Assembly: GCA_963969395.1 (NCBI GenBank)
Contig: OZ017805.1
Location: 5,332,001 to 5,396,000 of the forward strand
Direction: 5' to 3'
Length of the DNA stretch: 64,000 nt
DNA from: Pseudoscleropodium purum
Lineage: Eukaryota; Streptophyta; Bryopsida; Hypnales; Brachytheciaceae
A program made the translations under genes and the position numbers. Of this stretch, positions 1-64,000 are shown in pieces; the stretch's first letter is position 1; each line of letters starts with the position of its first letter. The notes beneath the pieces are model-generated. The model made no database searches, had not been told where the DNA came from, and saw only the letters and a program-made list of their open reading frames with translations.

Positions 1-745
1 TCCGGTCCTGGAAATCCGTCCTGACCAATCCGGTCCGGATGGTCATCATGTATCCGTAATCCTATCCGGTTTGGTTTTGCCTCTGTTTCACCATCAGAGG
101 GATCGCCACTTACATTTGAGAGTGGTAGGCCCACCACTCCTTCCGTGACTTATAGTAGCTGAAGACCCACTGTCCTACTTCCTAAACTCCTAAGCTAATC
201 CGGATCCGGTTTGGTCCTTCACAACAACCCAGATAGCAATCCGGGTTGTAGGTCACACAAAGACCCCACACTCGACCCTCTCATACTACAACGACCTTGA
301 TGCTACTTCCGATCCGTGCGAAGACAAGTGGTTACAAGTGTACCCGTCCGTTCCAACATCAACTAAAGTTCTTCCATTTACCAACTAAGGCGGTAAGACC
401 TCACAAGAGATCGGACACTCAACCGGATTTCCCACCCGGGAGTTCTAGCGTAGCTAAGGAATCCCTCCCTACCCGCCTAGCCTAACAACAGCTTTCTCAC
501 CCGGAATCTTAAACTCTAGACGTGCTGAGGAACTAAGTTCACTCCCAACTCTTAGATACCTACTCACATGCACTTAGGATCGGAAAATAAACACCAAGGG
601 AAGAAATCACTCGCAAACCGGCTCGTATTATCCTAACTCCACATCATACAATCCTGTCGCGCTGGAGAGAGACACACAATGAGGAGAAGAGAAAGGTACA
701 AGAAATTTGCAAAATGAAGACTCCCAGTTCCTATCGCAGGAACCG

Positions 746-754
746 ATTTATATA
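746..754 (-). promoter_or_regulatory. Second TATA box in giant LTR (P2)
   Basis: The minus strand reads TTTGTATATAAATCG downstream of the ORF stop. The same box is intact in copy 2 (29809-29817) and copy 3 (47592-47600). It may be the start site for genomic retrotransposon RNA, which would place the ORF inside a very long U3. Confidence 0.45.
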
Positions 755-904
755 CAAAGGGTAAAAACCCTAAAAGCACAAAAAGGAGCGGAAAACCCGT
801 GGGGGTCCGCCACCACCCTAATCTAACTTCCGGCTAACCTAATACTGTTGAGCCGGATCCGGATCCGGATCCGCTCCTACTCCTAACTGAAATCAAAATC
901 CTAT

Positions 905-2563
905 CTACTCTACAACCCTAGATCCTATTGTCGGGCTTCCGCTCTCCGGAACCAGCTCCTCGAAGACTTCACTCAAGTTCCGGTTCCGTTCCCCCTCCGC
1001 AGGGTTAGATCCGGGTGAAGACTCCAGGTCGATTGTAATATCCGGTCTCGTGCCCGGATTCTCGGTCCGTGCTGACTTCTTGGACTTGGGAGTCCAATCC
1101 TTCCTATCCTTCGGAACGGTCGCATCCGGAAAGGAATCCGGTAGCGAGAGGTCCGAAAGATGTATCCCCTTGGAGCACGTTGCTCCAGTCAGCTTCCGGC
1201 TGCTTTCCTCAATCTGGTCTGCAGCCTTCCGTCCCTCCATCATCGCCGTCTCCACCTGCTCAGCAAAGTCGGTGAGAATCCGGACCATCCGGGAACCGGA
1301 TAGTTTCTTCTCCTCGTGCATCTTCTCGTCGAAGAGCTTCGCTTTGGCGGCGGCCGTTCCGGTATCTCCCAGGATGGCCTTGATCTGCTCGGCTATCTTC
1401 CGAGTCTCCTCCGCCATCTTCCGGGTGGCCGTCACGTCTTCCCGATAGGCAAAGAGAGTTGCCTTCAGGGTGTCCACCTCCTCCTGCAACCGGCGGATCT
1501 CCGCTTCCTGTTTCCGGGTCTCTTCCGGATTGGTGATGCACTCCGCCACCTGTTCCGCCAACTTAATGTCCGGTGGCGCATCTACCAACTTTTCGATCGC
1601 CGAAAGCATTCTGTGCTTGACCTCCCAATCCGCCCTGATGTTGCAAAGGAGGTTGATAAGACCGTTGAACGGATCTTGCATTTCCGGGTCTTCCCCGGAA
1701 ACGGTCTTCTCGGCTTCCGGTCTCTCTTCCGGGGCCGGTTTGTTGTGACCGGGAGGCGTCCCGCGCTTGTTTGGAGGCGTCAACTTCTGTCGCTTGATGG
1801 GCGGCATCGGCTCCTCCTCTTCCTCGCTCAACTCCCGGTCTGAACCGAAATCGGACTCCGCCTCGTCATCCGTTTTCGACTCCCCATACTTCAGGAGGAC
1901 TTCTCGAGTCCTCCACACCTTCTCCTCCGCGTCGGTGAGGACTTGGTTCTCCCGATAGAGGTGGAAGAGGTAAGGGCACACTAGACTGGCCCTCTTCTTC
2001 CCAACTCTACTAACGAGCTGGGCCACGAGATCAAAAATGATCCGTGCCCAGTCCACTTTCCAGGTACCACTTAGGGCACCGAAAATCGTGTTGCCCAGGG
2101 TGATCGTCACCCTGGTCGGCTTTTCCGGGTGAAGGATCGGAACCAAGAACTGCAGGAGCTGACGGTGTCGGTCATCCACGCAATCCTCGACCGCGTATCC
2201 GTCCTTCGGGTTGACGGCCCCCTGGAACTTGCCTTGGACAAACTCATCCTTCCGGTTTGCCATTCCTAACCCTCCTGCCCGGAAACCGTAAACACCTCTC
2301 CACATTCCCTCGTTCCAGCGGATGGGAGTTCCTCTCACGGTGTTGTCAAACTAGTTGGACAGTTTTCCGAGGAGTTCCTTGACCATTCTCTCCTCCCTAA
2401 AACCCCAGGGTTTCTCGGCAAACCCTAGGCAACCCATAGAGGTGAGATCCTCCATGAGTTGAGACTTTTTCGGCTTTGTGGAGGGAATAACCGGAATGAC
2501 TTTCCGGAGCTTTACCTCGCCTCCAGAGGGACTCGCTGGTCTAGACCTACGTAGCGGCGGCAT
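905..2563 (-). pseudogene. LTR-internal ORF, family 1, copy 1 (one in-frame stop)
   Basis: About 552 codons run from ATG at 2563 to the stop at 905, with a single in-frame TAG at 2351-2353. Copy 2 reads Gln there, so this is a simple CAG to TAG change. The product has a conserved N-terminal globular region (motif MGCLGFAEKPWGF near residue 45), a middle region LLQFLVPILHPEKPTRVTI, an acidic stretch, a Lys/Arg-rich nuclear-signal-like stretch (PPIKRQKL), and a long C-terminal coiled coil (repeats like EEVDTLKATLFAYRED). It has no zinc knuckle, protease or polymerase motif. It is homologous to the ORF of the family 2 LTRs. Function unknown; a gag-like or nucleic-acid-binding accessory role is only a guess. 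Confidence 0.7.
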
Positions 2564-2728
2564 TCCCCCTTCAATCTATCTCACTCTCTCCTAGCCGCAC
2601 GTCCCGTTCCTCACGTTCTCTCTCCGATCTCAATCGGAATCAAAGCCTACAGCACACAAACGCGAAAACTCGACCACGCGCACTCAAGCTCGAGTTTCTA
2701 AAAGGGGGTGCAACAGTGAAGGCTCCTC

Positions 2729-2737
2729 CTTATATAG
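2729..2737 (-). promoter_or_regulatory. TATA box upstream of LTR-internal ORF (P1)
   Basis: The minus strand reads ACTATATAAGGAGG here, about 170 bp before the ORF's ATG at 2563. The box is also present in copy 3 (47224-47230) but damaged in copy 2, which reads TATTAAAGG. Confidence 0.5.
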
Positions 2738-2992
2738 TCTCTGGACCCTTTCCAGTTTGGTCATCATGAATCCGGTTCACCATCATAATCCGGTCCTAGA
2801 CCTAATCCGTGTTGCATTCCGTTTCCGTCGTTAGTTACTCCTGACCGGATTAGATCCAAGAGGCCCACTACTTCATATTCTGAGCTAATTTTGAGTTTTC
2901 CTTCTCCACCTAATTGGATCCGGTTCCCTAATGGCTAGTTTCCGTTCCTATTTTGGTCCATACTAAGAAAATCAAAATTTTAAGCTGCGACA

Positions 2993-4359
2993 ACTCCCGG
3001 CCATCCATGCCTTCCAACAATAAGATACCACTGGGCAACACATTCTTCACGCGAAGAATGGTCCGTCCAACCTTGACATCCAACGTCGTGGGTGCCTCAC
3101 GCTACAAATAAACGTAATCCCCCGTGGAAAAACGTCGCAAGTGAGGTCGGTAGGCGCCGCTACGAATGCGAGCGTACCGTAGTGTGTCGCAATGCTGAGC
3201 AATGAATAAATTCTCCATGGCCATCGACATGGCCCGCTTGAAGAACTCCGCTCGGTCACGCAAACATTGGATCCACACCTCTGGATCATCCAAATCCACA
3301 ACAGGAGCCAACTTCTCCTATATAGAACATGGTAGAATGGGCTCCCGTTCGTATAACAACTGATACGGATTGAAAGCAGCTAGGGAAGCCTATCGACTAA
3401 ACCGATACCCCATGGCGATCCATGGTATCATCAGATCCCAATCACGGTGGCCACCTTGGAGTAATCCATACTTCCGTAGGTCTCGTTTCACGCTCTGAAC
3501 CACACGCTCCGCCAAACCGTCCGCTTTCGAATGATCCCGAGAAGTGGTACGATGGTCAATCAAAGCCTTGGTACACAAAGCTTCAAAAGCCCCAAGGAAC
3601 TCTCGCCCTTGATCAATCAAAACCTCAGCTGGGGCTCGAAAATGAGCCAACACTTGGTTGAGGAATGCCATGGCCGCCAACTCTGAAGAGTTCTGTGGAA
3701 GAGCCACAAGCTCAATCCACTTGCTGAAATGCTCCACCATCACCAAGACATACTTGGCTCCACGTGGAGTCACGACAAGTGGACCAGCAAAGTCCAAGGA
3801 CCAACGACAGCCCAATCCCATAATGGGCAAAAGTTGCAACTGTGGTGATAAAGTGTTGAAGCTGGATTGCACTCGATCATCACCTCACACCGTGAAACAT
3901 AAGTGGCGACCTGCTGATACATGCCGGTCCACCAATATTGGCTGCGCAACATCGAATGAGTCTGTCGCACACCAAAATGACCAAGGTCTTCGTGTACTTG
4001 CCGTACCAACGAAGCCCTCTGCTCTGGCCTGGGAACTATGCGCCTAGTCCCATCCGGTCACACCCGAAATATAAGGCTGTTCTCCCAACGAAACCTTGTT
4101 ATCCGGTGTCCAACTCGATCGCGCTCCATAGTCGAAAGCGCAGGTGGAAGCATCCCATGTTGTAGCTTGTGCAAGACTGGAATGTCTTCCCACACATCGC
4201 TAACAACTTGGGCCTTGTCTGGTTCCTCATCCGTTGTCAAGTCAAACAACATCGATGCGGAGCTAGACATCAAGGTGGGATAAGCCGCTACATGCCACCC
4301 CGGAACCGACTCCCTATCACAATCCCCATGCCACCTAGCACCAGTCACATCCTCTTCCG
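2993..4359 (-). pseudogene. Gypsy integrase, frameshifted and truncated at its C-terminus
   Basis: The zinc-binding part contains HEDLGHFGVRQTHSMLRSQY and a downstream Cys-rich segment (3890-4010). A frameshift near 3865-3885 separates it from the catalytic core. The core has Asp in RWSLDFAGPLVV (about 3780-3800), Asp in VLIDQGREFLGAF (about 3600-3625), and Glu in DGLAERVVQSVKRD (about 3500-3520), a DDE triad. The C-terminal domain has GDYVYL and the SH3-like ILRVKNVLPSGILLLEG, and stops at the giant LTR boundary. Stops occur at 4058, 3390, near 3319 and near 3103. No chromodomain is seen. Confidence 0.88.
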
Positions 4360-4760
4360 AAGGACTTGGATTGCGAGAAAGACCATCTGCATCCAAGTTG
4401 GTGATGCCGGCCCAATGTACAACCTCAAAATCATACTCTTGAAGCAACAAAGCCCACTTGGCAAGCTTGCCTGTGAGCTTGTCAGACTCCATGAGCCACT
4501 TCAAAGGCTGGTGGTCGGTCACCAACGTAAAACGTTGCCCATACAAATAAGGCCTGAAATGAGCTATGGCCCAAACCGCTGCCAAAGCCTCCCCCTCATA
4601 GGATGAATAGTTGGACTCCGCATTGTTGTTGCTCCTAGAAGCAAAAGCAACAACATACTCCCGTCCTTCCTCATCCTTCTGAGTCAATACTGCACCCAAT
4701 CCCACCGCACTCTAGTCTGTGTGCAATTGAAAGGGCCGTGTTGCATCCGGACGCCGCAAT
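4360..4760 (-). pseudogene. Gypsy RNase H
   Basis: Ty3-type RNase H motifs are AVGLGAVLTQKDEEGREYVV, AFASRSNNNAESNYSSYEGE, WAIAHFRPYLYG and TLVTDHQPLKWLM, ending near ITNLDADGLSRNPS. It removes RNA from the hybrid. The usual D-W-S at its start reads D-stop-S near 4708 (TGG to TAG). Confidence 0.88.
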
Positions 4761-5866
4761 ACAGGAGCTGAACCGAGCTTCAGCTTCAAGGTAGCAAATG
4801 TATGCTCCTGCTCGCGTCCCCAAGTCCATGGTTGATCCTTTCTTGTGAGAATAGTCAACGGTTTAGCAATCAAGCTAAAGTTCTTGACAAATCAGCGATA
4901 GTAATTCGCCAAGCCAAGAAAAGCTCGAAGCCGTGACACGTCGGTTGGGGCAGGAATCTTTTGCAATGCATCCACCTTGGCCTGCTGTACGCCAAGACCC
5001 TCTAGAACAATCATGTGTCCCAAATATGGCAATCGGTCGTAGAAGAACTTGCACTTGCCATGGTGCAAACACAATCCCCACTACCGTAATCTCTCAAATA
5101 CCTTCTGAAGATGCCTCACATGCTCTTGTGGGCTGCTACTAAAAATGATAACATCATCGATGTAGCATCAAGCAAATGGTAAACCGGTCAACACCCGGTC
5201 TACCACCCTCTGAAACTCAGCAGGTGCGTTCTTGAGGCCAAATGGGAGAAACTTCCAATGGTAGAGTTGATCTCTCCCATCCAGATCAACTCCCCAGAAT
5301 GCAGTCTTCACTCGGTCATCCACCATCAATGGTAATTGATGATAACCAGACCGCAAATCTAGAGTACTAAATACTCTAGCATGGCCCACCGCATCAAATA
5401 ACTCCTCTGGCATGGGCATGGGATACCGGTCTAACTTGGTCTTGCGGTTGACCGGTGTATAATCGCCATACATCCGTTTCTCCGTCCAATTGCCAAAGAT
5501 ATCCTTCTTTGATGGCATAACTGTGGCACAAGCATATTCACCGTTAGAGAGCTCGATCAAGCTGGCGGCCAACAACTCCTGACAACAAGTTTGCATGCCA
5601 ACTTTCTCTGAAAGACTGAGCTTATACGAGTGTCGGAAGATCGGGTGGTCGTCGTCCTACTCAATGTGAATGGGTTTGCCTTTATAGCCCTCCAAATCAT
5701 GGAGACTAAAGGCAAAACAGCTGCGATATGAACGTATGAACGCTCGCACCCTTCGTGCCTTGGCACTAGTAAGATGTGGCCCTAACTCCAAAGGCCAATC
5801 ATCAAACTCCGTGGTCTCCTTCTCCACCGTAGAAGACTCATTACATACCGGCACGGCCGATGATTG
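4761..5866 (-). pseudogene. Gypsy reverse transcriptase
   Basis: Recognisable motifs are STLDLRSGYHQLP, KFLPFGLKNAPAEFQRVVDR, and CYIDDVIIFSS (Ile replaces the more usual Leu of YLDD), then LGHMI and RLRAFLGLANYYR. The catalytic aspartates are present. In-frame stops are at 5867-5869, 5657-5659, 5168-5170 (directly before CYIDD), near 5086 and near 4891. It copies element RNA into DNA in the particle. Confidence 0.9.
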
Positions 5867-6149
5867 CTACTTAGTAGCAAAGAGGGCATTCATGCCCCCA
5901 ACCTTCTCACTCACGGGATCCACATAAAATCCCATATCGTGATGATAAAACCGGGAAAAGATATCCCCAGCATTCTCTCTACCAAAGTTCTCGGCCAAGG
6001 CTACAAAGACACGCTGAGCATGAAGCTCCTCATCTACGTGCCTCTCCAAACGAAAAAGCAACTCTGCTTCCTCGCTCTCTGTGAGATGTGGCACCGCTGC
6101 CCCCTGACCATCAGAGTCTGCCCCCAACATGTGTGGCTGGTCACGCGAA

Positions 6150-7138
6150 TGACGCTGAAAGGCGAAACAGAGGCCACAAACCCAAACAAGAGTGTTGAGG
6201 TCAATAGCTTGACCCAACAAAGAACGACGTTGGCCCTCAGAGACATCCGGTGCTGCAGTGGTGCCTGTCAAAAAGCCCATGGCCCGCTCCCTCTCATTGG
6301 CAGAAGGCTCCTCGTAAGTTTGGGAAGTAGAGTCCCAAACCATACCCGGACCGCGTGTCCTAAAGGCAAAAGATCCAGGGTAGCACATCAAAGTGGGAAA
6401 TGCCCTCCGTGTGAAACCAACGCGGTTTACCACAACCAAAGGTGGCTCATCATCCTTGGTAACCTCTGTGGAAACACAATGGTCGTCCAAGATGTCATCC
6501 ACCTCACGCCGCACAGGTCGCTGCACTTGTACAAGTGTAGAGGTGAGCGTTGCCGATGATGCCAAGTTGGTCCAAATCCAACGTGGCCGATGGGCGTAAG
6601 AGCCCAACGCCGCGACATCAACATACGTGGGGGGACCAAGAAGGTGATGGATGTATGCCCCATCCTCACGCACCTTCGTCCGTGTATCCTCCAATGGAGG
6701 TACATTCTCAAAAATGTACCTCGGTGGCATTGATTGGTGGGTAATCCACCACTGGATGAGCCTAAGCAAATCCGCAAAGAGCCCCGATCGTGGATCATCC
6801 AAGCCACGTCCACTGCCCGCCTGTGAATGGCCTTGGCAAGGCCATCTGGCAATCACTAAGTCCACGTGACCCAATCGGCGAAGATCATCCTCACTAATCA
6901 AGGTCACATCACGTGGCAATTTACCAAAATACCCTCAAATCGCAGAAGGTGGTAACTGCTCTGGATACAATGCCAAAAGACGTTGGATGTGATGGTAAGC
7001 GGCACGGTTGGCCGCAAAGCCACTATCCACATGAATGTACCATTGTACTTTGAGCTCGGCTTCTAACACCGCCGCTAGCCCTATACCAATGCCGGAAAAG
7101 AGCTCCACGAGGGTAATACCCTCATCTGGTGGACGCCA
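6150..7138 (-). pseudogene. Cytosine-5 DNA methyltransferase domain inside the gypsy polyprotein
   Basis: All core C5-methyltransferase motifs appear in the standard order. Motif I is ITLVELFSGIGIGLAAVL (7070-7117) and motif II is near VDSGFAANRAAYHH. Motif IV is VDLVIARWPCQGHSQ, with the catalytic Pro-Cys-Gln at 6833-6841. Motif VI is PPRYIFENVP, with Glu-Asn-Val at 6701-6709. Motif VIII is SYAHRPRWIWTNL (6566-6600). Motif IX is like NERERAMGFLTG (6260-6300), and motif X LLGQAIDL is near 6200-6220. The Cys and Glu needed for catalysis are present. The order is not the permuted one of plant DRM enzymes; motif VIII resembles DNMT3-type enzymes. Target-recognition sequence is short. One in-frame TGA lies near 6952. 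It sits between protease and reverse transcriptase and presumably methylated DNA when intact. Confidence 0.92.
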
Positions 7139-7860
7139 CTAAATAGTGCGAGCCAACAATGGGGTAGAAGAATACTCTGAGTAATGCGAAGCATCCAAAG
7201 CATCCACAATCTTCCGACTGCGGTGAGTGAGCTCCAATTGAGTCCTCCAAGGTGGAACTAGATCCTTGCAATGACGAGGAGGGATTTGTGGTGCTACGTG
7301 CTCCCGTGATTCAGCTACCCCTGACATAAAAGCATATGTCTCCTCTAAAAGCGTAGAACCACATGGCAAATTGGATGCCAAAGTGCTGCGCCCAAACATA
7401 GCATCCGCCGTAGGAGTCACTATGCTAGATGCGAAGACAACAGGGATGAGCTCCTTGCTGCCATCACCAGCAGACCACCCAGGCCTAATCCAAGCCTCCT
7501 CTGTCCAGTTATCCACCCCAAAGTCGAGTGGATAAAGTGCCTGTTGACCCACCAAAATGTTGTAGTTGGTGGCACCAGTCACAACGCACTGAAGAGAGAC
7601 ATGTGAAAACAATGGACCAGATCCCACGCCAAACATCAACTGTAATAGATGTCAGGTGTACCCCATGGCCTTCTCCGTTCCCCTAACCAATGTGACAATT
7701 GTGAATGGGCAAGGCTCGAGGTCTAAAGTACCTAGACCCAAATCTTGGGCTAGTTGTTTGCCAATCATCACTTGCTGAGCCCCGGAATCCAACATAACAC
7801 ATAGGGGAGTAGCTCGAGTGGGGTTGCCATCCGTACGGCCAACCACCATGACTCTGTCGT
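7139..7860 (-). pseudogene. Gypsy aspartic protease region
   Basis: The active-site motif LCVMLDSGAQQV lies near 7765-7810, followed by a C-terminal part with GATNYNILVGQQALYPLDFG. It would cleave the polyprotein. In-frame stops sit at 7652-7654 (TGA) and 7139-7141 (TAG); the latter lies directly before the methyltransferase, but the frame continues unchanged and the same change type occurs elsewhere in the element. I therefore read it as decay, although a programmed stop here cannot be excluded from one copy. Confidence 0.75.
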
Positions 7861-9865
7861 CATTCACCAAACGTATCACCTCTGGACGCACACTACGTCG
7901 CTCCCATGCCGACCGGGCTGCAACATTAGACAAATAAGCCACTCCAGAGATCAAGGATTGATCCTTGGATGACTGCTCCATAGGTGTGGAAGTGGCATTG
8001 GCCTCAAATGCAGAAATAGTCTCCGTTGCCAACTTGGCCCGCATTGCCACCAAATCCTCCTCAGTGGATGGAGCCGTCATTGCCTGTGACACCTCCAACG
8101 ACGAAATGGGCACCTTGCCTTCCAACATACTACCCGCCAAGTGGAATACACCGGATGGTTGAAAATCCGGTGTGAGAAAGTCCACGCCAGCAAACACCGG
8201 CAACTGCAACACCTTATACGCCAAGGTGTGTGCAGCATCTCCACGACTAGAAGAAACCGGGGGGACCGAATTCAATGTGGGAGCGGCAGTAGAAGAAGCC
8301 GCATCCGTGATGCTGAACGAAAGAGGTAGCTGGGACTGACCAATGTGGTCCGGCAAACCCACATGGCGTGAACGATTACTACTACCCGGCACAATAGAAG
8401 AGGGTGCCACTGCCTGTGCAATGGTCTGAGCATGAGTGGCAACCGTTGCCACCACCTCCCCTGAAGCACCATACAAGTAGCGATCTAAGGCTAAAGATGA
8501 GCCTTGACCCCTCACCGCAGGCCGTGTGTCAGCCACTTGCCCCAAAGAAGCCATTGCGCTCATCTGCTTCTTTAGCTTTGCCAATTCGGCTTGAAGTGAT
8601 TTCACAGCCTTTGATCCGCCACCTGAAGACGTCAGGTGCTTCTTAGGATGACGAATGAAGCAATTCTCATCATTGTGGTCGAGCTTGCCACAATGAGAGC
8701 ATGTCACAAGCTTCTTCCCCTTGCCCCCAGTCTTCTCTGCAGGTTTGGCCGCCTCGATCTTGGGCTTGGTCTTCCCCGCCCCTACCCCCTTCTTCTTGGC
8801 ACAATTGGGGTCCCCTTTGGTGTGACCGGCCTCTCCACAAGCCCAGCAATACACAACCTTTTCGGGTTGTGCCTCCGCCAAACTACCCGTAGCTGTAGCA
8901 AGCTTCTTGGGCTTGGGAGCCTCTAAAAGCAACGTGACCAAGTCTGTGGCCTTGCTCACGCCTAATGCCCAGTCAAACGCTTCCACCTCAGCGAACGCCT
9001 GAGCCAAGGTCGCGTTGCCGCCGTATTGGAAGAGGAGGTGCGGGCTGATCAACTCAACCATCCGCTTGTCTAGCTTGGAGATAAAAATCTTCACAAGCTG
9101 ACGTTTCGTGAACACATCACCAGCCTCCGTTGCCAACCGTGACAATCGAGTATACATAGTGTGTGGGGTATCCTCCTTCTCACGTCGGAAATCCTAGATG
9201 CGACGCATCTGATCATGCCGATAACCCCCATATTCCATCTCCAAATGCGCCATAAATTGCGCCAGAGGATTGAAGCGAGGCGGAGGACCAACTGCCTCTA
9301 ATGTCGCCCGTGTGGCTTGAGCCAAACGTGACATGGCCCCCAAGCCGGAACCCTCCTCATCCTTAGGCGGATCGCCAAAAAGAGGAGCTCGGGCAACCGC
9401 AGCCTCCTTGAGTGCAGTCATCAACTCCACACGATTGCGCCAGTAGTCCTCAACCGGGCGCAATTCCTCTGCATGCGATGCAATCCACCTCCCGTATGTC
9501 TGAAGCGCCTCCAGCTCCAAATGTTGTGGCAACAACTCAAATGCGTACCAGTCGTTGAACGACGGTGTCCGCTGGCACTTCTCCTTCATCCATGTCTGGA
9601 ATCGGAGTTGCCAATCGGGCAAGGAGATACCCCCAGTCCATCCCGAGAACCTGTCTCGCACGACATGACGAAAATCATCCTCCATGTTGCCAAACGTGCC
9701 CACACTCCACACTCGAAGCCTATGATCGGTATCCAACGCCGAAACAGGCTCAAAAGCCTCGTCGGTATCCGACCCTGGCCCAAAGTCTGCGGTGGAAACA
9801 CTTTCCGGGTGGTCTAGTGAGGGGGAGCGGTAATACCGACTCCTAGTACTCACCATAAACAACAA
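7861..9865 (-). pseudogene. gag: Gypsy gag with two CCHC zinc knuckles
   Basis: The capsid-like region runs from the start near 9865 (a likely ATG begins MVSTRSRYYRSPS) through motifs such as SLPDWQLRFQTWMKEK. It crosses one in-frame TAG at 9194-9196. Nucleocapsid follows with two knuckles: CWACGEAGHTKGDPNC near 8800-8850 (last spacing one longer than canonical) and CSHCGKLDHNDENC near 8660-8702 (canonical CX2CX4HX4C). A Ser/Ala-rich linker leads to the protease. Gag packages the element RNA and forms the particle. It is in the same frame as protease and methyltransferase. Confidence 0.85.
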
Positions 9866-10077
9866 CCACCAAGGAAACTATCTACGGGTACTATCTAAAA
9901 GGTAAGGGTATGGACGGGCAACCTGCACTTGCAAAATCACCAAGCTATGTGGATCACCGGTCATCACCTCCGGCTACCACAAGTCCAACCACAACCCCCC
10001 ACATAAAAAGGTCTTGCCGGCCATTAACCCGACTTCACCCCTACAGTACCCTATCACAATCTAAGACAACAAAAACA
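9866..10077 (-). other. Gypsy 5' leader remnant
   Basis: Non-coding sequence before gag. I find no convincing complement of a tRNA 3' end here, so the primer-binding site is lost or beyond the break at 10078. Confidence 0.4.
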
Positions 10078-10110
10078 CAGCGTCCGCATCCGGACGTCAT
10101 GTCAACCCTG
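10078..10110. mobile_element. Fragment of hAT/MITE end
   Basis: Thirty-three bases match the right end of the MITEs at 61498-61811 and 28393-28714, ending in the terminal repeat GTCAACCCTG at 10110. It sits at the break between the gypsy leader and the family 2 LTR fragment, so a deletion probably removed the rest of a hAT insertion together with the end of the LTR. Confidence 0.7.
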
Positions 10111-11184
10111 CTTTCCGTCCACTCGAATTGGGACTTGAGGCTATCCTTTTTCTTCCTCCAACTCCCGGATTCGTTCCTCTATTTATTGAAACTCTTCCAA
10201 ATTTGGACGTTTCCAGATCTCCTCTAAAATTTAGTCTGACTCCACCTTGAGTTTGTCCGCAATAAGGAGCACGTGATCTTCCAATTTGCCATACATTTGT
10301 TTGGCCTATTGCATCCATTGGATTCTAGCTTCAAGGAACTCTAGTTCGTGGGGATGTTCCGGATCTAGAATCAACTCCTCGCATTCCAATGTTAGCGCCT
10401 TACCTTGTTCAACTAGATTTGTGGACTTCTTTTGTCTCTGGTCCATTACTTCTTCTTCCTCTTCTAGTTGCTCTTCTTCTTCGGATTCCTTCTCTTCCTT
10501 TTCTAGCTCATCCATGAGGCTGTACTTTAAGATCTCGACTTCGGTGTTGTACTGAATCATCTCTTCTACACTCAAGACCTCCTTGTGGTGATAGAGGTGG
10601 AACAAATATAAGGTAATAGGGTTGTGCTTCGCTCGGCCTACGTGCTCTATTAGTTTGCCCACTACTCCTTGAATTACTCTCCTCCAGTGGATGATCTAGT
10701 CCTCAAAAGCCCCCAAAATGATGTTGGCCACTATAACCGTAACCCGGGTAGGTTTTTCAAGATACAAGATCGGAATTAGAAAATTCAGTACCTATCTATA
10801 CCTCTCATTCTTAGTCACTAATGACAAAACCTTCCTTGGAGTGGACCTGACTTTGGAACTTTTCGGCTATGTACTTATTTTCTCTTTTGACTAGTCCGAG
10901 TTCATTCTTTTTTAACGAATAGACATCCGCTTAGATGTCTTTCGTTCAAGCTACGGGTCGACCTCTCATTGTCAACTAGTGTTAGTTCGGAACTTCGTAA
11001 ATGAGTTCTTGAATCATTTCCTCGTTCTTCATGCACTACGGCCTATTTAACAATTCGACATACCTGATACACATGAGGTCCTCCTCTAACTAAGCTCGGT
11101 GAGCCGGTTAGAAAGAATAACCGAACAAACCATCTAGGCTACAACTCCAGACTTTCGTGCAACTGGATCAATAGCCGTTGCCAT
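10111..11184 (-). pseudogene. LTR-internal ORF, family 2, copy 1 (fragment)
   Basis: Starts at ATG 11184 and is homologous to the ORFs at 50783 and 58876. The best open stretch (10306-10662) includes NPITLYLFHLYHHKEVLS, an acidic Glu-rich run and the start of the coiled coil. There are several stops and frameshifts. Function unknown. Confidence 0.6.
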
Positions 11185-11648
11185 GAATCCCCAACAACTG
11201 ATATCCTATTCTAGTATTGATCTTTTTGTTCTCTTCCTATATCGGTCGCTAACTCACCACTCTTTCTCTCAACTATAAGTTCACCAGGTTCAATAAGCAG
11301 AGAGGGAGAGGAAGAGAACTAGCAATGGATTTAAGTACCAAGCGTGCGGCCAACAGTTTTCAGTGGAGAATGGATAGAAGACCGTTTCCCTAATGGTCTC
11401 CTAGCTTCCTAGACCAGAAGTCTAGAATGTAGATTTCAGGAATCCGGTACTTTTCCGAATCCCGGATCCGTATCGAATTTATTTCTGTAACATTACTAAT
11501 GGGTTTAGCAATCCGAAAACTGACTATTTCTATTATAGTCGTAGTGTAGCGGAAATCTCTTAAGGTTACCAAAAAAAATAAAATTTGCAAGTCTATCTAA
11601 TCCTAATTCTAGACTAATTTATGTGGTTTGAGTTTTCGTGCTCCCACA
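10111..11648 (-). mobile_element. Giant LTR, family 2, copy 1 (3'-truncated)
   Basis: The minus strand starts TGTGGGAGCACGAAAACTC at 11648 and follows the complete copy at 58412-62302 through the promoter region and most of the internal ORF. It stops at the hAT fragment at 10110. The flank before its start (plus strand 11649-11653, AGTGC) is one half of a possible target duplication. Its position upstream of the gypsy gag makes it the candidate 5' LTR of the methyltransferase-bearing element. Confidence 0.75.
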
Positions 11649-11884
11649 AGTGCATCAATGGGGGGCCCAGTTCTTCCAAGCCAAAGACAGTACATGTCAA
11701 GGACCCAACCTACCCTCCACCTTGTTACACGAACTTTGCATATCAAGTGTGCTTGGAGTGGTATAAGGGCCAAACTATACAAATTTTGAAGAGCAAGTAT
11801 TTGATGCATAAAGGGCCAGGCCCGATGCGTTGTAGAGGGATTTGGAGGCCCTAATTACAAAGAAGTGCAGAGAGTCCTCTAATT

Positions 11885-13130
11885 ATGGTGACATCCACAA
11901 AACATACTTTGATCAATTCTAGAAATGGATTGACAATTCTATTCAAGCATATATATTCAACACCAAAAAGTTGATGGAAGAGTTGTACCTTGTAGTGCCT
12001 AGATTTCTTGAAAGTGATGGGTCCAAGGAATTCCACGAGTTGATGTAGTGGCAAACAACAGTACAAAGGCTTTCCAAGGCTAAATCAAGAAGGTATGGGT
12101 GGCAAACTGACACTTTGAAGGCTGCATTGTCTCAAGATAGTGGATCCCATATCTTATGAATCTACTCCACAATGAAGGTAGTTCCCTTCATTAGATATGA
12201 CAATCAATGTGGATACAGAAAGGTATACAAAGTATGCTTTGAAGGGATGAATACAATCTTGCCAAACGTATATTTTGCTGGAAAAGTGTCTAAGGCCAAG
12301 AATTTGCTTGTTGCAAGGGAAGAACAGTCTATAGAGGCCTTGGTGTGTTCTTTAAATCACCTGGCCATCATCAAATTTTTAGCTATCTAAAATGATACAA
12401 TGGAGGCATATACATTGTAGTGAAATGGGGGTCATTTGCGTAAACTAATTGGGCTCAATGACAAGGTGATGGCACATGCAGATTGGCATCAAATTAAGTT
12501 GGTCAAGGAACTTTAAGATGACTAAAAAAAAGAAATTAGTCTCTATCGAAGGCATAGGGCAAAGTTGGCATGGGCCCTAGTTTGTGTAATGAATCTTGTC
12601 CACAATTCAAGGGTGTTACATAATGACTTGTCCCCCAAGAATATTTTATTCCGTTATCTTGAATATTCAAACGAGATTATCAATGTTGGGATTTGTGATT
12701 GGGAAATTGTAAGTTGTATTAAGGAAGGAGCTCCTTCGCATTATGGTTATCAAACATAGGTAGAATGGCTTAATTTGATGTCAAGGAAATGGTGGGTGGC
12801 TCTAGAGTTGTTTTATGAGTATGGGCCACCAAATTCATCAACAAGTCTTGAAAAGATTCGACCCCAATACCAATATATGGTCAAATTTGACTCATTTTCT
12901 ATTGGGAAATTGTGCCAAGCAATGAAAATTCATAACATAGTTGAAGTAGATCAAGACATATTCCCCCATTAAGATGGTTTAAGTTTTTTGCAATGAAGGT
13001 ACATGAGCTTTATCATCCAGAAGTTGATAAAAGAGCAACATGTGCCTAAGTGGTGGACTTGCTCATGGAAGAACCATGGTTCATGAAGCCCTTCAAATTT
13101 GTTTTCTACGACTTTGTCTTGTAGTAGCAT
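11885..13130 (+). pseudogene. Atypical protein-kinase-like pseudogene, copy 1
   Basis: One plus-strand frame, broken by about nine stops, carries kinase-fold landmarks. A nucleotide-loop-like segment CGYRKVYKVCFEG is near 12190-12235 and a hinge-like segment near 12400-12450. The catalytic loop VLHNDLSPKNILF (12617-12655) keeps the Asp and Asn. A DFG-like ICDWE follows near 12700, then RKWWVALELFYEYGPPNSS. It is homologous to the pseudogene at 36385-37818. The W in place of F in DFG and N in place of R in HRD are atypical. Beyond a kinase-like fold, function is unknown. A finger/coiled-coil pseudogene lies 2.5 kb downstream, mirroring the C and D pair in the giant hAT element. Confidence 0.65.
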
Positions 13131-15635
13131 AAGATGTTACTACTTCTAGTAGGAATACAAATGTTGGCATAGTTGAATGCCAACCATTTTGATATATCCT
13201 TGTAATTCAATAAACATATTTTAATACAAAGTACAATTTTTTCAAAAGTAAAAAGTAATGTGCATGACTCAATGTAGAATTGTAGATGGTTTAGTTGTAT
13301 GTATTGAATGTCTAATTTGAATCTTTTTATACAAACATGGTGTAATTTGTATTACTAGTGCTTTTTGTAACCAATGAATTCAATCTATTACCAATGAATT
13401 TTAGCTTCTTAGTTTGATGCAAAATAAGAGCTTAGAGATTGATCTAAATTGGTAGCGTTTGTTATTCTCTTATTTGAAGTGTGCCTTCATTTTTCACACA
13501 CCACATTTCCATATTCTATATTTTTTTGGTCTATTAGATCATATGACTCTCACATACAAACCATTTAATTCCATATTCCATATTTTTGTGGTGTGTAAGA
13601 TCATATGACTATAAGATACAAAACATTTCCATATTCATGTTTAATTTTGGACCATGTTAAATTTTTAAACAATAAAAGGAAAAGTATGGATGTTAAAGTG
13701 GAATCCCTAAACTAAGTTGAATTAAAAACATGTGGATTACATTTTTAATTGAGTGAAGTTCATTGTGGTTATGCATGTTCAAATGAAGGCACCTCATAAC
13801 TAAATTAAAGAGAGAAGTTGGAACTCGCAATCTTGGAGGTGAAAAATAGTAATTAAATTGAAAGAAGTTGAGAATGATTAAAATTTGCTAATTGTTAAGA
13901 ACTTAGTGATGGAATTGGAAGATGTCAATTTCAATAATGGTAATGTTGTAATGACAATCTACACCCTATAGATTTATTTTATAGAAACTATGAGTTCAAG
14001 AAGGGACTTGAAAGAGTTAAATCCAGGATTATGTTGAAAAAAAGAACGAAATAACTTATTTCAGACTATCGCAGTTATAAAACCTCACAAACTAGTCCCA
14101 TAGAACTTTCAAATTGTTGATTGAAAATTCAAAAAGGAAGGATTTGAAGCACTCCACATATGTATAAGTATGGGCTAGAAAATGAATTATAGACATTTAT
14201 TTCATATTTTTAACTGACATTTTTGGAAGTTCACTACTCTATCCAATGAGCATTGAAAATTATATATCATGCAATATTTTCTTAACTTGTTAAGGACCAA
14301 AAGGACCTACTATGTGTTTTTAAATTTTCAAAGGTGAATTACAATAGAGTGAAAGAAATATAAATATTTTATAAACAAGAAACTTCTTGAATTAGAAGTT
14401 TGTATATTTCTTGCAATTTTCAATATTCAGATTTAAATGTTGGAAGTATTTTAATTTGAATTATGAAGTACAATGTTTTAGAAAAGGAAAAAAATTTACA
14501 ATTTGTTTATAATGAAAGGGATTTTAGGGATTTCCAAAAATGCATTTTTTTGTAAAATTTGTAGAGTGATTTTGCACAAACAATTTGATGCTAAATCTTC
14601 CTAAAATTTTAACCCAATTTTTTAGGAATTCTCAAAATGTGAGAATCAATGTAATTTGATTAAGATAATAAAATAACTAGAATGATTCCAAAAATTTGGA
14701 AGGTATTTTAAACAATAAGCTAATTGTGTTAATTGTTAAATTTCTCTATTTGATGGGTATATCAATTTAATAGATTTGGCAAACTCCATTTAGCTCAATT
14801 TGGACTTCCTATCCCTTTGTTGGAAAAAAATCTACAAATGATTCATTTTTATTTCCATTCCAAAAAATAAAGAAGTATTCAACATGCTTTAGATTACAAT
14901 CTAAATTTTTTTAGGATTATAAAAGAATTACTTCTAATCTTAAATCTTTTCTTCCAAATTTTCTCCTACAGTAGTTGCATTTCTATTTTATAAAATTCAT
15001 CTTCTAAACTAGTTGCGGCCTATAAATTCGAAGGTGAATACTAGACAAATAATTCTACAAATACTAGATGTGTATTTAGTATAATTTGAAGTAGTATTTA
15101 GCATGTGAAGTCAAACGTGGTAGGCTCAGGACCCATGGTCGCCCTAGATATGTGCTACCCTCGATCCATGGTTTTAGGGTTTAGAGTTTTAGGCCTAGAT
15201 GTTTTTTTCCTTTGACCTGTGGTCGCCCCAAGACCCGTAGTTTCTTTAAATGTGTGTTCACCTCGACTTGCATTCACCTCAGGGTGACCTTGGGTACTAC
15301 TGCCAATCGCCACATCTTCCTCTGCGCATTACCTATCATCCACCTAGTGGCTGATTACATACACATAAGTTGGGCTTGAATTGTGAAGGGGATATTCTAT
15401 GCTTTTGCACCTTGTATTTCTCTACAATGTAACTTAGACCTTAAATGATCAACACATTTCCAAACTTGATTGCCATTGTAAATATATAAGATTGCATTTT
15501 TGTTAATGTGAAGTACAATTGATCTATAGTTTGACTTGGATACAATAAGGGCCACTCCTTCTCGCATTTGACATACACATAGTATATTAGTATCGGTAGT
15601 TTGTTTTTCAGCACCCAAATACTAGGTCCTAAACC
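13131..15635. other. AT-rich non-coding stretch
   Basis: I see no gene. The DNA is AT-rich with short homopolymer runs. A slightly GC-richer patch at 15115-15300 resembles 43020-43260 in style (runs with GACC and CCC) but no unit can be defined. Confidence 0.5.
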
Positions 15636-17027
15636 ATGGAGAATGAGCCACCACCATTGCTCCTTTGTAGCCCTAAATCCCTTACTTCGAAGGAGAAAAA
15701 GGAGATTCGTGGCAAGGATTGACAATGAGCTAAGAAGAAATACAAAAAGCTTGTCACGATCTTGATCCATTCCAAGATGAAGGATTTTAAGGGTTGGAGA
15801 ACTAAACCTGAACCTTGGAGTTATTTAATGATTAAAAAATATGTGGATTGATGCCACATCTCCAAGTTATTTCCATTGTATCTTCATTGTAAACATGTGA
15901 ATACCAACAAGGTAAATCTTGCACACTACAAGAACATAGCCTTCATGCGCAGATACTGTGAGGTATGGTTTGCTTTGTATTTGGAGGACAGGATGTATCA
16001 CAACGATGATTTTTGTTTCTTTCTAGGCCAAATGGTATACACTGAAGTGATATTCAACAAGGAGGTGGATTGGACAATACTAAAGGAGCTTTCTATTGTT
16101 ATCTATCCAGAGAAAGCCAAATTAGTAGGAATAGAATTACCCCAAGATTAGAAGACAATGCTTCGACCCATGAAGCTTGGGAAGTCAATTATTCCCGATG
16201 AAAAGATGTGGTCGGCTACTTCAAGCAATGATGAGCATACTCATGAATATGATGGGTATTCTTTCATGAGCAAAGATGAAAATGTTTCTATAGGAGAAAA
16301 AGGGAAGGCATTAATAGGAAGAACTAATCAGGAGGGGAAATCTATTGAGGACCCTATCACAATCAAAGAGGAAGAAGAAAGTGGTGGTGGCAGTGATTTA
16401 GAGGATGATGAACTAATCTTGCTTGCAAAAGTACAAAGTGCAACATTGACTTTGCAAGCCAAGAAAGAACAATTGAAGAATTTGAAGGAGAATGAGGCCA
16501 ATCGTAGCTTTGTGGATGATTTGAAGCTGAAGTTGAAGTCTATAACTAAAGCCATTGAAGCGAATGATAAAGACTTTGATGCCTTCAAGACCAACAATTA
16601 TTTGTACTTGAAGAAATGTAGAAGCGGAAAGGCCTATATAATAGATGATTATATGGTATGGGAATCAAAACTTAAAATCCTTCAATGTAGACGTTGGGTA
16701 GTAGAGTAGTAAAGGCGAGCCCTCAATCTTGAAATAAAAGACAAAGAATATCATGATGCTACCATACAACATGCCTCATAGACAGATCTTTTGGTTGTAG
16801 TCCGTTTGTATGGAAAGAAGGATGGAGAATTACAAATACTTCGGGAGCTGGTGAAGTTCCATGGAAAAAAATATGCAATTATGGAAGATGAGGAGCGTAA
16901 ATTGGGTGCTAAGTGTCAATATTATAGAGCGTGGAATATGTGGTCTAGGGATACCCTTGGGAAAGAAGAAGTAGAGATAGAAGAAATGCAGCCAAAGTCT
17001 AGAATGAGTGACTTCCTCATCAAATGA
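15636..17027 (+). pseudogene. Finger/coiled-coil protein pseudogene, copy outside the giant hAT
   Basis: From ATG 15636 a single frame continues to the stop at 17025-17027, interrupted by several stops (for example near 15723, 15852, 16149 and 16707). The segment KKYVD-stop-CHISKLF followed by FMRRYCEVWFALY and MVYTEVIFNKEVDW aligns with genes B (23042-26429) and C (33505-34767). The second half is acidic (EEEESGGGSDLEDDE) and then a coiled coil (QAKKEQLKNLKENEANRSF). No known domain is recognised with certainty. Confidence 0.55.
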
Positions 17028-17984
17028 AGAAGTCAAAATTGATCTCGATTACAATTGTAAAAAACATTATGAAAAAACAATTTTCTTTGATGTCATATAT
17101 GTCAAGTAAATAAATTAATATAATATTTCAATGGCATTCTACAAATTGTAATGCACATGGTTCAAGCTTTTAATAGTCTTGTCTCATCAATTTGTATAGA
17201 AGAAATAGTAGTATTGGCCTATTGGTTAATTTGGAAAGAAAAATAGATATTTTTTTGTCCCCTTCTCTTTTGATATGGAATTATGTACTCATAATTGTTT
17301 GGAATTAGTAATTGCAATTTCAAGGAAAGGTATAAGAGGTTGGTGACTACTGACTAGGTGTAGACATGTAATATTTTTGTTCATTTACAGAACTATGTTT
17401 CCAATTTCTAGAAATATTTTGACTAGATGAATGGATGGATGTCCTTAGCAAAAGTAATACCACAAAAAGCTTGAAACTAAACTCGGCAGACAACTCTTCG
17501 GAAATGGAAAAAATAAAAATCAATTAAATTTTTTTTTTTTTTTGAAACCTTATATTTTTGACTAAATGTGAAGCTTTGATTTGTTCTACTTGGACTAATA
17601 ATGAAAAAATTATAGACAACCTTATTTTTTGGGCAATTTAAGCATCTTCTTGAAAAATTAACTCATAGGAGTCATTTCTAAATTCTAAATGCAATTTTCA
17701 CAATTTTTCACAAATTTTGTTTTTGAAAATGTTGTATTTGCTTGCTAAATCAATCTCAACATTGGTGTTATTGTCTTTCAATCCCATCTAGGAGTAATTA
17801 ACAATTTCGGGTTTTCTTCAATCTTGGACCTACTTCTATTTAACAATTTTGTTAAGAATGAAAATCAAGTGTTTTTAAAAAAAAAATTGTTTAGAATTTG
17901 AATTCAATTCTTCAACATTAAAAAAATTTTAATTTAGAGTTTATAGTGCAAAAAATTTCAAAATTGGTAGTCAAAATCTATTCA
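17028..17984. other. AT-rich non-coding stretch
   Basis: No gene seen. It contains a poly-T run at about 17527-17542 and other A/T runs. Confidence 0.5.
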
Positions 17985-18120
17985 AATTGCAGGCCATTGT
18001 TTAAAAAAACTTTCTTCTTCAACTTTGAATGCTAATATCTTCCAATCTATATAGTCAAACTTCATGAAATTTTTATCACATGAACTAAAACAAATAAAGT
18101 ACAAGATCCTATAATTAGAT
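17985..18120 (+). repeat. Left half of a dispersed repeat split by the giant hAT
   Basis: The sequence GCTAATATCTTCCAATC and then TACAAGATCCTATAATTAGAT matches unbroken copies near 32430-32600 and 39070-39250. It stops exactly at 18120 where the hAT terminal repeat starts. The missing half is found at 39752 onward. Confidence 0.75.
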
Positions 18121-18280
18121 CAAGGTTGACGAATCTCTACGTCCGCCCCAAAATAGCGTCCGTAACCCGCACGTCCGGACGCCAGCGGACGCAACGTCCC
18201 TCCTGTTGTCGGAAGGCGGACGGGCGGGGCGAACAAACGGGGTGGACGGGCGGGGCAGACGGATGGGGCGGCTTAGAAAA
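18121..18280 (+). repeat. Left terminal region of the giant hAT
   Basis: The terminal repeat is followed by GACGAATCTCTACGTCC and dense CGTCCG/CGGACG motifs. It matches the left half of the MITEs at 61498 and 28393. Similarity ends near 18280, where element-specific AT-rich sequence begins. Confidence 0.75.
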
Positions 18281-18621
18281 TCCGTTTTGGATTTTTTGTT
18301 TTGATTGTTTTCACCAATGAGAGATTGAGAGTGAAGTCATTTTGATTTTGATTTTTCTTATATTGCAATTGCGATTCAATACAGTTGTATATCACTATTT
18401 ATATAAAAGCTAAAATATGAAATATATTTTTAATTTTTTTGTTGAATTTCATTTTGATTTAGAAACAAAATCACTTTAAAATCCAACGAGATGTATATCA
18501 TCAATAAACAAACAATTTTATAATAAAATGATTGAAGAAACCATTGTCATTTGTCAACATGAGCTCCATATATCATGAGCAACTAAACAATCAAACATCT
18601 AAATTCACATCTCCACAATTC

Positions 18622-21600
18622 CTATGGACGCCAATCCACATCTCCTCTAACCTCAGCCCCACTACTCTCTCCCACAGCTCTTCGTTCAAAATCTTCATTA
18701 TCGGAGTCATCTTCATTGTTGGAATCAAGTATCGTTGTCTCCTTCAAGTCTTTTCTCAAAGTAGGTTTACTCCCTTCTTTCAAATTTAATTTTTCTTTTT
18801 TTTCTTTTGATAGAATGATTAAAGGCTTTTTGAATAGGAACCTTTCTTTTCTTTCTATTTGACAAAGTAGCAACATTTTCATCAAGAGGGGTCCTATTCT
18901 TCACTGGAGAGATAACAAAAGGTTGCATTTCTCTTTTCGCTTTCACATTACTCAATTCTTGAACCATCAATCTCGATGTAGGGTCGACATGTCCGTGAAC
19001 GGTTATCTCCACTTTGGCTTTCTTTTGAAGTAATAGAGTGCCGTTTGTTGATTTGATGGATTCTTGCGCCATTCCTTTTCCTAAAATGCGAGCACGCAAA
19101 GATGCCAATGGCATCCGATCACTATCCGTATCACTTAGGCTTGTAGGTGATGACGCTACTTTCCGTAGATTACCGCCTGTAGAAATTTCCTTGGAAATGT
19201 TCATTAGGCGTTTTCCATATCCAAAGCTCTGAGAATCATTCAATCGTGTGCTAACAGACTTCAACGGTATTGGTGGAAGAGCACTAGATCTCGGTACTTC
19301 AAAAATTGACTTCATTGGCTTTTTTCCTTTATCACTCTTCATAATTGCCGAATTTGTGACTGCCATCCCAAGTGAATCATTATTTTTCTCTACCACAATA
19401 TTTGGTTCCCCCTCATCACCACTATTGTTGCCCACATCTTTTGGAACGTCCACCTCCATGACCGCATCTTCTCTTTTGTCGTTTCCTTCCACTACATTTA
19501 ATGTCACAGATAGAGATTGAGAAATTAGAACTTCTTCATTTCTCCCATTATCACCAATAGCATTCTCATTGATTTTCACCTCTTTGGCAATAGCGTTTGC
19601 CTTTTCCAATAGAATGTTTTCGCTATTCAAGAATCCCATTCCATTGCAATATGCAGTTAAAGAAGGTAGATTCTCCTCTACCTCTACATTGTCCTTGTCT
19701 TCATAAAAGATATATGCATTGTTTGCATTGTCGAGAACAACATCCTTACAGTTTAGATGATAATCATGCGCATCATTCACCAAATTGGGAAAGTCTTGCA
19801 TAACGTTTTCATCTCCCCACGCTATCGTACGATTGAAGTCATCATCGCCATCTACAACTGAAAGGGCCCTTTCCAAATCCTTGTCATCATCGTTTTCTAA
19901 TGTCGCCCTATCTGAATCCTCTGATTCCATCGAATCCACATTATCATTATACCATTTTTATTCATCTTTTTCCTTCGATGCGTTTAATACTTTGGAATTG
20001 GTATACACGTATACCAAACCCGCTGCTCTCTCCGGCTTCAATTTATTTCGAGATTTGTTGTGAACAAAAGAATAGTTGCTCCAATTCTGTTTACATGAAG
20101 ATGATGACACCGGTTGAGCCAATATCCTCTTTGCTAATGGAGCTATAAACTTGCTACATGCACCTTCAAAATCCCACCAAGCATGCGCGGACAACATTTG
20201 TTCTCTCAGATTCAACATATTGTGGAATGGAGGTTCCTTGTGTCAGAAAGCCACAAATTCCTTCACCACTAGTGCATATTCATCCGGTGTACATATTCTC
20301 TCCAAAACTTTCTTACATCCTGACACTGCATCTATGTCATCCGCTAGCTCTTTGTCATGAAGAAGGTATGGATTCAAAAGAGCTGCAGCTGATTGGAGAT
20401 CGTTGTCCACCATTCTTCTTCGGGCATAAAAAGACTATACCAATGGAATTGCAAGTTCTTCTAGCAAACAAAATGGTGGACTTTGTAATCCGTTCACGTG
20501 CTTCTCTAACTTCCTCATGATATGCAACACTTTCCTCATGTATGGTGATTTTGAATCCAAATCGCGGAGTGCACATATGATTGGTTCAACTATCTCCACA
20601 TAATTGATGAACCGATACCAAAAATGGTCATTAAGAACAATTTTCTTCACCGCTAAGGCCAAGTCTTTTAGTTGGACTTTAGCTCCACGTTTCTTCTTGA
20701 GAGTATGTACATACTCAACCCATTGCGGATCTACCACCGTTTGTTCCAATGCTCCTCTCAATTTTGTCAAACACTCCATTATGATAAATTTAGAGGCGAA
20801 CCTTGTATCCCCAGGCATTAAGAGACCAAGATTTGGCGAATACTTTCGCAATAGAGCTAGCGGCATATGTCTCTTTCTGAGAAATTTAGCTACAAGAACT
20901 CCTTTATCCAATTTGGAAGCAATCCATTTCTATGCAGCCCAATCCTTCAACAACAAATTCAATGCATGTACCACGCACCCTTGGTAAAAAATATGAGGAT
21001 ATTTTGCAAATATTACATCCCATGCGGATGGATTCATGGGAGCATTATCCGTAGTTATTAACACGACGTTCTTGGACCCCACTTGTTCAATGAACTTTTC
21101 CAACACAGCTGCCAAGTACTCCGCATTTTTTTCACAACCACTTGTATCCACAGATCCAAGAAATTCTTCACTTGCGGATGATACAAGCATGGCATTGATG
21201 AGAGGTCGATTAGTCACTGAGCTCCATCCATCAATGGACAATGTTGCTCCAAATTTTCGAATGCTATCTTCGGTCTATGCATTCAACTGTGTCTGAATGT
21301 TGGTCTTTGCCTCATTCAACAATTTGTACCGAAGGTCGTGGTATGAAGGAGGAATTTATGGCCTACCGAACGCAGCCGTTTTCTTCACTGCTTCTTTAAA
21401 AGCTGGATTTCGAGCCACGGAAAATGGTATGTTTGCCGAATAAAAAAAATTGCCCACACTGAATGTAATTTGCGTCTATGACCTTCAAACCCATTCACTA
21501 AGCTGCCTTGTCTCTGAGGCCTAGAACTTGATGCCCTCGGGGTTTCACGTTCACCAGAAGCTTTCGTACTCAAAGTCATTTCAGTTGTGGCACATACCAT

Positions 21601-21957
21601 TGATACCAATTCTTTGGACGCTGGACAAGAACCTTCGTGGTCAGAATGCAACACAGCCTTTCCGGCCGAAAACTCTTGAACATCTGAAGGGCCAGGGTTG
21701 CCATCCACATTGTCCATTACAACGTGTTTTGGAAAAACTCTTTCGCAATGCCGAAATAAATCTCGAACTACCATTGGTAATCATAGACAAAGGCTCACCC
21801 CTTTATCAGGTACACCTCCAGGCGCAGAATAGCCTAAGTGGCTGAATATATGGTTGAGCTTTCTTGACATGCTCGCTTTGCAAAGCCTACATTTTACTTT
21901 ACCACCCTCTTGCACACTAAACCAAGGAGAAAAATCCCCCGTCGGTTTGGTCACCAT
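18622..21957 (-). pseudogene. Gene A: hAT transposase (BED, DUF659, dimerisation domain, long tail)
   Basis: From ATG 21957 a BED-type finger is seen (VKCRLCKASMSRKLNHIFSH: Cys-Cys-His-His). A DUF659-type catalytic core starts near 21440 with FYSANIPFSVAR, the Asp in TLSIDGWSSVTNRP and the Asp in VLITTDNAP. The hAT C-terminal dimerisation segment is CKQNWSNYSFVHNKSRNKL (about 20090). Beyond it the same frame runs on for about 390 more codons of acidic then Lys/Arg-rich sequence, and a shifted frame adds about 60 more; such a tail is unusual. Frameshifts lie near 21430 and 18850, with at least seven in-frame stops (for example 21781, 20930, 20435 and 19958). It would cut and join the element's ends. 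It lies about 500 bp from the left terminal repeat. Confidence 0.88.
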
Positions 21958-22204
21958 ACTGACAAGTGTATGTTTTACCTCAATTTCAAAAGAAACCAAT
22001 AAAATGTTTTCAATTTGAAACCCACAACGTGACAATGTATACAATATTAATGAAATTAGTCACACAAAGCTTTGAAAATCAAAGCCCCCCGTCCACCGAA
22101 CTATGCATTATCAAGCAAGAGACTCAATAAATTGAAGCTTATAGCCCTTGGAAATCTTAGCATTCGGTTTTTCGAGAGTGAATACAAAAGCTTCTATTTT
22201 AACA

Positions 22205-22211
22205 TTTATAA
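22205..22211 (-). promoter_or_regulatory. TATA-like box of gene A
   Basis: The minus strand reads GATTATAAATG about 250 bp before ATG 21957 and just downstream of the CGGACG-rich tract at 22265-22740. Confidence 0.4.
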
Positions 22212-22264
22212 TCCCCTCCAGAAAATTTAAGGTTCATTTTTTAGGGTTTACATTCAAAAACAAC

Positions 22265-22740
22265 CAACGACGCGGACGGGACTAAAGTGGACGGGCGGTC
22301 GGTCGGACGGGGCAATCGGACGAGGATTGACGAATCTCAACGTTCATTCCAAAATAGCGTCCGTTTTTCGGACGTCCAAACGTCCGGACGCAGCGTCCCG
22401 ATCGCCGTCGGAAAGTAGGCGGGTGAGGCGGGGTGGACGGACGGGGCGGACGGCCTAAGGCGGACGCCTAGATCGTGCAGATCAGATAAGTCCGTGCGTC
22501 GATCGGACGGCTGTAATCGGGCGAACGGGGGTTAGGTGGACGCTGCGACCGCCGGAACCGCAAATGTCAGCGGACGCTGCGGACACAGCGTCCACTTCCG
22601 GACGTCGTGTCAACCCTGAATCAGACGGCGCGGTCAGGCAGACAGGCCAGACGGGTCGAACGGGCGGTTGAACGCGACGGACGGGGTGGTCAGGCGGACA
22701 GACCAGACGAGGCGGACGGACAGGGCGGATGGGGCGGACT
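22265..22740. promoter_or_regulatory. CGGACG-rich tract upstream of gene A (contains a MITE)
   Basis: Dense CGGACG/CGTCCG and GGGCGG motifs in otherwise AT-rich DNA. After removing the nested MITE at 22322-22618 about 180 bp of tract remains. Comparable tracts precede genes B, C and D and form the ends of the element. It may be a promoter, a transposase-binding array, or both. Confidence 0.5.
22322..22618 (+). mobile_element. hAT MITE nested in gene A's upstream tract
   Basis: The 297 bp align end to end with the MITEs at 28393 and 61498. The left terminal repeat is decayed (GAGGATTGAC) and the right is perfect (GTCAACCCTG). Flanks AATCGGAC and AATCAGAC match at 7 of 8 bases. Confidence 0.8.
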
Positions 22741-23041
22741 TCACATTGCCATTAGTCATTAGAAAATTTTATATTGTTATGTAATTTGAATGTTTTACAA
22801 TCAAAAGTGAATGCATCTACATAAAATAAGATGTACTTATAAAAATATTTTTATACGCAAATGAAAATATAGCATCTTTATATATAAATATATATGTATA
22901 AACAAAATACATGAAAACATAGTTCCAATATCACTATTGAATCCTATACAATCTTTTCAAGATCTGAATCTTTCACATTCTTTTCTGTTTTTAAACAATG
23001 AAAGGACCATTGTTTTTAAAAAACAAAATTCTCCTCAAATC

Positions 23042-26000
23042 CTACTTTCCACCGGATGGACCACTACCTTCTCCCAAAACAAAAGGAAAATCTGTTGTAC
23101 TAAGGAGTTTAGCAGATGATTGACGAGTTGACCGTTGTCGACTTGCACGGACTATTCGCCCTCCAGATTGAACTTCGATATCCACCTTATGAAATTGTTT
23201 CTTGGTTATCGGAGAGAAGTCATCGTCCTCTTCACGCTTCCTTTTTTGGGTTTTTTTGGGTGATAAATCGACTTCGTCTACCTTCAAGGTTCTCAAGTTG
23301 TTCTCCACATGATCTACCATCGCTTGAACAACTTCATCATCTTTTTTTCCTTGCCATGCTGTGAGGCAGTCTCCATCCAATAGGAAAGCCTTCCAATGCC
23401 CTATAATATCGCCAATGCGCCTATCAAATGCTGTTGCCACATCTACAAATGAATGTCCTGTGCTTGTTTGTCCATTTGTATCGTAGACAGCACGAACTTT
23501 TGCAGCCTCTTCTAACTTCGACAATAGAAGGGCCCTACCTATGAGGGTGTGGTCGTATGCCTTATACTGCTCATCGAACTCTTTTCCATGGTTCACCTCC
23601 ACCCAACTATCTTCTGGTCCTCTCTCCACTTTTTTATCTGAAAAACGAAAGAACCTTTCGTGTTGCAAGCTTCAATATCCCCCCATGTTGCGATAAAACA
23701 TTTCACGAGCCGCGTCATCTACAATTCCTCGAGCCTGCAATTCCACCTCTCTATTGTGAGTCATCCACACATCCAAATCCAATAGTTGCTGAGATTCCTT
23801 GTACAAATCATGCCTCTGTTCATTTGCATTCCACCGGATTGGCTTCCCCCAATGTTGATAATTTTGAAATTTGTACGGCGCTTGATCAAGAGGAAGATTC
23901 CAACGATTGTACTCGTGGCCTGGAGGCATAGCTTCCAAGATACCAAACATTTCGTAGAACCTAGCACTCAATGGACTACGACACTCGGCACACACCGAAC
24001 GAATGAGTGATGCTTTCACAATGCAAGTGACATGGAAAGTGTGGCGACATTGGCCCATGGTTACCGCACCTTCCGGTCCAAAGAAGCCTTGGCAAAGGCT
24101 ACAACAACCATCCAAGATTGGAGAGGCTGGATCACAAGCATGCACCACTCGCTTGTCTTTCACATTGATGTATGCTGAAAGTGTGTTGTAAGGGACCCAT
24201 TCTTCCTCTACTTCCAAGGCCCAATTGATGGGTGGAGCTTGGTCCTTCTTTGTGTGGTTTAACCGCTCAAACATGGCATCCATGTCTCCCCAACATGTGA
24301 TCTCCGTATATCCCTTTGAAGGATGTTGGTCAAACATAGTCTTGAACCAACTCAAAGAGCTTTGAATGGCATCGCAATTTTCATTTGACTCCATTGCCAA
24401 TGTTTGAAGACCTGCCATTGCTCGAGATATTACAGAGGGTCTGTCTTGGAGTCTTTGTACCCATGCTAACCATCAAGACTCCAAGCCGCTAGATGGCATA
24501 AACTTCTCCAAATCCAAACACAATTGCAATCGATTCAACTCGGATTCAACAATTTCTTTTGCTTCAATTGCCTCCTCCAATTTATGCTTCAACCCTTCAA
24601 AGTCACAACTCTCCGTTTGCGTCTCCGCATTCACGTAAACGGATGAAAGCTTTTCCATTGATGGTTGTTGTGTCGCTTTTAACATGCTCATGTCGTGACT
24701 TTCTTGTACATTCACAATGGCAGGGTTGTCGCTTACTTCGGCCTTATCAAAAGGAAAAAGAGAGCTTATCTTCACTCTCTTAAGTCTCTTGACTGTCTCC
24801 GAGTACAATCACTGGTGAGATTGCAACCTCACTCGGATTCTTGGAGGTCCCTTGTAATTCTGCAATTCGTTTACGCATCTTCATCAACTTCTCCATTTGC
24901 CTCAATGATTGTCGATTTAAATGTTCAACCTCACTATCCGAAGTCTTTAATTTCAACTCCAACACTTTGCACCTTGCTTCCACTCCTTCAAGGTCAACAA
25001 TTTTCTTCTCATATTCCAGCAATTGTAGTATGTGAGCTTCTCTTTCTTCGAAAAGTGATCCAAAAGTTTTCGTGAGATTCTGAAATGCTATAGCACCTTT
25101 CAACATCTCTGGTGCCATGAAAGAAAATTCTTTGGCCAAATTCATAAAAGTCGGAGCAACTTCCGATAAAAATTCAGGTGACATCGTCATCTTGAAAGCT
25201 GTATCAAGTATATGTGCAACATTCTTTGGATCTGCAAGTAGACTCATTGGAACAGCAGTAGCACCATCATCGGGGTTAGACAATCCGCCTATTTCTTCAT
25301 GAAGGTTAGCAAATTGAACTGGGAGCTTCAAAAGATTTTCCAATTGTTTTGGATTGGACATGTCTTGCAAGGTTCGATGTAGAGGACTCGGCAATGACGC
25401 TGTATACAAAAACTTCTCCCTCCACTTTTTACGCTCGGAATTCCATAATGAGGATATATTATCAAACTCTACGCCTTGTCCACGAGGCGTATGTACTTTG
25501 TCTTGTAAACTTAACGTTGGACTAGATTCAGCACCTTGATGCATAGGCGAAGATTTGTAGACCAAACTATCAAAACAATTGTTGACTATCAAACTATCAA
25601 TTGTAGCATTAGCCTTTGCTACTTCCTCTGCCACGACTTTGTCTACTTTACTTTTTGAAGTTTCCCCGCATTCCGTGCAAACATTGCCTTCGTTTACAAA
25701 CTCCATTTGCGTTTGTGCCGCAACATTTGGTATAAAGGTCAAACGCGTTGGAGCTGTGGAAAAGACTTCACCCTCGTGCGCCTCTACATCTTTCTCCACA
25801 TCTTTCGAAGAGCTTTCATTGATTGCTTTTGTTGGAGATTATACAAACCGTAATTCTTCAACATTTGAAGCTTTCTCCACACCATCCGTTTTCACGTCAA
25901 TAGTATTTTTTAATACTTTTTTTGTTTCTCCCTTTGAATTGTACAAGTCGAAAATGTCCTTTTGATTGGCTTCAAGTAGAAGTGGGCAAGCAGTTATTGT

Positions 26001-26429
26001 CGGAAACGTGCTTCAATCGATCTTGCGCTCTAATATAAGTTCGGCGTAAACCATACACGCCACGCTATAATTAATATAGCCTTTGTTTCTGCGCTTGTTT
26101 CCGAATAGAACACGCCATACCTCCGCAGACCGATGGACAAAATGTTTGTTGTTGTAAGTCCATGGTTTACAACAAAAATCTCGTGTATGACTCTTGTGCG
26201 ACTCCTGAGGCCACAACTTGTCAATGTGGTACATTTTAACATAGGTCCTGCACATTTTTTATGTCCAATACTCCGCATCTTCATCTTCCCACCCGCTCTT
26301 TGCTTTAATTGTAGGGTCATTTAAAATGTGAAGCCAAAGGTCATGTGTAGCCCCCTTCACTTTGCTCTTTTTCTTGGCTTCGCTTCCCGGAGTCACCCCA
26401 TCAATATTTCGATCACCTTCGCCATTCAT
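23042..26429 (-). pseudogene. Gene B: large finger, coiled-coil and RING-H2 protein
   Basis: From ATG 26429 the frame gives an N-terminal part (GWEDEDAEYW, then MCRTYVKMYHIDKLW) aligning with gene C, followed by FVHRSAEVWRVLFGNK and SVACMVYAELILERKID. A CXXC pair (NVCTECGET) lies near 25670, then a coiled coil (24850-25050). After a frameshift near 24790 comes a RING-H2-like finger (about 24050-24190): CSLC, CRHTFHVTC, then CAEC. The tail is basic (KKTQKRKREEDDDF). Stops are near 26328, 26016, 25839, 24473 and 23672. The original product was about 1,120 residues. RING-H2 fingers usually belong to ubiquitin ligases; that role here is inference. Start chosen from the TATA spacing. Confidence 0.65.
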
Positions 26430-26640
26430 GATTGTCAATTGGATTCAATAACCAATTGAAGTGAATAAAAAAATCTCACGTGATAGTCAAAAGTGATGGC
26501 ATCAACCGTAAACCAATAACAAAAGATAGAGGACTCCAACTCTCCACCCCATAGGAGCAACTAGCGCATAAAGCAATAGTAGCACATCCTACTTGGTACC
26601 GAACGAGAATTGAAGTGAGAAGAAATGAAAAGTCACTCCA

Positions 26641-26650
26641 CCCTTATAGC
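26641..26650 (-). promoter_or_regulatory. TATA-like box of gene B
   Basis: The minus strand reads GCTATAAGGG at the inner edge of the CGGACG tract, about 215 bp before ATG 26429. Confidence 0.45.
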
Positions 26651-26880
26651 CGTCCGTCGCCGGACCTTACCCGGACCGTGCGAAGCGGCCCCGAACCTCG
26701 TGTCTGCCGCCCTGACCGACGACGTCCGCTTCGGTAGCGGACGCGCCATCCGCCCGTCGCCCCGTCCGCCCACAACGTCCGCACTGTCCGCCTTTCAACG
26801 CCGTCCGTGCTTTGGACACACCGACCGCCCTACTTAAACACTAACCGCCAACGGTGTCCGCCCAACGCTCCATTGGAGCA
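26651..26880. promoter_or_regulatory. CGTCCG-rich tract upstream of gene B
   Basis: About 230 bp with many GTCCG, CGTCCG and CCGCCC motifs, flanked by AT-rich DNA. Same layout as the tracts before genes A and C: tract, TATA-like box, about 200 bp leader, ATG. Confidence 0.5.
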
Positions 26881-28384
26881 TCCTATGAGGCCATTATTAT
26901 TCAAAAAGAGCGGTAACATTTAAAAAGAAACAGCCTAATAATCACTGCTAAATGAGGACCAATGTAATTGATTTATCATTTTTTAAAATATATATATAAA
27001 CCCTAAATCCTATACCCTAATTACTCTAAACCTTTTCTTTTTTCCCCTAAATTGTTTTACGAATGAGGGGAATGTGGTTAAGTTGAATATATTTGGATTA
27101 TTTACTTATATTATCCCTCTAAATAGGTTTTGAGAAGATCTGAAGATGGTGGGGATTTTCTTAAAGTTAATTAGGAAATCAAATGTTTTGCAGAAATAAT
27201 CAATTCCTTTTTCATCGTAAGCAAATGAAATTTTAAAAAAAGGCCCCAATACATAATTAGAATAACAGTTTAATGGATTTCAACCTCATGATATTTAATG
27301 AAAGGTTGTGATTTCTAATTAGAAGTGCATCACGATCTTCAAATGAACATCGAGTCTTTCATATTTTTTAATGAAATTTTGATTAGATTTGAAAACAAAG
27401 AAAAAGAATCAATGTTTTAACTTTCAAATCATGTATGGCTATATTTTTCCTTAAAAACATAGAAAAATTCGTTACTTGAGTTGATTGAGTAGAATACATT
27501 ATACACTTATACATGTGCTATATTTATTTTGAAGGGTAATTCCAATATTCTTATTTCAGATGTTTTTGTACTTTGTAAAGTATAATACTTCCATTTTAAT
27601 CCTAAATAAATGAAAAAACTCCACATGAATGAAATGTTTCTATGTATTGTACAAAGATTTTTACCAATTACTATGATAATTAAATACATTGTTACATTTC
27701 ATAAAATATTCTACATAAAAAGAAAAAATCATTTCAGTTTTCAATCATGATAAACGATGTCTTCTACTCTTTCTGTTATATGTTCATTTTGTATAATGTG
27801 TACATTGTACAATCTTTGAGAGCAGGGTAGTTCATTTTTCATTTTTGGCTCTCATTGAAATAGAAAAGATATTTGAGTTTGGATTTTGAAATCATTATAT
27901 ATTCTACGGTCTTGCAAAAATGCATCTTGCTCCTTCTTTTGAATCCTTTAGATATTTTCTTTTTTTTTCCTTTGCTTTCTCGTAGGGCTCTTGTTTTCTT
28001 GTTCTCTTCATTTGACCAGCCTATTTGGCTTGGCTCTTAGTTTTTTGATTTTTTTAATGCAATGGTTTATGCATATGTTATTAAAAAAAATATATTATTT
28101 ATTTAAAATTAATATATTGATGAACAAACACATAAAGGCATTCAATGCTTTCACATTTAAAGTTATAAATCTATCATAAATCACTCTTGCAAATTTGAAT
28201 GATTGAATCGAAAATTTGAAAATGTAATTACAAGAGCTTTCAATTCAATCAATTGCATAAATCATAAATGTTGAAATGCAACTCGTATGAATTTAGCATC
28301 TATGAAGATTAATTCATGCCATCCACATGCAATTTTCCAATTTAATAAAATGCAATTGAGTACTTCAATTTCTTTCCCTCCAAT
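26881..28384. other. AT-rich intergenic DNA between divergent genes B and C
   Basis: I see no gene. It is AT-rich with short homopolymer runs. The central intergenic space of the giant hAT starts here and is later invaded by a MITE and a giant LTR. Confidence 0.5.
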
Positions 28385-28392
28385 TCTGCAAA

Positions 28393-28714
28393 CAGGGTTG
28401 ACGAATCTCTACATCCGCCCGAAAAAAGCATTCGTAATCCGAACGTCCAGACGCCAGAGGACGCAGTGTCCCTCGCGTCATCGGAAGGCGGATGGGCAGG
28501 GCGGGGCGGACGCCCAGATCATGCGAACCACATCAATCCGCGTGTCGATTGGACAGCCGTCACCGGGTGGACGGACAGACGGGCGGACAAGGGGGACTGG
28601 GTGGACGGAGGACAAGCGGACGGGGCGGACAGGTGGACGCGAATCTCAGCGGACGCTCCGGACGCAGCGTCCGCGTCCGGACATCCCGGACGTCCGTCCG
28701 TCTTGTCAACCCTG
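28393..28714 (+). mobile_element. hAT MITE with perfect 10-bp terminal repeats
   Basis: CAGGGTTGAC at 28393 and GTCAACCCTG at 28714 are perfect inverted repeats. Flanks TCTGCAAA and TCTACAAG match at 6 of 8. The inside is CGTCCG/CGGACG-rich and matches the joined left and right ends of the giant hAT. No coding capacity. Confidence 0.85.
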
Positions 28715-28859
28715 TCTACAAGTAACATTCACTTCATATCTTTCTCTATTTGTTTATCTATTTTTTGGGAACAAATGGAGAAACCATCTTGTCGCAGCAC
28801 AGGGCAGGTCAATTCCCCATTATACTCACAAAAATCACTCTAGAGTATAACTAAGTGAC

Positions 28860-28935
28860 TCTAAAGATCGAACCCACGAGATCCTATGAAGTATCTAGCT
28901 CTATTAAGCAGTTAAGCTAAGTCAGTATCCCAATC
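28860..28935 (-). other. tRNA-like box A/box B segment in the LTR end
   Basis: The minus strand has a box-A-like CTTAGCTTAAC...TAGAGC, then TCGTGGGTTCGATC, matching a pol III box B and the T-arm of a tRNA-Lys-type sequence. The acceptor stem does not close, so it is not a working tRNA gene. The same segment is in copies 3 and 4. Confidence 0.35.
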
Positions 28936-29808
28936 TTACTTTCCGGTCCTACATCTAGAACCAGAAATACCACCACACCGGATAACTACAGACCGGATTA
29001 CTCCTTCCGGTCCTACTTACTATCCGGTCCATACAATTACCCAAATCCCAGGATCTCACAACTTCCGATCCTGGAAATCCGTCCTGACCAATCCGGTCGG
29101 GATGGTCATCCTGTATCCGTAATCCTATCCGGTTTAGTTTTGCCTCTATTTCACCATTAGAGGGGTCGCCGCTTACATTTGAGAGTGGTAGGCCCACCAC
29201 TCCTTCCGTGACTTATAGTGGCTGAAGACCCACTGTCCTACTTCCTAAACTCCTAAGCTAATCCAGATCCGGTTTGGTCCTTCACAACAACCCAGATAGC
29301 AATCCAGGTTGTAGGTCACACAAAGACCCTACACTCGACCCTCTCGTACTACAACGACCTTGATGCTACTTCCGATCCATGCAAAAACAGGTGGTTACAA
29401 GTGCACCCGTCCGTTCCAACATCAACTAAAGTTCTTCCGTTACCCATACGGGTGGTGAGACCTCACAGGAGATCGGACACTCGACCGGATTTCCCACCCG
29501 GAAGTTCTAGCGCAGCTAAGGAATCCCTCCCTACCCGCCTAGCCTAACAACGGCTTTCTCACCCGGAATCTCAAACTCTAGACGTGCTGAGGAACTAAGT
29601 TCACTCCCAACTCTTCGATACCTACTCACATGCACCTTGGATCGGAAAATAAACACCAAGGGGAGAAATCACTCGCAAACCAACTCGTACTATCCTAACT
29701 CCACATCATACAATCCTGTCGCACTGGAGAGAGACACACAATGAGGAGAAGAGAAAGGTACAAGAAGTTTGCAAAATGAAAAACTCCCAATTCCCATTTC
29801 AGGAACCG

Positions 29809-29817
29809 ATTTATATA
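29809..29817 (-). promoter_or_regulatory. Second TATA box in giant LTR copy 2 (P2)
   Basis: The minus strand reads TTTGTATATAAATCG, identical in core to copies 1 and 3. Confidence 0.45.
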
Positions 29818-29968
29818 CAAAGGGTAAAAACCCTAAAAGCACAAAAAGGAGCGGAAAACCCGTAGGGGTCCGCCGCCATCCTAATCTAACTTCTGGCTAA
29901 CCTAATACTGTTGAGCCGGATCCGGATCCGGATCCGCTCCTACTCCTAACTGAAATCCAAAATCCTGT

Positions 29969-31628
29969 CTACCCTACAACTCTAGATCCTATGGTCGGGC
30001 TTCCGATCTCCGGGACTAGCTCCTCGAAGACTTCACTCAAATTCCGGACCCGTTCCCCCTTTGAAGGATTCGATCCGGGTGGAGACTCCAGGTCGATGGT
30101 GATATCCAGTCTCGTGCCCGGAGTCCCAGTCCGTGCAGACTTCTTGGACTCAGGAGTCCAATCCTTCCTATCCTTCGCAATAGTCGCGTCCGGAAAGAGA
30201 TCCGGTAGCGAGATATCCGAAAGATGAATTCCTTTGTCGCACGTCGCTCCAGTCAGCTTCCGGCTGCTCTCCTCGATCCGGTCCGCAGCCTTCCGCCCCT
30301 CCACCATTGCCGTCTCCACCTGCTCAGCGAAGTCCGCGAGAATCCGGACCATCCGGGAACCGGATAGTTTCTTCTCTTCGTGGATCTTCTCGTCGAAGAG
30401 CTTCGCTTTGGCGGCGGCCGTTTCGGTATCTCCCAGGACCGCCTTGATCTGCTCGGCTATCTTCCGAGTCTCCTCCGCCATCTCCCGGGCAGCCGTCACG
30501 TCTTCCCGATAGGCAAAAAGAGTTGCCTTCAGGTTATCCACCTCCTCCTGCAACCGGCGGATCTCTACTTCCTGCTTCCGGCTCTCTTCCGGATTGGTGA
30601 TGCACTCCGCCACCTGTTCTTCCAACTTGTTGTCCGGTGGCGCACCTACCAACTTTCCGATCGCCACAAGCGTCCTGTGCTTGACCTCCCAATCCACCCT
30701 GATGTTGCAGAGGACGTTGATAAGACCGTTGAACAGATCTTGCATTTCCGGGTCTCCCCCCGGAAACAGTCTTCTCGGCTTCCGGTTTCTCTTCCGGGGC
30801 CGGTCTGTCTTGACCGGGAGGCGTCCCGCGCTTGTGTAGAGGCGTCAACTTCTGTCGCTTGATCGGCGGCATCGGCTCCTCCTCTTCCTCGCTCGACTCC
30901 CGTTCTGACCCGGAATCGGATTCGGCCTCGTCATCCGTTTCAGACTCCCCATACTTCAGGAAGACTTCCTAAGTCTTCCACACCTTCTCCTCCGCGTCGG
31001 TGAGGACTTGGTTCTCCCGATAGAGGTGGAAGAGGTAAGGGCACACTGGAGTGGCCCTTTTCTTCCCAACCCTACTAACGAGCTGGGCCACGAGATCGGA
31101 AATGATCCGTGCCCAGTCCACTTTCCGGGTACCACTCAGGGCACCGAAAATGGTGTTGCCGAGGGTGATCGTCACCCTGGTCGGCTTTTCCGGGTGAAGA
31201 ACCGGAACCAGGAATTGCAGGAGCCGACGGTGTCGGTCATCCTCGCAATCCTCGACCACGTATCCGTCCTTCGGGTTGACGGCTCCCTGGAACTTCCCTC
31301 GGACAAACTCATCCTTCCGGTTCGCCATCCCTAAACCTCCTGCCCGGAAACCATAAACCGCTCTCCACATTCCCTCGTTCCAGCTGACGGGAGTTCCTCT
31401 CACAGTGTTGTCAAACTGGTTGGACAGCTTTCCGAGGAGCTCCTTGACCATTCTCTCCTCCCTAAAACCCCAAGGTTTCTCGGCAAACCCGAGGCAACCC
31501 ATGGATTTGAGATCCTCCATGAGTTGAGACTTTTCCGGCTCTGTAGAGGGAATAACCGGAATGACTTTCCGGAGCTTCACCTCGCCTCCAGAGGGACTCG
31601 CTTGTCTCGACCTACGTAGCGGCGGCAT
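29969..31628 (-). pseudogene. LTR-internal ORF, family 1, copy 2
   Basis: Same protein as 905-2563. ATG is at 31628 and the Gln codon that is a stop in copy 1 is intact. It is broken instead by a TAG near 30966 (after KVWKT) and a frameshift near 30750-30780. The C-terminal coiled coil (30000-30600) is otherwise well kept. The upstream TATA box is damaged. Confidence 0.7.
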
Positions 31629-32070
31629 TCCCTCTCCAATCTATCTCACTCTCTCCTAGCCGCATGTCCCGTTCCTCACTTCCTCTCTCCGATCTCAACC
31701 GGAATCAAAACGAACAGAACACAAACGCACAAACTCTAAAAACTCAACCGCGCACGCTCAAGGTCGAGTTTCTAAAAGGGGGTGCAACAATGAAAGCTCC
31801 TCCTTTAATAGTCCCTGGACCCTTTCCGGTTTGTCATCATGAATCCGGTTCATCATCATAATCCGGTCCTAGACCTAATCCGTGTTGCATTCCGATTCCA
31901 GCGTTAGTTACTCCTGACCGGATTAGATCCAAGAGGCCCACTACTTCACATTCCGTGCTAATTTTGAGTTTTCCTTCTCCACCTTATCGGATCCAGTTCC
32001 CTAATGACTAGTTTCCGTTCCTATTTTGGTGTATACTAAGAAAATCAAAATTTTAAGCTGCGACACATCT

Positions 32071-33040
32071 TTTTCTATATTTGAACATGCATTCTTATTT
32101 GATTGATGAAGAATAGATTTATGAAATATATAATCATTGATTTGTTCATGTTGATTTATCTAATATATTTTATGTATGTATATATATTTATATATATATA
32201 TCATTAAAGGAGTATGGAAGACAAGATTGACAGATTGTGTTCCAATGTTGTTGATTTTGAAATGATTTAGTATTATATCATTTATAAGAATATTATAATA
32301 GTGTTATGTTATAATATTCCTAAAACAATTGCAACAAATATTAAAATACATGCTAAGTTAAGTTTGTTAGCCTACCAATTGTTCATTAATAGACATAATT
32401 GAGTAGCCCCCTTAAATGAAACACTCAATATCTAATATCTTACAATCCAAATGGTGGATTTGTCTAAAATTTTTTCCACATCTTTTCCAACTAATTTACT
32501 ACAAGATCCTACGGTTACATATGCCCAAAAGTATTTTGCTTCCAAGACTTGGTATTTGCACTACTAATGGTAGTTTTGAAGTGTGTTTAGTGAAAAGAAC
32601 TTTAGGGGTTAAACATCTATACCGTTAGATTTTGAAAAAAGAACAATTTGCTTCATTGGGGATAACTATAAGTCTATGCTCTTTTTCGATAGCCAAAACA
32701 TACTTACAAAGACTTGGACATTTAGCGGTTTACTAGAGTGATTAGACGTCAACTAATTCAATTTAATAGTAGAATTTTTATTCAACTACCTTCTTACAAT
32801 TGCTTTATACACAATGCAACGTAAATATTTGGGTACTTATATTAAACGTCGCAATCCTTTTGTGAATTTTTGCACATTTTAGCTCATCTCTTTGTACAAA
32901 AATATCATTTACCAAGAATTCATAAATTTGGTCATAAAGGAAGCCTACCTTTTTTAATTTCAAATTTTACATTCGATGAATGAAAAGTTAGTTGAACTAT
33001 ACAGTGCCATGAAGACCTCTGTTTATCATGAAAAATATGG
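32071..33040. repeat. AT-rich DNA with an unbroken copy of the dispersed repeat
   Basis: From about 32430 to 32640 the sequence (CTAATATCTTACAATCC, TACAAGATCCTACGG, GGTAGTTTTGAAGTG, ACTTTAGGGGTTAAAC) matches 39070-39280 and the two halves flanking the giant hAT. The rest is AT-rich with no gene. Confidence 0.6.
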
Positions 33041-33044
33041 ACGT

Positions 33045-33260
33045 CGGAGCGCTTCAGGGTCAAACCGCCCCGCCTGCCCCATCCGCCCGGACTCCTGTCC
33101 GCGGTCCGCTTTGTCTGCTCCGTCCGCCCCGTCCGCCCATTCTCCGTCCGCCCTGTCCACTCTGATACTCGTCCGCCCTGTCCGTACGATCTGGCGTCTG
33201 CTTTGTCCGCTCTGATACGGCTGTCCGATTGACATGCGGACTGATGTGGTCCGCATGATC
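33045..33260. promoter_or_regulatory. CGTCCG-rich tract upstream of gene C
   Basis: Repeated GTCCGCCC, TGTCCGCTCTGATAC and related motifs in AT-rich surroundings, directly before a TATA box. Confidence 0.5.
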
Positions 33261-33272
33261 TGAACATCCGCC

Positions 33273-33280
33273 TATATATA
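33273..33280 (+). promoter_or_regulatory. TATA box of gene C
   Basis: CCTATATATATGGGGAGG lies at the edge of the CGTCCG tract, 225 bp before ATG 33505. Confidence 0.55.
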
Positions 33281-33504
33281 TGGGGAGGCAGACGGCTCAT
33301 TTCGAACAATTGTTCTCTTTTGGAGTGGGCGGACCAATGCCTTGGAAGCTCTACGCGCCCCCTCCGCTTTGGGTGAGCGATTGTTGTGACATTGTTACAA
33401 ATTTTCACAAAGTTCACGCTTGTAAAATTTTAATTAATTGATTAAATCAAAATTTTGGTTCTTAAGCTTTCTATTTGTTTCATTCTCTTTGCTTCGGCTT
33501 CATC

Positions 33505-34767
33505 ATGCCGAAAGATAGAACACCCAAAAAAAGTAGTCGAAAGGGAAGACCCCAATTGTTCGATTGGGATGCTTGGGCCGATCCATTGTGTGTGGGTGAA
33601 CCGGGATGGGAAGAGGAACCAACAAAAGTGTGGGATTGCTCAATGTGCAAGAAGTATGTGAAAATGACTCACATTTAAAAACTTTGGCTACGTGAATGTG
33701 TAGAGCACCAAGCGCCACGTTAGGAAGGACAAATGTCTACGTGCCAAAGTGAGCATTTCAAACAACGATACACACAAGTGCATCGAGTTCTTGGCATTAA
33801 AAGCGCCAAACCAAATATAATGAATTATAATGTTATGGCAATAGTTTGGGCAAAGATTGTACTCCACAAGGACATGGACTGGCGTACCGCTACAAGTCGC
33901 AATGTGGAGAACTATACGCGCACGGATGCCGTTATAGATACACAGTGGAGGGGCGCAAGCGATTGCATGCCAGAGTGGTCCAATCAAGGTTATCTACAAC
34001 AACCTTCAGTTGTTCTATGAGATGCTGAAGATGCGTGGTCAGATGACGATGATGACGATGATATGCAAGCACTTGTCACATTTGGAGTTAGGCACGAGCG
34101 GATAGAAGAATGAGAACGAATTGAATTCAAACAACAAATGCAAGAGGCAACACGTAGAAGCCTTCAAGATCATGGACGACAAGATAGGTATGGTGGGTCC
34201 TACGGACGTGAACATGGAACGCGAGAATCTGAACAGAGAAGAGGTGATTCATACTCTGGTTACAATCCTCAAAATAGATATGAAGGTGGAAGAGGGAGCT
34301 ATGGATCTACGCATTATGGTGGTTCAAAAGCAGTTGGTTCTCATTATGGCACTCCCCTTGAAATTAACTCTCAAAGTGGAACAGATAGCTATGGCAGCAC
34401 GCACTATGGTAGGTCTAGTGGATCTGGTTCATATTATATGATGCCCACTCAAGTGGGCTCCGAAGGTAGTGGAGGAAGCCATGTAACCCCGCAGTATAGT
34501 TGCTCTTTTCACGGAAGCGCCCAATACTATCCGGGATCAACTAGAAGTGATTCATACGGGCATCATGGGGCCTCTTATTACGGGGCTTCAAATGAAAGAG
34601 GATCAGAGCCTACTACTCCGGTTCTTCCTCCCACTTTTGGAGGTTCAAGCTATGGACAAGGAGGTGCACCGAGTAGATATCACAAAAACTACGGAGGTGG
34701 TCCGTTCATTGGAGTACAAAGAAGAGGCACCGGTCAACAATTTGAGTCCGATTCAGATTCCGAATAA
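33505..34767 (+). pseudogene. Gene C: finger protein with Gly/Ser/Tyr-rich tail
   Basis: One frame from ATG 33505 to the stop at 34765-34767, with stops near 33676, 33721, 34018 and 34111. The N-terminus is basic (MPKDRTPKKSSRKGRPQLF), then a finger-like CSMCKKYVKMTHI...KLW shared with gene B and the 15.6 kb pseudogene. Next comes a segment aligning with gene B's FVHRSAEVWRVLFG (here QVHRVLGIKSAKPNIMNYN). An acidic run of Asp follows, then about 200 residues of low complexity rich in Gly, Ser, Tyr and His (units like SYGSTHYGGS). Such tails occur in RNA-binding and phase-separating proteins; a role here is not known. Confidence 0.6.
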
Positions 34768-35760
34768 AAAAACATGCAAGTATATAGTGAGTATGTATTT
34801 GCTCAATTTTCTCATTTTTACTCTCATGACAAGTATAGAGTACTAGATTGGTAGAAGTAGTACAAAATTTTAAATGAATAGAACAATTTTGAACAACAAT
34901 TTTGTTCACTTTTTCAAAAAGTGTTGTGTAATAGTGTACACCAAGTATGTATGTAGGCAAGCATATTGTTGAAGACATCATTGTATTATTTTATAATAGC
35001 GTTGATGTATAAGGCTATAAGCGACTTTGATAAATAATAAAAATATGAAGAAGAAATGTAACTTTGTAAGAGCCATATTATGTCTATTTTTGAATTTAGC
35101 ATTCGAGGTTAAATATGTACTAGCATGGTGTGTATTTTGAAATTATTGTTGTGTGTTTATTACATTTAGAAACTCGTAAATGGTATAAATGTATTTCTAA
35201 TTAATTTATGAAAGATTGAATTATTTGAATATTTGAAATTTTTTTATTTTTCATTCAACGATTGCTAAAAACTAAAATGATTTCTTATTGGTATGAAGAA
35301 ATGCCCAAATTAGACAATTAGTGGTTCCTCTTTAGATTCTATTTTCAAATATGGAAGTTCACTGAAATGGTTTATTTATGGTTCTTTAATTGACAAGTAC
35401 ATTGATGGAATGCACCGAAAAAAAAAACATTATTAAATACAAGAGTTAATCCTTCTCTTTATCTTTTCCATTTTTATTTAAAATTGCAAGTACACCATTT
35501 ATGAAAGACCTAGGGTCACAATAGAGACCTATGATGCAAGTCATTTGAAAATTTATAAATAAATTACAAATCTTTGAAAAAATACAAAACCATTTGATTT
35601 TAATTCCTCATCAATTTCTCTTTGTCTGAAAAATGAGAAAAAAAATATTCCCATTCAAAAAAATAGATGAAAAAAGCGGATCAGCTCTCAAATGCACCAT
35701 TTTTGAGACTCCCAGCCTACCTTAAGACTTGAAAACAAAATCAAATTCGAAACTCATATA
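34768..35760. other. AT-rich DNA between genes C and D
   Basis: No gene seen. The A/T-rich sequence just after the gene C stop probably holds its 3' end signals. Confidence 0.5.
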
Positions 35761-35779
35761 AAAAATATATATATTAGAG

Positions 35780-36190
35780 CAATCCGTCCTTTGCCGTTCG
35801 ATCGGTTTACACCAGATTTGTCTGTCTGTTCCCGTTGAATCGGGCGGACACCTAATCCGTCCGCCCTTGTCCATCGTATCGGGCGGACGCCAGATTTGTC
35901 CGCCCGTAGCCATCCATTCGGGCGGACGGGGCTCTAGGATTTCGGGAAGGCGGACAGCCAATGCGTCCGCCACTCGTGGTCGGTCTGATCGAGTGGACGG
36001 TTTGGGGCCGTTCGCCCTTGCCCATCGGATCGGGCGGACACCAGATTTGTCCGTCTGTGGCCGTCCAATCGAGCGGACGGGGCTCTAGGGTTTCGGGGAG
36101 GCGGACGGCCGATGCGTCCGCCACCTCCGGCCCGTCCGATCGGGCGGATGGTTTGGAGCCGCCCGACGGGGCGGACGGGCCGTCCGCATT
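35780..36190. promoter_or_regulatory. CGGACG-rich tract with a 151-bp tandem duplication, upstream of gene D
   Basis: Unit 1 starts CCATCGTATCGGGCGG at 35871 and unit 2 CCATCGGATCGGGCGG at 36022. They share GGGCGGACGCCAGATTTGTC-like, CGGACGGGGCTCTAGG and TTTCGGG segments. The tract ends about 190 bp before ATG 36385. I find no clear TATA box for gene D. Confidence 0.55.
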
Positions 36191-36384
36191 CTCACTTTTG
36201 CTTTGCCCCTTGTAAATGCAAGGTGGAGCGGAGAGCTTGGTGGTTCATCCTCCATTGGCTCCTTTCCGAGGCAAGGCAAGAGTGGTTTATTGGGGGCCCC
36301 CTTGTTGCCAATTTTTTTAACATTTGCACTTGGAATTCAAATTTAAATTAAAAAATTTCATCTATATCAGTTTCATTTGTCACG

Positions 36385-37818
36385 ATGCCGAAGGGGAAGA
36401 AGAAGGTTGCGAAGCTAAAACATGGAGAGGGACCATCAAACTTGGAGGTAGCTCGCCAAAGTCCTTCGGAAGAATGCAAAAAATTCATGATCGAGCGCAT
36501 CATTAAATTTTATAAATCAAAAACAACATTGTCTTCAGACAATAAGTACATCAGATATCAAGAGGAGTGCCTGTATAAATTCAAGGTAGACATGACATAG
36601 ATGTTGTTGGATGCATTGAATGTTTCAAAGTGGCATGACGAAATGGATAAAACGCACTTCACCAAATGTTTGGAGAACAAGGTTCATGACGCTTTGTGGA
36701 ATTTCAAAGTCATTTGGGTTAAATATGGCAAGGAATATCGACCCAATGGCGCCCAGTTTGAAAAACTGATTCTGAGAACTGATTTATTTAGGGGGTGATG
36801 CACTCCATTCGCCAAAAGGCACAATCGAGTTGGTTTGTTTGGTTGGTAGAAAGCAATGATGGAGTTGCTGAAGCGGAAAGGACCAAACGACACCTCATAG
36901 CACTTCCAGATACAACACGCGTGATTCATGTTGATAATAGAACGATGAGAGGTGGATATGCAACAATTCGAAAGGTCCATATTGAAGGATGTCCAGGAAT
37001 ACTCTCATTGGAAGTTTGCGGCAAAGAAATCCATTCACCACCAAACTCGACCCGATCTTGTAAAGTTAGAACATCAAAACGAATCAATGGCTGTTCGAAT
37101 TCCACACGCGGGTGTGATACGGTTTGCTGCGGTGCATGGAACGACGTGTGAAGGTTATGCGTATTGGTGGAATAGTGGAACTCTTCGACAAATGTTGAAT
37201 GTGGATAAGGACTTTCCAGACAACATTCAAATCCATTTGATGTATACAAATTCAACCGAAGAGGAGGTTGTAAAAGCTCACCGTTTAAGGCAATATCGGA
37301 AGAAGCGTACAAAGCTTACATGGGCCTTTATGCATATAATGTATGCAGTGCATCTTGTTAGACATTTGCACAGTGATCTTTCTCTGGACAACATCTTGTT
37401 ACATTTTCCAGAGGGTGAGTCACGTGTGTACATTGAAATTTGCAATTGGGGCATGACCACCTTAGCTTCTCAACCAATGAAGTCTTTGTACACATTCACA
37501 TCAGCAGATGAGATGAAACAGACTTTGTAGAGGAAATGGTGGGTGGATCCACGTATTGCACATTTGCATAAAGCAGATGCAGATGTGGAAGTCATTCCGA
37601 CGTATTCACGTAAGTCGGAAGAGTATGCCATTCGAAAAATTGCTCAGCGGATGAATAGAAAGAACATGTCAGAGATATATTTCATCTTGCTACTTAAAAC
37701 CCCTAGTGCGATACAATTTCCCTTTCATGAATTTGCAAAAGTGTTTTATGCTTACTTGAAGCGCATTTCTTCGAAGAGTGACGATGAAAATACTAGTTTG
37801 GCCTATGTGATTACGTGA
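36385..37818 (+). pseudogene. Gene D: atypical protein-kinase-like protein
   Basis: ATG 36385 begins a basic N-terminus (MPKGKKKVAKLKHGEG). After a TAG at 36598 and frameshifts near 36795 and 36990 a kinase-like domain follows: Gly-rich loop RGGYATIRKVHIEG, a Lys segment WKFAAKKSI, and hinge AYWWNSGTLRQML. The catalytic loop is RHLHSDLSLDNILLHF (Asp and Asn kept). ICNWGM stands in the DFG position with Asp changed to Asn. RKWWVDPRI follows a TAG at 37528. It is homologous to 11885-13130, where this last Asp is present, so the Asn may be decay. Substrate unknown. It lies on the same strand as gene C, 1.6 kb downstream. Confidence 0.65.
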
Positions 37819-38098
37819 TTTTCTAATACATATCGTTGGCCGATGCCAGATGAACATTTCCACCATTTACATTAGATTGGTAGTATAGAAGTAGTAGTTG
37901 AATAGGTTATATAGGCATTAAAAATTATTTTAGAAATATAGAATTGAAATGAAAAAAATTATATGTGCAATTAGCCAAATGTGCACACTATATGGTATAT
38001 GTAAATTTTTTAGTCCACAATGTACGGTATTCTATATTAAATTCAATACATTTTGTCCATATTGATTATGTTTGTATTTGTGTTGATCTCGATTTTTT

Positions 38099-38103
<5 letters not shown>

Positions 38104-38181
<78 letters not shown>
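38104..38181. repeat. (AT)n microsatellite
   Basis: About 39 uninterrupted AT units, 280 bp downstream of gene D. Confidence 0.95.
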
Positions 38182-38184
<3 letters not shown>

Positions 38185-39596
38185 AAGTCACAAACTTTTT
38201 TAGTTTGCCTTCTGAAAATGAATTGGAATTTTTTCATAGTTTCAAGACTATCATGGACTCATGGTCAAACTTTATAATCTTTCAACTTATAAGAGACATT
38301 GTTTTAATTTTTTTTCTTATGTGGTTGAATCCCTAGAGGACCAACATGTGTTTTTGGGCAATATATAATTTTTGGGCATACATGTGACTGTAGATTTGCA
38401 TATTTTGGGCTGAAATTTTTTAATAGAATGTAGGGATGAGGAATATCTTCCATATACACAAATTTCATTACATTTGAAAATATGAGTCAAAAGTCATTGC
38501 ATAGTATGTTGTTTGTTTCTCCACTCGGGTAGTCCGAGGCTTCGGGCAGATTTTAGAAAATCAATTTTTCAAGAAATAAAAATTTGAAATTGGTTCTTGA
38601 AATTTATATGTATTCAAAAACTTTAGAATCATTGCATTTCAATAGTTGAGATAAAAGTTATGAGGCTTTTTAGTTTGCGAGCAGTCATAGAATCTTTACA
38701 CCAAAAAAAACTTTGAAGTCCATTATTTTACTGAAATTTCAATATTTTTGAAAAATAATAATAATACTGGATGTATAATGTTTATAACAACAATTCACCA
38801 TTTGGATTGAAATTTTTTAATTCTATAACTAATTTACTAACAATTTAGTATTTTGAATCATTCTCTATTTCTTTCTACTTACTAATTTTTTCCTATATGT
38901 TGTATAACTCCAAATGATCTGAAAATTTTCATGTGTAGCGAGCTTGCCTTGGAGAATGTATCCAGAGAAGCACAACCATTTTGGACATTTTTTCATAATG
39001 ATCTAACCTTTTGAAGCGCAATTGCCCGTTTTTTCGCAGGGTCAAAAAAGGATTTTTGTCACTTCAAAGTTTAAACGCTAATATCTTGCAATCTACATGG
39101 TGGAAATTTCTGAAATTTTTTCCACATACTCTCAAATATATTAGTACAAGATCATACGGTCACATCTGTCAAAAAATGATATTTTTCAAAATTTTGGTAC
39201 TTGTACAAAAATATGGCAGTTTTGGAGCATTTTTAGAGAGAACAGAATCAAGGACCTTTAGGATTAAAACTCACAGTATTTAAACTTGAAATAATATGAA
39301 ATTAAGTGTTCAATGAATGCATTTGAAAATATATTTATTTTAGTTTTTAGTTTCTTAGTAGCCTTTTGCATTACAAATTTAGAAGTTTAAATTTTTTGGA
39401 TATAAGTATATAACATGTCTACTTTGAGTTAGTAGGGTTACATTTCCCAAAAAATTAATATAACTCATGAAAATGGTTTCTTTTCCCTTTAATTCTAAGG
39501 AAATATTTTTTTTTATTTTTTTTATAACAAATCGCGAACCATTGTACTTCATTTAATATTTAATTGTTTAAGGATTAAGGGAGTAACCACAGGGCA
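38182..39596. repeat. AT-rich DNA with another copy of the dispersed repeat
   Basis: About 39020-39290 matches the repeat at 32430-32640 (GCTAATATCTTGCAATC, TACAAGATCATACGGTCAC, GGCAGTTTTGGAGC, CTTTAGGATTAAAAC). No gene seen in the remainder. Confidence 0.6.
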
Positions 39597-39751
39597 GTTT
39601 GGATAGGGCGGTCGGGGGAAACAGGGCCGCCAAAGCGGACGGGGGGACAGGCGGATTGGGCGGTCCCGACGAACGCTGCGTCTGCCGGGACCGCAAATGT
39701 CAACGGACATTGCGGACACAACGTCCGCATTCGGACGTCCTGTCAACCCTG
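39597..39751 (+). repeat. Right terminal region of the giant hAT
   Basis: CGGACG-rich sequence matching the right half of the MITEs (CGGGACCGCAAATGTCA, ACAACGTCCGCATTCGGACG) and ending GTCAACCCTG at 39751, followed by the duplication AATTAGAT. Confidence 0.78.
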
Positions 39752-39875
39752 AATTAGATTCTAATAGAACAAAAAAAAAATTTGGATGAATGCAATAGAA
39801 GTGGGAGTTTTGAGTGGTTTTGATAGAAAAATGCCATTGGAACTTTAGGAGTTAATACAATCCATTTGAAAAGAA
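39752..39875 (+). repeat. Right half of the dispersed repeat split by the giant hAT
   Basis: After the 8-bp duplication, GGGAGTTTTGAGTGG and AACTTTAGGAGTTAATAC align with GGTAGTTTTGAAGTG and AACTTTAGGGGTTAAAC of the intact copy near 32570-32620. Confidence 0.7.
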
Positions 39876-40189
39876 TAACAATTTTTTTCATTTTCAATAT
39901 GAATGACCATTGACCAAGTATTTGGAATCGAAAGTAATATAGAAAATATTCAAAATAAAAGCAATATAAAATTGCAATACATGAATACAATACAACGCAT
40001 TGAAGAGGAATCCGCAAACAACCCTAAACTACAGAGTAGAACAAGCATATTTGCTTAGCTTTATACTATATAGGCAAATGACCATGTACTAGTGGCTTTG
40101 CATAACGTAGATTTTTACAAGAATGCATATCCGACTATCCGTATGAAGAACTAATCAACAATAGAAAGTTCTTATTCTATAAAATTTGG

Positions 40190-41800
40190 TTCGTTCTGAT
40201 AACCACTTCTTTGACTATGTGGAAGACTGTTTGATGAACCTCCAAGCTCAAGCCGACACTTGCCATGAGTTCACAAAGTAGGTTCGTCTACAATCAAAAT
40301 GGAATCCAAAATGTTGGAGTCTTTTAGAGCTTAGAGGGTCCTCCTTGTGTTTGGGGAGTGTTTTTCGAGTAGACAGTCGAGCGCTTGAATGTGGTAATAA
40401 GGCCTGTATGTAGAGTCGAGGTATTGTATAGAATTCAAATCTTCTAAAGATGCATTTTTGTAGTTGACCATTCTTCTCGACAATTGTTTTCTGGCTCAAG
40501 CTCAATAATTTTGTTAGTGGCAGTGCTTTCAGGCAAAGCAATGTGCAAGGCATCACTACCCCCTTAGCTAGAGCCCTTATGTCCAACATCATCGTTGCCA
40601 CCCATTCTCAATGTCCAAATAGACAATGCCTCCAAGACAATAAGAACATGTATGTTGTTTGTTATTTGTGGCTATTTATTGCTGAGAAGATATTTTGTGA
40701 AGTGTATGTGAACTTCATGATTTTAGGTCATGTGAACACTCATAATGACATTGATGCTCTATTCAAGAGATGGAGCATGTTGCTTAAGAAAGAGAACTTT
40801 CTCACAATTCCTTCTTTAATGAAGTCGTGTATGGATGTTGAATCCGTTCCTACTATTCTCACTTTATAGAAGAGGTGCTTGATTTTAAGGATTTTATTGC
40901 AGACATATACTTAGATGGCAATGATATCTTGATTGGACACACTAAACCACAATAAGTCAAGTTCTTCTTCAATTAGAGTGGGTGTCCAGTTATGAAGTAC
41001 AAATTGAAGTGCACAGTCATAGACTGGTTACCCAAAGGTATTGATCAAGTGATGAAATTGTGGAAAGAAGATTCAAAAGGACAAAGTTTGTGGCCGCGTG
41101 GAGAGATAGTGGCAGTTATACCAAGTCCAATGAAAAGGCTAGAGGATATATTGAAGGGTTTATCTAGTTTTATTAAGTATTAGGAAAACTTCTATAATCA
41201 AGATTGTAGTAGAGAATGCTTGAAATGCTATGAGCATGTAGTGCTCTATTGGCGAAATGTGAAGGCAGCATTACTTGAATCACTACCTATCTCTCTCATT
41301 TTGAAGAATGGTTTCTAGCCTACTACTCTTGTTTGACCGGCTCAAGTAGATCAATTAGATGATGACAGTGAAGATCATAAAGAATTCAAAGAAGATGACC
41401 AGTATATTGGGCTATTGAATGGACGCCCTCAACCATCTTCCAGGGTGTGTCGAGATCTCTTTGAAGGGTATTTTGTTGCAATTTGACTTGCCAATGGTGA
41501 TAGCCATCTATTTTGGATTGCAAGGGCATTTTTTGATCCACATTGTAACCCTAAGAAGCCTAATTGCGTGCTCGTTCAATACTTCTATCCTACATCAAAA
41601 GATCTAGATGTTCAAAAATTTTATATTGGATGGAATAGCATAAGGAGTTTGCATTGGAGGGTTGATGAAACTGAATTGCCTCTTTCGGAGCACATGAATG
41701 CTCTTATGATTGCATGGAAATCTAGGATCCAGAAAGATACAGTGGAGTGCATGATAAAGATTCCAGCTACTCAAATTGACGTCATCAACTGAAGTTTGGC
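40190..41800 (+). pseudogene. DUF7869-like protein, C-terminal half
   Basis: Plus-strand segments resemble the plant family now called DUF7869, often found in repeats: VEDCLMNLQAQADTCHEFTK (near 40220), QCLQDNKNMYVVCYLW, the core VNFMILGHVNTHNDIDALF (about 40705-40760), and KRWSMLLKKENFLTIPSLMK. Later segments are SLWPRGEIVAVIPSPMKRLE (41088-41150) and a C-terminal part SSRVCRDLFEGYFVAI to WRVDETELPLSEHMNAL. Frameshifts occur near 40860 and again before 41419, with several stops. Family assignment is from memory of its conserved pattern. Function of the family is not established; it may be transposon-derived. Confidence 0.6.
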
Positions 41801-43429
41801 TTCATATGTTTCATCTTAAGCACATCTGTAGAGGTGGACAAACCCACTACTTTGATAGCTATGTATAATAGTGTGGTATTCTTTATTTAGATGTCTATGG
41901 TATTATTTTGTTTGTATTTGAAGTACAGTATTTTGTGTTTATTAAAGTGTAGTTGTAGAGTTTAGTTCTGAGATTAGGTCTCAATTAATATTTGTATGTA
42001 GGATATAAAAATATAGATTCCTTAAAAAGAATATGTGTTTGGGTGGTGCATTTTCGATAATTACATTGCAAGTGCAATTGATACACCATATTAATATATT
42101 TGCTATTGCTAAATTTATGCTACTTTGTTTGTGAAATTTCTATAATTTTCTATTATGGAATGTAACGTCATTTATTAGAAGGCATTTACTTTTTGCATGA
42201 CTCTCATTTTAATGGAAATTACAACTTCGGACTCATTAATTAAGTGATTTTAGAGCTAAATTAGACCCATTAAATTTCACTTACAATATCTTCAAATGCT
42301 TAAGATTATTTTGAGAGGCCACTTCCCCTACAATTTAATGAATATAATATTTGCGTAGCTGGAAAGAAAGAGCCTCCTCGACTCGAGGATGCCTATTTCA
42401 ATGGAGAGGGAGAGCAGATGGAAGTCCTTGGAGGTCTGTGGCTTGGAAGGCTATCCACGAAGATGTCCTAGATGTTCCCCTTTGAGTAGTCTATGACCAT
42501 GGATGTTGTGTCAACTGCAGAACATAACATATAGGGCTTTGAATGGGGTGCCGTGTTGGAGTTGCAATCTTTGGATTTTGATTTGGTCGACATTGATTTT
42601 TCTGATCCGAAAAGGAGACTCCTAGTCAACCTCTATCTTTTTTGTGGTTTGAAAAATTTAACCTTTTTGAACTACATTAACTACATAGCACACAGAGCCA
42701 CCTACATTATCCCCCGCCGAAAGACATTTTTAGACACAAATAATTTCAATGCAAAATATTTTGGACATGCATACACTACAATTTCCAAAACACAGGCTAA
42801 GAATTTTGTGTGAAATAGTCAGAATTGTCTTCCTTGACAAACGAACAACATGACAAACAAAATTTATTGAACAACCAGTAGACCCCCTATTTGTCTAATA
42901 AAGTCAATTTTATCCTTTGACTTTTTTAAAATGATTTTTATTTACCATAGCCTATTTGGCAACCAACTGGAGTCCACGTGGTGTATTTTGAAGGCGCATG
43001 TGGGTATGATTTGAAGGGGCGATTGCAACTGAGGATGACCGCGGGTTTGAGGTGACTACGAGTGCGAGAACAATCCCTTTAGAACCTATGCTCACCCCTC
43101 TTGGATACGTGGTTTCTCCTTTTGGATCCAAGTTGCCCCTACTTGATCCGCATGCACCCCACTTAGACCTACATGTGCCTCCAAACTTGTAGTCACCCTT
43201 TTACTATTCGCATTTGCTCTTTCCGACCTATACTAGCCCCACCTATATATTTAGACGCCCTTGTTTTGTTCAACACTTTTCTTCATTTTGGCTTGGTGTC
43301 TTGTATCCATTTGTGGCTACATGCATGAGCCCTTTTTGTTGAAACTTTAATTTTTTCTACTTTCATCACGTTTCTTGGTATGGTCATGAGGTCTTCATTT
43401 CAACAATCATTCCTAGGCATTGAAGACAA
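41801..43429. other. Mostly AT-rich DNA between the two DUF7869 halves
   Basis: No gene recognised. A GC-richer patch at 43020-43260 has repeated CCC, GACC and ACTTGATCC-like words but no clear unit. An open stretch at 42553-42813 has no recognisable motif. Confidence 0.45.
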
Positions 43430-44975
43430 CAACACAATGTTATTTCCTATCTTCGTTGTTGCATACACTATAGGTGCAATTAGGAAGGCAACCAAAGATT
43501 CAAACGACTCACAATGGTATAGTTTGAATCATATGAAAACATATCTAAGTTGTGATGCGCATATCAAAGATGGTCATGACCATATGCAATCATATTAGTG
43601 ACTAAAACAAGCAATTTCATTAGTCCATTAAGTTCCTTTGACTTATATGAAAAGACAAGATAAGCTGTTTTGGCATGATCCATTTTGTCATGCATGATCG
43701 TCAAGCACTCATGTGGAAAAGTATGTGAGTAATAACAAATAGCATAGTAGAGCTCATTGTGCACCTGAGCTATAGCCAAGTGCTTGTCCAGCCTCCTCTA
43801 CTACTTTAAAGTACTTTGAGATCTAGCAATACATCTCTTCCAAAGCTCTTGTAATTTGTCACAGACAAAACATCAAGCAAAAATTATCTCCCGACTTCTT
43901 GACCTTGTACTTTGAAAATTTGGTGGACCAAATTTTGCTCAAGTTCAAAGTTGAAACTTTGGACAAACCAAAAGCTACATTTACATCGTTAATTTCTTTC
44001 ATTTGACCTTTCCATTGAAAGGTTGGAGGAAGACACCTAGACACGACCTTATCCCTTGATTTCAAAATTTGTGTAAAATGCAACATGTGATCTTCCTCTT
44101 TTTCTAAGATGCATTTTAATATTGTAGCCACCTACTCAATGTGCTTCCTTGGCTTTGCCAATCTTGTATTACCATGAGGCTACGCTTCTTGATCATCTTT
44201 CTAGTAGGAAAAGTAGTAGGAAAATGTGGATTCTTAGACCCCAGAAATATACATCCACACCTTCATACACATAGACATGCCTTCAACAATGACCAACTTT
44301 TCTCCACATGCGTCTGTATGAACAAATCTGTGAACATCAGTCTTCATATGGAACCTAAACTTGAATGATGAATCCTTGTACATGTGTTCATACAAGGCAC
44401 GGATCTTCTCTCGTGGAAATCGCTGGATGTAGTTCAACCTACAACAAGCCTTGCTTGACACTACGTTGATAGAATCTTGAGTGAGCAAGTTTTTCATCTT
44501 GAGGGAAGTTGGGTGAGGCAGATTCCTGAAAATACTTACATATGGCCGAGCAAAGGTAACAGGCGAGGGATTTAGAATTCTTTGTTGAAGACGACTAAAA
44601 TTATCTAGGGCCACATGATTATATAAACTTGCTTCAAAACAGTAAACTCGCTAAATAGGCCAAGACACCATGTAGTGAATATGCTCTAGGGAGATGTCCA
44701 CCTCAGAATATGTCTTTGTAATGTGCACTACAACATGAGTATCACCGAGAGGACCACTTGCACCAAGCACGAGATCAAATTGACACTATGACAAGATCCT
44801 TCGCCAACAAGGACTCCTTTATCATTATAAAGAATTACAACTCTCATACTCTAGATACAACATGGAATCCCTTCGCACTTCAAAATGCCCACATTCATGC
44901 CTTCAAGTTCTCTAAACTCATCATCTAAAGACTCCATAAAATCATCCGAAGCCTTGACAGCCTCCTAGACGTCCA
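43430..44975 (-). pseudogene. DUF7869-like protein, N-terminal half
   Basis: Minus-strand pieces in N-to-C order: a region with GVLVGEGSCHS near 44800, VALDNFSRLQQRIL, and CCRLNYIQRFPREKIRALYE (about 44400-44460). Then come FKFRFHMKTDVHRFVHTDAC, GEKLVIVEGMSMCMKVWMYI, KVSTLNLSKIWSTKFSKYKV, IMHDKMDHAKTAYLVFSYKS and YAHHNLDMFSYDSNYTI (near 43510). These fit the N-terminal half of the family whose C-terminal half lies at 40190-41800 on the other strand. Many stops and frameshifts. An inversion of one element or two separate truncated copies both fit. Confidence 0.6.
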
Positions 44976-45045
44976 TCTATAAATCAATGTTGTCTAAATA
45001 CAATAAGATCATGAACCACATAGTCTCTAAGACTCATTTGGTTTC

Positions 45046-45372
45046 GAGCTAAAACAAATATTTTAGACTAGACAATATTTATTATGAATACTTTACTCCA
45101 AAAAAATTTTGAAGCCAGATACTAAATCGATTATGTATTCAATACCCTAAACCCATATTACCAAGCACAAGGTTGTTGAGGATCATCATATAAGCTCAAT
45201 TTGAGCTAAAACAATTATTTTAGACCAGACAATATTCATTGTAAACAATGCACTCCGAAAAATATTCGAAGTTCATACTAAATTGATTATCTCTTCACCA
45301 CCCTAGAACCATATTATCAAGTACAAGCCATTGAAGATCATCATATTAGGCTCAATTCAAGCTAAAAATTAT
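45046..45372. repeat. Short tandem array, period about 156 bp
   Basis: GAGCTAAAACAA at 45046, again at 45203, and CAAGCTAAAAAT at 45358 (spacings 157 and 155). Each unit continues with TTTTAGAC-AGACAATATT, AAATTGATTAT and GATCATCATAT. The array is slightly over two units. Confidence 0.7.
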
Positions 45373-46964
45373 AAATCATCAGTACTAAATGTCCGTGAAT
45401 CATTCCTATTCAAATAAATAGTATAGCTTATCTATCAAATTGCCAATCTGAGTAATAATGAGACGATATCAAATTATCAGTATATTATAGTAGAGTTAAA
45501 TGTAGGTTCCAATTCCAATTATCTTTGTTTATATAAGCTATAAACTTTAAAGATTTCTTCATCAACTCAAATTGAGCTAATTTCCTTTGGCAAGACTAGA
45601 GCATTAAAATGATTCTAAAAGACAAATTCTAAGAGGAAAATAAGATCATATATCATAACTTCTATACAATCAATCAATTTCAATTAGCTCGAATTGAGCT
45701 TAAATAATAGTAATTAGTGTTTTAGACCAATCATTTAGCTCGATTCAAGTTGAATGAGCTCTGGAATTTACAAAATACTTATATGACATATATGAAGTAA
45801 TAAAATCTTTTGTCTATTCCATATGTTATGGTATAAAATTCAGATCTAAATGTTATTCAACTTCATAATAGAAGAGAAGCAAGAAAAATATGCACACACA
45901 ACTCCAATCTCTGAGTGACAACCGATTACAACATAACTCTAAACTTCTGTGTAGGTCATCATCATCAAGAATTAGTTCATTAAGTTAGTATTGTAGCCGA
46001 AAACCTAATCTTCAAAACTGTAAACTATGAAATGAAGACAAAAAAGTCTCAACAACAACTAAAACCTCTAAGTTTGAAACTCACTTCAAATTCATTGTTC
46101 TCAAATGTCTATTGCAAGAATCAAACAATCAAAAAATTATGCCACCAAAAATTCTATAGTTTGTACACAAGAACTTCAACACTAACTACAATGTGCATGC
46201 GCACGGGATGAAACCGTGAAAGAGACGACTAAGGAGAATGAGGGAAAACTTAGAGATTTGGCATCATGTTGTCCACTCGACAAGTTGTTTAGGAGTGCAT
46301 GAGCGGCAACAAAATAGCAGTAGTAGAATTTTTTGAACAAACCTCTTCTCAAATTGTATCCTAAAAATAAAATGAACCTTGAAATCTACAAATACTTTAC
46401 AACTACAAGGTTAAAAAACAACATCTACTTTAATAGGTTATAAATGTTATTACGAGAATCAAAGGTTCAATAGCTGAATAGATTTTCATCTTTCTTATTT
46501 CAAAATAACAAGTTGCTTTTGAACATGCAAATGTGCCCAATGCCCATGCCATAGTCTAAAGAAAAGAAATAATAATTTTCTAATTATTTTAATTCATAGA
46601 AACTTCAAAATTCAATAACTTTCATACTTTATGATGGAACACCACAAAACCAAGCCCATCCACCCCTCTTTACCGAGGGCTTTCCGACAATACCAAACAC
46701 AAACGCAAACAAAAAAAAAAGCTTTTCCAAAACATCCCTACAATTAGGGCACAATCTTCATTCTCTTCTAATTTGTGATTTGTTCTATCTTTTTTGAACT
46801 TCAACTTTGCTAATCAAAGTCTAATTGAAATGACATATAGTCTATGTTTCCAAATCGCAACCATTATTCAAGCTAGTACATCTATTGTGGTAATTTGTAT
46901 TTCAAATTAGCACACCAATATGTCCCATCTAGTGCTTTCACAGTTGACAAAAGAATAAAGGTTT
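45373..46964. other. AT-rich DNA with a degenerate repeat
   Basis: No gene. Words like GCTCGAATTGAGCT recur at 45590-45760. At 46600-46700 (ACCACAAAACCAAGCCC, GAGGGCTTTCCGACAATACC) it matches 49720-49820, 50170-50270 and 56440-56560. Confidence 0.5.
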
Positions 46965-46969
46965 ATATT

Positions 46970-48622
46970 TGTCGCAGCTTCAAATTTTGATTTTCTTAGC
47001 ATGCACCAAAATAGGAACGGAAACTAGCCATTAGGGAACCGGATCCGATTAGGTGAAGAAGGAAAACTCAAAATTAGCACAGAACATGAAGTAGTGGGCC
47101 TCTTAGATCTAATCCGGTCAGGAGTAACTATCGACGGAAACGGAATGCAACACGGATTAGGTCTAGGACCGGATTATGGGTGAACCGGATTCAAGACGAC
47201 CAAACCGGAAATGGTCCAGAGACTATATAAGGAGGAGCCTTTGCAGTTGCACCCCCTTTTTTTAGAAACTCGACCTTAAGCGCGCGTTGTAGAGTTTTTG
47301 CGTTTGTGTGCTGCAGGCTTTGATTCCGGTTGAGATCGGAGAGAGAACGTGAGGAACGGAACCGGAACTTGAGTGAAGTCTTCGAGCAGCTGGATCCGCA
47401 GAACAGAAACCCGACAATAGGATCTAGGGTTGTAGAGTAGATAGGATTTTGATTTGAGTTAGGAGTAGGAGCGGATCCGGATCGGGATTCGGCTCAACAG
47501 TATTAGGTTAGACCGGAAGTTAGATTAGGGTGGCGGCGGACCCCCACGGGTTTTCCGCTCCGCTTTGTACTTTTAGGGTTTTTACCCTTTGTATATAAAT
47601 CGATTCCTGCGATGGGAACTGGGAGTCTTCATTTTGCAAATCTCTTGTGCCTTCCCCTTCTCCTCATTGTGTGTCTCTCTCCAGCGCGACAGGATTGTAT
47701 GATGTGGAGTTAGGATAGTGTGAGCCGGTTTGCGAGTGATTTCTCCCCTTGGTGTTTCTTTTCCGATCCTAGGTGCATGTGAGTAGGTATCTAAGAGTTG
47801 GGAGTGAACTTAGTTCCTCAGCACGTCTAGAGTTTGAGATTCCGGGTGAGAAAGCCGTTGTTAGGCTAGGCGGGTAGGGAGGGATTCCTTAGCTGCGCTA
47901 GAACTCCCGGGTGGGAAATCCGGTCGAGTGTCCGATCTCTTGTGAGGTCTTACCGCCTTAGTTGGCAAACGGAAGAACTTTAGTCGATGTTGGAACGGAC
48001 GGGTACACTTGTTACCACCTATCTTCGCACGGATCGGAAGTAGCATCAAGGTCGTTGTAGTATGAGAGGGTCGAGTGTGGGGTCTTTGTGTGACCTACAA
48101 CCCGGATTGTTATCTGGGTTGTTGTGAAGGACCAAACCGGATCCGGATTAGCTTAGGAGTTTAGGAAGTAGGACAGTGGGTCTTCAGCTACTATAAGTCA
48201 CGGAAGGAGTGGTGGGCCTACCACTCTCAAATGTAAGCGGCGACCCCTTTGATGGTGAAACAGAGGCAAAACCAAACCGGATAGGATTACGGATACATGA
48301 TGACCATCCGGACTGGATTGGTCAGGACGGATTTCCAGGACCGGAAGTTGTAAGATCATGGGATTTGGATATTTGCACAGAACGGATAGTTAGTAGGATC
48401 GGAAGAAGGACTAATCCGGTCTATAGTTATCCGGTGTGGTGGTATTTCTGGTTCTAGATCTAGGACCGGAAAGTAAGATTGGGATACTGACTTAGCTTAA
48501 CTACTTAATAGAGCTAGATACTTTACAGGATCTCGTGGGTTCGATCTTTAGAGTCACTTAGTTATACTCTAGAGCGATTTTTGGGAGTATAATGGGGAAT
48601 TTACCTGCCCTGTGCTGCGACA
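46970..48622 (+). mobile_element. Giant solo LTR, family 1, copy 3 (internal deletion)
   Basis: The plus strand starts TGTCGCAGC at 46970 and ends GCTGCGACA at 48622, flanked by ATATT and ATATC (4 of 5). It has the same P1 TATA (47224-47230), leader, tail and P2 TATA (47592-47600) as copies 1 and 2. It lacks about 1,618 bp that include almost all of the internal ORF. The join at 47353-47359 reads GGAACGG, a 7-base word found at both deletion edges in copy 1 (986-992 and 2604-2610, complement). Confidence 0.88.
48488..48562 (+). other. tRNA-like box A/box B segment in LTR copy 3
   Basis: CTTAGCTTAACTACTTAATA, AGAGC, then TCGTGGGTTCGATC. Same as in copies 2 and 4, about 70-130 bp from the LTR end. 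No closed cloverleaf. Confidence 0.35.
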
Positions 48623-48627
48623 ATATC

Positions 48628-50357
48628 TTTGCTAGAGTAAATATTAATACAGACAAACAAAGTCTAGTATTCTTGAGAGTCATGTCAATATTCATTCTAA
48701 ATTTGTTAACAACTTGAATATGGAGTATTGGTACCAACAATAGCTCCTTTCAAAAAGTAAGGCTATAGAATGGATTTACATCGTGTCTTGCAAATATAAT
48801 AAATTAGCAACTTTAAGAAGATGTGAACCTCACCTATGTCCATCCCAAAAACCAAAACAAACCAATGTCAAGTTAGTGAGGTGCAATGGAGTCTTCAACC
48901 CACATCGCATGTTATAGCCTTCACAAGAAATTTACCAACATAAAACAAGCAAAACAAATTTAGTCAACAAAAAAAATAGCATTTCAACTTGTAGACCCAT
49001 AGAACTCTGAGTCACATTTTGCAAGGGATTCATAGTCACTAGTATCCACCACTTCCAAAGTAAATTTTTAACACCTAAATCTTTCTAGCAACTACTTACT
49101 AGAAGCTTGTAAAACTAGAACAAAGGACCGGCTCACAATTACAAGAGGTAGTGCTCAACAAGTTTTGATCACTCAAGATTATGACTATTTAGATAGCTTG
49201 TAAACTTGATTTATCTCGAGCCTAGCTACAAGGCAAGCCCAATCCATCCATGCAACAAAATGTTGCTAGCCATACTTTATAAAATTATAGCCACTTTTTT
49301 TAGGGGCATTTATTTAAGCCATTTAAGGTACTTTAAAAAAACAAGTAACCATTGATCCTATATTAACAAGCCAAATCTAGATATAAAATCACTTACAAGA
49401 TTTGGCAAACGAAGTTAGTAGCTAGTACAAATTAGGTGTCCTTATAATTAGATGTACCACTAATTCTTGTACTTGGTTGTAGGGTCATTTCTTATATCAA
49501 AAATATGTCTAAGATATTACTTGGTCCTCCTATTGCTATTCCATTTAACCATGAAACTTGAATTTTTAAATGATTTCTTGAAACTTGATTCTTTTCATGG
49601 CCTAAGCTAGATAGAAAAATCTAGACAAACAAACAAAATAGATTAGTATGCTTTGTACCATTGCCATGGTTAAAGAAAATTTAAAAAATACTAATTTTTT
49701 TAATTCATAAAAAAAAAATTTCAATCTATAACTTTTATGCCATAGGTTTGAACGCCCCAAAATAAAAAACGTACACCCCTTCTTGCTAAGGCCTTTCCAA
49801 CAATACCAAACACATGAATGGATGACGCAAGGTTGTGGACATCTAAACGTAATAAACAAAACAAAATAAACAACCTAATTTAATAGAAGGAAGGAACATT
49901 TTTTTATCTAGCTCTACAAACTATCGGTGTCAAAATTTCTTTACACAAAATTATTAATTCCAATTTGTTTTTAGTTGTTCATGTCTTCCCTTTGAAAATA
50001 GAAACAATACATGTCTCTTGAAAGAGAGCCCATAGCCACAACTACTATGAAACACCACAACTACATAATTATCCTAAATATGCTTAAGTGTACATTTTCT
50101 TTAGGTCGAAAAACTATATACAAGCAACATGTGAAGCTATAGTTTAGGAACTTTCTAATTCTGAATAACTCTATAATTCAATAATTTTCAAATTCTAGGT
50201 CCAGATGACATGAAACAAAATCCGTGCATCCTTCCATGTTGAGGGCTTTGCACAGTACATAGAACATAACAAGGAGACGCACAAAATTTCAATGTAACAA
50301 AAATTAAGCCCAACATTTAATAAATTCATAAAATACAACCCATGCATACCCAACTAT
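48628..50357. other. AT-rich DNA with two degenerate repeat copies
   Basis: No gene. Repeat-like segments at 49640-49820 and 50130-50270 align with 46540-46700 and 56380-56560. The last part (AAAATACAACCCATG) joins in sense to the satellite that resumes after the LTR at 53889. Confidence 0.5.
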
Positions 50358-50362
50358 TTTAT

Positions 50363-53300
50363 TGTATAAGTACAAAAACTCCATCCGAATAGGATTAGGA
50401 TAGAATAGAGAAAGAAACACTTACAATTCTTTATTTTTTTGGTAACCCATAGGGATTCTTGCTCCCTTAAGACTATTTTGGAAATAGTCAGATCCAGAAT
50501 CTAGAAAAGTTTCGGATTCCAAAAACCTACGTTCTAGGGTTCCTATCTAGGGAATTAGGGTACCATTATGGAAACAATCTTTTATCCATTCTCCATCGGG
50601 AACTGTCGAATGCGTGACAGGTACTGAAACCCCCCACTACTTCACTTTTCTCCCTTTCTAGTTGTTGAACCTCGTGGATGTATAGTTGAGAGAAAGAGTG
50701 GTGAGTTAGCAATCGTGATAAGGACATAATGGAAAGGTCAGTGCCATTTGTAATAGATTAGGTTGTTAGGTGTCGATGATTCATGGCGGCAGTTGACGAT
50801 CCACCTAGACAAAAATCTGTAGTCGTAGTCTAGATGGTTTGTTTTGTCATTCCTTTCAATCTGGTCCACCAAATGCAACTAGAAGAAGACCTCGTGTGTA
50901 TCGGGTGTGTTGGAATATTAGATTGGCCATGGAATATGAAGAACGAGGAGATGATCCAAGAACTCATTTACGGAATTCCGAACCAATACGAGTCGACGGT
51001 GAAGGGTCGACCCGTAGCATGGACGCAAGACATCTAGGCAGATGTGTATTTGTTCAAAAAGAGCAAACTTGGATTAGCTGGAAGGTTAGATAAGTATGTG
51101 ACTAGAAAGTTCCGGAGTTTGGCTTACACCAAGGAGGGTTTCGCTATTAGTGGCTGCAAGGACGAGAAGTATAGACAAATATTCAAATTCCTCATTCCAA
51201 TCCTATATCCGGAAAAGCCTACTTGGATTACAATCACGATGGCTAACACCACCTTTGGGGCCTTAGAGGACTGGATTATGCATTGGAAGAGAGTGAATCA
51301 AGGCTTAGTGGAGAAAATAGCTGATCACGTGGCCAAGGCAAGGCATAGTTCTATCATCCTATACTTGTTCCACCTCCACCATCACAAGGAGGTTTTGAGT
51401 GGACAAGAAACAATCCAGTACAACATCGAGGTCGAGATCTTGAAGTATGAACTAATGGATGAATTTGAGAAAGAAGATAAGGAACCCGAAGAAGGACGAC
51501 AACTGAAAGAAAAAGAACTGATTGACCGAAAGCAATGGAAGTCTATGGACCCGGCTCCATAAGGGAAGGTGCCAACTTTGAACCAAGGAGAGCCCAGCCA
51601 ACTTCAAAATCACTTAGAAGAGCTTGACTTCTTCAATTACGGGTTCTAATGGATATAGCAAGCCAAGCATATGTATGCCGATGCAACAGATGTCATACTT
51701 ACCATTCTGGGAGATCTCAAAGTGGAACCGGATTAGATTTTGGACGAGATTCAGAAGCAACTGGATTTGGAGGAGTAGAGCAGAAGGTAGAGCAAATTCA
51801 GAAACTCGAAGAAGATAAAGATGACTTCAAATCCCAATGAGACTGGACAAAGTAGAAGCTCATTACGGCAAGGCAAAGGGAGACAGATGCCCTTCGACTC
51901 GTCCATGACTTGAAGGAACAAGTCGAGATGCCAGAGCAGATGGTGATCACATCCAATCTATACGACGAGTGGATAAAGAAGAAAGGCCACCAAACTAGAT
52001 CCAAGATAGTGCAAATCTTGGTTGACTATGAGGCCTAGATGGGAGTTATTCTAAAAGACATGCATAGGTTGTTGGGACACTTGGATCTAGATAGGGCCCT
52101 AAACCTTGCAAAGTTTTTGAAAGTTTCCAGAGATATATCCTAGGGTACTCTAGCTAAACAGATTCCAACTCATCAAACCCCAATTCGGCCCCCTACTAGT
52201 ATTCTAATTCAACCACAACTAGAAGGATTGAAGGCTATTTTGACTCCAACTATAGGGACAGAAGTAGATTACGCGTAGACTCCAATAGGACAAGCAATAC
52301 TAGAGCTAGAGAAGGAGCCAAGAGAGGAATCCATTCTAGTACAACAAGAACTTCCTGTCCCAACTCTTTTGCCATTTGGACGAGTTGTGGTCGGAAAGAC
52401 CAAGGCAGGATTGAAGGTTCGAGGGAACTTTAATGACCGGATGGGTGTCTTAGAGAATCCGGCTCGGTCTCTATCGGAAGACTTTGCACACATGTAGTAG
52501 AAGTCCTCTAAGCAAAATCGTACAAAGATCGAGTTAAGTGACTCAGAACATGCAAAGAAGCCAAAGATTATGGAGATCGAGGAATTGGAAGAAGATGTGT
52601 TGAAATCCAGATCTAAGGAAGAGACAAATGATGAAGACTCACCTTTGAAAATTCAATGAAAGCCTTAGACCAAGTCAACAACAAAGATTACACCAATGAG
52701 GGATTTAGTGAAGACTCCAAGTAATTAGAGCGGGAGTAGTACAAAAAAGGCACAACGGGGTAGGTAGATAGCAAGTAGTTAGTTAGGATTTTTAGATTTT
52801 AGAACGGGTTTCCCAAGCGTAGGCCCAGGTTCCGGATGTTTAGGGATAGCAAGTTGTAAACTTTCCGGATATCTTGGGGTATTTATTATATGGTTGCTTT
52901 GATTTCTAGGGTGTCTTTTTGGATTTTTTAAGTGTTGACTTTGTTTTTGTTTTTGTTTTTAAAAAGGTGGATAGGTTTGTTGCCCTCTCATTCCATCCTA
53001 GCGATTATTCCATTGTATTTCATTTCTTTTTGTAATTTGAACCACCCGGTGGATATTCTAGCTCTGACTTAGTGTCCAGATTGTATTGATTTGTTGCTTG
53101 GAGTGTTAAGATGTGAGAAGGATGGATGAGGAGGAATCCGGATTTTGGATAATTAGGTCAAATTGAGGGAGTACTATTGTAATAGTGTTGGATTTGTGAC
53201 TAAGGAGTTGTGTGACTAATAGTGATGGTTCCTTTGAACTACCAGAACAATAATCTGGTTCAACTAAAGAGTAGTGTGAGTGGAGGTCCAAAATTGTGTC

Positions 53301-53888
53301 TGATTCTGTATGGGGATTAGCGACTACTAATGAAAACTCCTATTCACCGGAAGCTTTGTCAACGTTAGAATCCGTCTAAACATTTAGAAAGACTAACCAC
53401 TTGCCAGATTTCAGTACTTGTGATCTATCATTGTCATGGAGGAGAGTGTGCGAAATCTTGAGTGACCTACTTGTCAGATAGGCCATCCGGAAAGTTGTGA
53501 AGATCCGGATCTTCCTTCTTTGTTGCAACACATAGATTACTTGGGTGTTTTGCTTGCTTGTCAATTCAATAAGTGTGAGAACTAGAGTAGTGAAGTCCCT
53601 ACCCCTTGAAAGATCAATAGCGGACCTTCTGATCGTAAAATAGAGGAATTGAAAACTAGTACTTTGGAGAGACGTAATCAGAAATTCGATGATACCTACC
53701 TGGATTGAAATCCGGATAGTAATTGAATTTGAAAAAGAGAGGAAGAGAGTAGTTGGAAGAGGAAAAAGAGATCATCCAGATATTGAAGTTTGGAAGAACA
53801 TCACTAGAATTCCTTGAGATGATAATCTGTGTCATCTTACCACATTTTTGTGTGTAAAAATACTTATACCTAGATTGTACGTACGACA
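50363..53888 (+). mobile_element. Giant solo LTR, family 2, copy 2
   Basis: Starts TGTATAAGTACAAAAACTCC at 50363 and ends GTACGTACGACA at 53888, flanked by TTTAT and TTTCT (4 of 5). It aligns with 58412-62302 over its length. No internal direct repeats, so it is a solo LTR of about 3.5 kb. It lies in satellite DNA whose unit can be followed on both sides. Confidence 0.8.
50783..52710 (+). pseudogene. LTR-internal ORF, family 2, copy 2
   Basis: From ATG 50783 the protein contains QLEEDLVCIGCVGILDWPW, EGFAISGCKDEKYRQIFKFL, IPILYPEKPTWITITMAN and an acidic Glu/Lys-rich region. A coiled coil follows (about 51760-51930), then a C-terminal acidic part. It is homologous to the family 1 ORF and to 58876-60791. 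Several stops, for example near 50831, 51035 and 51560. Confidence 0.65.
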
Positions 53889-53893
53889 TTTCT

Positions 53894-54585
53894 TTTTGTT
53901 TTTAATTACAAAAATAAAAACTAAATTGAACATTTTCATGAATTTTAACACCTTCAAATGTTTGCAACTTGTTGCAAATCAAATTGCGTGCATTATCTAG
54001 GATTTATATGTGCAATGCTCATTCAAAAATTTAAAAATACAACCATGATGAATTGATCATTCATTATTTTTTTTCGATTACAAAAATTAAAAATGAGTTT
54101 AATATTTTTGTAAATTCTAACATCTTTAAATATTTACAAATTGTAGTTGTTTAATTTACATGCATTTGCTAGGATTTCTACGAGCTTTATTCATTCAATC
54201 ATTTGAAGTATAGCCCTGAGTACTTGACTATTTTTTTTTCTTATTTTTGATTACGAAAATGAAAAATGAGCTCCACATTTTCTTAAATTCTAATGCTTCA
54301 AGAAGTTACCAACTTGTTGGAGTCTATTTTATGTGCATTTGGTTAGGAATTGTATATGTTTTACCCATTCAAATACCTTAAATAGAGCATATGATGAAAT
54401 ATTTTTTTTCTTGATATCAAGTACAGAAATTTAAAATTAATTCAAGGTTTTCATGAATTCTAATGCCTCTATTTATTTACAACTAGTTGGAGTTTATTTT
54501 ACCTACATTGGATTAGTAATTCTATAAGTTTTGCTTATTCATATAATTAGAATACAACGGATGAATAAATGAATGCCTTTTTCTG
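53894..54585. repeat. Satellite B, period about 172 bp, four units
   Basis: The word AATTYTAA(C/T) recurs at 53941, 54113, 54286 and 54456 (spacings 172, 173, 170). Each unit has a T-run, GATTACAAAAAT, then CAACTTGTTG-like, TGCATTTGSTTAGGA and a TCATTCAAAT-like end. Confidence 0.8.
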
Positions 54586-54639
54586 TTTTAAATTAAAGAT
54601 CGATTCAATAAATTGAAAATATTCCAAACTTAAGTACTT

Positions 54640-55020
54640 AACCCACAATTTTATTTCATAAAGTTATATAAAAATTGCATGATAGTATTCAATGACTCTT
54701 TAAAATACTACGTTTGTTGTATTCTACTTTTTGTGAAGGTTTTAAGTGTTTCAAAAATTTGCCTAAAGCAAATGTGGTCATGAATTCAAATAATTAAAAA
54801 TACGCACAACTAAACTCATGATTTTATTTTATTACATAATGATTGCATGGCATTCATGCAATGATTACTTTAAAGTACAACCTTTGTAGGATTTTACTGT
54901 TTTTGGACGTTCAAAGTGTTGCATATTTTTTCCTAAAACTAACGTGATTGAAGATTGAAAAAATTGAGAATATTTACAACTTCACTCAGTAATTTATTAT
55001 TTAATTATATACGCCATTCA
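54640..55020. repeat. Satellite C, period about 168 bp, two to three units
   Basis: ATTGCATG at 54674 and 54842. Surrounding words TTTATTTYATA, CTTTAAARTAC, GTTTGTTGTATTCTACT and AAGTGTTKCA recur in order. Confidence 0.6.
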
Positions 55021-55139
55021 CCAAATTTGCCCTCTTAAAGTAGCCAAAACGAGAACTTTATTTAATGCATAAATAACTCATGTGTACGATTTTGAATCTT
55101 GAAGTGCCACATCATTTTTGAATCTATATATTGAAGAGT

Positions 55140-55850
55140 GAGTTTGAAACTAATATACTCATTTGTATTACTTTAAAGGTCTTACTTTAAAAAAGTCATA
55201 AAAAACATAGCTTAATTAATGAAGACAAGTCTCCAAGAAATTGTACATAATCAAAATAGTTAATATTCATGAGATTCACAATCCAAACATTTTTCATATA
55301 ATTTAAATTGCATTTAGAAGATAGGATTACCCATTTGCTATATTTGATTTGATTTAATGGTATAAACTCATAGATTTTGTCGTGAAAGGTACTAAAAAAA
55401 TACCCCCAGAAGTTGTACTTAGAATCATACTTAAAATGTGTTTCAATATGAAATCTAATTTTCAATCTAGTATATTTTTAAGAGTAACTTTCAAATTAAT
55501 CTATTCATTATTTTGCTAAAGTTTAAAGGTTTCCATTTGAAAAAGTCATAGATAACATAGCTTGGTCCCTGAATTAAAAATCGCAAGAAGTTGTAAATAT
55601 TTAAAGTAGTCAAAATTTATGAGATCCTCAATCCAAATCTTTTTCTTTTCTATGATATTCATTTGCAATTAAAAAAATGAATTACCCATTTGTTGTACTT
55701 CATGTATTTGAATGTTAAATTCTCGTAGATTTGATCATAAAAAGTATGACTAAAATACCTAAGCAAGTTAATAAAAATTTAATTAGTTAAAATTCATGAA
55801 ATATGGAAATCAATCCAATTTCATACCTATAATTCAAAACTTGTGATTGA
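55140..55850. repeat. Satellite D, period about 350-355 bp
   Basis: AAAAGTCATA at 55191 and 55541, and ATTACCCATTTG at 55326 and 55681. The spacing is about twice 175 bp, so it may be a dimeric unit. Confidence 0.65.
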
Positions 55851-55867
55851 AATGAATTATTAAATTT

Positions 55868-56075
55868 GGAGAATTGATTGTCCAATTATTGTAGGAATTC
55901 ATTGTCCAATAGTGTGGATTGATTGTCCAATTGATTGTCTTATAGTAGGAATTGATTGTCCTATTGTAGAAATTATAGGTATTGATTGTCTAATAGTGAG
56001 AAATGATTGTCCAATTGTGGAAATCGTAGGAATTGATAGTCCAATAGTAGGAATTGACTGTCCAATTCTTGTACT
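55868..56075. repeat. Minisatellite built on GGAATTGATTGTCCAATAGT-like units
   Basis: At least nine imperfect copies of an 18-25 bp unit containing ATTGATTGTCCAAT, with variants in the spacer. It lies between two satellite families. Confidence 0.8.
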
Positions 56076-56829
56076 TGTTAAAAGAGCATAGGCTTCAGTT
56101 GAGTTTAGTAAGACTCATCTTTAGGAACCTTGATTGTGTATTACTTTTAAAATGTCTCAAAGTTTATTTTTGAATACAGTGACGTAATTCTCCCCAATCT
56201 AAAGATGTGATTTTGTGTTTTTATGATGTAAGGTAATGAAATCTAACTAAAGTCTTTCCAAAATTCACCTTTCAATTTTTCCCTCAAATGAACTTACACT
56301 ATTAATGAGAATTAGTGGTTCATTTCAAAAACAACCACTTTTAGCACATTGTATATTTGTGGTTAGTTTTAGGATTTGCATTATTGCTATGGTATTATTA
56401 AATGCAATACAAATAAAATTTAAAATTATTAATTCAAACAAAATTTGAAATTCCATTTTTTTTTTGCCATGAGTCCTTATACCATGAAAAAGAAGCCCCA
56501 TGCATCCTTCCCTATTGACGACTTTTTTATAGTATCCAAAAGTAACCAAGGGACAATTGGTTCTTAAATATCTCACTGTAACAAATAAAATAAAATCCGA
56601 CACAATAATTTAGAATATATGCATTATAACTTAATACACACCAAATTCCAATGGTAGCTAATTCAACTTATAGTGAGTTCAAAATTTGAAATATAGAAAT
56701 GGTTTGGGTGTTATATGTAAAAGAATCAACCCCTAATATATCATGCATGTAAATCATTGATATTTAAACCCCAAACAATAAACCAAAATTCAGAAGAATT
56801 TATGCATGATTAAATTAATTGTCTAAACT
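56076..56829. other. AT-rich DNA with one degenerate repeat copy
   Basis: No gene. The part at 56440-56560 (CCCATGCATCCTTCCC, TATTGACGAC) aligns with the repeats at 46600, 49720 and 50170. Confidence 0.45.
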
Positions 56830-58411
56830 TCTACAACCTCTAAGTTCAAAATCATTTTATAACCTAAAATAAACAACAAATTCTTGAATTGTTAAATGAT
56901 TATCATCCCATAAACCACTTGATGCTAAAAAAACATTACCTACTACACTCAGTAGTACCAAATCATAAAATCTCATACATGATTTAATAAAGTAAATAAA
57001 TTTAAAGAACCTCTAAATAAAGTTCAGAACCTCTTAAGGCCCTAAACAACGATAAAATTTTCACAAAATAATTGAACTAATAAATTAAAACCCCGAGCTT
57101 GAAGCTTAAAGAAATCACATATTCTATTCAATGAGACAAAAGTAGAAAAACTCATTCAATTTTTAATGATTTTTTTGAAGTTTAAGAGCCACTAAGTTCA
57201 AAATCATCCTACAAACCTAGACAACTGAATTAGTTTTCACTTCATAGTCATTTATCAATTCAAAAAGCCTTTGAGTGTTAGAAAAACTACATGCAACATT
57301 TAGTGGGACCAAAGTAGAGAAACTCATGCAATTTTTAATGATTTTTTTGAAATTTAAGAGCCTCTAAGTTCAAAATCATCCTAAAATGGCAAACAACCAA
57401 AATAGTTTTAAATTCATAGTCAATTATCAATTTAAGAAGTTCTTGAGGCATAGAAACATTACATGCTATATTTAGTGGGACCAAAGTAGAAAAACTCATG
57501 CAATGTTTAATGATTTTCTTGAAATTTAAGAGCCTCAAAGTTTAAAATCATCCTCAAAACCTAGACAACCAAAATATTTTTAAATTCATAGTTGTATATA
57601 AATTCAAAAAGCCTTGGAGGCTTACAAAAACTACATATGGTATTTAGTGGCACCAAAGTAGAGAAACTCTTGCAATGCTTAATCAGTTTTTTTTTCAATT
57701 TAAAAGCCTCTAAGTTCCAAATCATCTTAAAAATGGAAACAATGAAAATAATTATAAGCTCATAGTGATTTATCGATTTAAAAAGTCGCTAATACTTACA
57801 ATAGAGTATTCACATGCTATATTTAGTGGGACCAAAGTAGAAAAATTTATGCAATGTTTAATGATTTAAAAAAAATTTAAGAGCCTCTAAATTCAAAATC
57901 ATCCTAAAATCGCAAACACAACCAAATACTTTAAAAAATATAGTCATTTTTCAATTAAAAAAACTAACAAGGCTAAGAAATACTACATGTTGTATTTAAT
58001 GGGACCAAAGTTGAAAAACTCATGCAATAGTTAATGATTTAAAAAAAATTTAAGAGCCTCAAAGTTCAAAATCATCCTAAAAATCTAGACAAACAAAATA
58101 GTTTTAAAATCATAGTCATTTATCAATTTAAAAAGCCTTTGAGGCTTAGAAGAACTACATGTAGTATTTTGTAGCACCAAAATAGAAAAACTCATGCGAT
58201 ATTTAATGTTTTAAAAAAAATTTAAGAGCCTCTAAGTTCAAATCATTCTAAAACTACAAACAACCAAAAAAGTTTTAAATTCATAGTCATTTATCATTTT
58301 AAGAAGCCAATGATGCCTACAATGGAGAATTTTCATGTTATATTTATTGGGACCAAAGTAGAAAAACTCATGCAATGTTTAATGATTTTTCTAAAAATTT
58401 AAGAGCCTCTA
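56830..58411. repeat. Satellite A array, period about 173 bp (left part)
   Basis: The word CCTCTAAGTTCAAAATCATC recurs at 56837, 57010, 57189, 57361, 57533, 57707, 57884, 58057, 58229 and 58406 (spacings 171-179). Each unit also has ATTCATAGTCATTTATCAAT, GCCTTTGAGGCTTAGAAA, ACATGCTATATTTAGTGGGA and AAGTAGAAAAACTCATGCAA. It is interrupted at 58412 by a giant LTR. Confidence 0.92.
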
Positions 58412-58875
58412 TGTGGAAGTACAAAAACTCAAACCGGATAGGTTAGTCTAGAATTTAGATTAGATAGACTTGCAAATTTCAATTTTTTTGATAACTTCTA
58501 GAGATTTATGCTACACTACGACTATAATAGAAATAGTAAGTTTCCGGGTTGCTAAAATCTTTAGTAATGTTATAAAAACAAGTCCGATACGAATCCAGAA
58601 TCTAGAAAAGTATCGGATTCCCTAAACCTACATTCTAGACATCCAGTCTAAGAAATTAGAAGACCATTAGGGGAATGGTCATCTACCCGTTCTCCACTAG
58701 GAACTGTCGGCCACATGCCGAGTACTTAAACCCACTGCCACTCCTCTTTTTCTCCCTCTTTGCTTGTTGAACTTGATCAACGTATAGTTGAGAGAAAGAG
58801 TGGTGAGTTAATGACCGAGATAGGACGAGACAGAAGGAGTAGTACCGGATTAGGTTTGCAAGGTGTTAGTGATTC

Positions 58876-60791
58876 ATGGCGGCGGTTGCCGATCTGGCTA
58901 CACAAAGGTTTGGAGTTATAACCCAGATGGTTTGTCCAATTATTCCTTCTAATCCGGATCACCGAGTACAGTTAGAAGAGGACCTCATGTATATTGGGTG
59001 TGTCGAGTTGTTAGATAGGCCGTGGAGCATGAAGAATGAGGAAATGATTCAAGAACTCAATTACGGAGTTCCGAATTAGTATGAATTGATAGTGAGAGGT
59101 CAACCCGTAGCTTGGACGGAAGACATTTGGGCGAATGTCTATTTGTTTAAGAAGAATGGACTCGAACTAACCGGAAGAGCGGACAAGTACGTGACTGGAA
59201 AGTTTCGGAGTCAAGTCCACTCAAAGGAGGGATTTGCCATTAGCGACTGTAAAAACAAGAGGCATAGATGGGTATTGGATTTCCTTATTCCAATTCTGTT
59301 TCTAGAAAAGCCTACCTGCATTATGATCATGGTGGCCAATATCATTTTTAAAGCCTTCGAGGACCGGATCGTCCATTGGAGAAGAGTGATTCAGGGAGTC
59401 GTGGGCAAGCTGGCAAAGTACGTAGGCCGAGCAAAGCACAACCCTATCACACCGTATCCATTCCACCTCTATCACCACAAGGAGGTCTTGAGTGCTGGTG
59501 AAATGATTGAGTACAACACTAGAGTCAAGATCTTGAAGTACGGCCTCATGGAAGAGTTGGAAAAGGAGGAAAAGGAATTCGAAGAAGAGCAACTGGAAGA
59601 GCAACCGAAGAGGAATAAGAAGTAGTGGACCGGAAACGGAGGAAGTCCATAGATCCAACGGCAAAGGAGAAGGGGCCAACAATGAAACAAAAGGAACCGA
59701 TACCCGATTCGGAACCTCCTCAAGAACTCAAATTCTTTGAAGCCGGAATCTAGTGGATGCAGCAAGCCAAACAAATGTATGGCGACTTAGAGGATTATAT
59801 GCTTCTTATCGCAAATGAACTCAAAGTAGAGCCAGAGCAAATTTTGGAGGAAATCCGGAAACGCCCGAATTTGGAGGAGTTCCAACAGAAGGAAAAACAG
59901 ATTCGAAAGTTGGAGGAGGAAAGGGGCAGCTTCAAGTCTCAACTCGAGTAGACGGAAGAGGAGCTGAACGCGGCAAGACGGAAGGAGACAGATGCTCTTT
60001 GGCTCGTCCAAGACCTTAAGGAACTTGTCATGGTTCTGGAACATACGGTGATCCGATCTGAGCTCTACACCGCCTGGTTGACGTAGGAAGGGCATATGAC
60101 ATAATCCAGGATGGTGAAGATCTTGATCGACTTCGAAGCCTGGATGGGGATTGTGTTGAAGGATATGCAAAAGTTGCTAGGGTACTTGGATCCGGAACGA
60201 GCCATCGATTTAGAAGGGTTTTCGAAAGTCCCAAGGAGTATATTCCGGAATACTTCGATTCGACAGATTCCGATCCGACAGGCTTCAAGTGGCCCGATCT
60301 AGCCCCAGTCAAAGGAACTGAAGTGTATCCTCATCCCAATTGTAAGACCCTCAAGTAGCTAGGCATAGACTCCATTAGGACCAACAAGACCTAAGCCGGA
60401 GAAAGAGGTGAGTGGGAAGTTTGTTCTGGCGGAACAAGCACTTTCCGTCTTGATTTTCCCACCACCTGGGAATGTCACAACCGGAAAGTTTAGGGTACCC
60501 GAATTGACGGTTCGTGGCAATCTCGATGCATGGATTGGAGTGATGACGAATCCGATTCGATCTCACTCGGAAGATTTCTCTCATATGCAACAATTGATTT
60601 TGAAATGGGATCCTGCTGAGATTGCATTGAGTAAATCGCCACAAGCCAAAGACCCAGAGATTGAGGAGTTAGAAGAAGAGGTGCTGAAGTCCGGATCTGA
60701 GGAAGAGACGGAATTGGAAGACTCGCCTGGCAAGGTTTCACGGAAGCCCCAAAATCGGTCATCAACGAAGAATACGCCAATGAGGTTTTGA
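58876..60791 (+). pseudogene. LTR-internal ORF, family 2, copy 3
   Basis: ATG 58876 (MAAVADLATQRFG) opens a region of about 640 codons: VQLEEDLMYIGCVELLDRPW, then WTEDIWANVYLFKK, a middle DFLIPILFLEKPT segment, and NPITPYPFHLYHHKEVLS. An acidic run EEKEFEEEQLEEQ follows, then a frameshift near 59630. After it comes a coiled coil (KEKQIRKLEEERGSFKSQLE, 59895-59950), SRMVKILIDFEAWM (also recognisable in family 1 as SRMVRILTDFAEQV), and an acidic C-terminus. Stops near 59077, 59949, 60084, 60102, 60300 and 60357. Unknown function. Confidence 0.7.
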
Positions 60792-61497
60792 TGCAAACTC
60801 CGAGTATTCAAAGTGGGAGCAACTCGACGAAGGCATGGCGAGGTAGATAAAGTGTATGTAGTTAGGAAGGATTTTTATCCGGAACAAGAATTCCAAGCAT
60901 GGATCTAGGTTTCGGATCGTTTTGGAGATTCCAGACTTGTAGGGGTAGTTGGATTATGAATGTTCTAGATATCTCAGATTGTTCACCGGTTGGTTGCCTT
61001 GATTTTTGGGATGCCTTTTTGGCTTTTTAGGTGTTGACTTTGGTTTTGGTTTTTGGTTTTTAAAGGCAGGCAAGTTTGTTGCCTTCTCATTTTATCCTAG
61101 CAGTTATTTTGTTGTATTTCATTCCCTTCTTTAAATTAAGTCACTTTGTGAACCTTCTAGCTCCAACCGTGTATCTGGATTGTATTGGTTTGTTGTTTAA
61201 GTGTTGAGATGTGAAAAGGACGGGTGAGGAGAAATTCAAATTTCGAATAACTTGATCGAACTGAGGGTGTATTATTGTAATGATGTTAGATACGAGATAG
61301 GGGAACTACTCATGGTGCCTTTGAACTATTGGAACGGTAATCCAGTTTCTAGTGAAGTGTGGTGTGTCTGCAAGTCCGGAATTGGAAATAATTCTGTACA
61401 GAGATTAGCGACCGTCACAGTAAACTCCCACTCACCGGAAGGTCTGCCAACCTCAGGATCCGTCTAACACTTAGAAAGATTACCCCTTTGTCAGTTC

Positions 61498-61811
61498 CAG
61501 GGTTAACGAATCTCAACGTCCGCCCCAAAATAGCGTCCGTCTTCTAGACGTCCGAACGCACGGACGCTAGTGGACGCAGCATCCCGACCGCCGTCGGAAA
61601 GCGGACGGGCAGGGTGGACGGACGGGGCGGACGGTCCGACCGCCCGAGGCGGACGCGCAGATCGTGCGGACCAGATCAGTCCCCGCGTCGATCGGACGGC
61701 CGTAATCGGGCGGACGGATGGGCAAACGGGGCGGACGGGCGCACAGGCGGACGCTGCGTCCGCCGAGACCGCGAATGTCAGCGTCCGCGTCCGGACGTCC
61801 TGTCAACCCTG
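61498..61811 (+). mobile_element. hAT MITE nested in giant LTR, perfect 8-bp duplication
   Basis: CAGGGTTAAC to GTCAACCCTG, 314 bp, flanked on both sides by GTCAGTTC (61490-61497, 61812-61819). CGTCCG/CGGACG-rich, non-coding, and matching the two ends of the giant hAT. Confidence 0.95.
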
Positions 61812-62302
61812 GTCAGTTCCGAGCATCTGAGATGTGACGTTGTAGTAAGGAGGAGTGAATGCAGTCTTGAGTGACTTGCATTCCGGATCGACCATCCGGG
61901 ATGTTGTGAGGATCTGAACTTACCTTCTGTTCTTCAACAACTTGAGTACTTGGGTGTTTGTTGTTTGTTTGTTTTTGTCTATGAAGTGAATAGACAGGAG
62001 TGGTGAAGTTCCTACCCCTGAAAAGATCAACACCAGACCCTCTGATGGTAAAACAAAGGAATTGAAAACCAATTTGTTAAGGGGCGAAATCGGAAAAATT
62101 AGGTGATACTGGATCCGAATTGGAATCTGAATAGTAGTAATTCTGGAAAAGAGAGTGGAAGAGAGTAGCCGAAAGAGGAGGAAACGATCATCCGGATATT
62201 GGAGTTTGAAAAGGCATTTAGAATTCCCTGGGACGATAACTCGTGTCATTTTACCACGTTGTCTTGTGTAAAGATACTTACACCTAGACTGCATGTGCGA
62301 CA

Positions 62303-63650
62303 CTCTAAGTTTAAAATCATTCTAAATTAGCAAACAACTAAAATAGTTTTGAAATCTTAGTCTTTTATCAATTTAAAAATCCTTTGAGGTTTAGAAAAGT
62401 TACATGCTCAATTACATGGGACCAAAGTACAAAAACTCATTCAATGTTTGATGATTTTTGTGAAATTTAAGAGCCTCTAAAGTTCAAAATCATCCTAAAA
62501 AACTACAAAACCGAAGCAGTTTTAAAATCATAGTCATTTATCAATTAAAAAAGCCTTTGAGGCTTGGAAACATTACATGCTATATTTAGGGCACCAAAGT
62601 AAAGAAATCCATGCAATGTTTAATGTTTTCTTTTAAATTTAAGAGCCTCTAAGTTCAAAATCATCCTAAAATCACAATTACAACCAAATAATTTCAATAT
62701 CATAGTCATTTATCAATTGAAAAAGTCGTTGAGGCTTAGAAACATTACATACTATATTTAATGGGACCAAAGTAAAAAAAATCATATAATGTCTAATGGT
62801 TTTTTTAAAATTTAAGAACCTCTAAATTCAAAATCATCTTATAATCACAAACAAACAAAATGGTTTTAAATTCATAGTCATTTCTCAATTTAAATAGCCT
62901 GTGAGGCTTAGAAAAACTGCATGTGGTATTTAGTGGGATGAAAGTAGAGAAACTCATACAATGCTTAATGATTTTATTGAATTTTAAGAGCCTCTAAGTT
63001 CAAAATCATCCTAAAATCGCAAACACAACCATACTTTCATTATCATAGTCATTTATCAGTTTAAAAAGCTTTTGAGGCTTAGAAACAATACATGCTATAT
63101 TTCATGGGACCAAAATAGAAAAACTCATGCAATGATTCATGATTTTTTTGAAATTTAAGAGCCACTAAGTTCAAAATCATTCTAAAAACCTAGACAACCA
63201 AAATTTTTTTTAATTCAAAGTTGTATATAAATTCAAAAAGCATTGGAGGCTTACAAAATCTATATGTGGTAATTAGTAGCACCAAAGTAGAGAAACTCTT
63301 TCAATACTTAATCATTTTTTTTTTCAATTTAAAAGCCTCTAAGTTCAAAATCATTTTAAGAATCCAAACACAACAAAATACTTTCAATATCATGGTCATT
63401 TATACATTTGAAAAGCTATTGACACTTAGAAACAATACATGCTATATTTAGTGGAACCAAAGTAGAAAAACTCATATTGTGTTTAATGATTTCTTTAAAA
63501 CTTTAGAGCTGCTAAGTTCAAAATCATCCTAACAACCTAGACAACCAAAGTTGTTTTCAATTCATAGTCATTTATTTATTCAAAAAGCCTTTGAGGCTTA
63601 GAATAACTACATGCTATATTTGGTGGAACTACCAAAGTCTAAAAACTCAT
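62303..63650. repeat. Satellite A array, period about 173 bp (right part)
   Basis: Units resume at 62303 and recur at 62474, 62646, 62819, 62991, 63162, 63336 and 63509 (spacings 171-174). The array is broken at 63651 by another giant LTR. Confidence 0.92.
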
Positions 63651-64000
63651 TGTCGCAGCACAGGGCAGGTAAATTCCCCATTATACTCCCAAAAATCGCT
63701 CTAGAGTATAACTAAGTGACTCTAAAGATCGAACCTACGAGATCCTGTGAAGTATCTAGCTCTATTAAGCAGTTAAGCTCAGTCAGTATCCCAATCTTAC
63801 TTTCCGGTCCTAGATCTAGAACCAGAAATACCACCACACCGGATAACTATAGACCGGATTTCTCCTTCTTCCGGTCCTACTAACTATCCGGTCCGTACAA
63901 ATACCCAAATCCCAAGATCTCACAACTTCCGATCCTGGAAATCCGTCCTGACCAATCCGGTCGGGATGGTCATCCTGTACCCGTAATCCTATCCGGTTTA
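63651..64000 (-). mobile_element. Giant LTR, family 1, copy 4 (cut by window edge)
   Basis: Begins TGTCGCAGCACAGGGCAGGT at 63651, same orientation as copies 1 and 2, and matches copy 2 to the window end, including the tRNA-like segment near 63720-63790. The left flank CTCAT (63646-63650) is part of a satellite A unit. Confidence 0.85.

Follow-up and report, generated by a model that had tools for sequence, protein, structure and literature searches.

Why should a retrotransposon encode the very class of enzyme by which retrotransposons are silenced? This puzzle is raised by a locus in the window, i.e. the whole stretch of 64,000 nucleotides analysed here, in which the minus strand carries from position 9856 to 2993 a Ty3/gypsy copy whose protease and reverse transcriptase (RT) flank a C5 DNA methyltransferase (MTase).

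Organization and decay of the element copy

A single minus-strand frame can be followed through a gag with zinc knuckles, a protease with the motif DSGAQ, the C5-MTase, RT, RNase H and integrase (Table 1). The zinc knuckles of gag are of the CCHC type (about 8650-8860, by eye), while a search in Pfam revealed no gag family. The protease match to Asp_protease_2 stayed under the Pfam cut-off both in the window copy (E 0.0029) and in the relative L003 (E 0.00078). L003 (CADCWO010000201.1) is filed in a cyanobacterial MAG (Synechococcales) and is almost certainly misbinned plant DNA. RVT_1, RNaseH and rve were all matched in Pfam, giving a Ty3/gypsy pol with a DDE integrase, and for the Marchantia relative P0153 the Ty3-G Gag-Pol structure 7q5b was the second PDB match (1.4e-47), behind an RT/RNase H entry. 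The window coordinates of RT and RNase H were mapped over from L003. At the integrase C-terminus L003 encodes a PHD finger (6459-6593, E 4.3e-10), a possible reader for integration sites; in some other gypsy elements of plants this place is taken by a chromodomain. No Rfam family and no tRNA were detected within the window.

Table 1 Features of the MTase element copy and of the repeat inserted into it (window coordinates)
Feature	Position	Strand	Basis
Preserved part of the MTase element copy	2993..10075	-	blastn with L003 and another copy from the same genome
gag, interrupted by a stop	7811..9856	-	Translation; a similar Met-leader opens ORF1 of L003
Aspartic protease core (DSGAQ)	7667..7810	-	Pfam Asp_protease_2, weak
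C5 DNA methyltransferase, DNMT3 class	6130..7138	-	Motifs, Pfam, profile; L003 model
MTase C-terminal tail	5870..6129	-	L003 model: helical, then disordered
Putative leaky stop, TAG (5869-5867) + CAATCA (CAR-YYA readthrough signal)	5861..5869	-	Comparison of copies
Reverse transcriptase	5009..5485	-	Pfam RVT_1, 5.1e-12 (window), 4.3e-31 (L003)
RNase H	4433..4822	-	Pfam RT_RNaseH, 1.5e-33
Integrase, H2C2 zinc domain and rve core	3528..4027	-	Pfam, E 1e-12
Separate repeat inserted in the integrase C-terminus, outside the MTase element	1..2992	.	92% to 29064-32065

The window copy is dead. Its 5′ end is gone (truncation at 10075), and comparison of 9345-2988 with L003 revealed 14 in-frame stops, one of which is common to L003 and 13 of which are disabling. 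In addition the integrase has suffered a 1-bp deletion near 3881 as well as the insertion of a foreign repeat. The boundary between element and inserted repeat was read by eye; past the inserted repeat, to the left of the window, the element continues with its 3′ part and terminal repeats (L069, down to 8465). The inserted repeat comprises window 1-2992 together with L069 9625-9901, about 3.27 kb in all, has TG...CA ends and is flanked by what looks like a 5-bp target duplication in which one base differs (by eye). Members of this repeat family of about 3.3 kb are present in the window at 1-2992, 29064-32065 and 46967-48345; they contain a long ORF (905-2338) of no recognised kind with 165 protein relatives.

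The methyltransferase belongs to the DNMT3 class

In the minus-strand frame 7138-5870 the stretches LVELFSGIGIG, WPCQG, ENV, AHRPRW, ERERAMGF and GQAIDLN, which we take to be motifs I, IV, VI, VIII, IX and X, follow each other in canonical order. The earlier note, made from the letters of the window, had placed all motifs in one frame; the order stands, but that frame is closed by an in-frame stop at about 6935. The piece downstream of this stop matches Pfam DNA_methylase (E 1.4e-10) and has 63 homologues, the best of them 82% identical over the full length, so that a chance resemblance is unlikely. Among solved structures this piece alone matched M.HaeIII and DNMT3 with modest E-values. A profile of 19 aligned sequences gave a ranking with DNMT3A/B/C on top (about 1e-19), followed by DRM (1e-10), HhaI (1.5e-7), DNMT2 (4e-7) and HaeIII (7e-7); up to E 10 the profile matched 58 entries, and neither DNMT1 nor CMT appears by name among them. 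The L003 MTase was modelled with AlphaFold at a mean pLDDT of 84, and the 50 Foldseek hits listed out of 1012 (E up to 10) were all chains of DNMT3 entries. The top match, 6f57_D, had an E-value of 5.8e-17 and a TM-score of 0.82 by target length and 0.57 by query.

By profile and modelled fold, DNMT3 is thus the nearest class, and the enzyme is classified as an unpermuted member of it. The animal enzymes DNMT3A/3B share fold and motif order with it and are its top profile match, but identity in the structural alignment is about 21%, and the element's domain is part of a Gag polyprotein without PWWP or ADD. These two are the companion domains of DNMT3A/3B according to the excerpted text of PMC12344493. 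An origin from the plant DRM methyltransferases, which belong to the same DNMT3 superclass, was rejected: DRM motifs are permuted, whereas here motif I precedes IV to X, and the DRM profile matched at 1e-10 or weaker as compared to about 1e-19 for DNMT3. The earlier note had already read the motif order as unlike that of DRM, and its description of a C5-MTase encoded by a Ty3/gypsy element between protease and RT is borne out by Pfam, motifs, profile and fold alike. Profile and fold are also the basis for a presumed capture of the domain from a host DNMT3, the MTase tree described below having contained no host-DNMT3 row.

In the 19 aligned sequences the P-C-Q and E-N columns of the catalytic site show either no variation or at least 90% conservation, with a single row (P0026) lacking the catalytic Cys. 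These columns bear on the suggestion that the MTase fold has been retained for another task, e.g. to bind or methylate RNA inside the particle. The excerpts of PMC5890265 favour such a role in two respects, since the MTase of a relative from the alga Klebsormidium nitens gave no detectable methylation in yeast, a result called inconclusive by its authors, and RNA methylation has been proposed for a LINE-encoded enzyme. Conservation of the catalytic residues argues against it, as does the assignment to DNMT3 instead of the RNA-directed DNMT2, and we regard another task as rather improbable.

Comparison of the window copy with L003 yielded a dN/dS of 0.10 (0.07-0.14) for the MTase core, in the range of RT (0.09), RNase H (0.04) and gag (0.15). 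The MTase tail, at 0.61 with an interval of 0.25-1.29, appears weakly constrained. As the window copy is dead and part of its change is neutral, these values are likely upper estimates for the element. On these ratios the MTase is under purifying selection.

The methyltransferase recurs in a multi-copy family

A survey of the 313-Mb genome with the MTase as query, in which copies were counted as MTase matches, returned at least 103 matches. Twenty-four of these, including the window copy, are near-full-length close copies (own count; 400 or more of the 422 residues covered, ≥76%) of what is referred to as family 1. The earlier note had proposed to look for intact copies; 3 of the 24 have an MTase without internal stop. 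Two further groups of copies (families 2 and 3) match the MTase at 51-53% and 55-57%, and in both the MTase is next to RT. The two family-2 copies followed further show gag, protease, MTase and RT to integrase and then, by eye, a PHD-like end; family 3 was read at the MTase-RT junction only. Judged from these copies, the MTase is a stable part of the element.

Under one alternative, a host or bacterial MTase gene was accidentally inserted into one gypsy copy. Some bacterial MTases (Streptomyces loci) do share up to 38-44% over 48-101 residues near motif IV. Phage and plasmid MTases (the 10 of 170 and 10 of 34 matches listed) do not exceed 33% and align to no more than 53% of the query, and on these matches a recent bacterial or phage origin was rejected. 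Accidental local capture is contradicted by the copy survey, given the MTase in 24 near-full-length copies, beside RT in two more families, in metagenome relatives and in named plants; we consider such an insertion as good as discarded. In the earlier note, copies lacking the domain were taken as the sign of such an accident; close copies and relatives do carry it, but 7 of 29 listed relatives, dealt with below, do not.

A conserved stop codon separates MTase and RT

In L003 two long frames are in register: gag-protease-MTase with 1346 codons and RT-RNaseH-integrase-PHD with 1047 codons, separated by one TAG. The earlier note had missed this stop, the relatives in land plants and the terminal repeats, which lie beyond the window. 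Family-1 junctions were read at 29 fetched places and in the window, leaving aside close places without the C-terminus (e.g. those ending at residues 358 or 349), and all 30 have TAG CAATCA. For families 2 and 3, 16 places were fetched, and grouping by match pattern preceded the reading of the junctions. Family 2 has TAG CAACCA in 8 of 10 copies, TAA CAACCA in one and a decayed TAG TAACCA in one; in family 3, TAG CAATTA is found in five of six copies and TAA CAATTA in the sixth. In each of the families the stop lies at the same place. Thus the CAR-YYA signal fits 30/30, 9/10 and 6/6 copies, respectively, with YY differing among the families. Ten aligned rows contain 49 further in-frame stops, which served as a control; just 1 of them fits CAR-YYA, and the chance expected from composition is about 0.0012. 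The residue following Gln is Ser, Pro or Leu depending on the family, which suggests that an RNA signal has been kept and not the protein. On the strength of this comparison, the TAG at 5869-5867 is a feature of the element and not damage. L047 has an extra stop of the decay type between junction stop and RT.

The arrangement resembles that of tobacco mosaic virus (TMV), in which UAG is followed by CAA-YYA (CAR-YYA, type I), and the hexamer CAATTA of family 3 is presumably the TMV hexamer to the letter. It differs in that the viral stop splits MT/helicase from polymerase, while here gag-protease-MTase is split from RT, as known from sequence. According to the excerpts of PMC2754532, CAR-YYA is essential for TMV readthrough, which amounts to 32% when assayed transiently and to 6-10% in stable plants, and the type I viruses tested there carry CAA-UYA. 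This narrower motif fits families 1 and 3, whereas CAACCA of family 2 agrees with the broader CAR-YYA alone. LTR elements with readthrough were known before. In-frame stops ahead of pol that are thought to be read through have been described for the rice gypsy element RIRE2 (gag/pol stop; PMC2754532) and for Candida Tca2 (UGA between gag and pol; PMC2194720), and nothing in the excerpts of these sources puts an MTase before the stop.

Alternatively, the junction stop could be a true terminator, with RT being produced via splicing or internal initiation. The replacement of TAG by TAA in 2 of the 16 copies of families 2 and 3 would fit a terminator, and the Marchantia model P0153 fuses MTase to RT without the tail, as a predicted intron would (by eye). 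Yet L003 has no start codon ahead of the RT core: no ATG occurs in any frame within 350 nt past the stop, and the first in-frame ATG is codon 117, within RT. The frame is moreover maintained, and CAR-YYA persists in three families with different YY. A true terminator is therefore very unlikely, and readthrough at this stop is predicted with high confidence.

A stimulating RNA structure 3′ of the stop was considered and dropped, as it is not conserved across copies and control windows are similarly low. The fold in L003 (3480-3620) has a z-score of -4.64; values range from -1.0 to -2.8 in six other family-1 copies, the window copy included, and from -1.5 to +0.3 in eight copies of the other families, and 2 of 14 L003 control windows reach -3.6 and -4.2.

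The metagenome relatives P0001-P0004 have the same ATK terminus, and P0005, P0006, P0009 and P0017 end at an apparently corresponding place. In contrast, the more distant P0074, P0089, P0101, P0105 and P0127 are predicted single proteins containing MTase and RT, from which it appears that the leaky stop is not general and is confined to part of the lineage.

Terminal repeats and mode of insertion

The repeats follow the order A-coding-B-A-B, a DIRS-like arrangement. The 3′ B-A-B part was present in 4 of 7 family-1 copies examined, namely in 3 of 6 and in the window copy (in L069), which has lost repeat A1. Two of the seven copies have a single B, and one has no recognised 3′ part; in two family-2 copies no such repeats were found within the fetched stretches. 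The element ends are TG...CA. Duplications of 4 bp, read by eye, are exact in three of five two-ended copies (CTAT, GATA, AATG) and have one mismatch in the other two; of the two single-B copies one has an exact and one a mismatched duplication. Single-B copies are what one would expect from recombination between the two B repeats once the element has inserted. In L003 the ends join at the internal B-A joint as GACAGCTGTC, a palindrome. With TG...CA ends and 4-bp duplications, insertion looks like the work of a DDE integrase, the DIRS-like repeats notwithstanding; in place of the tyrosine recombinase of DIRS elements, an rve integrase was found together with these ends and duplications. Repeat identity in three family-1 copies is 95.4-97.2% between the 5′ and 3′ A repeats and 95.3-99.1% between B1 and B2, so that, without a rate being applied, these copies seem to have inserted fairly recently. 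L003 has a 127-bp overlap (1-127 and 9159-9285) that closes the contig, either as a circular DNA form or as an assembly loop through the A repeat.

Relatives and known systems

A search with RT found 2905 relatives, and 29 of the 120 listed carry an MTase. Among the 29 listed proteins with more than 150 residues ahead of RT, the MTase is present in 22 and absent in 7 (P0119, P0120 from K. nitens, P0160, P0169, P0178, P0179 and P0182 from Closterium). The latter, with one K. nitens and one Closterium protein among them, argue against a fixed trait. MTase and RT occur together in K. nitens (P0110), in Closterium (P0122, P0135, P0180 among others) and in Marchantia (P0149, P0153), while in Calypogeia fissa they are found in separate models (P0045, P0086). 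P0152 and P0170, labelled Tetstr1, which we assume to be the chlorophyte Tetraselmis and thus outside the streptophytes, are RT relatives also matched by the HMM of the element's MTase. Scans of IMG/VR gave no useful match.

A quick, midpoint-rooted RT tree was calculated from 73 rows covering the RT-RNaseH stretch: L003, 17 rows with MTase, 4 without it despite at least 300 upstream residues, and 51 undecided; P0182 is absent from it. The closest neighbours of L003 in it are P0064 and P0065, with a group holding liverworts nearby. In a group of 65 rows, which includes P0110, all rows with at least 300 upstream residues carry the MTase; the four MTase-lacking rows fall outside, alongside three MTase-bearing rows. 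In the MTase tree, likewise quick and midpoint-rooted, the 14-row group of L003 is sister to a group with Calypogeia and Marchantia, and the branch of P0110 is left without resolution. These trees suggest that a single acquisition of the MTase is likely. P0005 is named as a bacterial DNA cytosine methyltransferase from an Obscuribacterales MAG and looks like plant retrotransposon DNA; such DNA in bacterial MAGs is a contamination trap for MTase surveys.

Two comparable retrotransposons, KnitGypsy-Dnmt3 from K. nitens and SymbioDIRS-Dnmt3 from dinoflagellates, were reported by de Mendoza et al. 2018 (PMC5890265, seen in excerpts). KnitGypsy-Dnmt3 likewise has Gypsy domains, an unpermuted Dnmt3-class MTase in its polyprotein and DIRS-like repeats, for which the same A-coding-B-A-B order is reported, and its Ka/Ks below 0.2 is in line with the purifying selection seen here. 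As far as its description in the excerpts goes, the window element differs from it in that a TMV-type leaky stop splits MTase from RT in place of one Pol ORF, in the PHD finger 3′ of the integrase and in ends resolved as TG...CA with 4-bp duplications. Furthermore, the host there is an alga, while the tree position here is beside liverworts. Because MTase and RT are in the same frame, we regard the element as a variant of KnitGypsy-Dnmt3 rather than a strict member, and by its domains and repeats we assign the window element to a multi-copy Ty3/gypsy retrotransposon of this kind, of which it is a dead copy. SymbioDIRS-Dnmt3 shares the Dnmt3-class MTase in a retrotransposon polyprotein and split direct repeats; it has a tyrosine recombinase in contrast to the DDE integrase found here. 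Two of its copies methylated CG in yeast (PMC5890265, excerpts).

In the excerpted text of PMC5890265 Marchantia, moss and PHD are unmentioned. PMC12344493, also seen in part, recounts the cases from streptophytes and dinoflagellates and names Copia and DIRS; the excerpts of PMC6453930 hold nothing on MTase-bearing retrotransposons, and those of PMC6317226 contain neither PHD nor methyltransferase. Among open-licence papers we found none that describes such elements from bryophytes, a PHD finger as part of them or a leaky stop behind the MTase. New here are thus the liverwort relatives (Marchantia, Calypogeia), the PHD finger after the integrase and the conserved TMV-type stop following the MTase.

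Methylation footprint and a model for the enzyme's role

In nine host copies, C-to-T changes private to a copy, their direction being taken from sites where L003 and all other copies agreed, were raised in all contexts, most strongly in CG (115/1962) and CHG (93/1893) and less so in CHH (139/9653), compared with 13/14400 for T-to-C. The comparison of the window copy with L003 showed the same trend. This footprint implies that the copies have been methylated. An excess in CG and CHG is what plant silencing leaves, which supports a plant host, and the decay is compatible with any writer enzyme; it cannot tell whose marks these were. Together with the tree position beside liverworts and a 313-Mb genome almost wholly contained in 11 large contigs, the footprint makes a bryophyte, perhaps a moss, the likely host.

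The layout suggests how the MTase may be produced and used. Gag, protease and MTase form one frame ending at UAG-CAR-YYA, followed in frame by RT, RNase H, integrase and PHD finger with no start before the RT core. Most ribosomes would halt at UAG, and every Gag precursor would bear protease and MTase; a minority would read through and add RT and integrase, as TMV does for its polymerase. Hence each Gag probably comes with an MTase, whereas RT would be obtained through readthrough alone. The MTase would then be packed into the virus-like particle in Gag-level amounts, a step we regard as likely but less certain than readthrough itself. In the particle it might methylate the new cDNA, most likely at CG, ahead of integration, so that the new copy arrives already marked; this last step is put forward tentatively.

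Taken as a whole, an element of the KnitGypsy-Dnmt3 type with a leaky stop and a Gag-level MTase and, less certainly, self-marking of its cDNA offers the best explanation of the locus, and we hold it with reasonable confidence. Counted against it are the inactivity of the K. nitens relative in yeast, judged inconclusive there, the single-protein relatives, the family-2 hexamer outside the narrower CAA-UYA, the weakly constrained tail and the non-conserved RNA structure. Benefits discussed for such enzymes in the excerpts of PMC5890265 are passing as host DNA, protection of cDNA and self-limitation.

The main competitor is an MTase acting in trans, which would mark host DNA or integration sites or limit copy number, Gag-level output simply meaning more enzyme. 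Such dosage would indeed provide a surplus, and the heavy C-to-T footprint, strongest in CG and CHG, indicates that copies were methylated; benefit to the host and slowed transposition are also discussed in PMC5890265 (excerpts). The plant's own silencing enzymes would, however, leave CG plus CHG decay as well, and K. nitens has a plant-like methylome (PMC5890265, excerpts). Action in trans is therefore considered unlikely, though it has more in its favour than another task for the fold.

The leaky stop provides a measurable hypothesis, in which Gag would set the dosage of the MTase, and methylated cDNA is predicted in particles. Since Marchantia (P0149, P0153), a laboratory plant, is among the carriers, the puzzle is testable there. 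If true, reverse transcription and DNA methylation would share one capsid, and new copies would enter the genome pre-methylated. The broadest reading is of a green-plant retrotransposon lineage whose DNMT3-class enzyme predates the split of liverworts and the window host and was turned, in the families of that host, by a leaky stop into a Gag-level particle component, with reverse transcription and methylation in one capsid. We consider it possible without yet calling it probable.

Elsewhere in the window, an ORF at 20435-20911 resembles a fragment of a hAT-type transposase (by eye), and 56776-58414 and 62303-63650 are tandem arrays similar to each other, in which, judging from match offsets, the repeat unit measures roughly 173 bases.
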